Made by a program: the position numbers and the translations under genes. Below are positions 1 through 64,000 of a DNA stretch of 64,000 nt, one piece after another. This DNA is from Lunularia cruciata (lineage: Eukaryota > Streptophyta > Marchantiopsida > Lunulariales > Lunulariaceae). The stretch covers positions 17,112,001 to 17,176,000 of the forward strand of contig OX419760.1 of assembly GCA_948567375.1 (NCBI GenBank). The letters are read 5' to 3'. The notes beneath the pieces were generated by a model. It saw only the letters and a list, made by a program, of their open reading frames with translations. It was not told the origin of the DNA and did no database searches. The number at the start of each line of letters is the position of its first letter. The first letter of the stretch is position 1.

Positions 1-3000
1 CAATAGGGGTGATGGATAAGGTGGTAGTTTCAGTTATGGGAGTTCAAAATCTCATGACTTTCTAAGTCTTGAAGGATTCAAGCTATGACTTACTTCTTAG
101 GAGGCCATGGTTGAGAGCAGCATGCACAATGGATTGATAGCACAAAGGGTACTTGAGGATTAGGCCATCAAACTATAGAGTCACAGTTCTTGTGACTAAC
201 ACCACCAACACTTCACATTCAAATACACCATCTTTTGATTATTGAGAATCAGATTCTGAAGAAGGAGCTTTAGGTGTGGACACAAGCATGGAAGAGGAGA
301 CTTCCACGGAGGAGGATGAATCTGAATCTGATTCAGATGTGTATCCTTTGTGTGCTCTGGATTTTTCACCTAAGCTAGAGGTTTTGAAGGACCCAGATAA
401 ATCACCATTGACACTTGAGAAGGTAAAGAGAAGGTTAGCTACCTCAAGTATGGCACCAATGTTACCAAGGAGGAGAAGGTGAGATTTGAGGAGATTTTCT
501 GCAAGTTCATCCATGTGTTTGCTTTTAGTTACAAGGATTTGAAGGAAGTCACCTTGGAGGAGCACAAGATAGAGGTAGAGTCACATGCAAGACCAATCTG
601 CCAAAAGCAACGTCGCATTAGCCCACCAATATCTTTTGTTGTGAAGGAGGAGATTGATAAGCTCAAGGAGGCCGGATTTATCTTTGAGGTGGAGAATTCA
701 AAATGGGTGTCTCCAATTGTCATTGTGAAGAAAAATAATGGCAAGCTTTGGGTATGTGTGGATTACAAGAAGCTTGATGCTGTTACCAAGAAAAACTACT
801 ACCCATTGCCATTCATGATGAGATCTTCAAGGAGGTTGCAGGTCATGAGAGGTACAATTTTGGACATGGTTATAGTGGATATAACCAAATTAGGATTGCA
901 CCACAGCATCAACAACTCACCATGTTCACCACACCTTGGCGAACTTATGCTTTCAAGGTCATGCCTTTTGGGCTTTGCAATGCTCCAGCCACATTCCAAC
1001 GGTTCATGAACAAGGTATTTGAACCTTTCATTGGGAAATTTGTGAGAGACTTCATTGATGACTTTTGTGTCTATGGGAGCAAGGAGGAGCACTTTGAGCA
1101 CCTAATCAAGGTCTTGCAATGCTTGGATGAGGCAAATGCATCACTCAACCCAGAGAGGTGCATTTTTGGATGTGAAGAAGGTCTACTTTTGGGGCACATC
1201 ATCTCCAAGGATGGAATAGCAGTTGATCTTGAGAAGGTGAGGAAAATCTCAGACCTTCCATTCCCTTCAAGCTTGACAAAGTTATGCTAATTGGGTACTA
1301 TAGGAAATTCATCTTCTCATTTTCCAACAAGGCTTATGCATTGACCATCTACATGAAAAAGGGTGTAGATTACATGGTGATTTTGGAGGACAAGGAGGCT
1401 CTCAAAGCTTTTGAGGAGCTCAAGCAATCCCTTGTTATAGCTCCAATTCTTGCTAAACCTGATTGGAGTAAGCTTTTCATCCTCTACACTGATGCTTCTA
1501 ATGTAGCTATAGGATACACTCTTAGTCAATTAGACCAAGATGGGTATGATCATCCAATAGCTTATGCTAGTAGGCAAATGGTTTCAGCATGAAAAAACTA
1601 CTTTGTCAGGGAGAGAGAAGGGTTGGCAGTGATCTTTGGTCTCAAGAAGTTTAGACACTACTTGATTGGAGGGAAAGCCACCATTGTCACGGATCACAAG
1701 GCTTTGAAGTACATCTTCAACAAGCCTAATGTTGAAGGGAGACTAGCAAGGTGGATGATACTCTTGTCTAAGTATGACTACACCACTGAGGATAGGCCAA
1801 GAAAGAAACATGCAAATGTTGATTTGTTATCTAGAGCCTATGATCATGATGGAGATGAGCTAGTGGATGATTCTTTCCCGGATGAGGAATTCATGACAAT
1901 CTCAATCACTCAAGAGGTTCCAATGGAGTACAAGGAGATTGTGGATTTTGTGACAAGAGGTAACTATCCTGAAGGGATGCATGCTAGGGAGAGGAAGGCT
2001 CTTACAGCAAGATCTAGACCTTACACAATGGTGGAGGATATTTTTTTTCACCAAGGAGCAGATGGTCTACTTTGAAGACCAATGGGTAAGGAATAGTCTA
2101 TCCTACTTATAAAGGAGTTTCATGAAGGTTTAGTGTGTGGAGGACACTTTGCAGGAAAGGTGACTGCTTTCAAGATTCTAGATGCAGGTTACCATTGGAG
2201 AGGGATTTTTAAGGATTGTCTTGATTATTGCAAAACTTGTCATGTTTGTCAAGCTTTTGCTAGAAAATCTACATCCACTCCACCACTTAGATCAATCCAT
2301 TGCTAGGACCTTTTGAGAAGTGGGGAATTGATTTTGTAGGTCCTCTCAATAGAACCATGAGGAACAATTGGTACATTGTGGTAGTTACTGATTACCTTAC
2401 CAAGTGGGTTGAGGCTAGACCATTGAGGGACAAGAATGAAGATGAAGTTGGTAGATTTCTTTATGAACGCAGTATCACTAGATTTGGATGCCCTTTGGAG
2501 TTGGTTTTTGATAGAGGAGAGTTTACAAGAAGCATTACTACAGCCATGCTATGACATTTCTCTATCACACATAGAATAACTACATCCTATAAGCCAAATT
2601 CCAATGGCTTGGCAGAGAGAACCAATCAGACCTTGTACATGATGTTGGCTAAAGGTGCAGAAATAGAGGGGGCTAAACATCATTGGGACAAGAGGATTCA
2701 TGCAGTTTTGTGGGAGTATAGGACAACCATGAAGACTTCCACCAGATATTCTCCATTTCAATTGGTATATGGTATTAAGTCTACCCTACCTATTCACCTT
2801 GATCTTCCTACCTTCCAAAGCATTCATAGGAGATTGAAGAAAGCACAAGGAGGTGATGTAGAGAAGTCAAGGAAGGAACAACTCATGGAGTTGGAAGAGG
2901 CAAGAGCAATTGCTATGGTTTGAGTGGAGCAAGCCCAAAGGAAACAAAAGGAGAGCTATGACAAGAGGCAAGGCAAGAAGGTGGTGGAGCCTTTCAAAGA

Positions 3001-3227
3001 AGGTGATTGGGTAATGTTGTTTGATTCTATTCGATTCAAGAGAGTGCAAAAGATATTTTTGCCTAAGTACTTTGGACCTTTCATAGTGGAGAAGGTGTGG
3101 GGCAATTACACTTATGATCTCAAGGAGTTGGGAGGAAGACACTTTGATAGGATTAACCATGATAAGTTGAAGATATATCATAGAAGGTAGAGAGACCTTC
3201 ACTTTGAGGACAAAGTGAAAACTTAGT

Positions 3228-3238
3228 CCGGGGGTAAA
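3228..3238 (+). other. Polypurine tract of A5
   Basis: A G-rich tract ccgggggtaaa directly abuts the LTR start TGTAACACCC. The same tract precedes the 3' LTR in A1 (21220-21230), A2 (9192-9202, minus strand) and the second A1 copy (63820-63830). This fits the plus-strand primer of a gypsy element. Confidence 0.75.
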
Positions 3239-3932
3239 TGTAACACCCATTTGTGCATGTGTGTGGTATTGTGATATTTAGTTTGGTATTACAAGTACTA
3301 AAGAGATATTATTTATATAGAGATAAAGGATGGTTCTACATTAGTCATGATTAGCTAAAGTTAGTCATAGCTAAGATAGAGGGGAGCTTACTTTAGAGGA
3401 AGTGGAAAAGATGAGCACCACTATTTTGGATTCTAGTGTGTTGATTTGGTATTATTCCTAGGTGTTTGGCTTTGAGGAAAGAGTTGAGAACTCTTGGGCC
3501 CGCAAGCCCTTTTTGTTGTGGATTCTTCTATAGTCCAAGGATAGCCCATGTGAAGGAATCCTTGACTTAGTGGTTGGGTCAAGATAAGACCACATGCTTA
3601 GAGGAATATGCCCATGTGAATGGATATTCCTTTCTACTTTTGGCTTTACTTGACTTTTAGTCTAGTAACTTGAGTTATTGCGGTAATTAGTAACTTTGGT
3701 GCGTAACTATTTCACAAGTTTATAAACAAGGGATGAAGAAGTACTCATCATCCTTTCATTTGCAACTATCTCTCTCTCTCATTGAGTTCTCTAGTGAGCA
3801 ATGTCTTGAGTCTTGGAGTGTTAGCCTTGGAGGAGCACAATGGAGTTGGGGTTCCTTGCCTTCTTAGTCCATGGTGCACTACCGTAATAGCCATTAGAGG
3901 TTCTTCTTGAGTGAGAGACAGGCCGGCTCACA
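3239..3932 (+). repeat. 3' LTR of family A (A5)
   Basis: About 694 bp, starting TGTAACACCC and ending GGCTCACA. It is a full-length match to the 692-bp LTRs at 14094-14785 and 21231-21922 and to the minus-strand LTR at 8501-9191. It carries the same TATA-like block and CT-rich stretch near its 3' end. Confidence 0.93.
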
Positions 3933-3954
3933 GGACTTTCTTCTTGCAACTTTG

Positions 3955-4048
3955 AACCTCCTCCAAAATCTGGTGAAACTCTTCCAAACTTGTGAAAGTC
4001 CTCCAACTTGGTGAAACTCCTACAACTTGGTGAAACTCCTCCAAATTT
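3955..4048. repeat. Imperfect minisatellite, unit about 19-20 bp
   Basis: Four to five degenerate units built on cctccaacttggtgaaact follow each other immediately after the A5 LTR. The last units are the most alike, the usual look of slippage-derived repeats. Confidence 0.75.
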
Positions 4049-4364
4049 GGCCAAAATCTTCAATTTTACTTTTTGAGCCCAACACGCAACAAATTGGTCC
4101 TACCTTCACCTCAAGAGCTCAAAGTCACAACTATTGCTCAAAATTTGCTCCTTTTGTGCTAAAAAATTGGCCAATGCTTCCGCACACTCTCTGTCTTACT
4201 ACCAAATCTCCATTAAGGAACAAGCTTCTGCACAACAGGGAAAAACTGAACTTCAATCAAACTACCAATGATCTACTGAGCTTGGAGATACCATCAACAC
4301 TCAAAGTTCATGTACTTGATTTCCCCTTGATTTCACTTCTTTGAGGTAATCAGATTGTTTATCA

Positions 4365-4387
4365 CTCTCAACTCAACTCAACTCAAA
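4365..4387. repeat. (CTCAA)n microsatellite
   Basis: About four consecutive CTCAA units. Simple slippage repeat with no coding context. Confidence 0.7.
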
Positions 4388-4779
4388 TCAGTACTTGATC
4401 TGTCACTCAATAAACTACCAAAAATAGACACTGATTACAATCAAGCCACACCTACTCTAGCTAAGAGAATCTAGGTGACGCTCGCTGGCCTCTGTCCACC
4501 ATAGCCAATAACTTGAAGGCTCAACATCAAAGAAGTGAGCTATTTGGAGCCGCACTTTGAAAGTATACCCTTGGACTCGAGCTAGGTCTGAAACCCTAAT
4601 AGTCTTGTTGATGGCACACTCGATGGTGCAAATGGTGCAAAGTGACAATGAGCCCCACCGTGAAGTCAATACCCCAAACACAAAATCTATTTGTCGGAAA
4701 GTAGTCTCTGAGAAACTATTGAAATAACTCTAAGTACTATCACTGGAACTCCACGTCCAAGCAATCTAGATGCGACACT

Positions 4780-5060
4780 ACAAATGGCATGACAAGAAGC
4801 TTCCCAAATAGCTTAGCTTGCATACCAAGTAGGTGGCTCTAAGGAGGAAGCTTCTTGGTTGGCTTAGGTTGCACTCCAAGAAGGTGGTTTTTAGTAGGAA
4901 GTTTTCTTGGGAACTTCCCAAGAGCCTTGTATATTTTTTATAAATACCAAAGCCCAAGCTCATGCTAGGCATTTGGAGTTTCCCTCATTTGAGAATTCCA
5001 ATATGATCTTCCATTTTGGTCTTCCATTCTCCTATTTCTCTCCTTGGTATTTTACATGTA
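4780..5060 (+). repeat. 5' LTR of element D (approximate)
   Basis: The block aagaagcttccc through tttctctccttgg is recognisably repeated at about 40420-40625, including the shared stretch gaacttcccaagagccttg. It is followed at once by a primer-binding site, which marks it as a 5' LTR. The left edge is uncertain because the two LTRs are very diverged. Confidence 0.65.
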
Positions 5061-5063
5061 TTT

Positions 5064-5081
5064 TGGTATCAAAGTTGGGAT
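5064..5081 (+). other. Primer-binding site of element D (tRNA-iMet type)
   Basis: tggtatcaaagttggga starts like the plant initiator-Met tRNA primer site TGGTATCAGAGC, a few bases after the LTR end. It sits in the expected place between LTR and gag leader. Confidence 0.7.
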
Positions 5082-5098
5082 GGGATGGGATGGGATGG
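5075..5098. repeat. (GGGAT)n microsatellite
   Basis: Four or more tandem gggat units directly after the D primer site. Probably local slippage within the old leader. Confidence 0.75.
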
Positions 5099-5331
5099 AA
5101 TTTATGGACCACCAAATCCATTTCCCCCAAATTATTGAGATGTTTGTGTCCATATACTACCAGGCATCATATTTTCTGAATATGATCACCTTGTCTGATG
5201 AACCATTGATACTTCCAATTGTAACTTATGGAGAGTGGTGGACGTGTTATTTCTACATGTTAACTTAGATAATCATAAGTAATTTGATATAGTAGTAGCC
5301 ATGGTGGTAGTGCCCAAAGTTATCATTGTTA

Positions 5332-5336
5332 TGTAA
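5332..5336. other. Left target-site duplication of element C (TGTAA)
   Basis: TGTAA immediately precedes the left LTR and is repeated exactly at 33698-33702 after the right LTR. Five bases is the normal gypsy duplication length. The match proves that everything between the two LTRs arrived inside C or as part of it. Confidence 0.85.
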
Positions 5337-6075
5337 TGTAATACTCCAAGGACAAGAGAAGAGAGAAAACAAAAATTTCACACTCAATCATTCGATGCCC
5401 CAAAGGAGCACCTTCTCTTTATTATATAGACAAAGAGGATCTTCTCCAAGGATGCTCCACCATAGGATTAGGCACACAAATAGATGACATGTCAGCAAGC
5501 TCCACCCTTGTATTACTTACTTGGATGGGTGACATGTCGGTCTAGGTCCTATCTGGTTGGTCAAATAAGCTTTGACCAGAGGGAATCTTTTAGGGAATCT
5601 TCATGTAGGAATCTCAAAATCACATGGGTAAGGTACCATTGGAAAGCTCTCAATGAGACAAAACAAGAGTGAGGGAAGGCCAACCTTTGCTTTGTTAGAG
5701 GGGGGGGGGGAATATGCACATTTTGAGGCCTAAGTCATTCGTTTAGGTCTCCAAAATTGCCTTCAAAGATTTCAAGCATATTTTGGTTCCAACTCTATTA
5801 GTAAAAGTCCTCTTTTGGTGATACCTCTTTCTGATTTGTTTAATCATGTGTAATATCCTTCCAAATGTTACCAAACCAGTTCTCACCTTTAAATCATATG
5901 TCTAGCTATTGGTTCTAAGGTTTTCAAGTCTATTTTGGTTTCTGCTCTATTAGTAGAAGTTCTCTTTTGGTGATACTTTTATTTGATCTATTTTGACCAT
6001 CATGTATAATATCATTCTAGATGTTACCAAACCAAATTTCACATCTAGATCATATGGCTAGCTCTTAGTATTACA
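5337..6075 (-). repeat. 3' LTR of element C
   Basis: About 739 bp with TG...CA ends, matched along its length by 32947-33697. A run of about ten Gs near the middle occurs in both LTRs. It is flanked internally by the purine-rich tract expected on the 3' side of a minus-strand element. Confidence 0.9.
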
Positions 6076-6090
6076 GACCTCCTTCCTTTT
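6076..6090 (-). other. Polypurine tract of element C
   Basis: On the minus strand the bases next to the LTR read aaaaggaaggaggtc, a pure purine run apart from its last base. It directly abuts the 3' LTR and fixes the element's orientation. Confidence 0.8.
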
Positions 6091-8500
6091 AAGACGCAAC
6101 GTCCTCGTTGTGCAGTTGTTGCTCAAATGCTTGTACCAACACCGGTGCATGTGTCAAGTTGGCAGTGGGCTCCCAAGTTGCTTCATAGAGGGGGTAACCT
6201 CTCCACTATACTAGATAGTCCACCCGTGGATGGCAAGTACCACACATGCATTTTTGGAGAATACACTCCACTTCATATTCCTCTATGCTATCAATGAGTG
6301 TCGGACAAAGTCGAATGTCTTGTGTGGAATGACACTGACCTGATCAAGGAGCATATTTGCATAGAAGGGAAACATGGAACACTAGATGGATCTTCATGTG
6401 TGGTAGTAGCTCAAGGTGATAAGCCACAGTGCTGGCTCGACAAAGAATCAAGAAAGGTCCAATAAAACAAGGTCTGAGCTTACGAGGTCCAACTAAAATG
6501 AGGTTGGTTGCCGATAGCCACACTTGATCCCCAACATTGAACTCCATGTGCTTACAGTGTGCATCAACATACTGCTTTTGTTGATTTTGCATAATTTGTA
6601 ATTTGTGCTTGGCGCTCTCCACACCTCATTGGATTTTAGAAACAAATGTGTTGATTGCATTGACCTTGGTAGCCATTGGACGGATCTTCATCAAGCTAGA
6701 AGGTGTGAAGGGATGCTCACCATACATGAAGAAGAACGGAGTGACCTGGGTGGATGCATTCACTGAATTGTTGTGAGTGAATTCCACCAACGGGAGTAGG
6801 GTGTCCCACCTCTCTTGCTCTTCTAAGGTGAAGCCGCATAACATGTCTTCAATTGTGCAAGTAGCCCACTCTGTTTGTCCATTTGTTTGTGGGTGGTAAG
6901 TTGTGGACATGGCCAACTTGGTTTTGAAGAAACCAAAGAGTGTTTGCCAAAAAAAAACTGGTGAATTGAGTGCCTCTATTGGTGATGAGTACTCTAGACA
7001 AGCCACGGTGAGAGAAGACTACATCTAAGTATAATTGAGCTAGTTGTGGAGTGGTCACATCCTTGGTGGTAGGGCGCACGTGAATCATTTTTCTCAGCAG
7101 GTCCACAAACACCACGATGGAGTCAAACCTGAGGTGGTCTTGGGTAATTCACAGACAAGATCCATACTCACTTGTTCTCAATGTTGGGTAGGAGTGGGGA
7201 GAGGTTGAAGGAGCCCTACAAGAGCTTGATTAGAAGCTTTGTTCTATTGACAAAGTAGACAATTGCGCACGTAGTCCATCACATTGTTGCTCATCTTGGG
7301 CCAATAGTAATGGCGTTAGACTACATCCAAGGTCTTGTCCACTTTGACATGACCTGCAAGGGGCGAATCATGACATTCTGCTAGAATGGTGGTATGTAAT
7401 TCTGGGACAATTGGGATCCATAATCTACCATCACAAAAGGTGAGTCCTTGGGTGCAAGTGACGCCTTTAGATGATTGTACTCTACAATCTATGGATCAGT
7501 TTTTGTAGCAACTAGAATCTCTGGCCAAAATTTAGGGTTAATCTTAACCTCTACCACCAAGTTGTTTGCCACCAAATCTGGCAATGAGATAGATCCTTTA
7601 GTGTCTTGAGGTAGACTAGAGGTTTGTGGTCTATCTCTATTACAAATGCCTTCTTGCCCAGATAGTGCTTCCAATGCTTGGTTGCCAAAATGATGGCCAA
7701 CTCTTCTCGTTCTGTGGTGTGGTAGTTGCGCTCTACTGGTAACAACTTTCAAGAGAAATATGCAATTGGATGCCATCTGTCAGGCCACTCTTGTTGTAGG
7801 ACTGCTCCTATTGCTATGCTTGATGCATCTATAGCCAACTTGATTGGATGTTTTGGGTCATGTTGTTTGTGTTACTAAGATATTGTCCAAGAAGACAATA
7901 AAAAACTTATCAAAGTATGGACACAATATGTCATTCATTAGACTCATGAAAGTGGCAGGTGCATTGGTGAGGCCAAAAGGCATCACAAGATACTCGAAGT
8001 AGCCATACTTGGTTCAAAAGGCAGTTTTGTACACATCCTTCTTTGGAATTTGGATTTGATTGTAACCGCTCCACAAGTCCAATTTGGTCAAGTATCTTGC
8101 TCCATGGAGTTGATCAAATAGGTCATCCATGCAAGGTAAGGGGTATTTTTTCTTCATTGTTTGTTGATTGAGACCCCAATAGTCAATGCACATGCATATT
8201 GTACCATCCTTCTTCTTCACAAACAAGACAAGAGCCCCATATAGTGATACCCTAGGTTGGATGAACCCTTTCTACAACATCTCCTCAATTTAAGTTTTAC
8301 ACTCCTCTAACTCATGAGGTGATAGGAAATATGGGCCCTTACAAGGAGGTGTCTTCCCTGGGAGTGTCTCAATTTTATGATCTACTCTCCTTTTTGGTAG
8401 TTACCTTGAGTGTAGCTCATTGGAAAAGACATCTTGAAACTCATCCACCACATCCTTCAAGTTCTTAGGAATTTTTCCATCAAGTTGTGCACTCTACACT
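6091..8500 (-). pseudogene. Element C pol 3' part: RT, RNase H, integrase, chromodomain
   Basis: Minus-strand fossil coding DNA. Reverse transcriptase blocks lie at about 8226-7900 ([22 protein letters not shown]). RNase H is at about 7780-7500 (EREELAIILATKHW, IDHKPLVYLKT). Integrase is at about 7115-6344 (YHPQTNGQTEW, VEFTHNNSVNAST). A chromodomain-like end is at about 6320-6100 (RGYPLYEATWEP), which places C among the chromoviruses. The segment is broken throughout. Confidence 0.85.
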
Positions 8501-9191
8501 TGTGAGCTGGCCTGTCTCTCACTCAAGATGAACCTCTGATGGCTATTATGGTAGTGCACCATGGACTAAGAAGGCAAGGAACCCCAACTCCATTGTGCTC
8601 CTCCAAGGCTAACACTCCAAGACTCAAGATATTACTCACTAGAGAACTCAATGAGAGAGAGATAGTTGCAAATGAAAGGATGATGAGTACCTCCTCATCC
8701 CTTGTTTATAAACTTGTGAAATAGTTACGTACCAAAGTTACTAATTACCGCAATAACTCAAGTTACTAGACTAAAAGTCAAGTAAAGCCAAAAGTAGAAA
8801 GGAATATCCATTCACATGAACATATTCCATTAGCATGTGATCTTATCTTCACCCAACCACTAAGTCAAGGATTCCTTCACATGGGCTATCCTTGGACTAT
8901 AGAAGAATCCACAACAAAAAGGGCTTGCGGGCCCAAGAGTTCTCAACTCTTTCCTCAAAGCCAAACACCTAGGAATAATACCAAGTCAACACACTAGAAT
9001 CCAAAATAGTGGTGCTCATCTTTTCCACTTCCTCTAAAGTAAGCTCCCCTCTATCTTAGCTATGACTAACTTTAGCTAATCATGACTAATGTAGAACCAT
9101 CCTTTATCTCTATATAAATAATATCTCTTTAGTACTTGTAATACCAAACTAAATATCACAATACCACACACATGCACAAATGGGTGTTACA
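8501..9191 (-). repeat. 3' LTR of A2
   Basis: 691 bp, the reverse complement of the family A LTR. It is nearly identical to the A5 LTR at 3239-3932 and slightly more distant from the A1 LTRs. Its outer edge abuts element C sequence at 8500. I see no clean 5-bp duplication with 30736-30740. Confidence 0.93.
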
Positions 9192-11770
9192 TTTACCCCC
9201 GGACTAAGTTTTCACTTTGTCCTCAAAGTGAAGGTCTCTCTACCTTCTATGATATATCTTCAACTTATCATGGTTAATCCTATCAAAGTGTCTTCCTCCC
9301 AACTCCTTGAGATCATAAGTGTAATTGCCCCACACCTTCTCCACTATGAAAGGTCCAAAGTACTTAGGCAAAAATATCTTTTGCACTCTCTTGAATCGAA
9401 TAGAATCAAACAACATTACCCAATCACCTTCTTTGAAAGGCTCCACCACCTTCTTGCCTTGCCTCTTGTCATAGCTCTCCTTTTGTTTCCTTTGGGCTTG
9501 CTCCACTCAAACCATAGCAATTGCTCTTGCCTCTTCCAACTCCATGAGTTGTTCCTTCCTTGACTTCTCTACATCACCTCCTTGTGCTTTCTTCAATCTC
9601 CTATGAATGCTTTGGAAGGTAGGAAGATCAAAGTGAATAGGTAGGGTAGACTCAATACCATATACCAATTGAAATGGAGAATATTTGGTGGAAGTTTTCA
9701 TGGTTGTCCTATACTCCCACAAAACTGCATGAATCCTCTTGTCCCAATGATGTTTAGCCCCCTCCATTTCTGCATCTTTAGCCAACATCATGTACAAGGT
9801 CTGATTGGTTCTCTCTGCCAAGCCATTGGAATTTGGCTTATAGGATGTAGTTATTCTATGTGTGATAGAGAAATGTCATAGCATGGCTGTAGTAATGCTT
9901 CCTGTAAACTCTCATCCTCTATCAAAAACCAACTCCAAAGGGCATCCAAATCTAGTGATAATGCATTCATAAAGAAATCTACCAACTTCATCTTCATTCT
10001 TGTCCCTCAATGGTCTAGCCTCAACCCACTTGGTAACGTAATCAACAACTACCACAATGTAACAATTGTTCCTCAGGGTTCTATTGAGAGGACCTACAAA
10101 ATCAATTTCCCACTTCTCAAAAGGTCCTAGCAATGGAATTGATCTAAGTGGTGGAGTGGATGTAGACTTTCTAGCAAAAGCTTGACAAACATGACAAGTT
10201 TTGCAATAATAAAGACAATCCTTAAAATTCCCTCTCCAAAAGGAACCTACATCTAGAATCTAGAAAGCAGTCACCTTTCTTGCAAAGTGTCCTCCACACA
10301 CTAAACCTCCATGAAACTCCTTTATAAGTAGGATAGACTCTTGCTTACTCATTGCTCTTCAAAGTAGACCATCTGCTCCTTGGTGAAAAAGAATATCCTC
10401 CACCGTTGTGTAAGGTCTAGATCTTGCTGCAAGGGCCTTCCTCTCCCTAGCATGCATCCCTTCAGGATAGTTACCTCTTGTCACAAAATCCACAATCTCC
10501 TTGTACTCCAATGGAACCTCTTGAGTGACTGAGATTTTCATGAGCTCCTCATCTGGGAAGGAATCATCCACTGCCTCATCTCCATCATGATCATAGGCTC
10601 TAGATAACAAATCAGCATTTGCATAGTTCTTTCCTAGCCTGTCCTTAGTAGTGTAGTCATACGCAGACGAGAGTATCATCCACCTTGCTAGTCTCCCTTC
10701 AACATTAGGCTTGTTGAAGATGTACTTCAAAGCATTTTGATCCGTGACAATGGTGGCTTTCCCTCCAATCAAGTAGTGTCTAAACTTCTTGAGACCAAAG
10801 ATCATTGAAAGGTTCAAATACCTTGTTCATGAACCATTGCAGTGTGGTTGGAGCATTGCAAAGCCCAAAAGGCATGACCTTGAAAGCATAAGTTTCCCAA
10901 GGTGTGGTGAACATGGTCAGTTGTTGATGCTCTGGTGCAATCTTGATTTGGTTATATCCACTATAACCATCTCCAAAACTATACCTCTCATGACTTGCAA
11001 CCTCCTTGAAGATCTCATCAATGAATGGCAATGGGTAGTAGTCCTTCTTGGTAATAGCATTGAGCTTCTTGTAATCCACACATATCTAAACCTTGCCATT
11101 CTTTTTCTTCACAATGACAATTGGAGATACCCATTCTGAATTCTCTACCTCAAAGATAAATCCGGCCTCCTTGAGCTTATCGATCTCCTCCTTCACAACC
11201 AAAGATATTGGTGGGCTAATGCGGCATTCCTTTTGGCGGATTGGTCTTTGCATGTGACTCTACCTCTATCTTGTGCTCTTTCATGGTGACTTCCTTCAAA
11301 TCCTTGTAACTAAAAGCAAACACATAGATGAACTTGCAGAAAATCTCCTCAAATCTCACCTCCTCCTCTTTGGTAACATTTGGACCATACTTGAGGGTAG
11401 ATAACCTTCTCTCTACCTCCTCAAGTGTCAATGGTGATTTATCTGGGTCCTTCAAAACCTCTGGCTTAGGTGAAAAATCCATAGCACACAAGGGATACAC
11501 ATCTGAATCAGATTCAGATTCATCCTCCTCCGTGGAAGTCTCCTCCTCCATACTTGTGTCCACACCTAAAGCTCCTTCTTTAGAATCTGATTCCCAATAA
11601 TCAGAAGATGGTGTATCTGAATGTGAAGTGTTGATGGTATTGGTCATAGGAACTGTGACTCCTTGGTTTGATGGCCCAATCCTTAAGTACCCTTTGTGCC
11701 ATCTATCAATTGTGCATGCTGCTCTCAACCATAGCCTTCCAAGAAGTAAGTCATAGCTTGAATCCTTCAA
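9192..11770 (-). pseudogene. A2 pol region
   Basis: Minus-strand protease end, reverse transcriptase, RNase H and integrase of family A, similar to the intact product at 16356-21182 along the whole length. The frame is broken in several places. The integrase C-terminal segment (9240-9506) encodes the same peptide as A5 at 2924-3190, showing a close A2/A5 relationship. Confidence 0.88.
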
Positions 11771-11773
11771 GAT

Positions 11774-13195
11774 TTAGAAAGTCATGAGATTTTGAACTCC
11801 CATAACTGAAACTACCACTTTATCCACCACCCCCATTGATACTGGAGCTTTTACCTTCTTCTTCCTCTTGCTCCTTGTAGAACTCAAACCACCTCCAAGC
11901 TCTTTTCTCAAGGTAGGGTTCAAAGCAATCAATTGGCCCATTGTGATGTTAGCCTTGTGACTACCAACATCCTCCAGCACATTGTAGTTCCATTGTTGCT
12001 TTGAAATCAAGAAATTCTCCATCACCAACTTCGTATTTGGAGTCTTTGTTGTTAATGGTGTTGAGGTGCAAGTGCTCCTAGTAGACATAGGAGTTTCCTT
12101 GCTTGGAGTTAATCCTTGAGAAGAGTGAACATCCTTTGCAAAACAAGCTCTCTTCTTCTCTTGTGCCAAAAGCTCCAAATTAAGACCCTTGGAGATTGAG
12201 CACTCTCCTTTCTCATACTTGTTCTCAACCACATCTATGGATGCTATCCCCTTACCTTTGTTTGGATTAGGAGCCACTTGGGTTTCACTACCTCCCTCTT
12301 TCTCTCTATTGGCTCTCTCATAATCCCTTCCTCCATGGTAAGTGGAATTTGGGCAATTCCTTTGGATATGGCCTCTTCTTCCACAACCAAAAAAATTTCT
12401 ATCATTGAAATTGTTTGCTGGTTGGCCTCCTCTATATGGATAGTTTCCATAACTCTTAGGCCCTCTCCCTACATTCTGATCCACCTCTCTCTTCTCCCAT
12501 AGTTGCACCACATTGATCTTGAGATCCGCCAGTTGTTTTGTGATGGTTTGAAGTGGATCCTTTAATAGAGGTGCATGAACTAGAGCAACTACTACTTGTG
12601 GTGCAACCCTTGCCACCAAAGTATCAGAAGTTCCACCATACTTGTAGCCTTGAGGAGGATGCACAACCTCCTTCACCACCAAATCACTCTCATCTCTTTC
12701 CAAACTCTCCTCCATACAAATTGCAATCTTGATAGCTTCAACCTTGGAAGAAGGTTTCTCATATCTCACCTTGCTTCTAATTTGTGGTCTCAACCCTCTC
12801 ACAAAATTCTTGGTGAGCATGGCCCCTATGCCAATCATAGTAGTCTCCACATCATCCCCATCCTTCCTCAACACCATGCAAAATTTGGACTCTAACTTTT
12901 CCACTCTTTCCACATAGACTCTCACTTTCTCTCCATCTCCTTGTTTGAGAAAGGTAACCTCACTCATCAATTTCTCATAACTCTCATCTGGGAGAAAGTT
13001 CTCAATGAGTGCTGAAGTCAAACTCTCCCAAGACTCATACCATGTAAGTGTTGCATCTTCAAAGAAATCTGGTAATAATGAGGCCCACTCATTCTTCCTC
13101 CCCTCATTGTTTCCTATGCAAGCTCTCGTGAAGTCTCTCAAAAAGGCCTCCACATCTTCTCCATCCTTGCCAAAGAAAACTGGAAGTTTCTCCAT
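11774..13195 (-). CDS. A2 gag polyprotein part
   Basis: A 473-codon open frame on the minus strand starting MEKLPVFFGKDGEDVEAF. It contains the retrotransposon gag core (roughly residues 10-130) and a CCHC zinc knuckle (CFGC...GHIQRNC type, here with a different first residue), followed by a low-complexity Ser/Thr/Lys-rich linker. In whole copies gag is fused in frame to pol; here it ends early, so it is a fossil fragment. Exactly repeated at 54374-55795. Confidence 0.8.
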   Translation of the reverse strand: MEKLPVFFGKDGEDVEAFLRDFTRACIGNNEGRKNEWASLLPDFFEDATLTWYESWESLTSALIENFLPDESYEKLMSEVTFLKQGDGEKVRVYVERVEKLESKFCMVLRKDGDDVETTMIGIGAMLTKNFVRGLRPQIRSKVRYEKPSSKVEAIKIAICMEESLERDESDLVVKEVVHPPQGYKYGGTSDTLVARVAPQVVVALVHAPLLKDPLQTITKQLADLKINVVQLWEKREVDQNVGRGPKSYGNYPYRGGQPANNFNDRNFFGCGRRGHIQRNCPNSTYHGGRDYERANREKEGGSETQVAPNPNKGKGIASIDVVENKYEKGECSISKGLNLELLAQEKKRACFAKDVHSSQGLTPSKETPMSTRSTCTSTPLTTKTPNTKLVMENFLISKQQWNYNVLEDVGSHKANITMGQLIALNPTLRKELGGGLSSTRSKRKKKVKAPVSMGVVDKVVVSVMGVQNLMTF

Positions 13196-13260
13196 CTTAA
13201 CCCCTCACTATCTTTCTTTTCTCTCAATTGTTTTTCTCTTTTCTTTCTCTCACTCTATAA

Positions 13261-13425
13261 CTAATAGAGTATGTACATGACTAACGCCATTTGAGAATAA
13301 TCCACCCTAGGGAACACAAAAGGTTCAGGTTGTTTCAAGATTTCTATAGCAACATCAAATCCTAGAGTGCATATTAATTGAACTCTCATGTATAGTTTAT
13401 CCATAAGTTGAAAGATTATCTCCAT
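13261..13425 (-). CDS. 54-codon ORF upstream of gag (A2)
   Basis: The minus-strand counterpart of the 16123-16287 ORF in A1. It has the same length and no stop, despite about ten base differences from A1. The peptide ends PFVFPRVDYSQMALVMYILY. Function unknown; no domain recognised. Conservation of the frame is modest evidence that it is coding. Confidence 0.45.
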   Translation of the reverse strand: MEIIFQLMDKLYMRVQLICTLGFDVAIEILKQPEPFVFPRVDYSQMALVMYILY

Positions 13426-13539
13426 CACTAATCTTGACAATTAGCTGATGAAGGTGGTAGTATTTCCGTAGCTGTACTAAGACTCTCTCCAAGATCCTTC
13501 ACCAAAGTCTCCAAAGGTGATTTTACTCCATTACACTCA

Positions 13540-13918
13540 TGTCCTTTTGGAAGTCCTTCCACTCAACAAACCTCACACAACTCCTTGGTCTTAGATCTTC
13601 TTCCTCCCAATCTTGGCAAAGAAGGTCCAACATGCAGACCCAAGTCAAGTAAGCCTCTCCTTTCTCTCAATCTCTTGCTCTCAAAGGTCAATGGACATGA
13701 ACTTGACTTAGGTGTTAACTTGAACTTCCCTTCTCTCTACATAGAAAGCACTTAGACTTACTCTTTCTTCCAAGAGGCGTAGGTTTTTGGATCCTTGCAA
13801 CACTCTCTTCAAATTCTATTGTAAACTCTATTTTCCTCAAATCCACCCCTACAATCACTTTAAAAAACCCTTTGGGAACCTTGCATAGTCTCAATTTCCA
13901 CTCTTGATGACCCTCCAT
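13540..13918 (-). pseudogene. A2 copy of upstream zinc ORF
   Basis: The minus-strand counterpart of the 165-aa ORF at 15623-16120. It begins MEGHQEWKLRLCKVP and is similar to the end of that ORF, but is broken. It shows the upstream ORF was present in the ancestor of A1 and A2. Confidence 0.7.
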
Positions 13919-14093
13919 GTTCCCAAGATGAATCTAAACATTCAAACATGCTTTTTGTTGCTCTCAAACTCCTCATGCATGAGATCTCAACTTTGCAAAA
14001 TTTATCCTTCCTCACAATTTCACTCAAATCTCTCAACTAATCTATGATAGTCCTCTGAAATTTTGCATACTTGATCACAACTCTAGGGTGTCC

Positions 14094-14785
14094 TGTAACA
14101 CCCATTTGTGCATGTGTGTGGTATTGTGATATTTAGCTTGGTATTACAAGTACTTAAGAGATATTATTTATATAGAGATAAAGGATGGTTCTATATTAGT
14201 CATGGTTAGCTTAAGTTAGTCATAGCTAAGATAGATGGGACCTTACTTTAGAGGAAGTAGAAAAGATGAGCACCACTATTTTGGATTTTAGTGTGTTGAC
14301 TTGGTATTATTCCTAGGTGTTTGGCTTTGGGGAAAGAGTTGAGAACTCTTGGGCCCGCAAGCCTTTTTGTTTTGGATTCTTCTTTAGTCCAAGGATAGCC
14401 CATGTGAAGGAATCCTTGCTTTAGTGGTTGGGTCAAGATAAGACCACATGCTTAGGGGAATATGCCCATGTGAATGGATATTCCTTTCTACTTTTTGACT
14501 TTACTTGACTTTTAGTCTAGTAACTTGAGTTACTACGGTAATTAGTAACTTTGGTACGTAACTATTTCACAAGTATATAAACAAGGAGTGAGGAGGTACT
14601 CATCATCCTTTCATTTGCAACTATCTCTCTCTCATTGAGTTCTCTAGTGAGCAATGTCTTGAGTCTTGGAGTGTTAGCCTTGGAGGAGTATGATGGAGTT
14701 GGGGTTCCTTGCCTTCTTAGTCCATGGTGCGCTACCATAATAGCCATCAGAGGTTCATCCTGAGTGAGAGACAGGCCGGCTCACA
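14094..14785 (+). repeat. 5' LTR of A1
   Basis: 692 bp, TGTAACACCC to GGCTCACA. Matches 21231-21922 with no difference seen by eye, and is repeated again at 56694-57385. Its left neighbour is A2 leader sequence. Confidence 0.96.
14574..14580 (+). promoter_or_regulatory. TATA-like element in family A LTR
   Basis: tatataa followed by acaagg lies about 210 bp before the LTR end, a suitable place for the U3 promoter with R starting some 30 bp downstream. The same motif occurs at 21711-21717 and 57174-57180. Position and sequence only; no transcript evidence. Confidence 0.5.
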
Positions 14786-14789
14786 TTTT

Positions 14790-14807
14790 TGGTTCCGTTG
14801 CCGGGAC
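14790..14807 (+). other. Primer-binding site of A1 (tRNA-Asp-like)
   Basis: tggttccgttgccgggac lies four bases after the 5' LTR. It resembles the complement of the plant tRNA-Asp 3' end (TGGCGCCGTTGCCGGGGA) with a few mismatches. tRNA-Asp-type sites are known in Ogre/Tat and Athila elements. The same site occurs at 57390-57407 and, decayed, after the A3 LTR at about 45754. Confidence 0.6.
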
Positions 14808-14826
14808 CTCTCTAGAAGGCAAGATA

Positions 14827-14997
14827 ATGTTCCGCGTCCAATTCTACATTAGGCAGAAGGAGGCTATGAGAGCTCACTTGGAGAGAACATTAGGAGAGGA
14901 GAGGGCTGAACTTATGTTAGAGAACCAAGATCCATTTGTATACCCTGTAGTTCATTATGATGTCTTTGAGGTGATTTTGTACATCTTGTACACATGA
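14827..14997 (+). CDS. Leader small ORF (56 codons)
   Basis: The first ATG after the primer site opens a 56-codon frame ending PFVYPVVHYDVFEVILYILYT. This end resembles the end of the 54-codon ORF at 16123-16287 (PFVFPRVDYSQMVLVMYILY). It could be an upstream ORF that modulates translation, or a non-coding leader. Repeated unchanged at 57427-57597. Confidence 0.35.
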   Translation: MFRVQFYIRQKEAMRAHLERTLGEERAELMLENQDPFVYPVVHYDVFEVILYILYT

Positions 14998-15622
14998 GAG
15001 GAATTGGAGAGATTGTGTGAGGTGGATTGCAGATTTTGGGGATTAAGGTGATTTTGGGCAAAATCTCAAGTTTGAGATCTGGTCTTGAGATTTCTACACA
15101 TGATAGCTTGGGTTATCTTTCAGTTAGCACACTTCAAATTATTGAGAGAGCTTTTATGCGCACTGGGCTAGAATTTTTGAAAGTTGATAGGGTAAAGTGC
15201 TCCCGCAACTGCATGCTCTCTGGAAAATTGTACAGAGTCCGCCATTTCTTCAATTTTTAGTGAATTGTCCTGAAAATTTCCAAGAAAATTTAGTGCATTG
15301 TATCCTACCTGGTGCCACAAAAAATTAGAGAGAGATTATTTTTTCGCAGTGCGTTATGAGTTTTTGAAGTGAGGGGGGTGGTTTTCAGACCAAATCTGAA
15401 ATATGGGTGCTGAATAGAAAGGTGTCTAGGCCAAATGGCTCGATGAAAAGATCTAAAATTTTGCAGGGAGGGACGCCCTGGAGTTCTGATCAAGTGTGGA
15501 AAATTTCAGAGGACTGTAACATATTTGTTGGGAGATTTGAGTGACATTGTGAGGAAGGGTCAATTCTGCAGAGTGGAGATCTCATGCATGAGAAGTTTGA
15601 GATCAACAAAAAGCATGTTTGA
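14998..15622 (+). other. A1 untranslated leader
   Basis: About 600 bp between the leader ORF and the zinc ORF. It contains an open stretch at 15027-15260 with no recognised motif. It is homologous to the decayed leader in A3 (about 46560-47230). The A2 copy breaks off at the equivalent of 15471. Confidence 0.6.
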
Positions 15623-16120
15623 GTGTTTAGATTCATCTTTGGGAACATGGAGGGTCATCAAGAGTGGAAATTGAGATTATGCAAGGTTCCCCAAGGGTTT
15701 GAGGTGATTGTAGGGGTGGATTTGAGGAAAAGAGAGTTTACAATAGAATTTGAAGAGAGTGTTGAGAGGATCCAAAAACCTACACCACTTGGAGGAAAGA
15801 GTGAGTCTAAGTGCTTTCTATGTGGAGAGAAGGGACATAAGGCAAGTTCATGTCCATTAACCTTTGAGAGCAAGAGATTGAGGGAAAGGAGAGGCTTACT
15901 TGACTTGGGTTTGCATGTTGGACCTTCTTCACCAAGATTGGGAGGGAGAAGATCTAAGACCAAGGAGTTGTGTGAGGTTTGTGGAGTTGAAGGACTTCCA
16001 AAAGGACATGAGTGTAGTGGAGTAAAAGCACTTTTGGAAACTTTGGTGAAGGATCTTGGAGAGAGTCTTAGTACAGCTACAGAAATACTACCACCTTCAT
16101 CAGCTAGTTCTCAAGATTAG
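15623..16120 (+). CDS. Upstream zinc-knuckle ORF of family A (ORF0)
   Basis: A separate 165-codon frame before gag, of unknown function. An internal start MEGHQEWKLRL nine codons in is also possible and is the first Met kept in A2. Around residues 64-77 there is a canonical CCHC knuckle (CFLCGEKGHKASSC) and at about residues 116-130 a second Cys/His cluster (CEVCGVEGLPKGHEC). Between them is a basic, Gly/Arg-rich stretch. The two zinc motifs suggest nucleic-acid binding, perhaps a nucleocapsid-like or RNA-handling role distinct from the knuckle in gag. Extra ORFs before gag are known from Ogre-type elements, but I do not recognise this one. Fossil copies lie in A2 and A3 (47230-47737), and an identical one at 58223-58720. 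Confidence 0.75.
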   Translation: MFRFIFGNMEGHQEWKLRLCKVPQGFEVIVGVDLRKREFTIEFEESVERIQKPTPLGGKSESKCFLCGEKGHKASSCPLTFESKRLRERRGLLDLGLHVGPSSPRLGGRRSKTKELCEVCGVEGLPKGHECSGVKALLETLVKDLGESLSTATEILPPSSASSQD

Positions 16121-16122
16121 TG

Positions 16123-16287
16123 ATGGAGATAATCTTTCAACTTATGGATAAATTATCCATGAGAGTTAGATTAATATGCACTCTAGGATTTGATGTTGCT
16201 ATAGAAATCTTGGAGCAACCTGAACCTTTTGTGTTCCCTAGAGTGGATTATTCTCAGATGGTGTTAGTCATGTATATACTCTATTAG
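16123..16287 (+). CDS. 54-codon ORF between ORF0 and gag
   Basis: Starts two bases after the ORF0 stop, in a different frame, and encodes MEIIFQLMDKLSMRVRLICT followed by a hydrophobic C-terminal end (MVLVMYILY). It is kept open in A2 (13261-13425). Function unknown. The tight spacing after ORF0 would suit reinitiation, but that is inference. It may be only a leader segment. Confidence 0.4.
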   Translation: MEIIFQLMDKLSMRVRLICTLGFDVAIEILEQPEPFVFPRVDYSQMVLVMYILY

Positions 16288-16355
16288 TAATAGAGTGAGA
16301 GAAAAGAAAAGAGAAAAAAAAAATTAAGAGAAAAGAAAGATAGTGAGGGGTTAAG

Positions 16356-19300
16356 ATGGGGAAACTTCCGGTTTTCTTTGGCAAGGATGGAGAAGATGTG
16401 GAGGCCTTTGTGAGAGACTTCAAGAGAGCTTGCATAGGAAACAATGAGAGGAGGAAGAATGAGTGGGCCTCATTATTACCAGATTTCTTTGAGGATGCAG
16501 CACTTACATGGTATGAGTCAGAATACCAAAAGAGAGAGAGGAGAGAGGGGGAAGAGGAGTCTTGGGAGACTTTGACTTCAGCACTCATTGAGAACTTTCT
16601 TCCTGATGAGAGTTATGAGAGATTGATGAGTGAGGTTACATTTCTCAAGCAAGGAGATGGAGAGAAAGTGAGGGTCTATGTGGAAAGAGTGGAAAAGTTG
16701 GAGTCCAGATTTCGCATAGTGTTGAGGAAGGGTGGGGATGATGTGGAGACTACAATGATTGGCATAGGGGCCATGCTCACCAAGAATTTTGTGGGAGGAT
16801 TGAGACCACAAATTAGAAGCAAGGTGAGATATGAGAAACCTTCTTCCAAGGTTGAAGCTATCAAGATCGCAATTCGTATGGAGGAGAGTTTGGAAGGGGA
16901 TGAGAGTGATTTGGTGGTGAAGGAGGTTGTGCATCCTCCTCAAGGCTACAAGTATGGTGGAACTTCTGATACTTTGGTGACAAGGGTTGCACCACAAGTA
17001 GTAGTTACTCCAATTCTTGCACCTCCACCAAAAGATCCACTCCAAACCATCACAGAACAACTTGCGGATCTCAAGATCAATGTGGTGCAACTATGGGAGA
17101 AGAGAGAGGTGGATCAGAATGTAGGGAGAGGACCTAGGAGTTATGGAAACTATCCATATAGAGGAGGCCAACCAGCCAACAATTTCAATGATAGAAATTG
17201 TTTTGGTTGTGGAGGAAGAGGCCATATCCAAAGGAATTGCCCAAATTCCACTTACCATGGAGGAAGGGGTTATGAGGGAGCCAATAGAGGGAAAGAGGGA
17301 GGTAGTGAAACCCAAGTGGCTCCTAATCCCAACAAAGGTAAGGGGATAGCATCCATAGATGTGGTTGAGAGCAAGTATGAGAAGGGAGAGTGCTCAAACT
17401 CCAAGGGTCTTAATTTGGAGCTTTTGGCACAAGAGAAGAAGAGAGCTCGTTTTGCAGAGGATGTTCACTCTTCTCAAGGATTTACTTCAAGCAAGGATAC
17501 TCCTATGTCTACTAGGAGCACTCGCACCTCAACACCATCAACAACAAAGACTCCAAGGAAGAAGTTGGGGATGGAGGACTTCTTGATCTCAAAGCAACAA
17601 TGGAACTACAATGTGTTGGAGGATGTTGGTAGTCACAAGGCTAACATCACAGTGGGCCAATTAATTGCTTTGAACCCTACCTTGAGAAAGGAGCTTAGAG
17701 GTGGTTTGAGTTCTACAAGGAGCAAAAAGAAGAAGAAGGCAAAAGTTCCAGTATCAATGGGGGTGGTGGATGCCAAGCCAGCACCATGGGAGGCTTGTGA
17801 ATATGCCTCCAAGATTGATGTGAGAGTGAATGGTCACAACATCAAGGATGCATTGGTTGATGGAGGATCAGCAGTGAATGCCATGTCAGAAAGGTTGATG
17901 AAGAAGTTGGGTATGATACCCTCAAGACCTTCAACATTTGTGGTGAGCATGGCAAACAAGCAACAAGTTCGACCAGTAGGGGTGATGGATAAGGTGGTAG
18001 TTTCAGTTATGGGAGTTCAAAATCTCATGACTTTCCAAGTCTTGAAGGATTCAAGCTATGACTTACTTCTTGGGAGGCCATGGTTGAGAGCAGCACGCAC
18101 AACTGATCGATGGCACAAAGGGTACTTGAGGATTGGGCCATCAAACCATAGAGTCATTGTTCCTGTGACTAACACCACCAACACTTCACATTCAGATACC
18201 CCATCTTCTAATTATTGGGAATCAGATTCTGAAGAAGGAGCTTCAGGTGTGGACACAAGCATGGAAGAGGAGACTTCCACGGAGGAAGATGAATCTGAAT
18301 CTGATTCAGATGTGTATCCCTTGTGTGCTATGGATTTTGCACCTAAGCCAGAGGTTTTGAAGGACCCAGATAAATCACCATTGACACTTGAGGAGGTAGA
18401 GAGAAGGTTATCTACCCTCAAGTATGGCCCAAATGTTACCAAGGAGGAGAAGGTGAGATTTGAGGAGATTTTCCGCAAGTTCATCCATGTGTTTGCTTTT
18501 AGTTACAAGGATTTGAAGGAAGTCACCTTGGAGGAGCACAAGATAGAGGTGGAGTCACATGCAAGACCAATCCGCCAAAAGCAACGTCGCATTAGCCCAC
18601 CAATATCTTTGGTTGTGAAGGAGGAGATTGATAAGCTCAAGGAGGCTGGATTTATCTTTGAGGTGGAGAATTCAGAATGGGTGTCTCCAATTGTCATTGT
18701 GAAGAAAAAGAATGGCAAGCTTCGGGTATGTGTGGATTACAAGAAGCTCAATGCTGTTACCAAGAAGGACTACTACCCATTGCCATTCATTGATGAGATC
18801 TTGGAGGAGGTTGCAGGTCATGAGAGGTACAGTTTTGGAGATGGTTATAGTGGATATAACCAAATCAAGATTGCACCAGAGCATCAACAACTCACCACAT
18901 TCACCACACCTTGGGGAACTTACGCTTTCAAGGTCATGCCTTTTGGGCTTTGCAATGCTCCAGCCACATTCCAACGGTTCATGAACAAGGTATTTGAACC
19001 TTTCATTGGGAAATTTGTGAGAGATTTCATTGATGACTTTTGTGTCTATGGGAGCAAGGAGGAGCAATTTGAGCACCTAATCAAAGTCTTGCAACGCTTG
19101 GATGAGGCAAATGCATCACTCAACCCAGAGAAGTGCATTTTTGGATGTGAAGAAGGTCTACTTTTGGGGCACATCATCTCCAAGGATGGAATAGCAGTTG
19201 ATCCTGAGAAGGTGAGGAAAATCTCAGACCTTCCATTCCCTTCAAGCTTGACAAAGTTACGCCAATTCTTGGGAATGGTTGGGTACTATAGGAGGTTCAT

Positions 19301-21182
19301 CTTCTCATTTTCCAACAAGGCTTATGCATTGACCATCTACATGAAGAAGGGTGTAGATTACATGGTGATTTTGGAAGACAAGGAGGCTCTCAAAGCTTTT
19401 GAGGAGCTCAAGCAATCCCTTGTTGTAGCTCCAATTCTTGCTAAACCTGATTGGAGTAAGCCTTTCATCCTCTACACTGATGCTTCTAATGTAGCTATAG
19501 GATGCACTCTTAGTCAATTAGACCAAGATGGGCATGATCATCCAATAGCTTATGCTAGTAGGCAGATGGTTTCAGCAGAGAAGAACTACTCTGTCACAGA
19601 GAGAGAAGGGTTGGCAGTGATCTTTGGTCTCAAGAAGTTTAGACACTACTTGATTGGAGGGAAAGCCACAATTGTCACGGATCACAAGGCTTTGAAGTAC
19701 ATCTTCAACAAGCCTAATGTTGAAGGGAGACTAGCAAGGTGGATGATTCTCTTGTCTGAGTATGACTACACAATTGAGGATAGGCCAGGAAAGAAACATG
19801 CAAATGCTGATTTGTTATCTAGAGCCTATGATCATGATGGAGATGAGCCAGTAGATGATTCCTTCCCGGATGAGGAGCTCATGACAATCTCAGTCACTCA
19901 AGAGGTTCCAATGGAGTACAAGGAGATTGTGGATTTTGTGACAAGAGGTAACTATCCCGAAGGGATGCATGCTAGGGAGAGGAAGGCCCTTGCAGCAAGA
20001 TCTAGACCTTACACAATGGTGGATGATATTCTTTTTCACCAAGGAGCAGATGGTCTACTTCGAAGAGCAGTGGGTAAGGAAGAGTCTATCCTACTCATAA
20101 AGGAGTTTCATGAAGGTTTAGTATGTGGAGGACACTTTGCAGGAAAGGTGACTGCTTTCAAGATTCTAGATGCAGGTTACCATTGGAGAGGGATTTTCAA
20201 GGATTGTCTTGATTATTGCAAAACTTGTCATGTTTGTCAAGCTTTTGCTAGAAAGTCTACATCCACTCCACCACTTAGATCAATTCCATTGCTAGGACCC
20301 TTTGAGAAGTGGGGAATTGATTTTGTAGGACCTCTCAATAGAACCCCAAGGAACAATCGGTACATTGTGGTAGTTACTGATTACCTTACCAAGTGGGTTG
20401 AGGCTAGACCATTGAGGGACAAGAATGAAGATGAAGTGGGTAGATTTCTTTATGAATGCATTATCACTAGGTTTGGATGCCCTTTGGAGTTGGTTTCTGA
20501 TAGAGGAGGAGAGTTTACAGGAAGCATTACTACAGCCATGCTACGACATTTCTCTATCACACATCGAGTAACTACATCCTATAAGCCAAATTCCAATGGC
20601 TTGGCAGAGAGAACCAATCAGACCTTGTGCATGATGTTGGCCAAAGATGCAGAAATGGAGGGGGCTAAACATCATTGGGACAAGAGGATTCATGCAGTTT
20701 TGTGGGAGTATAGGACAACCATGAAGACTTCCACTGGATATTCTCCATTCCAATTGGTGTATGGTATTGAGTCTACCTTACCTATTCACTTTGATCTTCC
20801 TACCTTCCAAAGCATTCATAGGAGATTGAAGAAAGCACAAGGAAGTGATGCAGAGAAGTCAAGGAAGGATCAACTCATGGAGTTGGAAGAGGCAAGAGCA
20901 GTTGCTATGGTTCGAGTGGAGCAAGCCCAAAGGAAACAAAAGGAGAGCTATGACAAGAGGCAAGGCAAGAAGAAGGTGGAGCCTTTCAAAGAAGGTGATT
21001 GGGTAATGTTGTTTGATTCCATTCGATTCAAGAGAGTACAAAAGAAGTTTTTGCCTAAGTACTTTGGACCTTTCATAGGAGAGAAGGTGTGGGGAAATTA
21101 CACTTATGATCTCAAGGAGTTGGGAGGAAGACACTTTGATAGGATTAACCATGATAAGTTGAAGATGTACCATAGAAGGTAG
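16356..21182 (+). CDS. Family A gag-pol polyprotein
   Basis: A single uninterrupted 1608-codon frame. Order by approximate residue: gag core (10-130); CCHC zinc knuckle (282-295, CFGCGGRGHIQRNC); Ser/Thr/Lys-rich linker; retropepsin with loop VDGGS near 501-505; acidic Ser-rich linker; reverse transcriptase (about 730-960) with polymerase motif FIDD at 891-894; RNase H from about 1035 (YTDAS, Asp 1042); integrase zinc region (about 1250-1300); integrase core with WGIDF, LVSDRGGEF and NGLAERTNQ; C-terminal GPF-type module ending at the stop. There is no chromodomain. It supplies particle protein, maturation, cDNA synthesis and integration. The start was chosen as the first Met after the leader, conserved in A2. 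No gag/pol boundary stop exists, so both would be made as one precursor. Confidence 0.95.
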   Translation: MGKLPVFFGKDGEDVEAFVRDFKRACIGNNERRKNEWASLLPDFFEDAALTWYESEYQKRERREGEEESWETLTSALIENFLPDESYERLMSEVTFLKQGDGEKVRVYVERVEKLESRFRIVLRKGGDDVETTMIGIGAMLTKNFVGGLRPQIRSKVRYEKPSSKVEAIKIAIRMEESLEGDESDLVVKEVVHPPQGYKYGGTSDTLVTRVAPQVVVTPILAPPPKDPLQTITEQLADLKINVVQLWEKREVDQNVGRGPRSYGNYPYRGGQPANNFNDRNCFGCGGRGHIQRNCPNSTYHGGRGYEGANRGKEGGSETQVAPNPNKGKGIASIDVVESKYEKGECSNSKGLNLELLAQEKKRARFAEDVHSSQGFTSSKDTPMSTRSTRTSTPSTTKTPRKKLGMEDFLISKQQWNYNVLEDVGSHKANITVGQLIALNPTLRKELRGGLSSTRSKKKKKAKVPVSMGVVDAKPAPWEACEYASKIDVRVNGHNIKDALVDGGSAVNAMSERLMKKLGMIPSRPSTFVVSMANKQQVRPVGVMDKVVVSVMGVQNLMTFQVLKDSSYDLLLGRPWLRAARTTDRWHKGYLRIGPSNHRVIVPVTNTTNTSHSDTPSSNYWESDSEEGASGVDTSMEEETSTEEDESESDSDVYPLCAMDFAPKPEVLKDPDKSPLTLEEVERRLSTLKYGPNVTKEEKVRFEEIFRKFIHVFAFSYKDLKEVTLEEHKIEVESHARPIRQKQRRISPPISLVVKEEIDKLKEAGFIFEVENSEWVSPIVIVKKKNGKLRVCVDYKKLNAVTKKDYYPLPFIDEILEEVAGHERYSFGDGYSGYNQIKIAPEHQQLTTFTTPWGTYAFKVMPFGLCNAPATFQRFMNKVFEPFIGKFVRDFIDDFCVYGSKEEQFEHLIKVLQRLDEANASLNPEKCIFGCEEGLLLGHIISKDGIAVDPEKVRKISDLPFPSSLTKLRQFLGMVGYYRRFIFSFSNKAYALTIYMKKGVDYMVILEDKEALKAFEELKQSLVVAPILAKPDWSKPFILYTDASNVAIGCTLSQLDQDGHDHPIAYASRQMVSAEKNYSVTEREGLAVIFGLKKFRHYLIGGKATIVTDHKALKYIFNKPNVEGRLARWMILLSEYDYTIEDRPGKKHANADLLSRAYDHDGDEPVDDSFPDEELMTISVTQEVPMEYKEIVDFVTRGNYPEGMHARERKALAARSRPYTMVDDILFHQGADGLLRRAVGKEESILLIKEFHEGLVCGGHFAGKVTAFKILDAGYHWRGIFKDCLDYCKTCHVCQAFARKSTSTPPLRSIPLLGPFEKWGIDFVGPLNRTPRNNRYIVVVTDYLTKWVEARPLRDKNEDEVGRFLYECIITRFGCPLELVSDRGGEFTGSITTAMLRHFSITHRVTTSYKPNSNGLAERTNQTLCMMLAKDAEMEGAKHHWDKRIHAVLWEYRTTMKTSTGYSPFQLVYGIESTLPIHFDLPTFQSIHRRLKKAQGSDAEKSRKDQLMELEEARAVAMVRVEQAQRKQKESYDKRQGKKKVEPFKEGDWVMLFDSIRFKRVQKKFLPKYFGPFIGEKVWGNYTYDLKELGGRHFDRINHDKLKMYHRR

Positions 21183-21219
21183 AGAGACCTTCACTTTGAG
21201 GACAAAGTGAAAACTTAGT

Positions 21220-21230
21220 CCGGGGGTAAA
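21220..21230 (+). other. Polypurine tract of A1
   Basis: ccgggggtaaa directly before the 3' LTR, 38 bases after the gag-pol stop. Same sequence in A5 and A2. Confidence 0.75.
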
Positions 21231-21922
21231 TGTAACACCCATTTGTGCATGTGTGTGGTATTGTGATATTTAGCTTGGTATTACAAGTACTTAAGAGATA
21301 TTATTTATATAGAGATAAAGGATGGTTCTATATTAGTCATGGTTAGCTTAAGTTAGTCATAGCTAAGATAGATGGGACCTTACTTTAGAGGAAGTAGAAA
21401 AGATGAGCACCACTATTTTGGATTTTAGTGTGTTGACTTGGTATTATTCCTAGGTGTTTGGCTTTGGGGAAAGAGTTGAGAACTCTTGGGCCCGCAAGCC
21501 TTTTTGTTTTGGATTCTTCTTTAGTCCAAGGATAGCCCATGTGAAGGAATCCTTGCTTTAGTGGTTGGGTCAAGATAAGACCACATGCTTAGGGGAATAT
21601 GCCCATGTGAATGGATATTCCTTTCTACTTTTTGACTTTACTTGACTTTTAGTCTAGTAACTTGAGTTACTACGGTAATTAGTAACTTTGGTACGTAACT
21701 ATTTCACAAGTATATAAACAAGGAGTGAGGAGGTACTCATCATCCTTTCATTTGCAACTATCTCTCTCTCATTGAGTTCTCTAGTGAGCAATGTCTTGAG
21801 TCTTGGAGTGTTAGCCTTGGAGGAGTATGATGGAGTTGGGGTTCCTTGCCTTCTTAGTCCATGGTGCGCTACCATAATAGCCATCAGAGGTTCATCCTGA
21901 GTGAGAGACAGGCCGGCTCACA
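21231..21922 (+). repeat. 3' LTR of A1
   Basis: 692 bp, apparently identical to the 5' LTR. It is followed directly by RNase H coding sequence of element B rather than by A2 sequence. Confidence 0.96.
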
Positions 21923-23641
21923 GGCCATCGTAGTCGTATTAAGTCAGAAGGACAGAAAGAAGAAGGACTACCCGATGTATTATGCCAGCCGACAACTTTC
22001 AGTTTCTGAAAAGAACTATTTGACGACTGAAAGAGAAGCACTCGGAATGGTGTATGCCTGCAAGAGATTTTGTCATTATTTGTTGGGGTATGATTTTGTC
22101 TTCTATGTTGACCATTACGCATTGCAACATTTGGTCAAGAAGGCAGATTTATCGTGACAAATTGCAAGATGGATCTTGTTATTACAAGAGTTCATGTATA
22201 TTGTACAAGTAAGGAAGGGGTCTTCGCATTTGAATGCGGACTTCCTGTCCAGGTTAAAGACTCAAGACCAAGAGTGGGAAATTGACAATCGGTTCCTGAC
22301 GAAGAGTTGTATCACTTATCAGCAATGCAAAGTACGAGGTATGCAGCTGAATATAATTATCTGAATACTCTTCATTGTCATGAGGGGATGGACCCGGAAT
22401 AGCGGGCAGTCTTTCTTAGGAAGATGGGGCCATACCAGCTTAAACATAGCATTTTATTTAAGATGGGCAAAGACGAAGTACTTCGGCGATGCTTGGAGTC
22501 ATACGAAGTAGGAGGAGTAATTGAATCTTTACACTCCAAGGCATCGAGAGGACACTATGCTCTGAAGAATACTGTAAAGAAAATTCTTTTGGCAGGGTAT
22601 TGGTGGCCTACAATGTACAAAGATGTACATGCTCATATCCAAAGCTGTGATGCTTGTCAGAGAACGGGGAAGCCGACGGCTACTTCTCAATGGTCTTTGA
22701 GACCAATTTTGCCTTTGGCCCCATTTGAGAAATGGGGGATTGATTTTATGGGCCCCATTCAACCAGTGACCCGAGTCACAAGAAAGCGCTACATTTTGGT
22801 TTGCACTGACTATGCTACCAAGATGGTCGAAGCGGAAGCAACTCGCAGAGATGATGCGGAAACTGTGGCGGAATTTTTCTTTCGAAACATCATCTCCCAA
22901 TATGGGTGTCCTCTGGAATTGGTCAGTGACCGGGCACACATTTTTTGAACTCAGTAATGGAGGCGTTAACCAAGTACTTTCAGATTGAACATCGAAAGGC
23001 GACTCCTTACAACCCAAAAGCAAATGGCTTAACGGAAAAAGCGAATGGGTTACTTTGTAAAATTTTGAATAAGGTGATTGTCAATTATGCCTATGACTGG
23101 GATACGAAATTACCAGCCGCGTTGTGGGCATATCAAACGACAGAGAAGATTACAACCAAACAAACTCCATACTTCTTGACATATGGCTTGCATCCCATAC
23201 TGCCAGTTGAATTTGAAGTTCCGACATATCGGGTTCTGTGCAAAGAACGAATGTTGGAGGAAGAAAGTCAGGATCTTCGGATTCATCAACTAATGTGGTT
23301 AGAAGAGAAAAGAGACGATGCAATGCAAACCATGAAAGAAGTACAAGCATAGAGGAAAGTCAGGCACGATAAGAGAATCAAGCCTATGACTGTACAAGAA
23401 GGGGATTTGGTTTTGTTATATGACAATTGCCGAATATTTTTTCCAAGCAAGTTGCATTTGAGATGGATGGGTCCCTATCGAGTTCTTCATCTTTACAAAA
23501 ATAGATCCATGCAGCTCATCAACTTCGAAGGTAATCCTTTTGCCACTCGAGTAAATGGGTGGAGAGTTTGGAGATATTGGACCATAGACTCGGAAGTTTC
23601 TAAGACACCCGAGATCTATGTTCGTGGGGACGCTCATATTT
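21923..23641 (+). pseudogene. B1 RNase H and integrase
   Basis: RNase H blocks: YYASRQLSVSEKNYLTTERE, YVDHYALQHLVKK and LNADFLSRL (to about 22250). Integrase zinc region: HYALKNTVKK...CDACQRTGK (about 22550-22680). Core: WGIDFMGP, CTDYATK, YNPKANGLTEKANG (about 22730-23050). C-terminal module around 23386-23580 (WMGPYRVLHLY). Close to the non-chromovirus plant gypsy group. Broken in a few places. Confidence 0.88.
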
Positions 23642-23654
23642 GAGGGAAGGGGTA
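23642..23654 (+). other. Polypurine tract of B1
   Basis: gagggaaggggta directly precedes the LTR start TGTGGTGCTCACA, about 60 bases after the last integrase-module coding sequence. This marks the following 3.8 kb as the 3' LTR. Confidence 0.75.
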
Positions 23655-24067
23655 TGTGGTGCTCACATTTTTTGTTTTTTTCAGAATAAAGGAGAAGAAG
23701 TGTATAGAGAAGTCGGATTGTGCCTGTATGGCCGAAGAATGCACAGAAAAGAGTCTTCGGGTTGAAAGCTGAAGTAAAGTGACTTCGGGTCATAAGGCAA
23801 AGTACTTGGAAATGCCCTGTCAGCATACAATACAAAGTAAATTGTCTTCGGATCGGGGGGAGCTCAACCCGAGGCAAAGATAGTCTAACAACCTTTTGTT
23901 GAGGCAAGAAATTCAAGAAGGGGCCGTTTCAAAATTGGCGGCTCATACGCACGAAGGTTGATTGACAGTGACAAGTGCATGCCGGAGGTGTGATTTCTCG
24001 ATAGAAACTCGAAGTGACGGAAGACGAAGAAGCACAACTCTATTAAAATCAAAACTGCAACGACAAA

Positions 24068-25321
24068 ATGTTGAGCAATTTTCCTGCACCGTTGAGGAGT
24101 CATCTTGTAGGTGATCGGGGAAAGGGAAATAGAGTTGGGCTCGTGTTAGTGCGGAAGGAAGAAGTCGTGAGAGTGAAATTGAGAGAAACTGAGAAAGCAG
24201 AAGAGATGGGAGGAGGGAACAAGAACTCCAAATTTGCAATGAGAAATCATGCGATTTGGAGATTAGATGTAGTAGCAAGGATTGAAGTCTTGAGCCGACT
24301 TCGGATCACCTTTCTGGCATGGAACTGGAACGTAAGTTTTCTAGGATTCATGATAGAGATCATTGAGAGTAAGTGTCTCGATGGACCCGAGGAGGAAGGG
24401 AAGAGAGGAAATCCGGCTCGCTGGACAGAGTCGGATTGGAGGCTCATACTCGGGAAGGAGGCAGGCTTGGAGCAAGGAGCCACGTTCTTGGGAAAAGGAG
24501 AGATAGCCCAAGAAACTCAAGAGGTGAGAGATGCCTTCTTGTCAAAGAGAACAAAGAATGGGTATAAGGTAGAAAGTTACAAAGACCCTGTCAAGAGAGG
24601 AATTGTGAGTGCTTTGATGGCAATCCTGAAGCCAAAGAGAACAACATATGTGATGAAACACCAAGCAATGTTCTTTCACAAATTGTTTGCAGGAGAACCA
24701 ATTAATTGGGCGAGGTGTTTTCACAGGAGAACAAGGCAGATGGTGTGGAATCTGCGGGATAAGTTGCCTCCACATTACATTGTGCCGTTTGCAGCACACT
24801 TCTACCTTGGGCTCAATTTGCTGAACTCGGCGGAGCGGAATCAGATGGTGTCGCACTTCCATCCTGATGTGCGAAAGGAGGTCGATGTCGAGGAGCAACA
24901 ATACATTCTCCAAATCCGGAGCACGGATGACTACTACGCGAAGACAGGGAAAAATATGGAAGTTGTAGTGAGTACCCCGACAAAGAAGAGGACTCGGCAA
25001 GCAGAAGCCAAAGAAAACAAGAAACCTTGGAAGATGCAGAGAAGTAACCCGAGGCGAGGAATGGTGGTAATTGAGTTAGAAGATGAAGACTCAAAAGGCG
25101 AGGCCGAGCTCAAGACGGAGGACTCGGAGCATGAGGAGGAACCTGAGCTGACACTACAGAGCGGAGATACAAGCAATGATAGTGAGGATGGTGGAAAGAT
25201 GACCTCAGCGCCAATGGCTGAAGAATACAAAGAAGAAGTGCAAGCCGAGGTAGAAGCCGAAGACAATACAGTGCTGGAAGATGAAGTACCGGTGCCAAAG
25301 GAGAAGAAGATCGCAATATAG
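24068..25321 (+). CDS. U3-encoded ORF of element B, function unknown
   Basis: A 417-codon open frame entirely inside the LTR, starting about 410 bases after the LTR edge. Residues about 40-310 look globular: basic N-terminal part, then LAWNWNVSF, an ARWTESDW block, and a Trp/Phe/His-rich helix-like segment with HQAMFFHKLF, GEPINWARCF and AAHFYLGLNLL. After about residue 330 it becomes strongly acidic (Glu/Asp/Ser-rich). I see no signal peptide, transmembrane segment or enzyme motif, so it does not look like an envelope protein. In the full-length RNA it would be the third ORF, after pol, the position of retroviral nef or MMTV sag. The block is similar to the decayed copy at 48290-49249. What it does is unknown; capture of a host gene or an old gag-like module are both possible. 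Confidence 0.75.
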   Translation: MLSNFPAPLRSHLVGDRGKGNRVGLVLVRKEEVVRVKLRETEKAEEMGGGNKNSKFAMRNHAIWRLDVVARIEVLSRLRITFLAWNWNVSFLGFMIEIIESKCLDGPEEEGKRGNPARWTESDWRLILGKEAGLEQGATFLGKGEIAQETQEVRDAFLSKRTKNGYKVESYKDPVKRGIVSALMAILKPKRTTYVMKHQAMFFHKLFAGEPINWARCFHRRTRQMVWNLRDKLPPHYIVPFAAHFYLGLNLLNSAERNQMVSHFHPDVRKEVDVEEQQYILQIRSTDDYYAKTGKNMEVVVSTPTKKRTRQAEAKENKKPWKMQRSNPRRGMVVIELEDEDSKGEAELKTEDSEHEEEPELTLQSGDTSNDSEDGGKMTSAPMAEEYKEEVQAEVEAEDNTVLEDEVPVPKEKKIAI

Positions 25322-26640
25322 CAAGGAGTTTGCTTGCAACGTAAGGCAAAGTGTGAGGCGGGACCGAGTCGAGTGAAGGCAGAGGTAGAAGAAAGCTTGG
25401 GTAGTGAGGCATCAATCCCGATACGAAGACTCTAGAGAAGAAGGCGAGTATCAGGAGAACACGAGGAGAAAAGAGAGACCACTCTGCGGGAGGAAGAAGT
25501 TGCCAGTGATGGAGTGGAGTACCTGCGAGAAGTAGTGTGCCCGCTGTTGGTGAAGTTGGAGCAGAAGAAGAAGGAGATGCAGTTGACTTGTCCCGAGGTA
25601 AAGACTGTATTGCATGTGGTAGCAAGATTAGAAGAAGAGAACTTGGAGTTGAAGAGGAGTGTAACCCGAGGTGAGGAGGAGAGTGAAGTACTGCAAGCAG
25701 AGGCAGTAGAGAAAAGTCAGGTAATTGAAGACCTGAAGAGGGAAGTGAGCTATCGAGAGGATCTTGCGAGGAAGAGTGATATCGCAAGAGAGAGACAAGT
25801 AGCTGAATACGAAATCTTGAAGCAGCAGTTTGCTGATTCAGGGTAGAGCTTATTCATGCTATGGCAAGGGTAGCAGCAAAGGATCAAGAGCTTGATAGAG
25901 TGAGGGAGAGTATGGAGGAGAAGAAGCAACTCTGGCAACGAGAGTGGGCTGCAAGATATAGAGAAGAAGAGAGATTACGAGAGTTACTTCGTAATCAAGA
26001 AGAGAAGGTTGTCCAGAAAGAGAAGGAGAAGGAGTCGGTGAAAGCCGAATTTGAGGAAGAGTTGGCAATGTACAGAGAGGAATGGCTTGCAGATCTAGAA
26101 CAAGAAAGGAAGACAAGATTGGAGCCATTGCAGGAGCTAGTCCTCTCAGAGTAAACGCAATGTTAAGTACAGAGGCCAGCGTTTGAATTGAAGAAGCGCG
26201 ACTGCACAAGTGAAGTTGTTGGTGCAGGAGACAAGGTGAAGACAAGCAAAGGACACTAAGATGAACGCCCTGTTAATAAAATTAAGAGCTCGTGTCGATA
26301 GAAAGGTTTTGGAGGTAGAGGATAACATTTCCATTAGATTAGACTTAGTGAAAGTAGAGCTAGAAAAACTTCGGAGGGATACTAAAGCAAAACCTGAAGT
26401 AGATAACATAGGAGTGCAAATGTCTTTGGAGTTGCCATAGAGACATAGAGAAGAGTGGGTCAGGAGATAAGGAGTTAGAAAGATTACCCACTAGCGGAAT
26501 TTCAGATCAGGAAAGAGAATTGCTTGATCTGGTAGAAGAAGTAGAAGATCTGAAACCCGAGGACAGAGTAGTAGGAAGTAAGATTACTTCAGGTTCGGGT
26601 TTGAAAGCCGAGAAGAAGTAGACATTGGATCGGAGTAGTT
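25322..26640 (+). pseudogene. Coiled-coil coding stretch of the B1 U3
   Basis: Downstream of the 417-codon frame, open stretches at 25514-25846 and 25861-26154 encode Glu/Lys/Arg/Leu-rich peptides with the heptad look of long coiled coils (for example REEERLRELLRNQEEK). The same stretch is present in B2 (about 49834-50938, with a 211-codon open piece at 50006-50641). It looks like further coding DNA of the U3 region, now broken. Whether it belonged to the same protein cannot be told here. Confidence 0.6.
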
Positions 26641-26753
26641 GACCAATTTGAGATTTGAAGGGGCAGATATGAAGAGGTGCATTGTCATTTCGGATCTGCA
26701 GGTTAGAACAGTTGTTGTAGAAACGGTATAGTTGTTAGAACTGTCGATTTGTT

Positions 26754-26819
26754 CACTACTTAAGAGTGGCATTTGTAGTCAAATGTTGTTCAGTGCTCAT
26801 ATTTCTGAGAATAAATAAA
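26754..26819 (+). promoter_or_regulatory. Promoter-like and poly(A)-like signals of the B LTR
   Basis: A ctacttaag stretch (ctatttaag in B2 at about 51054-51062) sits 50-60 bases before aataaataaa (26810-26819). The order suits a U3 TATA box followed by an R-region poly(A) signal. Inference from position and sequence only. Confidence 0.4.
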
Positions 26820-27432
26820 GCAAAGTGCTGTGAAGCAGTGCTCGTCGCTTGAGCTTGATTCCGAGTATCAACTTTGTGATTGTGTTTGTGAGTGTTTGGA
26901 GAAATTCAAAGTGCAAGTCAGTGTGCTTGTTGGATGTTAGATTCCACAGCCTTGATCTTCATTCTATGTGTTTGATCCTGAGTGAAGTGCAATCGGAGCA
27001 ATGCCTTGACAGATCTGAGAGGAATTGTAGTGTTGGTAGTATTCTGCATTTGTGAGTGCAGTGCGAAGTTGATGTGAAGCAATTTTGATCGAGGAAGTTG
27101 TGCCTTCAGTGGAGGGGTGGAAAACAATTTTGAGGCGAAGTCGTTTTGCAATGAAGTGCTGTTTTTGGAGAGCCTGAATCATCACAATCAAGATTGTTTG
27201 GAAAGATTTGATGGATTTGTGATTAAGGAGTGTGAATTTGTGACAAGACTGCGAGTTGGTGCTTGTTACTCTCTTCTGGGTGTGGTTTTCTACCTGAGAG
27301 ATTAAAGACACAACCAAGAAGAACTAAATTGTTACTTTGCTTCATATTTTGGACATTTTTGAATCGTATCTCTATGGAACAAACTTTACTTACCTGATTA
27401 CTGCAAAAGTGATATTTGCCGGGGTTGTCACA

Positions 27433-28189
27433 AGAAGGCTTGGAATACAGGTTGAAATGAGCTTGATGACAGAGCACAAAGGCTAAAGCTCTTTCTTGAC
27501 AAAAAGTATAGAGTTGTTGCCTTTTTTCTTGTGATTGGATCCTCTCTTATACTTGTATGCCTGTTTGTATGCCCAGTTGGCTTGGATTGGTGTGCGGGCA
27601 TTGCGCTCAGATTATTTCCTTCTAGGAGTGCCGTGTATTTCTCCTTGGTTATGTTGGAAGTGATGACCAGCAGACCAAGAGTGCGTGTTGTGATGACAAG
27701 TCAGTTGCCCGGTCGGTACTATCCTTCCCGATAGCAAGAATATTAGTCATGAGAAAGGAGGGTTCTGGCGATAAGGGTCACATGCGTGTTTTGTCGAGTC
27801 ATTATGGGTTTACCTCTAGCCTCTGATGTGTAGTCTCCACAGCTAGCACCCTGTGTGTTCCCAGAGAGAAAAATGGAAAGTACGACAACGGTCGGGTTTG
27901 ACCACCATTAGTTGCTTGCGGCTATTTTGCAAGTCTCACCAAAGTCATCCTAGGAATCTGTCCAATCCAAAACCACAGGCCCAAACATAAAAGAGAATTG
28001 GAAGTGAGACTATATAGGAGTAGAGCTACAAGGCCAAACACAGCCAAACACAAATGAACACAACAGATCAACTTTAGCTTGTAAGATCCAACATACAAAC
28101 CCTGGGTGTGATTTAGAACAACTTGACCTACTGGAATGAGCCTGCTGGCCATACCAAAGAAGGAAGAGAATGTCAAACCGTGAGAAGAC
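27433..28189. other. Unassigned DNA after B1
   Basis: No gene, LTR or pol motif recognised. It may be the insertion site of B1 or the internal part of an unrelated element. An open stretch at 27531-27734 (plus) and one at 27922-28176 (minus) have hydrophobic peptides but no family resemblance. Confidence 0.4.
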
Positions 28190-28826
28190 TCAAGTCATAG
28201 ACAACAATTGCCAACTAAGCATGAGCAGCCAAGTGCGGTGCACTCTTGAGGCAAAAAACCCCACAATAGCATCTACAAGTGCTAACATCACATTTAAGCA
28301 ACTATGGGAGGACAACAAGTTGTACAAGAAGTAATTGAGTTCAGCCCCTCAAGAAAGTAAGGGTGATGACCAAGAAAGACTTGCACAAAATTTATCGTAT
28401 TGAACAAGAAGATTTAGGATCTCCCAAAGTGGATGCGGAGATCATAGGGTGCATGATAACATCCATACCCATTGATTCGGGGTCAAGTGTGAATGTCATG
28501 ATAGAAGACACTGCACATCAATTGGGGTATACAACGTTTAAACCAACACTCCAAATTCTGAAATTTGCGGATCAAACCAGGCGATGGCCTTTGGGCATGC
28601 TGTCAAATATTACTATGATCAGGAGGGAGTGCCCTTCAAGTTGAGTTACATTGTGTTGCGATCAGTAACCAAACTGGTTACCCACTCTTGATGGGAAGAC
28701 CCTAGTTGTACAGCGCTCAGGTTATTATGGATTGGCACCAGCAAAATCTAAGGTTCAAGGATATCTCGTCTGAAGATCAGAAGCTTGTGACGGTGAGCTG
28801 GACAAAGGTTCCCCACCTCTGTTTAG
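28190..28826 (+). pseudogene. Ty3/gypsy gag-end and protease fragment
   Basis: An open stretch at 28363-28644 contains IPIDSGSSVNVM, the retropepsin active-site region of plant gypsy elements, followed by LGYTTFKPTLQILKFADQ. A further protease-end-like block lies near 28680-28760. It ends abruptly at B-type LTR sequence. Probably an internal fragment of a B-related element; broken. Confidence 0.65.
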
Positions 28827-29267
28827 TGCTCATAATTCTTAGCATAGATAAAACAAAGTGCTATGAAGCAATGCTTATCTCTTGAGCTTAGTTTGGAGTA
28901 TCAACTCTACATTTGTTATTGTGAGTGTGTGGAGAATTTCAAGTGCAAGTGAGTGTGCATGTTGGATNNNNNNNNNNNNNNNNNNNNNNNNNNNNNNNNN
29001 NNNNNNNNNNNNNNNNNNNNNNNNNNNNNNNNNNNNNNNNNNNNNNNNNNNNNNNNNNNNNNNNNNNNNNNNNNNNNNNNNNNNNNNNNNNNNNNNNNNN
29101 NNNNNNNNNNNNNNNNNNNNNNNNNNNNNNNNNNNNNNNNNNNNNNNNNNNNNNNNNNNNNNNNNNNAACATTGGACTTGTATTTGGAAATTTTTGTCCA
29201 GTATCTTTGAGGGAACAAACTTAACTTGCTTGATTATTGCAAAAGTGATATTTGCCGGGTTGTCACA
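28827..29267 (+). repeat. B-type LTR end, interrupted by the scaffold gap
   Basis: gtgctcataattctta...gatAAA and the following 140 bases align with 26793-26935 of the B1 LTR, with clear divergence. After the gap the sequence ends tttgccgggttgtcaca, the B LTR terminus. It contains only the R-U5 side of an LTR. Confidence 0.75.
28968..29167. other. Assembly gap (200 N)
   Basis: Exactly 200 consecutive Ns, a typical placeholder length. True distance and order across it are unknown. It sits inside a repeated LTR. Confidence 0.99.
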
Positions 29268-29531
29268 AGCCTCTTTCAAGAAAATTGAATCATCACAATC
29301 AAGATTGACTTGAAAAGGATTTAAAGAATTGTGATTATGGGTGTTGTAATTTGTGACAAAATTGCAAATTGAGCTTATGGGTGTGGTTTCTACCAAAGAG
29401 ACTAAAGATACAATCAAGAAGAATTGATTGGTGACTTTACTTCAAATTTGACCAATTTTGACAAGTTTCTCTATAGGAACAAATAATTACTTATTGATTA
29501 CCACAAAAGTGATACTTGCTGGGTTGTCACA
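29268..29531 (+). repeat. Second B-type LTR tail in tandem
   Basis: Matches the last 270 bases of the B LTR (atcatcacaatcaagatt ... gggttgtcaca) and directly follows another copy of the same terminus at 29267. The two tails have diverged from each other. Confidence 0.75.
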
Positions 29532-30523
29532 CAATCTCATCAGGTGTACTATGGTGGCATTGCTCACATGGACTATGTTCAAGTTGACATGGACTATGTC
29601 AACAATGGGCAGGCTACCTTCTTCCAACTATTACATGAGAAGATACCTATAGACTAGGCAAAGATGTTTGTCCATTGGACCCAAGAATTGACCAAGTAGT
29701 TGTTGATGAATGGAAGGAACACCTTCTTTTCTTATTTGTCTTGCATTTTTATGTCAAGTCAAGGTTGTTGTAGAAGGAAGAGAATAAGCTCTTCGCAATG
29801 CACTACTACTCATTGAGATATCATTGGGCCCAACCAAAATATGCATGGTAATCAAAGAAGTATAAGGACAATAGTAAAGTACCAAATTATAGAAAACTAT
29901 GAAGATTACCAAGAGTATTGTAGTAAGCACCACCAAAAGGAAGACCGCCTCAATGCTAATACAAACCTCAAAGGAACACAAACCTAATCCTAAGGCTGTG
30001 GACTCTTTGGATGGCAATGATTCTAATGCAAATAAAGAATTTGTGATTGGGAAATGAAGAGGGAGATGACCAAGATACACATGATACTCCTAGTGCAATG
30101 CTTGTAAAAGAGGAGAGGGAGAAAGAAAAATTACAAGCTACATGAAAATCACTCCCAAAGCAAGTGACCTCTTACTCTCAGATAGTATTATCTTCTTGAT
30201 GGAAAGGGAGGTGATGTTGAACCAAGCATGGAAGTACAAAAATCCACTCCCACAATAGGAGTAGAGCTAGCCAACCAAGAAGAATTTTCTCCAAAAGAAG
30301 GGAGGACTCTGGTGGATGAGGACGATATCTTGATATCCCATTTGTAGTAGAATGCTCTTCCAATGTCAGAGCTGAAAGTGGAGGTAGAGCAGGTTCTGAC
30401 TTCCCTACCACTTGTGGAGCAATAGGTGGCAACTCCATCTTATGAGCCAATAACCAAGGATACTCAAGCAATGCAATCTCAACTTGGTTGAGGAAAATCA
30501 ATAGTCAACACATCAACACACAC
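29532..30523 (+). pseudogene. Decayed relative of the B U3 ORF
   Basis: Around 29600-29720 the plus strand reads QATFFQLLHEKIPID and AKMFVHWTQELTK. This lines up with HQAMFFHKLFAGEPINWARCF in the B1 U3 frame. Downstream the DNA is Glu/Lys-rich coding-like sequence, also as in B. It looks like a distant, broken relative from another family. The similarity is short and seen by eye only. Confidence 0.45.
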
Positions 30524-30735
30524 ACCAAGTCAACACACTAGAATCCAAAATAGTGGTGCTCATCTTTTCCACTTCCTCTAAAGTAAGGTCCGCTCTATCT
30601 TAGCTATGACTAACTTTAGCTAATCATGATTAATGTAGAACCATCCTTTATCTCTATATAAATAATATCTCTTTAGTACTTGTAATACCAAACTAAATAT
30701 CACAATACCACACACATGCACAAATGGGTGTTACA
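30524..30735 (-). repeat. 5' LTR remnant of A2
   Basis: The last 212 bases match the start of the family A LTR on the minus strand (ending gggtgttaca) and are closest to the A2 LTR at 9000-9191, with about three differences. Element C protease follows at once, so this is the far edge of the A2 insertion in C. Confidence 0.88.
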
Positions 30736-31170
30736 TACTTCTCTTATTAGACCCATGAAACATCTATTAGTCTTGTAGATAGTTGTCATCCCTATGACAT
30801 ATAGAGACAATTCTTGCTTGTGTGATTTTTCTTTAACCCCAATGATTGACCATTGGTGGGTTCTCACTACTTTCTTCCTCCAATCTACCATAGGGTTGTA
30901 ATACTCCATCCATGGCATGCCTAAGATTGCATCATAATGAGCTAATTGTACCACTTGCCACTCAATTGCTTCTTGATATTCTCCTACAGAGAGTGTTACC
31001 CATCTAGGTAATGATTCAATCCTCTTTATTTGCGCGTTATTTAACTCTACTTCTTCACTCCCATCTCTCTCTAGATCTATTCCCAATCTTACTGCAATAG
31101 AGCAAGACAAGAAATTCTCTATTGCTCCCAGATCTATTAATACTCTCACTTGATTGCCTTCTAGGACCAT
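30736..31170 (-). pseudogene. Element C protease
   Basis: A minus-strand frame with VRVLIDLGAIENFLSCSIA (retropepsin active-site region) and YDAILGMPWMEYYNPMVDW, the typical second half of a plant gypsy protease. It is cut at 30736 by the A2 insertion; the following pol lies at 8500 and below. Confidence 0.85.
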
Positions 31171-32345
31171 TCATGACAATCAGTTGTGAGTTTGCCTTTT
31201 GGGATCTTTGTGCGTTAGTCTTCTTCCTTCCCAACAACAAGGCCGTGAGGTACATTTACTAGTGATCTTTGTATTCCAAAGTGATATCTACCTCTTCCTC
31301 TTTAATGCGCCTCTCCATGTTGTTCAAAGATTGCATATATAAAGGCTGAATTTCTCTAGGGAAACAAGTGCAATAGTTGGTAGATATATGCCCAATACGG
31401 CCACAATTGTAACAATGGCGTTGTTCTCCTTGAGTTCTTTCTCCTTGTGGGACTCTATCTCTTTGTTCTTCTACCCATCCACGCTCCCCTTGAAGTGGTC
31501 ATGCTCCTTGATCTCAAAATCAAAGGTTGCCCAATTCCATTGGTATTGGTCCACCCATGTGTGGCATTTTTGCCCAATAATGTTGAGGTGGAACTACTCC
31601 TTCACCTCCACCCAATGCTATTGCTATTCTCTACGCACAAGCAATGGCTTCAAATACCGTGCAAGGATTTTGCACCATGATTTCTTGGTGAATCTGCTCC
31701 TTCAACCCTCATTTGAAATTGTTGAGAGCCTCTGCTGGACTCATGTCGGTTATTGCGACTTGTAGATCTAGAAATGACTCCACATACTCTTGTATGTTGT
31801 TATTTTGTCTCAATCCCCATAGTCGAGTTTGGGCAATTTGCACGGAATCCACCGATTGGAAATTCTTCATTAATCCTTCTTGCATTGATGTCCACGTGAC
31901 CTCTCTTCTCTCTACCAACATGGATCATTCCAAAGCATCATACCATGTGAGGGCTTTATCGGTCAAGTACCCACATGCAAACATGCTTGCAACATGCTTT
32001 GTGATCTATGTTGAGAACAATCAGAAATATCAATTCATTCTCGAGATCCAACTTTCCACTACTCCCATCGTACATTGCTCCTTGTAAGGCTTGATGTTGC
32101 AGGTCTTCTTCATCCGGAATAGCAATGTGGCCTCATTGTTGATAGGGTTTGTAGGCACAAGTGCCTCTCCAAGTACTTCAATTGTAGGTATTGGGTTTTG
32201 AGCCGGCTCTTCTTCTTGCATTGCTTCATTGTTCCTAAGGATCTGCACTTGACTTTGTAATGTCTCCGAAGTCATCTTAATCTCTCAAAATTAATTCAAC
32301 ATCTCTTGCATTCCTTGCACTAGCTCTTGCAATTGTGGATCCATG
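31171..32345 (-). pseudogene. Element C gag
   Basis: Minus-strand frames at 32275-32030 and 31921-31709 carry a gag core (ARLWGLRQNNNIQEYVESFLD-type block: leucine-rich with Q...I.EY...F). A basic stretch follows towards the protease. Broken. Confidence 0.75.
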
Positions 32346-32929
32346 GTTCTTGCAACACTTAATTCCTAATGTCTACTTCAATATAGAGTTGATATGATCA
32401 CTCTAGAAGGTGCAAAAACTATTGGAACTACCATTGGGACCTCAAAAGCTATCACTCATTGATAATACTCCTCACCAAAATTCCTAACCACAAAATCTCT
32501 AAATATCTCTTTTGGTCTTACTACATAACGGATTTCTACTTGAGTGTTGAAAGGAAGAGGATTTGGGACATTCACATCCATATCATCATAATAGAATGTA
32601 GATTGTCAAATCCTACTCTTTGTCATATATCACCATAGGTAGAATCATTGGGTTTGGTAAGTTCATCACCTTGTCCATGAATTTTGCACCAAAGTGATAA
32701 ACTAGCGATACCCTCATTTGCTCATGTTGGATATACATAACCTTGATGTGGAATGGATTCAAGAATGGAAAACTAAATGCATGAAATTATCCTCCCAAGC
32801 ATCCATCCCATCCGCTCTCTAAAGTCCTTCCTAAGTCTAGCAATGACTCTATGTTCTCCACCTCAAATTACTCAATTTTTGTAGTTTGTGCTCTTCCAAG
32901 AAGAGTGATCCACTATCTTGGACTAAAAC
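32346..32929 (-). other. Element C leader
   Basis: About 580 bases between the primer site and gag. No separate ORF is seen. Confidence 0.6.
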
Positions 32930-32945
32930 ACTCACTTTGATACCA
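32930..32945 (-). other. Primer-binding site of element C (tRNA-iMet type)
   Basis: On the minus strand, tggtatcaaagtgagt starts one base inside the 5' LTR. It matches the initiator-Met site TGGTATCAGAGC in its first eight bases. Confidence 0.8.
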
Positions 32946-32946
32946 T

Positions 32947-33697
32947 TGTAATACAAGAGACGAGAGAAAACACAGATTTCACACTCAATCATTTGATGCC
33001 TCAAAGGAGCACCTTCTCTTTATTATATAGACAAAGAGGATCTCCTCCAATGAAGCTCCACCATAGAATAGGTGCACAAAGGCACACAGATAAAGGCACA
33101 CAGATAGGTGACATGTTAGCAAGCTTCACCCATGGATTACTTACTTGGATGGGTGACACGTTGGTCTAGGTCCTATCTGGTTGGTCAAACAAGCTTTGAC
33201 AAAGGGAATCTTTTAGGAATCTTCATGTAGGAGTCTCAAAATCATGTGGGTAAGGTACCATTGGAAAGCTCTCAATGAGACTAACCAGGGATGAGGGAAG
33301 GGCAACCTTTCCTCTATTAAGGGGGGGGGGCATCTGCACATTTTCAAGGCCTAATTCATCCATTTAGACCTCCAAAATTGTCTTCAAAGATTTCAAGCAT
33401 ATATCGGTTCCTACTCTATTAGTAGAAGTCCCCTTTTGGTGAAACCTCTTTCTGATCTGTTTAGTCTATCATGTGTAATTTTGTTCTAGATGTTACCAAA
33501 CCAATTCTCACATTTAAATCATATGTCTAACTATTGGTTTTGAGGTTTTCAAGTCTATTTTGGTTTCTAGTCTATTAGTAGTACTCTTTTGGTGATACTT
33601 CTATCTGATCTATTTTGACTATCATGTATAACATCATTCTAGATGTTACCAAACCAAATTTCACATCTAGATCATATGGCTAGCTCTTGGTATTACA
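32947..33697 (-). repeat. 5' LTR of element C
   Basis: About 751 bp, TG...CA, homologous to 5337-6075 with several percent divergence and small indels, including a short tandem gain (aaaggcacacagat). Followed by the TGTAA target duplication. Confidence 0.9.
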
Positions 33698-33702
33698 TGT
33701 AA
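33698..33702. other. Right target-site duplication of element C (TGTAA)
   Basis: Exact partner of 5332-5336. Confidence 0.85.
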
Positions 33703-35440
33703 TAAGAAATCAAGCACCTTACTTGATTATTGGAAGAGAGAGATCATCAATGACAAAAGCATGTAGACAGAGCACCATTTTGAGAAGGAGAAGAGTAAAC
33801 CCAGTTTCTAAAGCCCAAGATATTTGAAGGCAAGAATCTCTTGGGTGTAATGGAGAACTTTTTGTTTGATTGTGAATATTATTTTGACCTACAAATCTTC
33901 AAGATGAACAAAGACAGATTCTCTTGGCTTCAAGCCAATTGGATAGAGTGATAAAACTATGGTGGCACTATTGAGTGGAGCAAGCTCCTTGGTAGTTTGT
34001 TGTGCCAATCTTGACATGGGAAGAATTCAAGAAAAAATAATTAGAAGATTCTAAACTATAAATGCTACACAAATGGCACAAGATAGATTGACAAAATTGA
34101 AGTAGATTGGTTTTGTGAGGAGCTACATCAATCAACCCCGAAAAAATTAATGCAAATTCTAAGGTTACTAGAAGATGAAACTCTAGATCAATTTGTGAGG
34201 GGCTTGAACTCACACACCAAATTGAAAGTGATCATATGGGAATCCAAACACTTGGAGGAAGCTATGCAATTGGTAAAGCACTTTGATTCCTTGGTTGCCA
34301 CAACTTGGTCTCAACCTTGACCTTTGTAGAACCTACATCACATTACACATGGGTGGAAGAGCCAACATTGATGGATATTGATATCATCCAAAAAAGATCA
34401 CTTAGTATTATAAACAAAGAGAGACTATGACAAAATAGTGGTTGCTTTTATTCTCACCAAATTGGACATAGTATTGCTAAATGTCCATTCAAGAATGGAC
34501 GACCTTGAAAAATTTCCCAAATGCAGTTTGTGGAGTGCAATGATAAGGGAAACAAAGAATCCTAGCAAGAGATATTAGGTCATATATTGGAAACTTGATT
34601 AATTCTAATAGAATTGAAGCCTTGACCTATGCAAGTTCCCTTCATTTGCAAGGTATGATATTAAATCATGATGGTAGGATTTTGGTTGATTCTAGGAGTT
34701 AAAAAATTGCATATCCATACAATTAAAAAAGGGATGATATTTTCCTATTAGTATTTGGAAGTAGATTGATGATGGTGGATGGTAGAAATGGTTTTTCATT
34801 ATGTATCTTATATCTTAGTACATTCAAGGTTAGGAAAGAGTATTTGGAGTGTATGAGGTTTGTGGTAGCACGTCTACACTATGATATCATTCTAGATCTA
34901 CCTTGGCTTGAATATCATAAGTTTGAATTTGATTGGATCTAATGAAAAATTGAAATAAAATACCAAGGTAAAAACTACCAATTAGGTTGTATGGCACCTC
35001 TTAGTAAGGCATCTAAAAGTAGTTAGTCCTAAGATTGTAAATTTATCAATAAAACAATCATAGAGCAAGCTTTGGAGGAAGATATTCTTGTCTTTGTGGT
35101 GTGGATCAAGCCAATTGTACAAGGAAAAGTTGAAGAGGGCTAAAAGTTGATGAGAGCTAAAAAATGGTTAATTAGATAGTTCAGGAGTTTTGCAGATGTG
35201 TTTTTAGATGATCTACTAAAAGGATTACCCTATGACCAAGGTATGCTCTTCAAGATCAAGCTATTGCCAGGTAGTACTCTTGTGAATAGACTCTTAGGAT
35301 CTTAGGCTCTCACCAAAGATGTTAGAAAAGCTTTGAATAACATTGACCAAATTGTTAAAGAAAAATTTCATATGACATAGTACATCTCCATATAGAGCAT
35401 CAATACTCTTTGTACCAAAGAAGGATAGAGGAATTTAATC
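33703..35440 (+). pseudogene. Element D gag, protease and start of RT
   Basis: Plus-strand fossil coding DNA. A gag core lies near 34140-34320 (LDQFVRGLNSHTKLKV). A zinc knuckle lies near 34440-34490 (CFYSHQIGHSIAKC). Protease lies near 34640-34950 (YDIILDLPWLEYHKFEFDW). The entry to reverse transcriptase lies near 35170-35440 (FRSFADVFLDDLLKGLP, ILFVPKKDRG). Broken by many changes. Confidence 0.8.
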
Positions 35441-37760
35441 TTTTATTGACTACATTGTCATACTTTGCATTTCTCTCTTTGGGAACACATAGAGTGCCTA
35501 GTTGTAGAGCTTATAGATCAGAGCTGGTATGTAAATCTGTCCCTACTAGTATGAGCAGATGTGTTACCCAACCATCAGGACCTTCACTTTTGTTTCTAAT
35601 ATTCCTTCTGCTGGGTAGGGGAGTAATGGGTAACCTAACTTGTCAACATAACAAGTATAGATGGTCTACAAGTCATCATTTTTGCATTACCAAGAAGATA
35701 TACACAATATTCCTGAAAGGAAAGAATCTAAGTGCAATACCTACACATCAATCCAAGCCAATTGGGCATACAAACAAGCATGCCGGTATGGAGAAGATCT
35801 AACCACAAGAATTCAACAACAACTCTCCATGCTTTTTAGCACAAATCAGCTTTAGAGCCTCTTGCCTTATCCTCAAGCTGATTTCAGTCTGTACTCCAAG
35901 TTTTTTCCAAGCTGTACTTTAACTTCCAAACCAATTTGTACTCCAAGTAGGGAAATTCTATGCCCTTTGTGATGGGAAAAATTTATGAAACTAAAAAAAA
36001 GGTAATCTTTTTTATGTTTTTTGGTTTAAATGATCTAAAACTCAATAAAAAAGCCTATGAGATAAGCATTCCAATGGTCTGAAGCAAATCACAATCTGAC
36101 CACTACAGCGCTCTTGACAAGCTTCTAAACTTGGCCATTTTTTGTAGTTTCCACCCTAATTTTGAAATCCCTTATTGAGGATTTGCTCTTGGTTCTTGGC
36201 AAATTTTCCCAATATTTTGCATCAGAGATTCACATAATCCTCAAAAACACTTCAGGAACCTAAAATCTTCAATCATAGTCACAAAAATGGGAGAATTCAC
36301 ATTTAATCATGATCAAAGGTAGAGATGCTCTTCCAAGCTTACAATAGTATTTTTAATAGAACTTGCTGTATCAACTCTCACTCTCCATGAACCCAAAGCT
36401 AATAAAAAAGATTTAAACAAATATTTGTGATTTTATCTAAATCTTTGCAAATTTTGTTGATTTAATCCAACCACCAACCTCTAGATATGAATCAATTCTT
36501 GAGTTGGGTTAACTTGTGAGCTCTATAGACTCACATATGCTTGATCCATAAACCTGAATTCTTTGTTTTGAGGAATTCACATGAAACCTTTGCACAAATG
36601 TGCAAAACCTAACCACCAACAATATTGGAAATTTTCATAAGGTTATTCAAATCATAACTTGAGGAGTGACCAAAACTCCAAACCTGATAATCAACTCATC
36701 TTCCACATTATACTTTCCAAAAGCTCCAATTTCAATCAACCTGATCTGATTTGAGATTGATCAAAAAATCAAATCTCTTGTACTCAGCACTATAAATACT
36801 TAATCTCCTTTCTAACACCACTAAAGAATTATCAAAATGGCTCACAAAGCTCCCCAAATTGTCCAATTAATGCACCTAACTATGAATTCTACCCTTCTTG
36901 ATGTAATTAGTTCTATCTCCTTGAGAATTTGCTCAAATCACTTGGTTTCTATGTCCAAATTGTAGCATGTCATTACTTCTCTCCAAACATGGTCTTGTCT
37001 CCTTGAATGTTTTTCCCTCACTCCTTCAATGATCAAAAAACTCTAGACTTATATTCTTGGGACCCAATCACTTGCATTTTTGTCATTTAATTGGTTCTCT
37101 TTTTGCCAAATGGACCCCACAACTCCAACTTGAAGCCATTGAACAATATTAAGTCCTTTTCCCTTTATAAGAGCACATAAATTGTGAAATCCTAGACCTG
37201 CTCATAAGTAAGCATAGGAAGAATAGTTGGATCTGGGCATCCCATCATTGACTCCTTGAATGTAGGCGCGAATTGCATTGCCATCCAACCACAAAGTTCA
37301 TCAAGAAAATGAAGCCTGATGAGAAAAGGATTTGGGAGTGCAAGATCAAGAGCACAAGATATCTCATACTCAAGTGCTTCCTCTGATGCTCTAGTGCCCA
37401 TGCCCTATTACAACTCTCACTCCCCGTATCTTTCTCCCGCTCGAGACTTGTCAAACTGAAACCACACCTTTCTTTGAAATCTCCACCACTTGTATACATA
37501 AGAGCCCTCAAAGAGGACAAGACCATAATCCATGTGGCCAATTGTATACATATAAATAGATTTCTCACATGATAATAGCTTAACAGTGAGATCAGTCCTA
37601 CAATCTTCTCTAATAATGTGGAGATGAACCATACTAACTCTTTTTTCACTAAATACACAAACCATAATACAACACCATGAAAAATGAATATCCCTTGCCT
37701 CAAATTGATGACTTTCTTGATCAATTGATTTGAGTATAATGCTTCTCAAATTGGATCATT
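35441..37760. other. Unidentified 2.3-kb segment inside element D's RT
   Basis: D's reverse transcriptase stops at about 35440 and resumes at about 37785. The AT-rich DNA between shows no pol motif, no terminal repeat I could pair and no clear target duplication. Overlapping minus-strand open stretches at 37192-37749 have no secure family match. It is probably an old, unrecognised insertion. Confidence 0.5.
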
Positions 37761-40250
37761 GAAGCTACTATTGATACATTCCCATTGTTAGGAAAAGTAT
37801 GCAAAAGATTATTTTTTGCACAAAGATATGGACAATTTGAATGGAGAGTCTTGCTTTTGGGGCTCAATAATGCTCCAAAAATTTTCATGGATCAAATGTA
37901 TTGGGTGCTGGATGGACTATTGGATTTGTATGTGGTGGTGTTCTTGGATGCTATTTTAATCAATAGCTAAATGGAAATAGAACACAAGAATCATGTATGA
38001 GAAGTCCTAAGATGACCTAAACCCTAAACCCTAAACACCCATAGAATTTTTACTTCAAGAAGTCAAAGTGTACCTTTTGGCTAAAGGAAGTTACCTTTTT
38101 GGATTATAAAGCCTCATCAATAGGGATCAAGATGGAAGAGGAGAAAATCAAGGCCATTATTGATAGGCCTATTCCAAAGATGTCGTAGAAGTGCATGCAT
38201 TTAATGGATTGGCAAGTTTTTATTGATGGTTCATCTGATATTATGCTCATATAGCCACACTATTGATTTGATCTCTTGAGAAGCTTTTAATGGACAACCA
38301 AGCACAAAGAAGCATTCAAGAAATTGAAGCATATGGTGTCTTCACAACCTATATTCTAACCATATGATCTTCAACTACCTTGTATGGTTGATTTTGATAT
38401 TGATATAATAGGAGTTTCTTGTTGGATTACATCCCATTGCTTTTGTGCCTTGCAAACTAAATATCACATAAAAGAATTACTTTGCTTGAGATCAAGAAAA
38501 ATAAAAAATGGTATATACCACAAAGATATGGAAGTATTATCTATTGGGGAGACAAATGATTCTACAAATTGATCATAAATCCTTGTTGCAAATCTTACAC
38601 TTGGAGCACATGAAAAGTCAACATTATTGGTGGGAGAACCAACTACAATTTTTTGACATCAAGCTTGAGTACAAACCTGGTAGGTTCTATATCATTCTTG
38701 ATGCCCTATCACAACTCCTTGATTGAAAACTTCTTCTCAAATCTCCCATGGTAGTATCAATCACCATGGTGTCAACCAACTCATGGATACACATGGCATT
38801 CAAGATTTCTTTACAATAAGACCTCTTCTTTTAGTTGGTGCAAAGTTGTCTTATAGTGCATGCCAAGGAGTACACCACTTTTTCCTTCAAAGAGGGCATT
38901 CTATTTTGTGAGAATCAGATCTATGTTCCATCAATGGATGACCTTTGACTTATGTTGCTTCAAGAAGCCCACAACTTACTAATTGCTAGTCATTTGGGTG
39001 GAAATAAAACCCTAAGTACCTCCAATATTAGTGGTGGTGGCCAAACATGGCACAAGAAATCTGAGAGTTTGTTTGATCTTGTGAGAGTTACAAGCGCAAC
39101 AAAGTCAACAACTAGGAACCAAGTGGACTCTTTAAACCACTTCCCATTCCAATTGCCCAATAGGAATAACTAAGTCTTGACCTCATCACATCCCGTACCC
39201 AAAATAAATCAAGGTCATACCGCCATGTGATGTTTGCCAATAAACTTAGCAAGCATACTCATTTGGCACCCACCATGGATATTGTGGCTGCTTCCATGCT
39301 AGCCAAGAGTTACTTTGACATTGTCTTCAAGCACCATGGATGTCAAGGGTTCTTATCTTTGACAATGATCCTCAATTCAATAGTAAATTTTGGCAAGCAC
39401 TCTTTTAGCTACTTGGCACCAAGCTTTTTTTTGTTTATGATCAATCTTCCTCAAATTGATGGGCAACCAAACATGAAGATTGCACCTTGGAAGATGTGCT
39501 TTGTGCCTTTGTTATCTTCACCTTACCAACTAAGTTGTTTGCCTTGTGGTTGATGAGTTTGCTTGCAATAACTCCAAGCAGGTAAGCACCAGATTCTCTC
39601 TCATCTTCCTTAAGTTTTGCCAAGACTCACTTGTTCTATATTCCCTTCTAACTCCTTTGCTATTTCATGTCCCTCATACTTCCACCTTCTTGTCCACAAT
39701 ATCTAAATCCTTATAGGATGCCAAATTGCATCTCCTTGTTGATCAAAATTGATAAAAGAATTATGTTGATCAACATCATTATGATCTCACCTTTCAACTT
39801 GGTGATAAGTTCATGCTTTCTTCTAGTAACCTGCACCTCCCACTTGATACCAAAGTTTGCAAACCTACTCCTAATTGGATAGTTGTATTTGATGTTGCCC
39901 AAATCATTTCTCCTATTGCCTATCAACTTGTCTTACATAGTCATATGAAAATCTACCATATCTTCCATATTTCAAAGTTGAAACCCTTAGTTTTTAATCC
40001 ATTTTCCTTTTCCACTTGTGTCCAACCTCTTTCTTCCAATCCTTGTCAATAATCATGAGGAGTATGAAGTTGATCTTATCCTTGCATGTTGCAATGTCCA
40101 ACATCACCACCAATGACATACCAAGTACAAAGTTCTTTGGAAAGAGTATCCTCTTCATGATGCCACTTGGGAACCTCTTTCCCATCTCCACAATGCACAA
40201 GTGGCCATCCATGATTTTGAAGATTCTATGGTGATGAAGACATCATCAAC
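37761..40250 (+). pseudogene. Element D RT end, RNase H, integrase and chromodomain
   Basis: Reverse transcriptase (LLLGLNNAPKIF, VVVFLDAILI) at 37785-37970. RNase H at about 38340-38720 (IDHKSLLQI, LEYKPGRF). Integrase zinc and core at about 38950-39560. C-terminal module at about 39790-39990 (HISKLKPLV). A chromodomain-like end at about 40120-40220 (YPLHDATWEPLSHLHNA). This makes D a chromovirus. Very broken. Confidence 0.8.
38016..38037. repeat. Short telomere-like CCCTAAA run
   Basis: Three consecutive CCTAAAC-type units (plant telomere motif) within decayed pol sequence. Too short to indicate a former telomere. Confidence 0.6.
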
Positions 40251-40264
40251 TAGTAGTGGGAGAT

Positions 40265-40625
40265 TACACATAACAATATGGAGCTATTAGATGAGTTAAT
40301 AGAGGCTAAGGAGTTAGCAAATAGGCCAAATTAGCCAATTAGTCTAAGAATGTTCTAGAAGCATCTAGGAAAATTCTTAGTACCTTCAAAGTATCAAGTA
40401 ACATGTATGCCAAATAGGAAGCTTCTTTGGAAGATTCCTTTTTTGCTAAGCTTGCACTCCAAGAAATCAACTTCTAGTAAGAAGCTTCCTTTGGAACTTC
40501 CCAAGAGCCTTGCATGTTTCTTACCAAAGCCCAAGTGCATGCTAGGCATTCAAAGCTACTCTGATTTGAGAGTTTCTATATGGTTTTCCACTCTGGTCCT
40601 CTATTCTCATATTTCTCTCCTTGGT
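40265..40625 (+). repeat. 3' LTR of element D (approximate)
   Basis: Follows a purine-rich stretch agtgggaga just after the chromodomain. Its later part resembles 4780-5060. Edges are uncertain. Confidence 0.55.
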
Positions 40626-40889
40626 CTAGCACTAGAGGAGCATCAATGGAGTTGGACTCATAGAGAGGAGAGGCTAGTTGATAGGTCAAACTTCTCTAGT
40701 CTTTACAATCTTTGAGGCACTACAAACAACATACATGGCTCTTAGATGTCCTTAGTGCACTTGTGGTAGGTGATGATAGAGTGCAAGATGACTAGATACT
40801 AGTCAATCATTTACTACTACACAATTGAGTCTAGCACAATATTAGGGGTAGCTCAATTGATTATAGGCTTCCCTTTGGTTTCAACTAGG
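40626..40889. other. Unassigned DNA between D and E
   Basis: No recognisable coding or repeat feature. Confidence 0.4.
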
Positions 40890-41194
40890 GACATTGGAAG
40901 TTGAACCACCTCTAGTGTTTTTATTGGCTACCACATTTTGTGAAATTAAAGAGAATGTGGTTCATACTTCTAAGGTAGAGTTAGTTGATGGTGAAGTTGA
41001 CTTGGTTGAAGATCATGAGATCCATTTAGCTTCTAGTGGTTTGTGGCAAGTAGTTACTAATAGGTTGGACATCCAAAGAAAAAGCTTCTACAACAATAAG
41101 CATAAAACCATGATTAATTACTACCAATAGACTTATATTTAAGTGAGTTTGGTTTCCACTTAGAGTTGTCCTATTGGACAACTAGAGTGATCAT

Positions 41195-41560
41195 TTCCAT
41201 TTGGTGGGACCTTCAAGGAAGATCTATACACCACAAAGGGTCTTATTAGAATTTGGTGCACAACCCTTTATGTTAAGGAAGGCTAGAGTTGTCTATCTTG
41301 AACTACAAAAGACTAATGTGGAGAGGTGTCCATTTTAGATCAAAACATCTTTATGGGATGTTTCTACACAATACATCACATGTTGGGGACTCATTATCTA
41401 GATTCAACCCGATCATCTGACTAATAGCTTTATGGTGAGAGCCCAAGCCATTACAACAATAGAAGAGTCATATGATGTGCTAGTTGGTGGAGTAGTATTA
41501 TATCCCATGGGTTTTAACATTGATTATTGGGAGGAGACAACTTCCCATAGGCCAAGTTGG
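41195..41560 (+). pseudogene. Element E protease-like region
   Basis: Contains LLEFGAQPFMLRKA, a degenerate retropepsin active-site region, and later ESYDVLVGGVVLYPMGFNID and YW, resembling the end of a retropepsin domain. From memory this YDVLVGG...YPMGF block recurs in retroelement polyproteins of non-flowering plants. Broken. Confidence 0.6.
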
Positions 41561-41968
41561 CAGTCAAGTGAGGGATTTGTATGTTGCTTATCAATTCACT
41601 TAAGTAGTCTTAGTCTTATCTCACTATAGTTAGGGACCATGGCATGAATTTCAACTTTCAATAGTTTTGTTACTTGGCCTAGGGAGTTATTAGAGGAGAA
41701 TGCCCATATAAAGGATACCATAATACTAGAAAATATTACTTAGATTTGGAATACAAGTGGGGTTGTTTCATCCACCTTAGATATTTCATTGTAAAGTTCT
41801 AAAGAAGCATTGTAGCAATATGCAGACAATTGGTGCAACAAGCTTGGAATGGAGCCTTTGTACCACCAAGAGACCAATTTGAAGATGAGCCTCCAAAGTC
41901 TATTACCTTGTCACCTTTAGATATCACACTTATTCCTTGGTAGTATCCAATAGAGAGAGAGAGTATAT

Positions 41969-42939
41969 TTATTGGAGTTGTTTGGTGAGATAAGTATTGG
42001 ACTAGCTACAATACTACAAGTAGGCATACAAGTTCATAGGTATTTGTATGTGGAGAGAGATGAGAGTGGTAAATGAGTCTCTCTACATCATGTGACACAT
42101 TTGGCATATTGGTATCTTGAGTTTTTATCAATGTCTAAAATTAGGGGCTACCAAAAGACCCTACTGCAAGCATTTCCTTATAGGGAGTACAAGATCTATA
42201 GAGACATGGTCCCATTCATTTGGTGATTTTAGGATGGCCATATCAAGGACATACCCATGCTTGTAGGCCTTGATCTTGATCTTGATCTTGTACGCCTTGC
42301 CCTACAAGGCCTACAAGATCCATGTCTAGTGTGCTTTGGGAGATGTTGCATATACTACAACATCTCCAAGTTCATTAGTTTATTCTCTAACCTACATTTT
42401 GAAGAATGTCATTTTGATGAATGATTCTTGCACATGGATGGTAGCAAGTACAGATCATACATACTCACCATTCTTGGATAGGACCTACCATGTTTTTAGA
42501 GGCAACTAGAGTTGGATCACATGCTCACAGTCTTTATTGTTGATAAATGAACCTCTTACCTAACAAGGTTTTTCTTTGTGCTTATGATGGGATTCAATAA
42601 CTAGTAAACCTTATTATCAATAATATTCTATAGTTCTACCTTATTATCAATGATATTCAAGTAGAGGTAGTGGTTGATAGGTCAATTATGATAGTGGTGA
42701 ACCTTGTTGGTCGGCCTAGAGCCACTTTACCCACACTCATGAGTTTTCCAAGCTCCCATGCCTTTTGAGAGGAGGTATTAGACTTTTTTGGAACTCATAG
42801 GTATAGCAATTGATGGAGCCCGACACCAATGAGAGAGAGAGAGCATGTGATGGGTTTTTGTACCAATATTACCACCATTTCAATACTATCAAAGGCATCT
42901 AGGCATCAAGTGTTAAGTCAGGCTATGAATTTGAATGTT
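41969..42939 (+). pseudogene. C5 cytosine-methyltransferase-like domain in element E
   Basis: About 970 bases, the size of a C5-methyltransferase catalytic domain. Motif-like blocks occur in the family order: LLELFG..S.GLATIL (motif I, SAM-binding loop) at 41969; a GWP.QGH stretch (motif IV neighbourhood) at about 42232; YILKNV (motif VI, ENV-like) at about 42393; GSHAH (motif VIII-like) at about 42512; TLPTLMSFPSS at about 42740; REREHVMGF and LSQAMNLN (motifs IX-X-like) at about 42830-42935. A live domain would methylate cytosine in DNA. This copy is broken and can do nothing now. Capture of such domains by retrotransposons is known in some algae and dinoflagellates, as I recall. Confidence 0.65.
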
Positions 42940-43339
42940 TGACTTGTATTGTGAGCCTTGGATTGGTTCAGTAGCAAAGGATGCACTTGATAGGTATCAC
43001 CACTTGGAGACTTGTGAGCTTGGTGCCTATTGAGACAATTCAGCATATGTTAGGGATGATGGACCAAATGGGCATGGTATTCTTTGGAGATAGCCAATGA
43101 CTACTAGTGAGAGTGGTCTACTTGGATTACACCCTTGGTCTACTTGGGATGTAATCAAAGGACATGTGGAGCTTACAACCAAAAGAGAGGGAATTTTTTG
43201 CTCTAAGGTTGGAGGCTCTAGTGGTTGGGAGCATGCCATTACTACACCTAGGGGCCCAATGTACACCTAGCCAATTGGTGCATCTTCTACATTTACATCA
43301 ATTACAAAGGATACTTGAGAGCCAAACATTGGACCTAAG

Positions 43340-44690
43340 ATGCAGAGTTTGGAGGTTTTTGAGGAGCTACACAAGTTGTTTTGCTTTCAATATGAAAGAT
43401 TTGGGTGGATTTGGGTGATGAATCTAAAAGGATTTGGTGTTCAAATTGACCTGATTAGTAATACAATAGCTTTTTTACATCCTTACAAATATAGTGGCAT
43501 GGAGAGATCATTGATTCAATGCCAGAGTAGAGATCCATTTGAGGTTGCTTTGGTGTAGATTTCACATGGAGAATATGCTTAAGCTGCAATGATGCAAACT
43601 AAGAAGGATATGCATAGCAATTGCACACAAAGACAGATATGTAGAGATTACCATCTTATCAACAATAAATTAGAGTTGATTGGTATGTTATGCACACATT
43701 GGAGGAGATCTTTGATACAATTGGGCATGCAAAGGTCTTCCATACTTAAGATCTTCAAGTAGGATATCATCAATTTCCCATCAAGGAGGAGGATAAGTCC
43801 ATGATTGCATTTTGGGCTATTGATCATCATGACAAAAATGTTTTGTATCAATGGTTCTTACTATTTGGAATTAAAGAATGCTCTTGCAAGGTTTTAGAGA
43901 ATCATGGATAGGATCCTAGCAAGATTAGATTTTTCTCAATGCTATATTGATCAATTTTGGTCTATTTTGAGATCTCATGGACTCAAATTACATCTTAAGA
44001 AGTGTAGATTCTTCCCTAAGTAGGTTGAATATTTGAGTCACACTTTCTACCTTGGTAGACTTGGTGTTCAATAGACCAAGGAAGAGGTTATTACGCATAT
44101 TCCTTGGCCTACGGATGTGAGCAAGGTGTAAGCATTCCTTCTATTGCAAAGAGGATTTAGTGTCATTGCCAAGGTCTTGACAAAGCTAACTAAGCTTATG
44201 TAGGAGTGGTGCTGGGGAGATGAGCAAGAGAGAGATTTCATAGAGCTCAAAGAGAGGTTGAAATTTGCTCTTATTCTTAGGAGACCAATCAAAGGATGAA
44301 CATTACAAGTTCATACTAATTGAAGTATGTTGGGGCTTGGATTAGTGCTCATACAACATGATGATGAGGAGGAAGGATTTATGGTGGCCTCTGCTAGTTG
44401 TTCCAAAAATTTAGTAGATGCAAAGTATAGTTCATTATAGAGAGAGAGTACTTGGTAATAGTGTAGGCAATAGCACATATTCAATGTTACCTATTTGCTA
44501 ACTCCTTCACTCTCATTATTGATCATCAACCACTAAAGTGGTTGATGGAATCCAATAAGCTTCCACAAAAGCTTGCAAATGAGCTCTTATTTTACAAGAT
44601 TATGATTTTACAGTTATTCACAAACCTAGAATGGTGAACTATGATACAAATGGGTTGAGTAGAAACCTATGTACCAACCAACAAGATCAA
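43340..44690 (+). pseudogene. Element E reverse transcriptase and RNase H
   Basis: EELHKLFCFQYERFG and HPYKYSGMERSLIQ at 43340-43560 match the entry to a gypsy reverse transcriptase. Later blocks include an RNase H end near 44515-44670 (DHQPLKWLMESNKLPQKLAN, DYDFTVIHKPRMVNYDTNGL). Broken. Confidence 0.65.
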
Positions 44691-45076
44691 ATTATAGCAT
44701 GTTAGCATGGTGAGACTAATGAGGAGAGAGTGCCATGGTGGTATACATTTACCTTTTAATATATTTTTTGAGGCTTTGATAGTATCTCACATAGTACAAA
44801 TAGGAAGGAGTTGTTGAGATCTTAGATCCAAAGGTTGGAGATATTGGTACAAGTCAACAAGAAATTCATGATGATATCTTAGTGTTGTCTTGTGAGTGGT
44901 ACAATTGGTACAAAGAGAGAGACTATGTCCTACAACTTCTTAGGCAGTTTAGATTGGACTGCACAATCTTCTTTGTGTATGGGAAAATGATAGAGTGCAA
45001 GTAATACCTCTTCCATCTCAGAGACCACAATTGGTATGATATCCTTATGAATAGGACATTTTGGAGTAAAGTGGAC

Positions 45077-45753
45077 TTTAACACCCATTATTGTATGTAT
45101 ACTCTATTGTGATATTTGATTTGGTACTACAATTATGTGAGAGATATTTTTCATATGGATTTTAACCAAGCTTCTGAATTAGCCATGATTAGCTAAAGTT
45201 AGTCATAGCCAAGATAGCAATAACTCTACTTTATAGTAAATAGAAAAGATGATCACTACAATTTTGGATTTTAGTGTATTGACTTTGAATTATTTCTAGA
45301 TGTTTGGCTTTGAAGAAAGAGTTGAGAACTCTTGGACCTACTTGCCTTTTTGGTTTGGGTTCTTCTTTAGTCCAAGGATAGCCCATGTGAAAGAATCATT
45401 GACTTTGTTATGGGGTCAAGATAAGATCACATGCTTAGGAGATTATTCCCATGAGTTTGGCTATTCCTAAATAATTTTGTCTTTATATGACTTTTTTCTC
45501 AATAACTTGAGTTAATATGGTAATAGTAACTTTGGTGTATAACTATTTCACAATTATATAAACTAGATATGAAGAGGTACTCAACATCCTTTCATTTGTA
45601 ACTATCTCTCTCTCTCATGGAGTTCTATATGAGCAATGGCTTGAGTCATGGAGGTGTCTTGGAATTCTAGAATTCTTTTCCTTTTTAGTCCATGGTGCTC
45701 TAACTTGATAGCCATTAGAGAATCATCTTGAGTGAGAGACACACCATCTCAAA
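45077..45753 (+). repeat. 5' LTR of A3
   Basis: About 677 bp aligning along its length with the family A LTR (taacaccc start, gagtgagagacacacc end), followed by a decayed primer site ttccattgtttggac. Confidence 0.88.
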
Positions 45754-45858
45754 TTTTTAGTTCCATTGTTTGGACTTCTTTGGAAGGCAAGATAATGTTC
45801 CATGTAGAATTTTATTTTAGATAGGAGGCTATAAGATCTCACTTGGAGAAAGAGGGCT

Positions 45859-46540
45859 TGTAATATCCATTTGTGCATATATGTGCTATTGTGATATTCA
45901 GTTTAGTATTACAAGTATTTGAGAGATATTATTTATACAAAGATAAATGATGGTTCTATATTAGTCTTGATTAGCTAAATTTATTCATAGCTAAAATAGA
46001 GATCACCTTACTTTAGAAGAAGTGGAAAAGATGAGCACCAATATTTTGGATTCTAGTGTATTGACTTGGTATTATTTTTTGGTGTTTGACTTTGAGAAAA
46101 GAGTTGAGAACTCTTGGATCTACAAACCTTTTTGTTTTGGATTCTTTTATAGTTCAAGGATAGCCCATGTGAAGGAATATTTGACTTAGTGATTGGGTCA
46201 AGAAAAGACTATATGGTTAGGGAGATATTCTCATAAGTATCAATATTCCTTTAGACTTTAGACTTTATTTGACTTTTAGCCTAGTAACTTGAGTTACTCC
46301 AATAATCAATAACTTTAGTGCATTAAAATTTCATAAGTATATAAACTAGGAGTGAGGAAGTACTCATCATCTTTTCATTTACAACTATCTCTCTCTCATT
46401 GAGGTTTCTAATGAGCAATGGTTTGAGTCTTGGAATGTTAGCTTTGGAAGAGTATGATGGATTTTGAGGTTCCTTGCCTTCTAAGTCCATGGTGCACTAC
46501 CATATAGCCATCAGAGGTTCATCCAGAGTGAGAGACTAGT
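45859..46540 (+). repeat. Solo LTR A4 (family A) inside A3
   Basis: About 680 bp from tgtaatatccatttgtgc to gttggctctta. A3 leader sequence continues on both sides (agagggct on the left, acttatgttagagaac on the right). No clear target duplication remains. A solo LTR left by LTR-LTR recombination of an old family A insertion. Confidence 0.85.
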
Positions 46541-47937
46541 TGGCTCTTAAGACAAACTTATGTTAGAGAACATAGATCCATTTGTATACCTTGTAGTTCA
46601 TTATAATGTTTATGAGATGATATTATACATCATATATACATGAGAGCATTTGGAAAGATTTTGTGAGATGGACCACAAATATTGGAAATTATGGATTTTT
46701 GGACAAAAGTTTAAGTTTAGATCTTGATTTGAAATTTACATAGATAATAGATTGGGTTACACTTCATTTAGCACACTTTAAATTACAATGGGAGTTACTA
46801 CATGCATTGAGCTAGAAGTTGTGGAAGATGGTAGTGTACAATTGGAAAATTGTTTATTGCTCACTGTTTCTTGATTTCATTTTGGATTGCCTTGAGACAT
46901 TCCAAAAAAATTTAATGATGGATAGGCTTCCTTTGGGCCTAATATTTAGATTTTATTTTGAAGAGAGAGTTATGAATCTCTGAAGTGATGGAGGTAGTTT
47001 TATAGCAAATCTAGGAAGATGAGTAATAAATAGAGAGATGCTTATGTCAAATGGCTTGATGGAAAAGGATAAAATTTTGCACAGGTGGATTCCCTAAAGT
47101 GCATATTAGGTTTGAAAAATTTCAGAAGATTTGGACTTTCTCTTTGGGAGAATTGATTGATATTGTGAGAAGGGGTCCATTTCTAGAGGGTTGAACTATC
47201 AAGCATGAGGAATTTGAGAACAACCAAAAGTATGTTTGAGTGTTTAGACTCATCTTGGGAGCATAGAAGACCATTAGGAGTGGAATTTGAGGATGTAAGG
47301 TTCCCCAAGGGGTTGAGAGGATAGTAGTGGCTAATTTGAGGAAAGGAGAGTTTAGAGCGGAATTTCAAAGAGAGCAATGAAAGGATTCAAAAACCTTCAC
47401 CGCTTGGAGGAAAGAGTGACTTTAAGTACTTTTTATGTAGAGAGAGGACATAAGGCAAGTTAATCTCCATTGAGATTTGAGAGTAAGATATTAAGTGAAA
47501 AGAGAGGCTTACTTGACTTGGGATTGCATGTTGGACTTTCTTCATCAAGATTGGGAGGCAGAAGATATAGGATCAAGGAGTTGTATGAAGTTCATGGAGT
47601 GGATAGAATTCCAAAGAGCCATAAGTATAGTGGAGCAACACTAATTTTGGAGACCTTGGTGAAAGATCTTGAATTGATTCTTAGTACCACTATAGAGAAA
47701 CTTCTACCTTCATTAGTTAGTTCTCAAGATTTGTGATGGAGCTAATGTTTCAACTTATGGATAAATTATCTACAAAAGTAAGATTAATATGCACTCTAGA
47801 ATTTTTTCATAAAATGGAAATCTTGAAGTAACTTGAAGCTTTTATGTTCCCTATAGTTGACTACTATCAAATGATATTAATCTTATTTGTACTCTAATAG
47901 TTAAATAGTAAGATAAAACATAGAGCGAGAAGAAAGA
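46541..47937 (+). pseudogene. A3 leader and upstream zinc ORF
   Basis: Decayed counterpart of 14920-16320 of A1. The best-kept part (47470-47736) encodes GLLDLGLHVGLSSSRLGGRR, the middle of the upstream zinc ORF, confirming that this ORF is an old family trait. Confidence 0.75.
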
Positions 47938-50900
47938 TGTGGTGCTCACATTTTTTGTTTTTCTTCAAAATGTGGAAGAAGAAGTGTATAGAGAAGTTGA
48001 ATTGCGCCTGTATGGCTGAAGAAGGCAAAGAAAAGTGTCCTCAGGATGAAACCCAAGGTAATGTGGCTTTGGGTCATAAGGCAAAGTACTCGGAATTGCC
48101 TTGTCAACGTACAACCTGAAGTAAGGAGTCTTCATATTGGGGGTGCTCAACCTGAGGTGAGGACAGTGTAATAGCTTTCCTTTGGGGCGAGAGATTCAAG
48201 AAGGGACCGTTCAAAAATGGCGGTTATATGCATGAAGGACACTTGACAATGATAGGAGCATGCATGAGGTGTGATGTCTTGGTAGAAACTTGAATTGCAG
48301 AAAGACAAAGAAGGCACGACTCTATAAAAAGTGGGCTAAAGATGAAGTGATGACAAGCAATTTTCCCTTGCCGTTAAGAAGTCATCTTGTAGGAGATTGT
48401 GGGAAGGGAAGTAGAGTCAAAGATGCGTTGGTGTGTAGAGGAGAATTTGAGAGAGCTAATCCAGGAATCAGTAGGAAGAATAGTCCACAACCCAGAGTGG
48501 AAGAGAGAAAGATGGGAGGAGGGAAGAACAACTCAAAATTTGCAATGAGAAATCATGTGATTCGGAGGTTAGATGTGATTGCAAGAATTGAAGTCTTGAG
48601 CAGACTTTGGATCACATTCTTGGCGTGGAACTGGAATGTAAGCTTTCCAGGGTTCATGACTGAGATCATTGAGAGTAGATGTCTTGATGGCCCCGAGGAA
48701 GAGGGGAAGAGAGGTAATCCGGCTCGTTGGACGGAGTCAAATTGGAGGTTAGTACTCGGAAGAGAAGTAGGCACGGAGCATGGTGCCACGTTCTTGGGGA
48801 AGGAAGAAGTAGCAGAAGAAATCCAAGAGGTGAGAGATGCTTTCTCTTCGAAGCGCACAAAGAATGGTTAAAAAGTAGAGAGTTACAAGGATCCTGTCAA
48901 GCGAGGGATCGTGAGTGCTCTAATGGCAATCTTGAAGCTAGAGAGAATGACTTATGTGATGAAGCACCAAGCGGTGTTCTTCCATAAGATGTTTGCAGGA
49001 GAACCGATTAACTAGGCAAAGTGTTTTCATGGGCAAACAAGATAGATGGTATGGAATTTGTGGGATAAATTGCCTCCGCATTACATTGTGCCATTTGCAT
49101 CTCATTTCTATCTAGAGCTGAACTTGCTCAATGCGGCGGAGCGCAACAGGATGGTGTCGCATTTCCATCTTGACTTAAGAAAAGATATTGATGCGGAGGA
49201 GCAACAATACATTCTTCAGATCAGGAGCAGCGATGAGTACTACATGTAGACAGGGAAGAGTGTACAGTTGGACGTGAGTACTCCAAAGAAGAGGAGTTGA
49301 CAAGGAGAAGGAGAAGACATGGAGAAAGTAAGACCTTGGAAGACTAGAAGAGTAAACCCAAGGAAAGGTATGGTGGTAATCACATTGTTGGAGGAAGAAT
49401 CAAAAGGTGAAGCCGAGTGCAAGTCCAAAGACTCGGAAAGAGATGAAGAACCCAAGCTCACACTATAGAGTGGAGACATGAGTAGTGATAGCGATGATGG
49501 AGGGGAGATGACATTGGTACCCAAGGAAGAGAAATCCACGATGGAGATAAAGGAGAAAGGTAACTCAAAGTTGGAAGACGAAGTGCCAGAGCAGGAAGAA
49601 AGGAAAGTTACCATTCAACATGGAGTTTGTTCTAGGCAAAAGGTGAAGTGTGAAGCAAGGCCAAGTAAGGTAAGAGAAGAGGAGAATGAAAGTTTGGGGA
49701 GTGAAGCATCCATTCCTATACGGTGACTGCGGCTCAGAAGGCGAGTGTCAAGTGAAGAAGAGGTGAAGAAGGAGATCACTCCGCAAGTCAAGGTAACTTT
49801 GAGTGAAGGAGTGGAGTACCTGCGGGAGGTTGTGTGCCTCTTATTAGTGAAGTAAGAGCACAAGAAGAAGGAGATGCAGTCAAAGTGTCTGGAGGTGAAG
49901 ACTGTCTTGCAGGTGTTAGCACAATTAGAAGAAGAGAACTCAAAATTGAAGAAGAGTATAATCTGAGGTGCGGAGGAAAGGGAAGTACCATCAATAGATG
50001 CAATAGTGCAGCATCCAGTGCTTGAGAGTTTGAGGAGAGAAGCAAGGAATCGGGAGGAATTGATAGAGCAGAGTGTCATAGCAAAGGAAAGACAAATTGC
50101 TGAATATGAAATCTTGAAGCAGCAGTCTGTTGATTCACAACTAGAAATTATCCATGCTATGGCAAGAGCAGCAGAGAAAGAGCAAGAGCTTGATAGAGTG
50201 ATGGAAGGTGTAGAAGAGAAGAAGCAGCTATGGCAACAAGAGTTGATAGTGCGGTATAGAGAAGAAGGAAGGTTGAGAGAGTTACTTCGCAATCAGGAGG
50301 AAAAGATTGTGCAGAAGGAGAAGGAGAAGGAGAAGGAAGCTATGAAAGCCAAGTTCAAAGCAGAACTGGCAATGTACAAAGAAGATTGGCTTGCAGATCG
50401 AGAATGGGAAAGGAAAATGAGATTGGAGCCATTAAAAGAGATTGTGATCAAGATGAATGCAATGTTGAGTATAGAGGCTAGTATGCACATCAAAGAGATG
50501 AGGCTGCATGAGTTGAAGTTGTTGGTGCAGGAGACAAGGAGGAGAAATGTGAAGGACAAAGACTTGAATGCTTTGTTGATCAGTCTAAGAACTTGTGTAG
50601 ATAGGAAGATATTGGAAGTAGAAGACAATATCACAATCTGATTAGACTTGGTCAAATTAGAAATAGATAAACTTCAGAAGGATGTCTGAGAAAAACCCGA
50701 AGTAGATGAAGTGGGAGTGCAGATGTCTTTGGAGTTACCATTGGAGACATTAGAGAAGAGTGGGTCGGGAGATAAGGAGTTAGATAGATTACCCGTTAGT
50801 GGAATTTCAGATCAGGAAAGAGAATTGTTAGATTTGGTAGAAGAATTAGGAGTTGTGAAACTCAAGGATAGAGTAGTAGTGAGTGAAGTTACTTCGGGAT

Positions 50901-51711
50901 TGAAAGTCAAGGAAGAAGTAGATATCAGATCGGATTAGTAACAAACTTGAGATTTGAAGAGGCAGATACAAAGAGGTGCATTGTCATTTCGGATCTGTAG
51001 GTTTGTAGAGTTGTTAGGAAATGGTATAGTTGTTAGAACTGATGTTTGCTTCGCTATTTAAGAGTAGCATTTGCTGGAAATTGTTATCTAGGGCTCATAA
51101 TTTCTAAGAATAGATAAAGTGAAGTGTTGTGAAGCAGTGCTTGTTGCTTGAGCTTGATTCCGAGTATCAAATTTTTGTTTGTGTTTGTGAGTGTGGGGAG
51201 AAATTTAAAGTGAAAGTCAGTATGCTTGTTGGATGTTGGATTCCACAGCCTTGATCTTCATTCTATGTGTTTGATCTTGAGTGAAGTGCAATCAAAGCAA
51301 TGCCTTGACAGATCTGAGAGGAATTGTAGTGTTGGTAGTATTCTGCATTTGTGAGTGCAGCGCAAAGTTGATATGAAGCAATTTCAATGGAGGAGTGGAA
51401 CACAATTTTGTGGCAAAGTCATTTTGTAGTGAAGTGTCATTTTTGGGAGAGCCTGAATCATCACAATCAAGATTGTTTGGAAAGATTTGATGGAGTTGTG
51501 ATTAAGGAGTGTTATTTTGTGACAAGATTGCAAATCAGTGCTTGTTACTCTCTTCTAGGTGTGGTTTCTACTTGAGAGATTAAAGACGCAACCAAGAAGA
51601 ACTACGTGTTACTGTTTGACTTTGTATTTGACCAATTCTGACTTGTATCTCTGCGGGACCAAAGTTTACTTACCCGATTACCGCAATAATGATATTTGCC
51701 GGGTTGTCACA
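47938..51711 (+). repeat. Solo LTR B2 of family B (3774 bp)
   Basis: TGTGGTGCTCACA to GGGTTGTCACA, homologous along its entire length to the B1 LTR. It lies inside A3, with A3 sequence resuming on the other side. Flanks aaaga (47933-47937) and aaagg (51712-51716) are a 5-bp target duplication with one change; the empty site in A1 reads gaaagatagtgag. No internal region remains. It differs from B1 by about 6-10% by eye. Confidence 0.92.
48290..50940 (+). pseudogene. Decayed U3 ORF in solo LTR B2
   Basis: Open pieces at 48290-48871, 49046-49249 and 50006-50641 encode peptides clearly similar to the B1 U3 coding stretch: the SKFAMRNHVIRRLDV block, PPHYIVPFASHFYL, an acidic part and a long coiled-coil part (REEGRLRELLRNQEEK). 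A few disruptions. Two independent LTR insertions carrying the same coding stretch show it is a family trait. Confidence 0.75.
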
Positions 51712-51716
51712 AAAGG

Positions 51717-53835
51717 TAGTGAGAGGTTAAAATGGGGAAACTTCTTTGGTAAGAATGAGAAGATATAGAAGCTTTTGGTAGAGACTTAAAGAGAGTTTTG
51801 TATACAAAAAAATGAGAGGAAGAAAATTGAGTGGGCGTTATTACTATTGGATTTGTTAGAAGATGTAATTCTTACATGGTATGAGTCAAAATACAAGAAC
51901 AAAAAAAGGAATGATGCCAAACAAGAGTCTTAGGAGAGTTTGACTATTTCACTTCTTGAGAAATTTCTCCCAAATAAAAACTATTATAGATTGATGAGTG
52001 AGGTGATTTTCCTCAAGCACAAAGATGGAGAGAAAGTAGGAGCTTATGTAGAAAGAGTGAGAAGTTAGAGTCCAAATTCCACATAATGTTAAGGAAAAGT
52101 GGAGATGATATGGAGACAACCATAATAAGGATAGGAGCTATGCTTACCAATAATTTTTGGGGAGGTCGAAACAAAAAATTGAAGCAAGATGAGATATTAG
52201 AAACCTTCTTCAAAGGAAGAAACTATCAAGATTGTAGTTTGTATGGAGGAGAGTTTGGAAGGAGATGAGAGTGATTTGGTGGTGAAGGAGGATTTTCATT
52301 CTCTACAAGTCTACAAGTATGCTAGAGCTTCTGATTCTTTGGTGGCAAGAGTGGAACCATAAGTAGTAATTGCTTTGGTTCTTGCACCTCCTCCAAAAGA
52401 TCCCCTTCAGACTATGATGGAGCAATTTGTGGATCTCAAGATCAATGTAGTACAACTCTGGGGAAGAGAAAGGTGGATCTAAATGCTAGGATATGACCTT
52501 GAGGTTACGGTACCTATCCATATAAAAGAGGCCAACCAACCAACCAGTAATTTTAATGATAATTTTTTTTTGGTTATGGATGTAAATGTCACATCCAAAG
52601 GGACTGCACAAATTCCACTTATCATGGAGGAAATGGTTATGAGGGAGCCAATAGAGAGAAGGAGAGAGGTGTTAAAACCACCTAAGTAGCTCTTATGTAA
52701 AATAGAGGTAAGGGGATAATATCCATAGATGTTGTGGAGAGCAAGTATGAAAATGAAGGAGAGCTCAAAATCCAGAAGTCTTAATTCAAAAGTCTTAATT
52801 CTTAAACTCCAAAAGTCTTGGAGCTTTTGACACAAGAGAAAAAGAGAGCCCATTTTGCAAATGATTTACATTCTTCTCAAGGATAGTCCTTTGCCTACTA
52901 GGATAACATGCACCACACTTCAATGCCTTCAATAACAAAGACTCCAAGGAAGAAGTTGTGGATGGATGATTTCCTGCAAAGCAACAATGAGACTACAATG
53001 TGTGGAGGGCGTTGGTAGTCACAAGACTAATATCACAATGAGCTAACTGATTGCTTTGAGAAAGGAGCTTATTGGTGGTCTGACTTAAACAAGGAGCAAG
53101 AGAAAGAAGGGAAAATAGAAGGCCCCAATATCATGGGAGTGGTGGATGCAAAACTAGTACTATGGAAGACTTATGAATATGCCTCCAAGATTGATGTGAG
53201 GATGAATGGTCACAACATCAAGGATGCATTTGTTGATGGAGGATTTCTTGTGAATGCCATGTTAGAGAGTTTGGTGAAGAAGTTGGGTATTATACTCTCT
53301 AGACCTTCAATATTTGTATAAGCATGGCAAACAAGCAACAAGTTTGACCAGTGGGTATGATAGACAAGGAGGTAATACTGGTTATGAGAGTTCAAAATCT
53401 TATGACTTTCTTAGTCTTGAAGGATTCAAGCTATGATTTTTACTTGGGAGACCATGCTTAAGAGCAGCTTGTAAAATTTATTGATGGCATAAAGGATACT
53501 TGAAGATTGGGCCATCAAACCATTGAGTTACAATTCTTGTAACTAACACCACCCACACTTCATATTCAAGTACACCATCTTCTAATTACTGGGAATCAAA
53601 TTTAGAAGAAGGAGCTCTAAGAGTTGACACAAGCATGGAGGAAAAGATTTCCATAGAGGACTATAATTTTGAATATGATTAAGATGTGTATCTCTTGTAT
53701 GCTATGGATTTTGCACCTAAGCCAAAGGTTTTGAAAGACCTTTATAAATCACCATTGATGCTTGAAGAGATAGAGAGGAGAAAATATACCTTCAAATATG
53801 GTCCAAATGTTACCAAGGAGGAGAAGGTAAGATTT
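51717..53835 (+). pseudogene. A3 gag and start of pol
   Basis: Plus-strand counterpart of A1 16333 to about 18462: gag core, decayed zinc knuckle region, protease (HNIKDAFVDGG at about 53210) and the acidic linker. Heavily broken. Ends at the junction with the minus-strand duplicate. Confidence 0.85.
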
Positions 53836-54373
53836 GCGGATTGGTCTTTGCATGTGACTCTACCTCTATCTTGTGCTCTTTCATGGTGACTTCCTTCAAA
53901 TCCTTGTAACTAAAAGCAAACACATAGATGAACTTGCAGAAAATCTCCTCAAATCTCACCTCCTCCTCTTTGGTAACATTTGGACCATACTTGAGGGTAG
54001 ATAACCTTCTCTCTACCTCCTCAAGTGTCAATGGTGATTTATCTGGGTCCTTCAAAACCTCTGGCTTAGGTGAAAAATCCATAGCACACAAGGGATACAC
54101 ATCTGAATCAGATTCAGATTCATCCTCCTCCGTGGAAGTCTCCTCCTCCATACTTGTGTCCACACCTAAAGCTCCTTCTTTAGAATCTGATTCCCAATAA
54201 TCAGAAGATGGTGTATCTGAATGTGAAGTGTTGATGGTATTGGTCATAGGAACTGTGACTCCTTGGTTTGATGGCCCAATCCTTAAGTACCCTTTGTGCC
54301 ATCTATCAATTGTGCATGCTGCTCTCAACCATAGCCTTCCAAGAAGTAAGTCATAGCTTGAATCCTTCAAGAT

Positions 54374-55795
54374 TTAGAAAGTCATGAGATTTTGAACTCC
54401 CATAACTGAAACTACCACTTTATCCACCACCCCCATTGATACTGGAGCTTTTACCTTCTTCTTCCTCTTGCTCCTTGTAGAACTCAAACCACCTCCAAGC
54501 TCTTTTCTCAAGGTAGGGTTCAAAGCAATCAATTGGCCCATTGTGATGTTAGCCTTGTGACTACCAACATCCTCCAGCACATTGTAGTTCCATTGTTGCT
54601 TTGAAATCAAGAAATTCTCCATCACCAACTTCGTATTTGGAGTCTTTGTTGTTAATGGTGTTGAGGTGCAAGTGCTCCTAGTAGACATAGGAGTTTCCTT
54701 GCTTGGAGTTAATCCTTGAGAAGAGTGAACATCCTTTGCAAAACAAGCTCTCTTCTTCTCTTGTGCCAAAAGCTCCAAATTAAGACCCTTGGAGATTGAG
54801 CACTCTCCTTTCTCATACTTGTTCTCAACCACATCTATGGATGCTATCCCCTTACCTTTGTTTGGATTAGGAGCCACTTGGGTTTCACTACCTCCCTCTT
54901 TCTCTCTATTGGCTCTCTCATAATCCCTTCCTCCATGGTAAGTGGAATTTGGGCAATTCCTTTGGATATGGCCTCTTCTTCCACAACCAAAAAAATTTCT
55001 ATCATTGAAATTGTTTGCTGGTTGGCCTCCTCTATATGGATAGTTTCCATAACTCTTAGGCCCTCTCCCTACATTCTGATCCACCTCTCTCTTCTCCCAT
55101 AGTTGCACCACATTGATCTTGAGATCCGCCAGTTGTTTTGTGATGGTTTGAAGTGGATCCTTTAATAGAGGTGCATGAACTAGAGCAACTACTACTTGTG
55201 GTGCAACCCTTGCCACCAAAGTATCAGAAGTTCCACCATACTTGTAGCCTTGAGGAGGATGCACAACCTCCTTCACCACCAAATCACTCTCATCTCTTTC
55301 CAAACTCTCCTCCATACAAATTGCAATCTTGATAGCTTCAACCTTGGAAGAAGGTTTCTCATATCTCACCTTGCTTCTAATTTGTGGTCTCAACCCTCTC
55401 ACAAAATTCTTGGTGAGCATGGCCCCTATGCCAATCATAGTAGTCTCCACATCATCCCCATCCTTCCTCAACACCATGCAAAATTTGGACTCTAACTTTT
55501 CCACTCTTTCCACATAGACTCTCACTTTCTCTCCATCTCCTTGTTTGAGAAAGGTAACCTCACTCATCAATTTCTCATAACTCTCATCTGGGAGAAAGTT
55601 CTCAATGAGTGCTGAAGTCAAACTCTCCCAAGACTCATACCATGTAAGTGTTGCATCTTCAAAGAAATCTGGTAATAATGAGGCCCACTCATTCTTCCTC
55701 CCCTCATTGTTTCCTATGCAAGCTCTCGTGAAGTCTCTCAAAAAGGCCTCCACATCTTCTCCATCCTTGCCAAAGAAAACTGGAAGTTTCTCCAT
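54374..55795 (-). CDS. A2 gag polyprotein part, second copy
   Basis: A 473-codon frame with the same peptide as 11774-13195: gag core and zinc knuckle, ending before protease. A fossil fragment kept open only because the duplication is recent. Confidence 0.8.
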   Translation of the reverse strand: MEKLPVFFGKDGEDVEAFLRDFTRACIGNNEGRKNEWASLLPDFFEDATLTWYESWESLTSALIENFLPDESYEKLMSEVTFLKQGDGEKVRVYVERVEKLESKFCMVLRKDGDDVETTMIGIGAMLTKNFVRGLRPQIRSKVRYEKPSSKVEAIKIAICMEESLERDESDLVVKEVVHPPQGYKYGGTSDTLVARVAPQVVVALVHAPLLKDPLQTITKQLADLKINVVQLWEKREVDQNVGRGPKSYGNYPYRGGQPANNFNDRNFFGCGRRGHIQRNCPNSTYHGGRDYERANREKEGGSETQVAPNPNKGKGIASIDVVENKYEKGECSISKGLNLELLAQEKKRACFAKDVHSSQGLTPSKETPMSTRSTCTSTPLTTKTPNTKLVMENFLISKQQWNYNVLEDVGSHKANITMGQLIALNPTLRKELGGGLSSTRSKRKKKVKAPVSMGVVDKVVVSVMGVQNLMTF

Positions 55796-55860
55796 CTTAA
55801 CCCCTCACTATCTTTCTTTTCTCTCAATTGTTTTTCTCTTTTCTTTCTCTCACTCTATAA

Positions 55861-56025
55861 CTAATAGAGTATGTACATGACTAACGCCATTTGAGAATAA
55901 TCCACCCTAGGGAACACAAAAGGTTCAGGTTGTTTCAAGATTTCTATAGCAACATCAAATCCTAGAGTGCATATTAATTGAACTCTCATGTATAGTTTAT
56001 CCATAAGTTGAAAGATTATCTCCAT
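55861..56025 (-). CDS. 54-codon ORF upstream of gag (A2, second copy)
   Basis: Duplicate of 13261-13425; same peptide. Confidence 0.4.
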   Translation of the reverse strand: MEIIFQLMDKLYMRVQLICTLGFDVAIEILKQPEPFVFPRVDYSQMALVMYILY

Positions 56026-56693
56026 CACTAATCTTGACAATTAGCTGATGAAGGTGGTAGTATTTCCGTAGCTGTACTAAGACTCTCTCCAAGATCCTTC
56101 ACCAAAGTCTCCAAAGGTGATTTTACTCCATTACACTCATGTCCTTTTGGAAGTCCTTCCACTCAACAAACCTCACACAACTCCTTGGTCTTAGATCTTC
56201 TTCCTCCCAATCTTGGCAAAGAAGGTCCAACATGCAGACCCAAGTCAAGTAAGCCTCTCCTTTCTCTCAATCTCTTGCTCTCAAAGGTCAATGGACATGA
56301 ACTTGACTTAGGTGTTAACTTGAACTTCCCTTCTCTCTACATAGAAAGCACTTAGACTTACTCTTTCTTCCAAGAGGCGTAGGTTTTTGGATCCTTGCAA
56401 CACTCTCTTCAAATTCTATTGTAAACTCTATTTTCCTCAAATCCACCCCTACAATCACTTTAAAAAACCCTTTGGGAACCTTGCATAGTCTCAATTTCCA
56501 CTCTTGATGACCCTCCATGTTCCCAAGATGAATCTAAACATTCAAACATGCTTTTTGTTGCTCTCAAACTCCTCATGCATGAGATCTCAACTTTGCAAAA
56601 TTTATCCTTCCTCACAATTTCACTCAAATCTCTCAACTAATCTATGATAGTCCTCTGAAATTTTGCATACTTGATCACAACTCTAGGGTGTCC

Positions 56694-57385
56694 TGTAACA
56701 CCCATTTGTGCATGTGTGTGGTATTGTGATATTTAGCTTGGTATTACAAGTACTTAAGAGATATTATTTATATAGAGATAAAGGATGGTTCTATATTAGT
56801 CATGGTTAGCTTAAGTTAGTCATAGCTAAGATAGATGGGACCTTACTTTAGAGGAAGTAGAAAAGATGAGCACCACTATTTTGGATTTTAGTGTGTTGAC
56901 TTGGTATTATTCCTAGGTGTTTGGCTTTGGGGAAAGAGTTGAGAACTCTTGGGCCCGCAAGCCTTTTTGTTTTGGATTCTTCTTTAGTCCAAGGATAGCC
57001 CATGTGAAGGAATCCTTGCTTTAGTGGTTGGGTCAAGATAAGACCACATGCTTAGGGGAATATGCCCATGTGAATGGATATTCCTTTCTACTTTTTGACT
57101 TTACTTGACTTTTAGTCTAGTAACTTGAGTTACTACGGTAATTAGTAACTTTGGTACGTAACTATTTCACAAGTATATAAACAAGGAGTGAGGAGGTACT
57201 CATCATCCTTTCATTTGCAACTATCTCTCTCTCATTGAGTTCTCTAGTGAGCAATGTCTTGAGTCTTGGAGTGTTAGCCTTGGAGGAGTATGATGGAGTT
57301 GGGGTTCCTTGCCTTCTTAGTCCATGGTGCGCTACCATAATAGCCATCAGAGGTTCATCCTGAGTGAGAGACAGGCCGGCTCACA
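56694..57385 (+). repeat. 5' LTR of second A1 copy
   Basis: 692 bp, apparently identical to 14094-14785. Confidence 0.95.
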
Positions 57386-57426
57386 TTTTTGGTTCCGTTG
57401 CCGGGACCTCTCTAGAAGGCAAGATA

Positions 57427-57597
57427 ATGTTCCGCGTCCAATTCTACATTAGGCAGAAGGAGGCTATGAGAGCTCACTTGGAGAGAACATTAGGAGAGGA
57501 GAGGGCTGAACTTATGTTAGAGAACCAAGATCCATTTGTATACCCTGTAGTTCATTATGATGTCTTTGAGGTGATTTTGTACATCTTGTACACATGA
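57427..57597 (+). CDS. Leader small ORF, second A1 copy
   Basis: Same 56-codon frame as 14827-14997. Coding status is uncertain. Confidence 0.3.
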   Translation: MFRVQFYIRQKEAMRAHLERTLGEERAELMLENQDPFVYPVVHYDVFEVILYILYT

Positions 57598-58222
57598 GAG
57601 GAATTGGAGAGATTGTGTGAGGTGGATTGCAGATTTTGGGGATTAAGGTGATTTTGGGCAAAATCTCAAGTTTGAGATCTGGTCTTGAGATTTCTACACA
57701 TGATAGCTTGGGTTATCTTTCAGTTAGCACACTTCAAATTATTGAGAGAGCTTTTATGCGCACTGGGCTAGAATTTTTGAAAGTTGATAGGGTAAAGTGC
57801 TCCCGCAACTGCATGCTCTCTGGAAAATTGTACAGAGTCCGCCATTTCTTCAATTTTTAGTGAATTGTCCTGAAAATTTCCAAGAAAATTTAGTGCATTG
57901 TATCCTACCTGGTGCCACAAAAAATTAGAGAGAGATTATTTTTTCGCAGTGCGTTATGAGTTTTTGAAGTGAGGGGGGTGGTTTTCAGACCAAATCTGAA
58001 ATATGGGTGCTGAATAGAAAGGTGTCTAGGCCAAATGGCTCGATGAAAAGATCTAAAATTTTGCAGGGAGGGACGCCCTGGAGTTCTGATCAAGTGTGGA
58101 AAATTTCAGAGGACTGTAACATATTTGTTGGGAGATTTGAGTGACATTGTGAGGAAGGGTCAATTCTGCAGAGTGGAGATCTCATGCATGAGAAGTTTGA
58201 GATCAACAAAAAGCATGTTTGA

Positions 58223-58720
58223 GTGTTTAGATTCATCTTTGGGAACATGGAGGGTCATCAAGAGTGGAAATTGAGATTATGCAAGGTTCCCCAAGGGTTT
58301 GAGGTGATTGTAGGGGTGGATTTGAGGAAAAGAGAGTTTACAATAGAATTTGAAGAGAGTGTTGAGAGGATCCAAAAACCTACACCACTTGGAGGAAAGA
58401 GTGAGTCTAAGTGCTTTCTATGTGGAGAGAAGGGACATAAGGCAAGTTCATGTCCATTAACCTTTGAGAGCAAGAGATTGAGGGAAAGGAGAGGCTTACT
58501 TGACTTGGGTTTGCATGTTGGACCTTCTTCACCAAGATTGGGAGGGAGAAGATCTAAGACCAAGGAGTTGTGTGAGGTTTGTGGAGTTGAAGGACTTCCA
58601 AAAGGACATGAGTGTAGTGGAGTAAAAGCACTTTTGGAAACTTTGGTGAAGGATCTTGGAGAGAGTCTTAGTACAGCTACAGAAATACTACCACCTTCAT
58701 CAGCTAGTTCTCAAGATTAG
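58223..58720 (+). CDS. Upstream zinc-knuckle ORF (ORF0), second A1 copy
   Basis: Same 165-codon product as 15623-16120, with the CCHC knuckle and the second Cys/His cluster. Unknown function, probably nucleic-acid binding. Confidence 0.75.
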   Translation: MFRFIFGNMEGHQEWKLRLCKVPQGFEVIVGVDLRKREFTIEFEESVERIQKPTPLGGKSESKCFLCGEKGHKASSCPLTFESKRLRERRGLLDLGLHVGPSSPRLGGRRSKTKELCEVCGVEGLPKGHECSGVKALLETLVKDLGESLSTATEILPPSSASSQD

Positions 58721-58722
58721 TG

Positions 58723-58887
58723 ATGGAGATAATCTTTCAACTTATGGATAAATTATCCATGAGAGTTAGATTAATATGCACTCTAGGATTTGATGTTGCT
58801 ATAGAAATCTTGGAGCAACCTGAACCTTTTGTGTTCCCTAGAGTGGATTATTCTCAGATGGTGTTAGTCATGTATATACTCTATTAG
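58723..58887 (+). CDS. 54-codon ORF, second A1 copy
   Basis: Same peptide as 16123-16287, two bases after the ORF0 stop. Confidence 0.4.
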   Translation: MEIIFQLMDKLSMRVRLICTLGFDVAIEILEQPEPFVFPRVDYSQMVLVMYILY

Positions 58888-58955
58888 TAATAGAGTGAGA
58901 GAAAAGAAAAGAGAAAAAAAAAATTAAGAGAAAAGAAAGATAGTGAGGGGTTAAG

Positions 58956-61900
58956 ATGGGGAAACTTCCGGTTTTCTTTGGCAAGGATGGAGAAGATGTG
59001 GAGGCCTTTGTGAGAGACTTCAAGAGAGCTTGCATAGGAAACAATGAGAGGAGGAAGAATGAGTGGGCCTCATTATTACCAGATTTCTTTGAGGATGCAG
59101 CACTTACATGGTATGAGTCAGAATACCAAAAGAGAGAGAGGAGAGAGGGGGAAGAGGAGTCTTGGGAGACTTTGACTTCAGCACTCATTGAGAACTTTCT
59201 TCCTGATGAGAGTTATGAGAGATTGATGAGTGAGGTTACATTTCTCAAGCAAGGAGATGGAGAGAAAGTGAGGGTCTATGTGGAAAGAGTGGAAAAGTTG
59301 GAGTCCAGATTTCGCATAGTGTTGAGGAAGGGTGGGGATGATGTGGAGACTACAATGATTGGCATAGGGGCCATGCTCACCAAGAATTTTGTGGGAGGAT
59401 TGAGACCACAAATTAGAAGCAAGGTGAGATATGAGAAACCTTCTTCCAAGGTTGAAGCTATCAAGATCGCAATTCGTATGGAGGAGAGTTTGGAAGGGGA
59501 TGAGAGTGATTTGGTGGTGAAGGAGGTTGTGCATCCTCCTCAAGGCTACAAGTATGGTGGAACTTCTGATACTTTGGTGACAAGGGTTGCACCACAAGTA
59601 GTAGTTACTCCAATTCTTGCACCTCCACCAAAAGATCCACTCCAAACCATCACAGAACAACTTGCGGATCTCAAGATCAATGTGGTGCAACTATGGGAGA
59701 AGAGAGAGGTGGATCAGAATGTAGGGAGAGGACCTAGGAGTTATGGAAACTATCCATATAGAGGAGGCCAACCAGCCAACAATTTCAATGATAGAAATTG
59801 TTTTGGTTGTGGAGGAAGAGGCCATATCCAAAGGAATTGCCCAAATTCCACTTACCATGGAGGAAGGGGTTATGAGGGAGCCAATAGAGGGAAAGAGGGA
59901 GGTAGTGAAACCCAAGTGGCTCCTAATCCCAACAAAGGTAAGGGGATAGCATCCATAGATGTGGTTGAGAGCAAGTATGAGAAGGGAGAGTGCTCAAACT
60001 CCAAGGGTCTTAATTTGGAGCTTTTGGCACAAGAGAAGAAGAGAGCTCGTTTTGCAGAGGATGTTCACTCTTCTCAAGGATTTACTTCAAGCAAGGATAC
60101 TCCTATGTCTACTAGGAGCACTCGCACCTCAACACCATCAACAACAAAGACTCCAAGGAAGAAGTTGGGGATGGAGGACTTCTTGATCTCAAAGCAACAA
60201 TGGAACTACAATGTGTTGGAGGATGTTGGTAGTCACAAGGCTAACATCACAGTGGGCCAATTAATTGCTTTGAACCCTACCTTGAGAAAGGAGCTTAGAG
60301 GTGGTTTGAGTTCTACAAGGAGCAAAAAGAAGAAGAAGGCAAAAGTTCCAGTATCAATGGGGGTGGTGGATGCCAAGCCAGCACCATGGGAGGCTTGTGA
60401 ATATGCCTCCAAGATTGATGTGAGAGTGAATGGTCACAACATCAAGGATGCATTGGTTGATGGAGGATCAGCAGTGAATGCCATGTCAGAAAGGTTGATG
60501 AAGAAGTTGGGTATGATACCCTCAAGACCTTCAACATTTGTGGTGAGCATGGCAAACAAGCAACAAGTTCGACCAGTAGGGGTGATGGATAAGGTGGTAG
60601 TTTCAGTTATGGGAGTTCAAAATCTCATGACTTTCCAAGTCTTGAAGGATTCAAGCTATGACTTACTTCTTGGGAGGCCATGGTTGAGAGCAGCACGCAC
60701 AACTGATCGATGGCACAAAGGGTACTTGAGGATTGGGCCATCAAACCATAGAGTCATTGTTCCTGTGACTAACACCACCAACACTTCACATTCAGATACC
60801 CCATCTTCTAATTATTGGGAATCAGATTCTGAAGAAGGAGCTTCAGGTGTGGACACAAGCATGGAAGAGGAGACTTCCACGGAGGAAGATGAATCTGAAT
60901 CTGATTCAGATGTGTATCCCTTGTGTGCTATGGATTTTGCACCTAAGCCAGAGGTTTTGAAGGACCCAGATAAATCACCATTGACACTTGAGGAGGTAGA
61001 GAGAAGGTTATCTACCCTCAAGTATGGCCCAAATGTTACCAAGGAGGAGAAGGTGAGATTTGAGGAGATTTTCCGCAAGTTCATCCATGTGTTTGCTTTT
61101 AGTTACAAGGATTTGAAGGAAGTCACCTTGGAGGAGCACAAGATAGAGGTGGAGTCACATGCAAGACCAATCCGCCAAAAGCAACGTCGCATTAGCCCAC
61201 CAATATCTTTGGTTGTGAAGGAGGAGATTGATAAGCTCAAGGAGGCTGGATTTATCTTTGAGGTGGAGAATTCAGAATGGGTGTCTCCAATTGTCATTGT
61301 GAAGAAAAAGAATGGCAAGCTTCGGGTATGTGTGGATTACAAGAAGCTCAATCCTGTTACCAAGAAGGACTACTACCCATTGCCATTCATTGATGAGATC
61401 TTGGAGGAGGTTGCAGGTCATGAGAGGTACAGTTTTGGAGATGGTTATAGTGGATATAACCAAATCAAGATTGCACCAGAGCATCAACAACTCACCACAT
61501 TCACCACACCTTGGGGAACTTACGCTTTCAAGGTCATGCCTTTTGGGCTTTGCAATGCTCCAGCCACATTCCAACGGTTCATGAACAAGGTATTTGAACC
61601 TTTCATTGGGAAATTTGTGAGAGATTTCATTGATGACTTTTGTGTCTATGGGAGCAAGGAGGAGCACTTTGAGCACCTAATCAAAGTCTTGCAACGCTTG
61701 GATGAGGCAAATGCATCACTCAACCCAGAGAAGTGCATTTTTGGATGTGAAGAAGGTCTACTTTTGGGGCACATCATCTCCAAGGATGGAATAGCAGTTG
61801 ATCCTGAGAAGGTGAGGAAAATCTCAGACCTTCCATTCCCTTCAAGCTTGACAAAGTTACGCCAATTCTTGGGAATGGTTGGGTACTATAGGAGGTTCAT

Positions 61901-63782
61901 CTTCTCATTTTCCAACAAGGCTTATGCATTGACCATCTACATGAAGAAGGGTGTAGATTACATGGTGATTTTGGAAGACAAGGAGGCTCTCAAAGCTTTT
62001 GAGGAGCTCAAGCAATCCCTTGTTGTAGCTCCAATTCTTGCTAAACCTGATTGGAGTAAGCCTTTCATCCTCTACACTGATGCTTCTAATGTAGCTATAG
62101 GATGCACTCTTAGTCAATTAGACCAAGATGGGCATGATCATCCAATAGCTTATGCTAGTAGGCAGATGGTTTCAGCAGAGAAGAACTACTCTGTCACAGA
62201 GAGAGAAGGGTTGGCAGTGATCTTTGGTCTCAAGAAGTTTAGACACTACTTGATTGGAGGGAAAGCCACAATTGTCACGGATCACAAGGCTTTGAAGTAC
62301 ATCTTCAACAAGCCTAATGTTGAAGGGAGACTAGCAAGGTGGATGATTCTCTTGTCTGAGTATGACTACACAATTGAGGATAGGCCAGGAAAGAAACATG
62401 CAAATGCTGATTTGTTATCTAGAGCCTATGATCATGATGGAGATGAGCCAGTAGATGATTCCTTCCCGGATGAGGAGCTCATGACAATCTCAGTCACTCA
62501 AGAGGTTCCAATGGAGTACAAGGAGATTGTGGATTTTGTGACAAGAGGTAACTATCCCGAAGGGATGCATGCTAGGGAGAGGAAGGCCCTTGCAGCAAGA
62601 TCTAGACCTTACACAATGGTGGATGATATTCTTTTTCACCAAGGAGCAGATGGTCTACTTCGAAGAGCAGTGGGTAAGGAAGAGTCTATCCTACTCATAA
62701 AGGAGTTTCATGAAGGTTTAGTATGTGGAGGACACTTTGCAGGAAAGGTGACTGCTTTCAAGATTCTAGATGCAGGTTACCATTGGAGAGGGATTTTCAA
62801 GGATTGTCTTGATTATTGCAAAACTTGTCATGTTTGTCAAGCTTTTGCTAGAAAGTCTACATCCACTCCACCACTTAGATCAATTCCATTGCTAGGACCC
62901 TTTGAGAAGTGGGGAATTGATTTTGTAGGACCTCTCAATAGAACCCCAAAGAACAATCGGTACATTGTGGTAGTTACTGATTACCTTACCAAGTGGGTTG
63001 AGGCTAGACCATTGAGGGACAAGAATGAAGATGAAGTGGGTAGATTTCTTTATGAACGCATTATCACTAGGTTTGGATGCCCTTTGGAGTTGGTTTCTGA
63101 TAGAGGAGGAGAGTTTACAGGAAGCATTACTACAGCCATGCTACGACATTTCTCTATCACACATCGAGTAACTACATCCTATAAGCCAAATTCCAATGGC
63201 TTGGCAGAGAGAACCAATCAGACCTTGTGCATGATGTTGGCCAAAGATGCAGAAATGGAGGGGGCTAAACATCATTGGGACAAGAGGATTCATGCAGTTT
63301 TGTGGGAGTATAGGACAACCATGAAGACTTCCACTGGATATTCTCCATTCCAATTGGTGTATGGTATTGAGTCTACCTTACCTATTCACTTTGATCTTCC
63401 TACCTTCCAAAGCATTCATAGGAGATTGAAGAAAGCACAAGGAAGTGATGCAGAGAAGTCAAGGAAGGATCAACTCATGGAGTTGGAAGAGGCAAGAGCA
63501 GTTGCTATGGTTCGAGTGGAGCAAGCCCAAAGGAAACAAAAGGAGAGCTATGACAAGAGGCAAGGCAAGAAGAAGGTGGAGCCTTTCAAAGAAGGTGATT
63601 GGGTAATGTTGTTTGATTCCATTCGATTCAAGAGAGTACAAAAGAAGTTTTTGCCTAAGTACTTTGGACCTTTCATAGTAGAGAAGGTGTGGGGAAATTA
63701 CACTTATGATCTCAAGGAGTTGGGAGGAAGACACTTTGATAGGATTAACCATGATAAGTTGAAGATGTACCATAGAAGGTAG
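58956..63782 (+). CDS. Family A gag-pol polyprotein, second copy
   Basis: A 1608-codon frame with the same domain order as 16356-21182: gag, zinc knuckle, retropepsin, reverse transcriptase, RNase H, integrase. It differs from the first copy at about five residues, all in pol. Both copies look complete. Confidence 0.95.
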   Translation: MGKLPVFFGKDGEDVEAFVRDFKRACIGNNERRKNEWASLLPDFFEDAALTWYESEYQKRERREGEEESWETLTSALIENFLPDESYERLMSEVTFLKQGDGEKVRVYVERVEKLESRFRIVLRKGGDDVETTMIGIGAMLTKNFVGGLRPQIRSKVRYEKPSSKVEAIKIAIRMEESLEGDESDLVVKEVVHPPQGYKYGGTSDTLVTRVAPQVVVTPILAPPPKDPLQTITEQLADLKINVVQLWEKREVDQNVGRGPRSYGNYPYRGGQPANNFNDRNCFGCGGRGHIQRNCPNSTYHGGRGYEGANRGKEGGSETQVAPNPNKGKGIASIDVVESKYEKGECSNSKGLNLELLAQEKKRARFAEDVHSSQGFTSSKDTPMSTRSTRTSTPSTTKTPRKKLGMEDFLISKQQWNYNVLEDVGSHKANITVGQLIALNPTLRKELRGGLSSTRSKKKKKAKVPVSMGVVDAKPAPWEACEYASKIDVRVNGHNIKDALVDGGSAVNAMSERLMKKLGMIPSRPSTFVVSMANKQQVRPVGVMDKVVVSVMGVQNLMTFQVLKDSSYDLLLGRPWLRAARTTDRWHKGYLRIGPSNHRVIVPVTNTTNTSHSDTPSSNYWESDSEEGASGVDTSMEEETSTEEDESESDSDVYPLCAMDFAPKPEVLKDPDKSPLTLEEVERRLSTLKYGPNVTKEEKVRFEEIFRKFIHVFAFSYKDLKEVTLEEHKIEVESHARPIRQKQRRISPPISLVVKEEIDKLKEAGFIFEVENSEWVSPIVIVKKKNGKLRVCVDYKKLNPVTKKDYYPLPFIDEILEEVAGHERYSFGDGYSGYNQIKIAPEHQQLTTFTTPWGTYAFKVMPFGLCNAPATFQRFMNKVFEPFIGKFVRDFIDDFCVYGSKEEHFEHLIKVLQRLDEANASLNPEKCIFGCEEGLLLGHIISKDGIAVDPEKVRKISDLPFPSSLTKLRQFLGMVGYYRRFIFSFSNKAYALTIYMKKGVDYMVILEDKEALKAFEELKQSLVVAPILAKPDWSKPFILYTDASNVAIGCTLSQLDQDGHDHPIAYASRQMVSAEKNYSVTEREGLAVIFGLKKFRHYLIGGKATIVTDHKALKYIFNKPNVEGRLARWMILLSEYDYTIEDRPGKKHANADLLSRAYDHDGDEPVDDSFPDEELMTISVTQEVPMEYKEIVDFVTRGNYPEGMHARERKALAARSRPYTMVDDILFHQGADGLLRRAVGKEESILLIKEFHEGLVCGGHFAGKVTAFKILDAGYHWRGIFKDCLDYCKTCHVCQAFARKSTSTPPLRSIPLLGPFEKWGIDFVGPLNRTPKNNRYIVVVTDYLTKWVEARPLRDKNEDEVGRFLYERIITRFGCPLELVSDRGGEFTGSITTAMLRHFSITHRVTTSYKPNSNGLAERTNQTLCMMLAKDAEMEGAKHHWDKRIHAVLWEYRTTMKTSTGYSPFQLVYGIESTLPIHFDLPTFQSIHRRLKKAQGSDAEKSRKDQLMELEEARAVAMVRVEQAQRKQKESYDKRQGKKKVEPFKEGDWVMLFDSIRFKRVQKKFLPKYFGPFIVEKVWGNYTYDLKELGGRHFDRINHDKLKMYHRR

Positions 63783-63830
63783 AGAGACCTTCACTTTGAG
63801 GACAAAGTGAAAACTTAGTCCGGGGGTAAA

Positions 63831-64000
63831 TGTAACACCCATTTGTGCATGTGTGTGGTATTGTGATATTTAGCTTGGTATTACAAGTACTTAAGAGATA
63901 TTATTTATATAGAGATAAAGGATGGTTCTATATTAGTCATGGTTAGCTTAAGTTAGTCATAGCTAAGATAGATGGGACCTTACTTTAGAGGAAGTAGAAA
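63831..64000 (+). repeat. 3' LTR of second A1 copy, cut by the window
   Basis: The first 170 bases match the family A LTR without visible difference. Confidence 0.93.

Follow-up and report, generated by a model that had tools for sequence, protein, structure and literature searches.

The window, by which we mean the whole 64-kb stretch of the Lunularia cruciata genome analysed here, holds the 3′ part of a long terminal repeat (LTR) retrotransposon of a family that we call B, together with a solo LTR from a second subfamily and fragments of an older copy. The features are as follows.

21923-23640, + strand: family-B pol remnant (RNase H, integrase) with stops and frameshifts, from Pfam domains and frames
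23642-23654, + strand: polypurine tract (PPT) adjoining the 3′ LTR, from the sequence
23655-27432, + strand: family-B 3′ LTR, from TGTGGTGCTCACA (23655) to TTGTCACA (27432), aligning over its full length with the solo LTR (77%)
23667-23684, + strand: splice-acceptor-like T-rich tract and CAG, the AG kept in 16/29 copies
24041-24048, + strand: TATA box inside U3, mutated in this LTR (TATTAAAA), TATAAA in 27/29 LTRs
24068-25321, + strand: the 417 codons of the U3 ORF that remain open in this LTR, from the sequence and ORF list
24068-26638, + strand: whole family frame of about 860 codons, disrupted here by premature stops and indels, mapping to the solo frame
24206-24208, + strand: alternative start at codon 47 (Met-Gly-Gly-Gly), its ATG unchanged in 29/29
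25493-26341, + strand: long-helix part (approximate), mapped from the AlphaFold2 model of its solo counterpart, 50006-50638
26757-26763, + strand: TATA-like box TACTTAA, probable genomic promoter (TATTTAA in 23/29 copies, TACTTAA in 5/29)
26787-27432, + strand: probable R-U5; blastn similarity to the older LTR piece at 28820 begins at 26787
28820-28967, 29183-29267 and 29286-29531, + strand: older family-B R/U5 pieces around a 200-N gap, from blastn similarity
47938-51711, + strand: solo LTR from the second subfamily of family B, between AAAGA (47933-47937) and AAAGG (51712-51716)
48323-48328, + strand: TATAAA preceding the solo-LTR ORF, from the sequence
48350-50938, + strand: solo-LTR frame of 862 codons with 11 in-frame stops and no frameshift, covering both the ORF and the stretch described earlier as coiled coil

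The pol remnant lacks its 5′ part, a family-A element ending at 21922, and gives Pfam matches to RT_RNaseH (1.7e-19), Integrase_H2C2 (4.8e-13) and, under that family's curated cut-off, rve (7.4e-6). RNase H precedes Integrase_H2C2 and rve in pol, which makes family B a Ty3/gypsy LTR retrotransposon, a placement judged on RNase H and integrase. The family also has the TG...CA ends, target duplication, PPT and primer site of Ty3/gypsy LTR elements. We take the primer site, TGGCGCCGCTGCCGGGGA, to be similar to tRNA-Asp, the primer type of the Athila/Tat group, and Pfam detected no chromodomain, the mark of chromoviruses, after the integrase in either the 422-aa integrase frame of locus L010 or the window remnant. 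The left edge of the LTR lies directly 3′ of the last pol stop and the PPT, and both edges agree with those of the solo copy, which is itself inserted in a family-A element between target duplications of 5 bp (AAAGA/AAAGG, one mismatch). The earlier reading of 23655-27432 as a single gypsy LTR is thereby borne out.

We show that family-B LTRs, about 3.78 kb long, enclose a single protein-coding frame about 816-862 codons in length. An earlier note on this DNA had described a 417-codon frame, and 24068-25321 is indeed open; however, it forms part of the family's longer frame, and the TAG at 25319 that ends it occurs, among 32 aligned LTRs, solely in the window's 3′ LTR and its duplicate L017. 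This alignment comprises 30 loci and the two window LTRs, 14 of 44 loci having been dropped for truncation or insertions. Our 29-copy tallies leave out L017, whose flank is identical to that of the window's 3′ LTR, as well as L010 and L012 (each an element's second LTR), and our 28-copy tallies additionally leave out the solo subfamily. The start ATG at 24068 is unchanged in 29/29 copies. Every one of the 32 LTRs read closely has at least one premature stop, some at identical codons, and 33 of the best 100 matches (among 25,857 first-look candidates) have none in the 417-codon part by hand count. The window's 3′ LTR and the solo frame share no stop, and nine stop variants are each common to at least three copies of the 28-copy set, so that certain lineages may be spreading while encoding a truncated protein.

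The frame recurs throughout the 565.8-Mb genome. The junction between PPT and LTR has 1,393 matches with at most two mismatches and its reversed control none. In LTRs chosen by this junction alone, from the exact matches listed on C1, C2 and C6 rather than from all 1,393, the frame is present in 10/10, with a protein identity of about 53% in two cases, so that no member lacking it was met in this sample. Among 44 loci selected by the ORF, solo LTRs bounded by target duplications account for 13 (12 exact, one with one mismatch), six have the primer site 3′, 11 have the PPT 5′, one has both, and 13 fall in none of these classes, being undecided or truncated. The ORF is 3′ of the PPT in the 12 PPT-bearing loci and in 10/10 junction-sampled LTRs, and it lies within the 13 solo LTRs. 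One element carries the frame at both ends, in L009 next to the primer site and in L010 next to the PPT; these LTRs are 3,780 bp each and 3.9% divergent, with outer flanks GTTAC/ATTAC, and the pol stop codon of L010 ends 11 nt 5′ of the LTR. The ORF sits within LTR borders in the window copy, as the earlier note had it, and also in L009/L010 and at the genome loci. Besides the query, the best 99 matches (the best 100 of 25,857 first-look candidates were scored) are 85-98% identical, and all 53 scored copies (the best 53, the solo copy included, from 33,639 first-look candidates) match most or all of the roughly 860-codon frame in one frame.

Differences between the window's 3′ LTR and the solo LTR over 842 codons concentrate at third positions (159/146/332 by codon position, p 9e-23). 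The corresponding dN/dS is 0.15 by NG86, 0.17 by ML, 0.23 by LWL85 (bootstrap 0.17-0.28) and 0.27 by YN00, a range that we prefer to an earlier NG86 value of 0.12, which the many transitions make too low. This pairwise ratio cannot by itself count as proof, because one of three frames of the non-coding R-U5 control also gives a low value (0.35, 0.23-0.55). Stronger tests are the codon-position and nonsynonymous-to-synonymous tallies of common versus private variants. In 28 copies, variants found in at least three copies fall 171/133/344 by codon position (p 4e-26) and single-copy variants 203/177/230 (p 0.03); common variants in two non-coding control regions fall 32/33/33 and 38/32/52. The nonsynonymous-to-synonymous ratio relative to expectation is 0.37 for the common and 0.92 for the private variants (Fisher p=2e-20), a contrast absent from the other two frames of the same copies. 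Common variants therefore show a signature of purifying selection, while private variants are near-neutral. Constraint is uneven along the frame: it is weak in the last 100 codons (LWL85 0.445, bootstrap 0.24-0.95), codons 1-60 have no codon-position signal in 28 copies (p 0.67), and, taken singly in that set, the 60-codon windows 301-360, 421-480, 661-720 and the final one fall short of significance. Per-segment estimates were obtained without YN00 for the helix, linker and N-terminus, and without NG86 for the linker. Two checks proposed in the earlier note, recurrence in both LTRs and a low dN/dS, came out in its favour, the former in one element and the latter between two subfamilies, where four methods give values well away from 1, in line with the 0.37 of common variants in 28 copies.

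The family protein consists of a Trp/His-rich core, an acidic linker, a long charged helix and a short tail. Single-sequence AlphaFold2 of solo positions 50006-50638 predicts one 176-residue helix (residues 4-179, pLDDT 87.6), which supports the long helix of the earlier proposal but not its coiled coil, as the 3.5-residue heptad periodicity in this stretch is not significant. AlphaFold2 of the 417-aa part from two sequences gave no usable core fold (pLDDT 32). Protein searches returned no homologue at E<=10 for the 417-aa ORF (5,459 candidates) or the 862-aa read (7,985 candidates scored), Pfam scans of single copies and of sets of 17 and seven relatives reached at best E 0.11, to other families (0.13 for the helical piece), and NCBIfam gave no match. 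Solved structures yielded nothing better than E 0.1, in seven weak matches to other proteins, and neither there nor in Pfam was homology to Nef or Sag found; viral and prokaryote contigs gave no confirmed match. To our eye the core is reminiscent of Pfam's 'putative plant transposon protein' domains, a likeness that no scan supports. Since there is neither a homologue nor a usable core fold, we infer function from architecture only.

The frame is flanked by two TATA-like boxes. The earlier note had placed such a signal after the coding part, and 28/29 copies have it there, but a second lies 5′ of the ORF in 27/29 copies and in 8/10 junction-sampled LTRs, and the 10-nt windows that cover it belong to the best conserved of the 405 across the 5′ U3. 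The ORF is in U3, as had been proposed, provided that the downstream box is the genomic promoter, as we take it to be. A poly(A)-like signal lies at 26810, in the probable R.

The explanation that we consider best, and somewhat better than evenly probable, is that U3 carries a selected gene with its own promoter and with poly(A) in R, whose product would act in trans as an accessory protein. Each LTR may then be its own gene cassette, composed of the U3 TATA box and the poly(A)-like signal. The TATA box, 0.4 kb into U3, would start a transcript near 24072, which makes codon 47 its first in-frame ATG, and the transcript would end at the poly(A) signal within that LTR's own R; genomic RNA would be made from the TATTTAA box downstream of the ORF. 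A 5′, 3′ or solo LTR would serve alike, and reverse transcription would copy the cassette to both ends in each round, the gene being selected while elements multiply and decaying within each insertion. The product could help the element to enter the nucleus, to handle its RNA or capsid or to relieve silencing, with the helix perhaps mediating assembly. Against this model, the U3 TATA box is missing in 2/29 and 2/10 copies, the window's 3′ LTR included.

Alternatively, the ORF could be expressed in the manner of nef and of mouse mammary tumor virus (MMTV) sag, with the 3′ LTR as its only source and an RNA that begins in the 5′ LTR and is spliced to an acceptor early in U3. An acceptor-like T-rich tract and CAG does lie 30 nt into U3, and nothing else on the two strands of the window fits the criterion used; GTGAGT donor-like sites occur at 26888 and 27052 in R/U5, and the MMTV sag acceptor lies just 5′ of the ORF in the 3′ LTR (PMC3026287). 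However, the criterion for the acceptor was chosen after the site was seen, four ATGs separate it from the ORF in the window's 3′ LTR, and the AG, kept in only 16/29 copies, is absent from the solo copy. We demoted this splicing route because the AG is not conserved, and judge it unlikely. The comparison with nef and sag therefore stands for position, but not the statement that the ORF is reachable only as the 3′-most one, the internal TATA box offering another route.

It is also conceivable that the genomic promoter is the well-conserved TATA box 5′ of the ORF, in which case the ORF would lie in a very long R, come first among the ORFs of the genomic RNA and be translated without splicing. 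This would require an R of about 2.7 kb to be copied before the first strand jump, and it leaves aside the second box 3′ of the ORF, about 30 nt after which the older LTR piece begins; we regard it as improbable. About equally improbable, in our view, is a captured gene, of host origin or taken from a different mobile element, that persists because it benefits itself or the host and not because it serves retrotransposition. The lack of similarity to known retroelement or other proteins would fit such a capture, but the frame is in the LTR of 10/10 junction-sampled copies, across subfamilies down to about 53% identity, and selection is visible on common variants and hardly on private ones. Finally, that the open frame is an accident of a purine-rich LTR is next to impossible: a coding strand of 65.8% purine does lower stop frequency, but first-order Markov simulations of the LTR gave a longest ATG frame of 182 codons and reached 417 in 0/2000, and the codon-position and synonymous/nonsynonymous tests were controlled by two wrong frames and two non-coding regions.

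Returning to the selected gene with its own promoter, it is tempting to go further and suppose that every LTR is a self-contained gene, so that thousands of units seeded through the genome could supply a trans-acting protein, even from elements without gag and pol. We hold this extension tentatively, at somewhat less than even confidence; the number of units is extrapolated from the 1,393 junctions and the share of solo LTRs. LTRs are usually regarded as regulatory and are routinely masked. If our reading is correct, their coding content would explain their length, every new insertion would double the gene, and the solo LTRs that recombination leaves behind, normally taken as dead scars, would remain gene copies.

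In agreement with the earlier note, our literature search found no description of a plant gypsy element with an LTR-enclosed ORF of this kind. Family B resembles elements with plant aORFs or eORFs (Grande gene23, RIRE2, Retand, PvRetro13) in keeping an extra element-borne protein in many copies. The PvRetro13 ORF2 has an SMC domain (PMC7264820). Such ORFs are described from the internal part of the element, either 5′ of gag or in the space from pol to the 3′ LTR (PMC7264820, PMC6317226, PMC11963269), whereas that of family B is inside the LTR. The Retrosat2/RIRE3 group of rice likewise combines long LTRs, of about 3 kb or more, with an extra ORF, although this ORF0 is 5′ of gag-pol and not in the LTR (PMC3485330). 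The MMTV LTR, of about 1.3 kb, is lengthened by sag in U3 (PMC3026287). As with MMTV sag and lentiviral nef, family B has an accessory-type gene in U3, duplicated into both LTRs and lengthening them. Lentiviral nef is an accessory gene in the 3′ LTR, and the family-B frame holds the corresponding position, within U3 if the promoter is correctly assigned, in both LTRs and under selection. Unlike sag and nef, it belongs to a plant Ty3/gypsy element and spans about 860 codons of a 3.8-kb LTR, with no sequence similarity found to either, a poorly conserved splice acceptor and its own TATA box in U3. The LTRs of this land-plant gypsy family, with a gene of more than 800 codons, would parallel retroviral sag and nef and, if our interpretation is true, U3-encoded accessory genes arose outside vertebrate retroviruses.

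We show that the long terminal repeats (LTRs) of family B, a Ty3/gypsy family, enclose a recurrent reading frame that has been under selection. The 3' LTR at 23655-27432 (LTR1) follows RNase H, integrase, a stop codon and a polypurine tract (PPT), and aligns end to end, at 77% identity, with a copy of another subfamily at 47938-51711 that sits inside a family-A gypsy element, splitting it. The latter is a solo LTR, since its outer sequences rejoin as in the uninterrupted relative, with the flanking AAAGA repeated as AAAGG. We retrieved 44 loci, drawn from the best 100 ORF matches in the genome (565,766,749 bases, 74 contigs): solo LTRs with 5-bp duplications account for 13 (12 of the duplications exact), 11 have a PPT 5' of the LTR, six a primer site 3' of it (TGGCGCCGCTGCCGGGGA in most), one has both, and the other 13 are truncated, enlarged or unresolved. 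The LTR borders proposed in the earlier note, which enclose the ORF, are upheld. The LTR pair of one element (L009 and L010, each 3,780 bp, 9.95 kb apart, 3.9% diverged) carries the frame in both members. Two further LTRs, L011x and L012 (G000:C1:81047600-81062100; 0.9% diverged), belong to tandem elements with a common LTR, one LTR having a PPT before it and a primer site after. Another locus, L017 (G000:C10:14413700-14418000), is a 98.5% copy of LTR1, 2.7 Mb distant, whose shared right flank implies that the LTR1 locus itself was duplicated.

In LTR1 the frame is open for 417 codons before a TAG cuts it off; the solo copy has a single 862-codon frame with 11 stops and no frameshifts. The two share no stop across 842 aligned codons, each of the 53 genome copies that were scored matches the frame over most or all of its length without a change of reading frame, and the third-position excess between LTR1 and the solo copy starts near the ATG, extends to about codon 800 and is absent beyond the terminal stop. 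Therefore, the 417-codon ORF and the 'coiled-coil stretch', both correctly placed in the LTR by the earlier note, are one gene, with these parts:

Codons 1-46: N-terminal part, doubtful
Codons 47-300: core
Codons 301-480: acidic linker
Codons 481-765: helix
Codons 766-862: tail

The frame was found in 10 of 10 LTRs picked solely by their PPT-LTR junction, several of them frameshifted; two represent a third, deep subfamily (~53% protein identity), in which the excess at third positions is seen once more. All 32 closely read LTRs have premature stops, some also frameshifts, and certain stops recur at identical codons through shared descent or repeated mutation.

Searches found no relatives of the product in Pfam, NCBIfam or solved structures, nor did a word-limited search of 5.8 billion proteins. 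The helix was confidently predicted as one 176-residue helix (pLDDT 87.6), but heptad periodicity was not significant, so the long coiled coil once proposed may equally be a charged single helix.

Comparison of the two subfamilies gave a dN/dS of 0.15-0.27 over 842 codons (four methods), with 0.09-0.13 in the core (four methods), 0.15-0.31 in the helix (three) and 0.37-0.80 in the tail (four). Among 28 main-subfamily copies, shared variants (in three or more copies) fell 171/133/344 by codon position, and private variants 203/177/230 (p 0.03). In the non-coding controls the shared variants numbered 32/33/33 (5' U3) and 38/32/52 (R-U5, p 0.075). The nonsynonymous:synonymous ratio was 0.37 of expectation for shared variants versus 0.92 for private ones (p=2e-20), a contrast not seen in other frames. 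This is what a gene would show if selected during element multiplication and decaying in each insertion. R-U5 (26787-27432 vs 51086-51711) differs by only 11.6% between subfamilies, against 74/179 fourfold ORF sites and 24% of 5' U3, and is therefore constrained or exchanged.

A TATA-like box lies 3' of the ORF (TATTTAA in 23/29 copies, TACTTAA in 5/29), and so does a poly(A)-like signal, AATAGATAAAG or AATAAATAAAG. The similarity between an older LTR piece at 28820 and the LTR begins only at 26787, ~30 nt past this box, which would fit a start of R at that point. With the box as the probable genomic promoter, these features place the ORF in U3, as originally suggested.

Expression may involve a second signal: TATAAA occurs 5' of the ORF, at the position of 24041, in 27/29 copies (TCTATAAAAAT in 25), and few 10-nt windows of 5' U3 are as well conserved. 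Transcription from this box, starting ~30 nt past it, would leave out the first ATG, so that translation would begin at codon 47, and the transcript would end at R of its own LTR. Both codon 1 and codon 47 are intact in 29/29 copies; codons 1-50 differ 11/14/19 by position between LTR1 and the solo copy, and codons 1-60 carry no codon-position signal among 28 copies. Rivals to this scheme are a long-R route and splicing along the sag/nef route. The latter could draw on a T-rich acceptor-like site at the start of U3, but the AG of this site is retained in only 16/29 copies. The product would presumably be a trans-acting accessory protein.

Lunularia cruciata is described, in the portions available of PMC12885004 and PMC9985172, as a liverwort with Ty3/gypsy bursts. 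The family-A element at 14094-21922 is a very recent insertion: its two 692-bp LTRs are identical, and its gag-pol frame of 1,608 codons is intact. The best match to the family-A polyprotein comes from Marchantia polymorpha, at 58% identity across 58% of the part used as query. An extra ORF 5' of gag-pol (15623-16120, repeated at 58223-58720) has, by eye, a CX2CX4HX4C knuckle. The stretches 11233-21400 and 53833-64000, which reach the window end, are 10,168 bp long and 99.94% identical. They lie 42.6 kb from each other on the same strand and are a recent segmental duplication or an assembly duplication. A frame at 30700-31170, minus strand, resembles by eye the aspartic protease of another gypsy element.

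The MMTV 3' LTR encodes Sag, with spliced RNAs whose acceptor lies just 5' of the ORF, according to the available part of PMC3026287. By title and abstract, in mostly non-subscription literature, we found no LTR-internal plant gene, in keeping with the earlier impression that no such gypsy ORF had been described. In the accessible parts of PMC7264820, PMC6317226, PMC11963269 and PMC3485330, extra ORFs of plant elements are placed between pol and the 3' LTR or 5' of gag, whereas the family-B ORF lies within the LTR.
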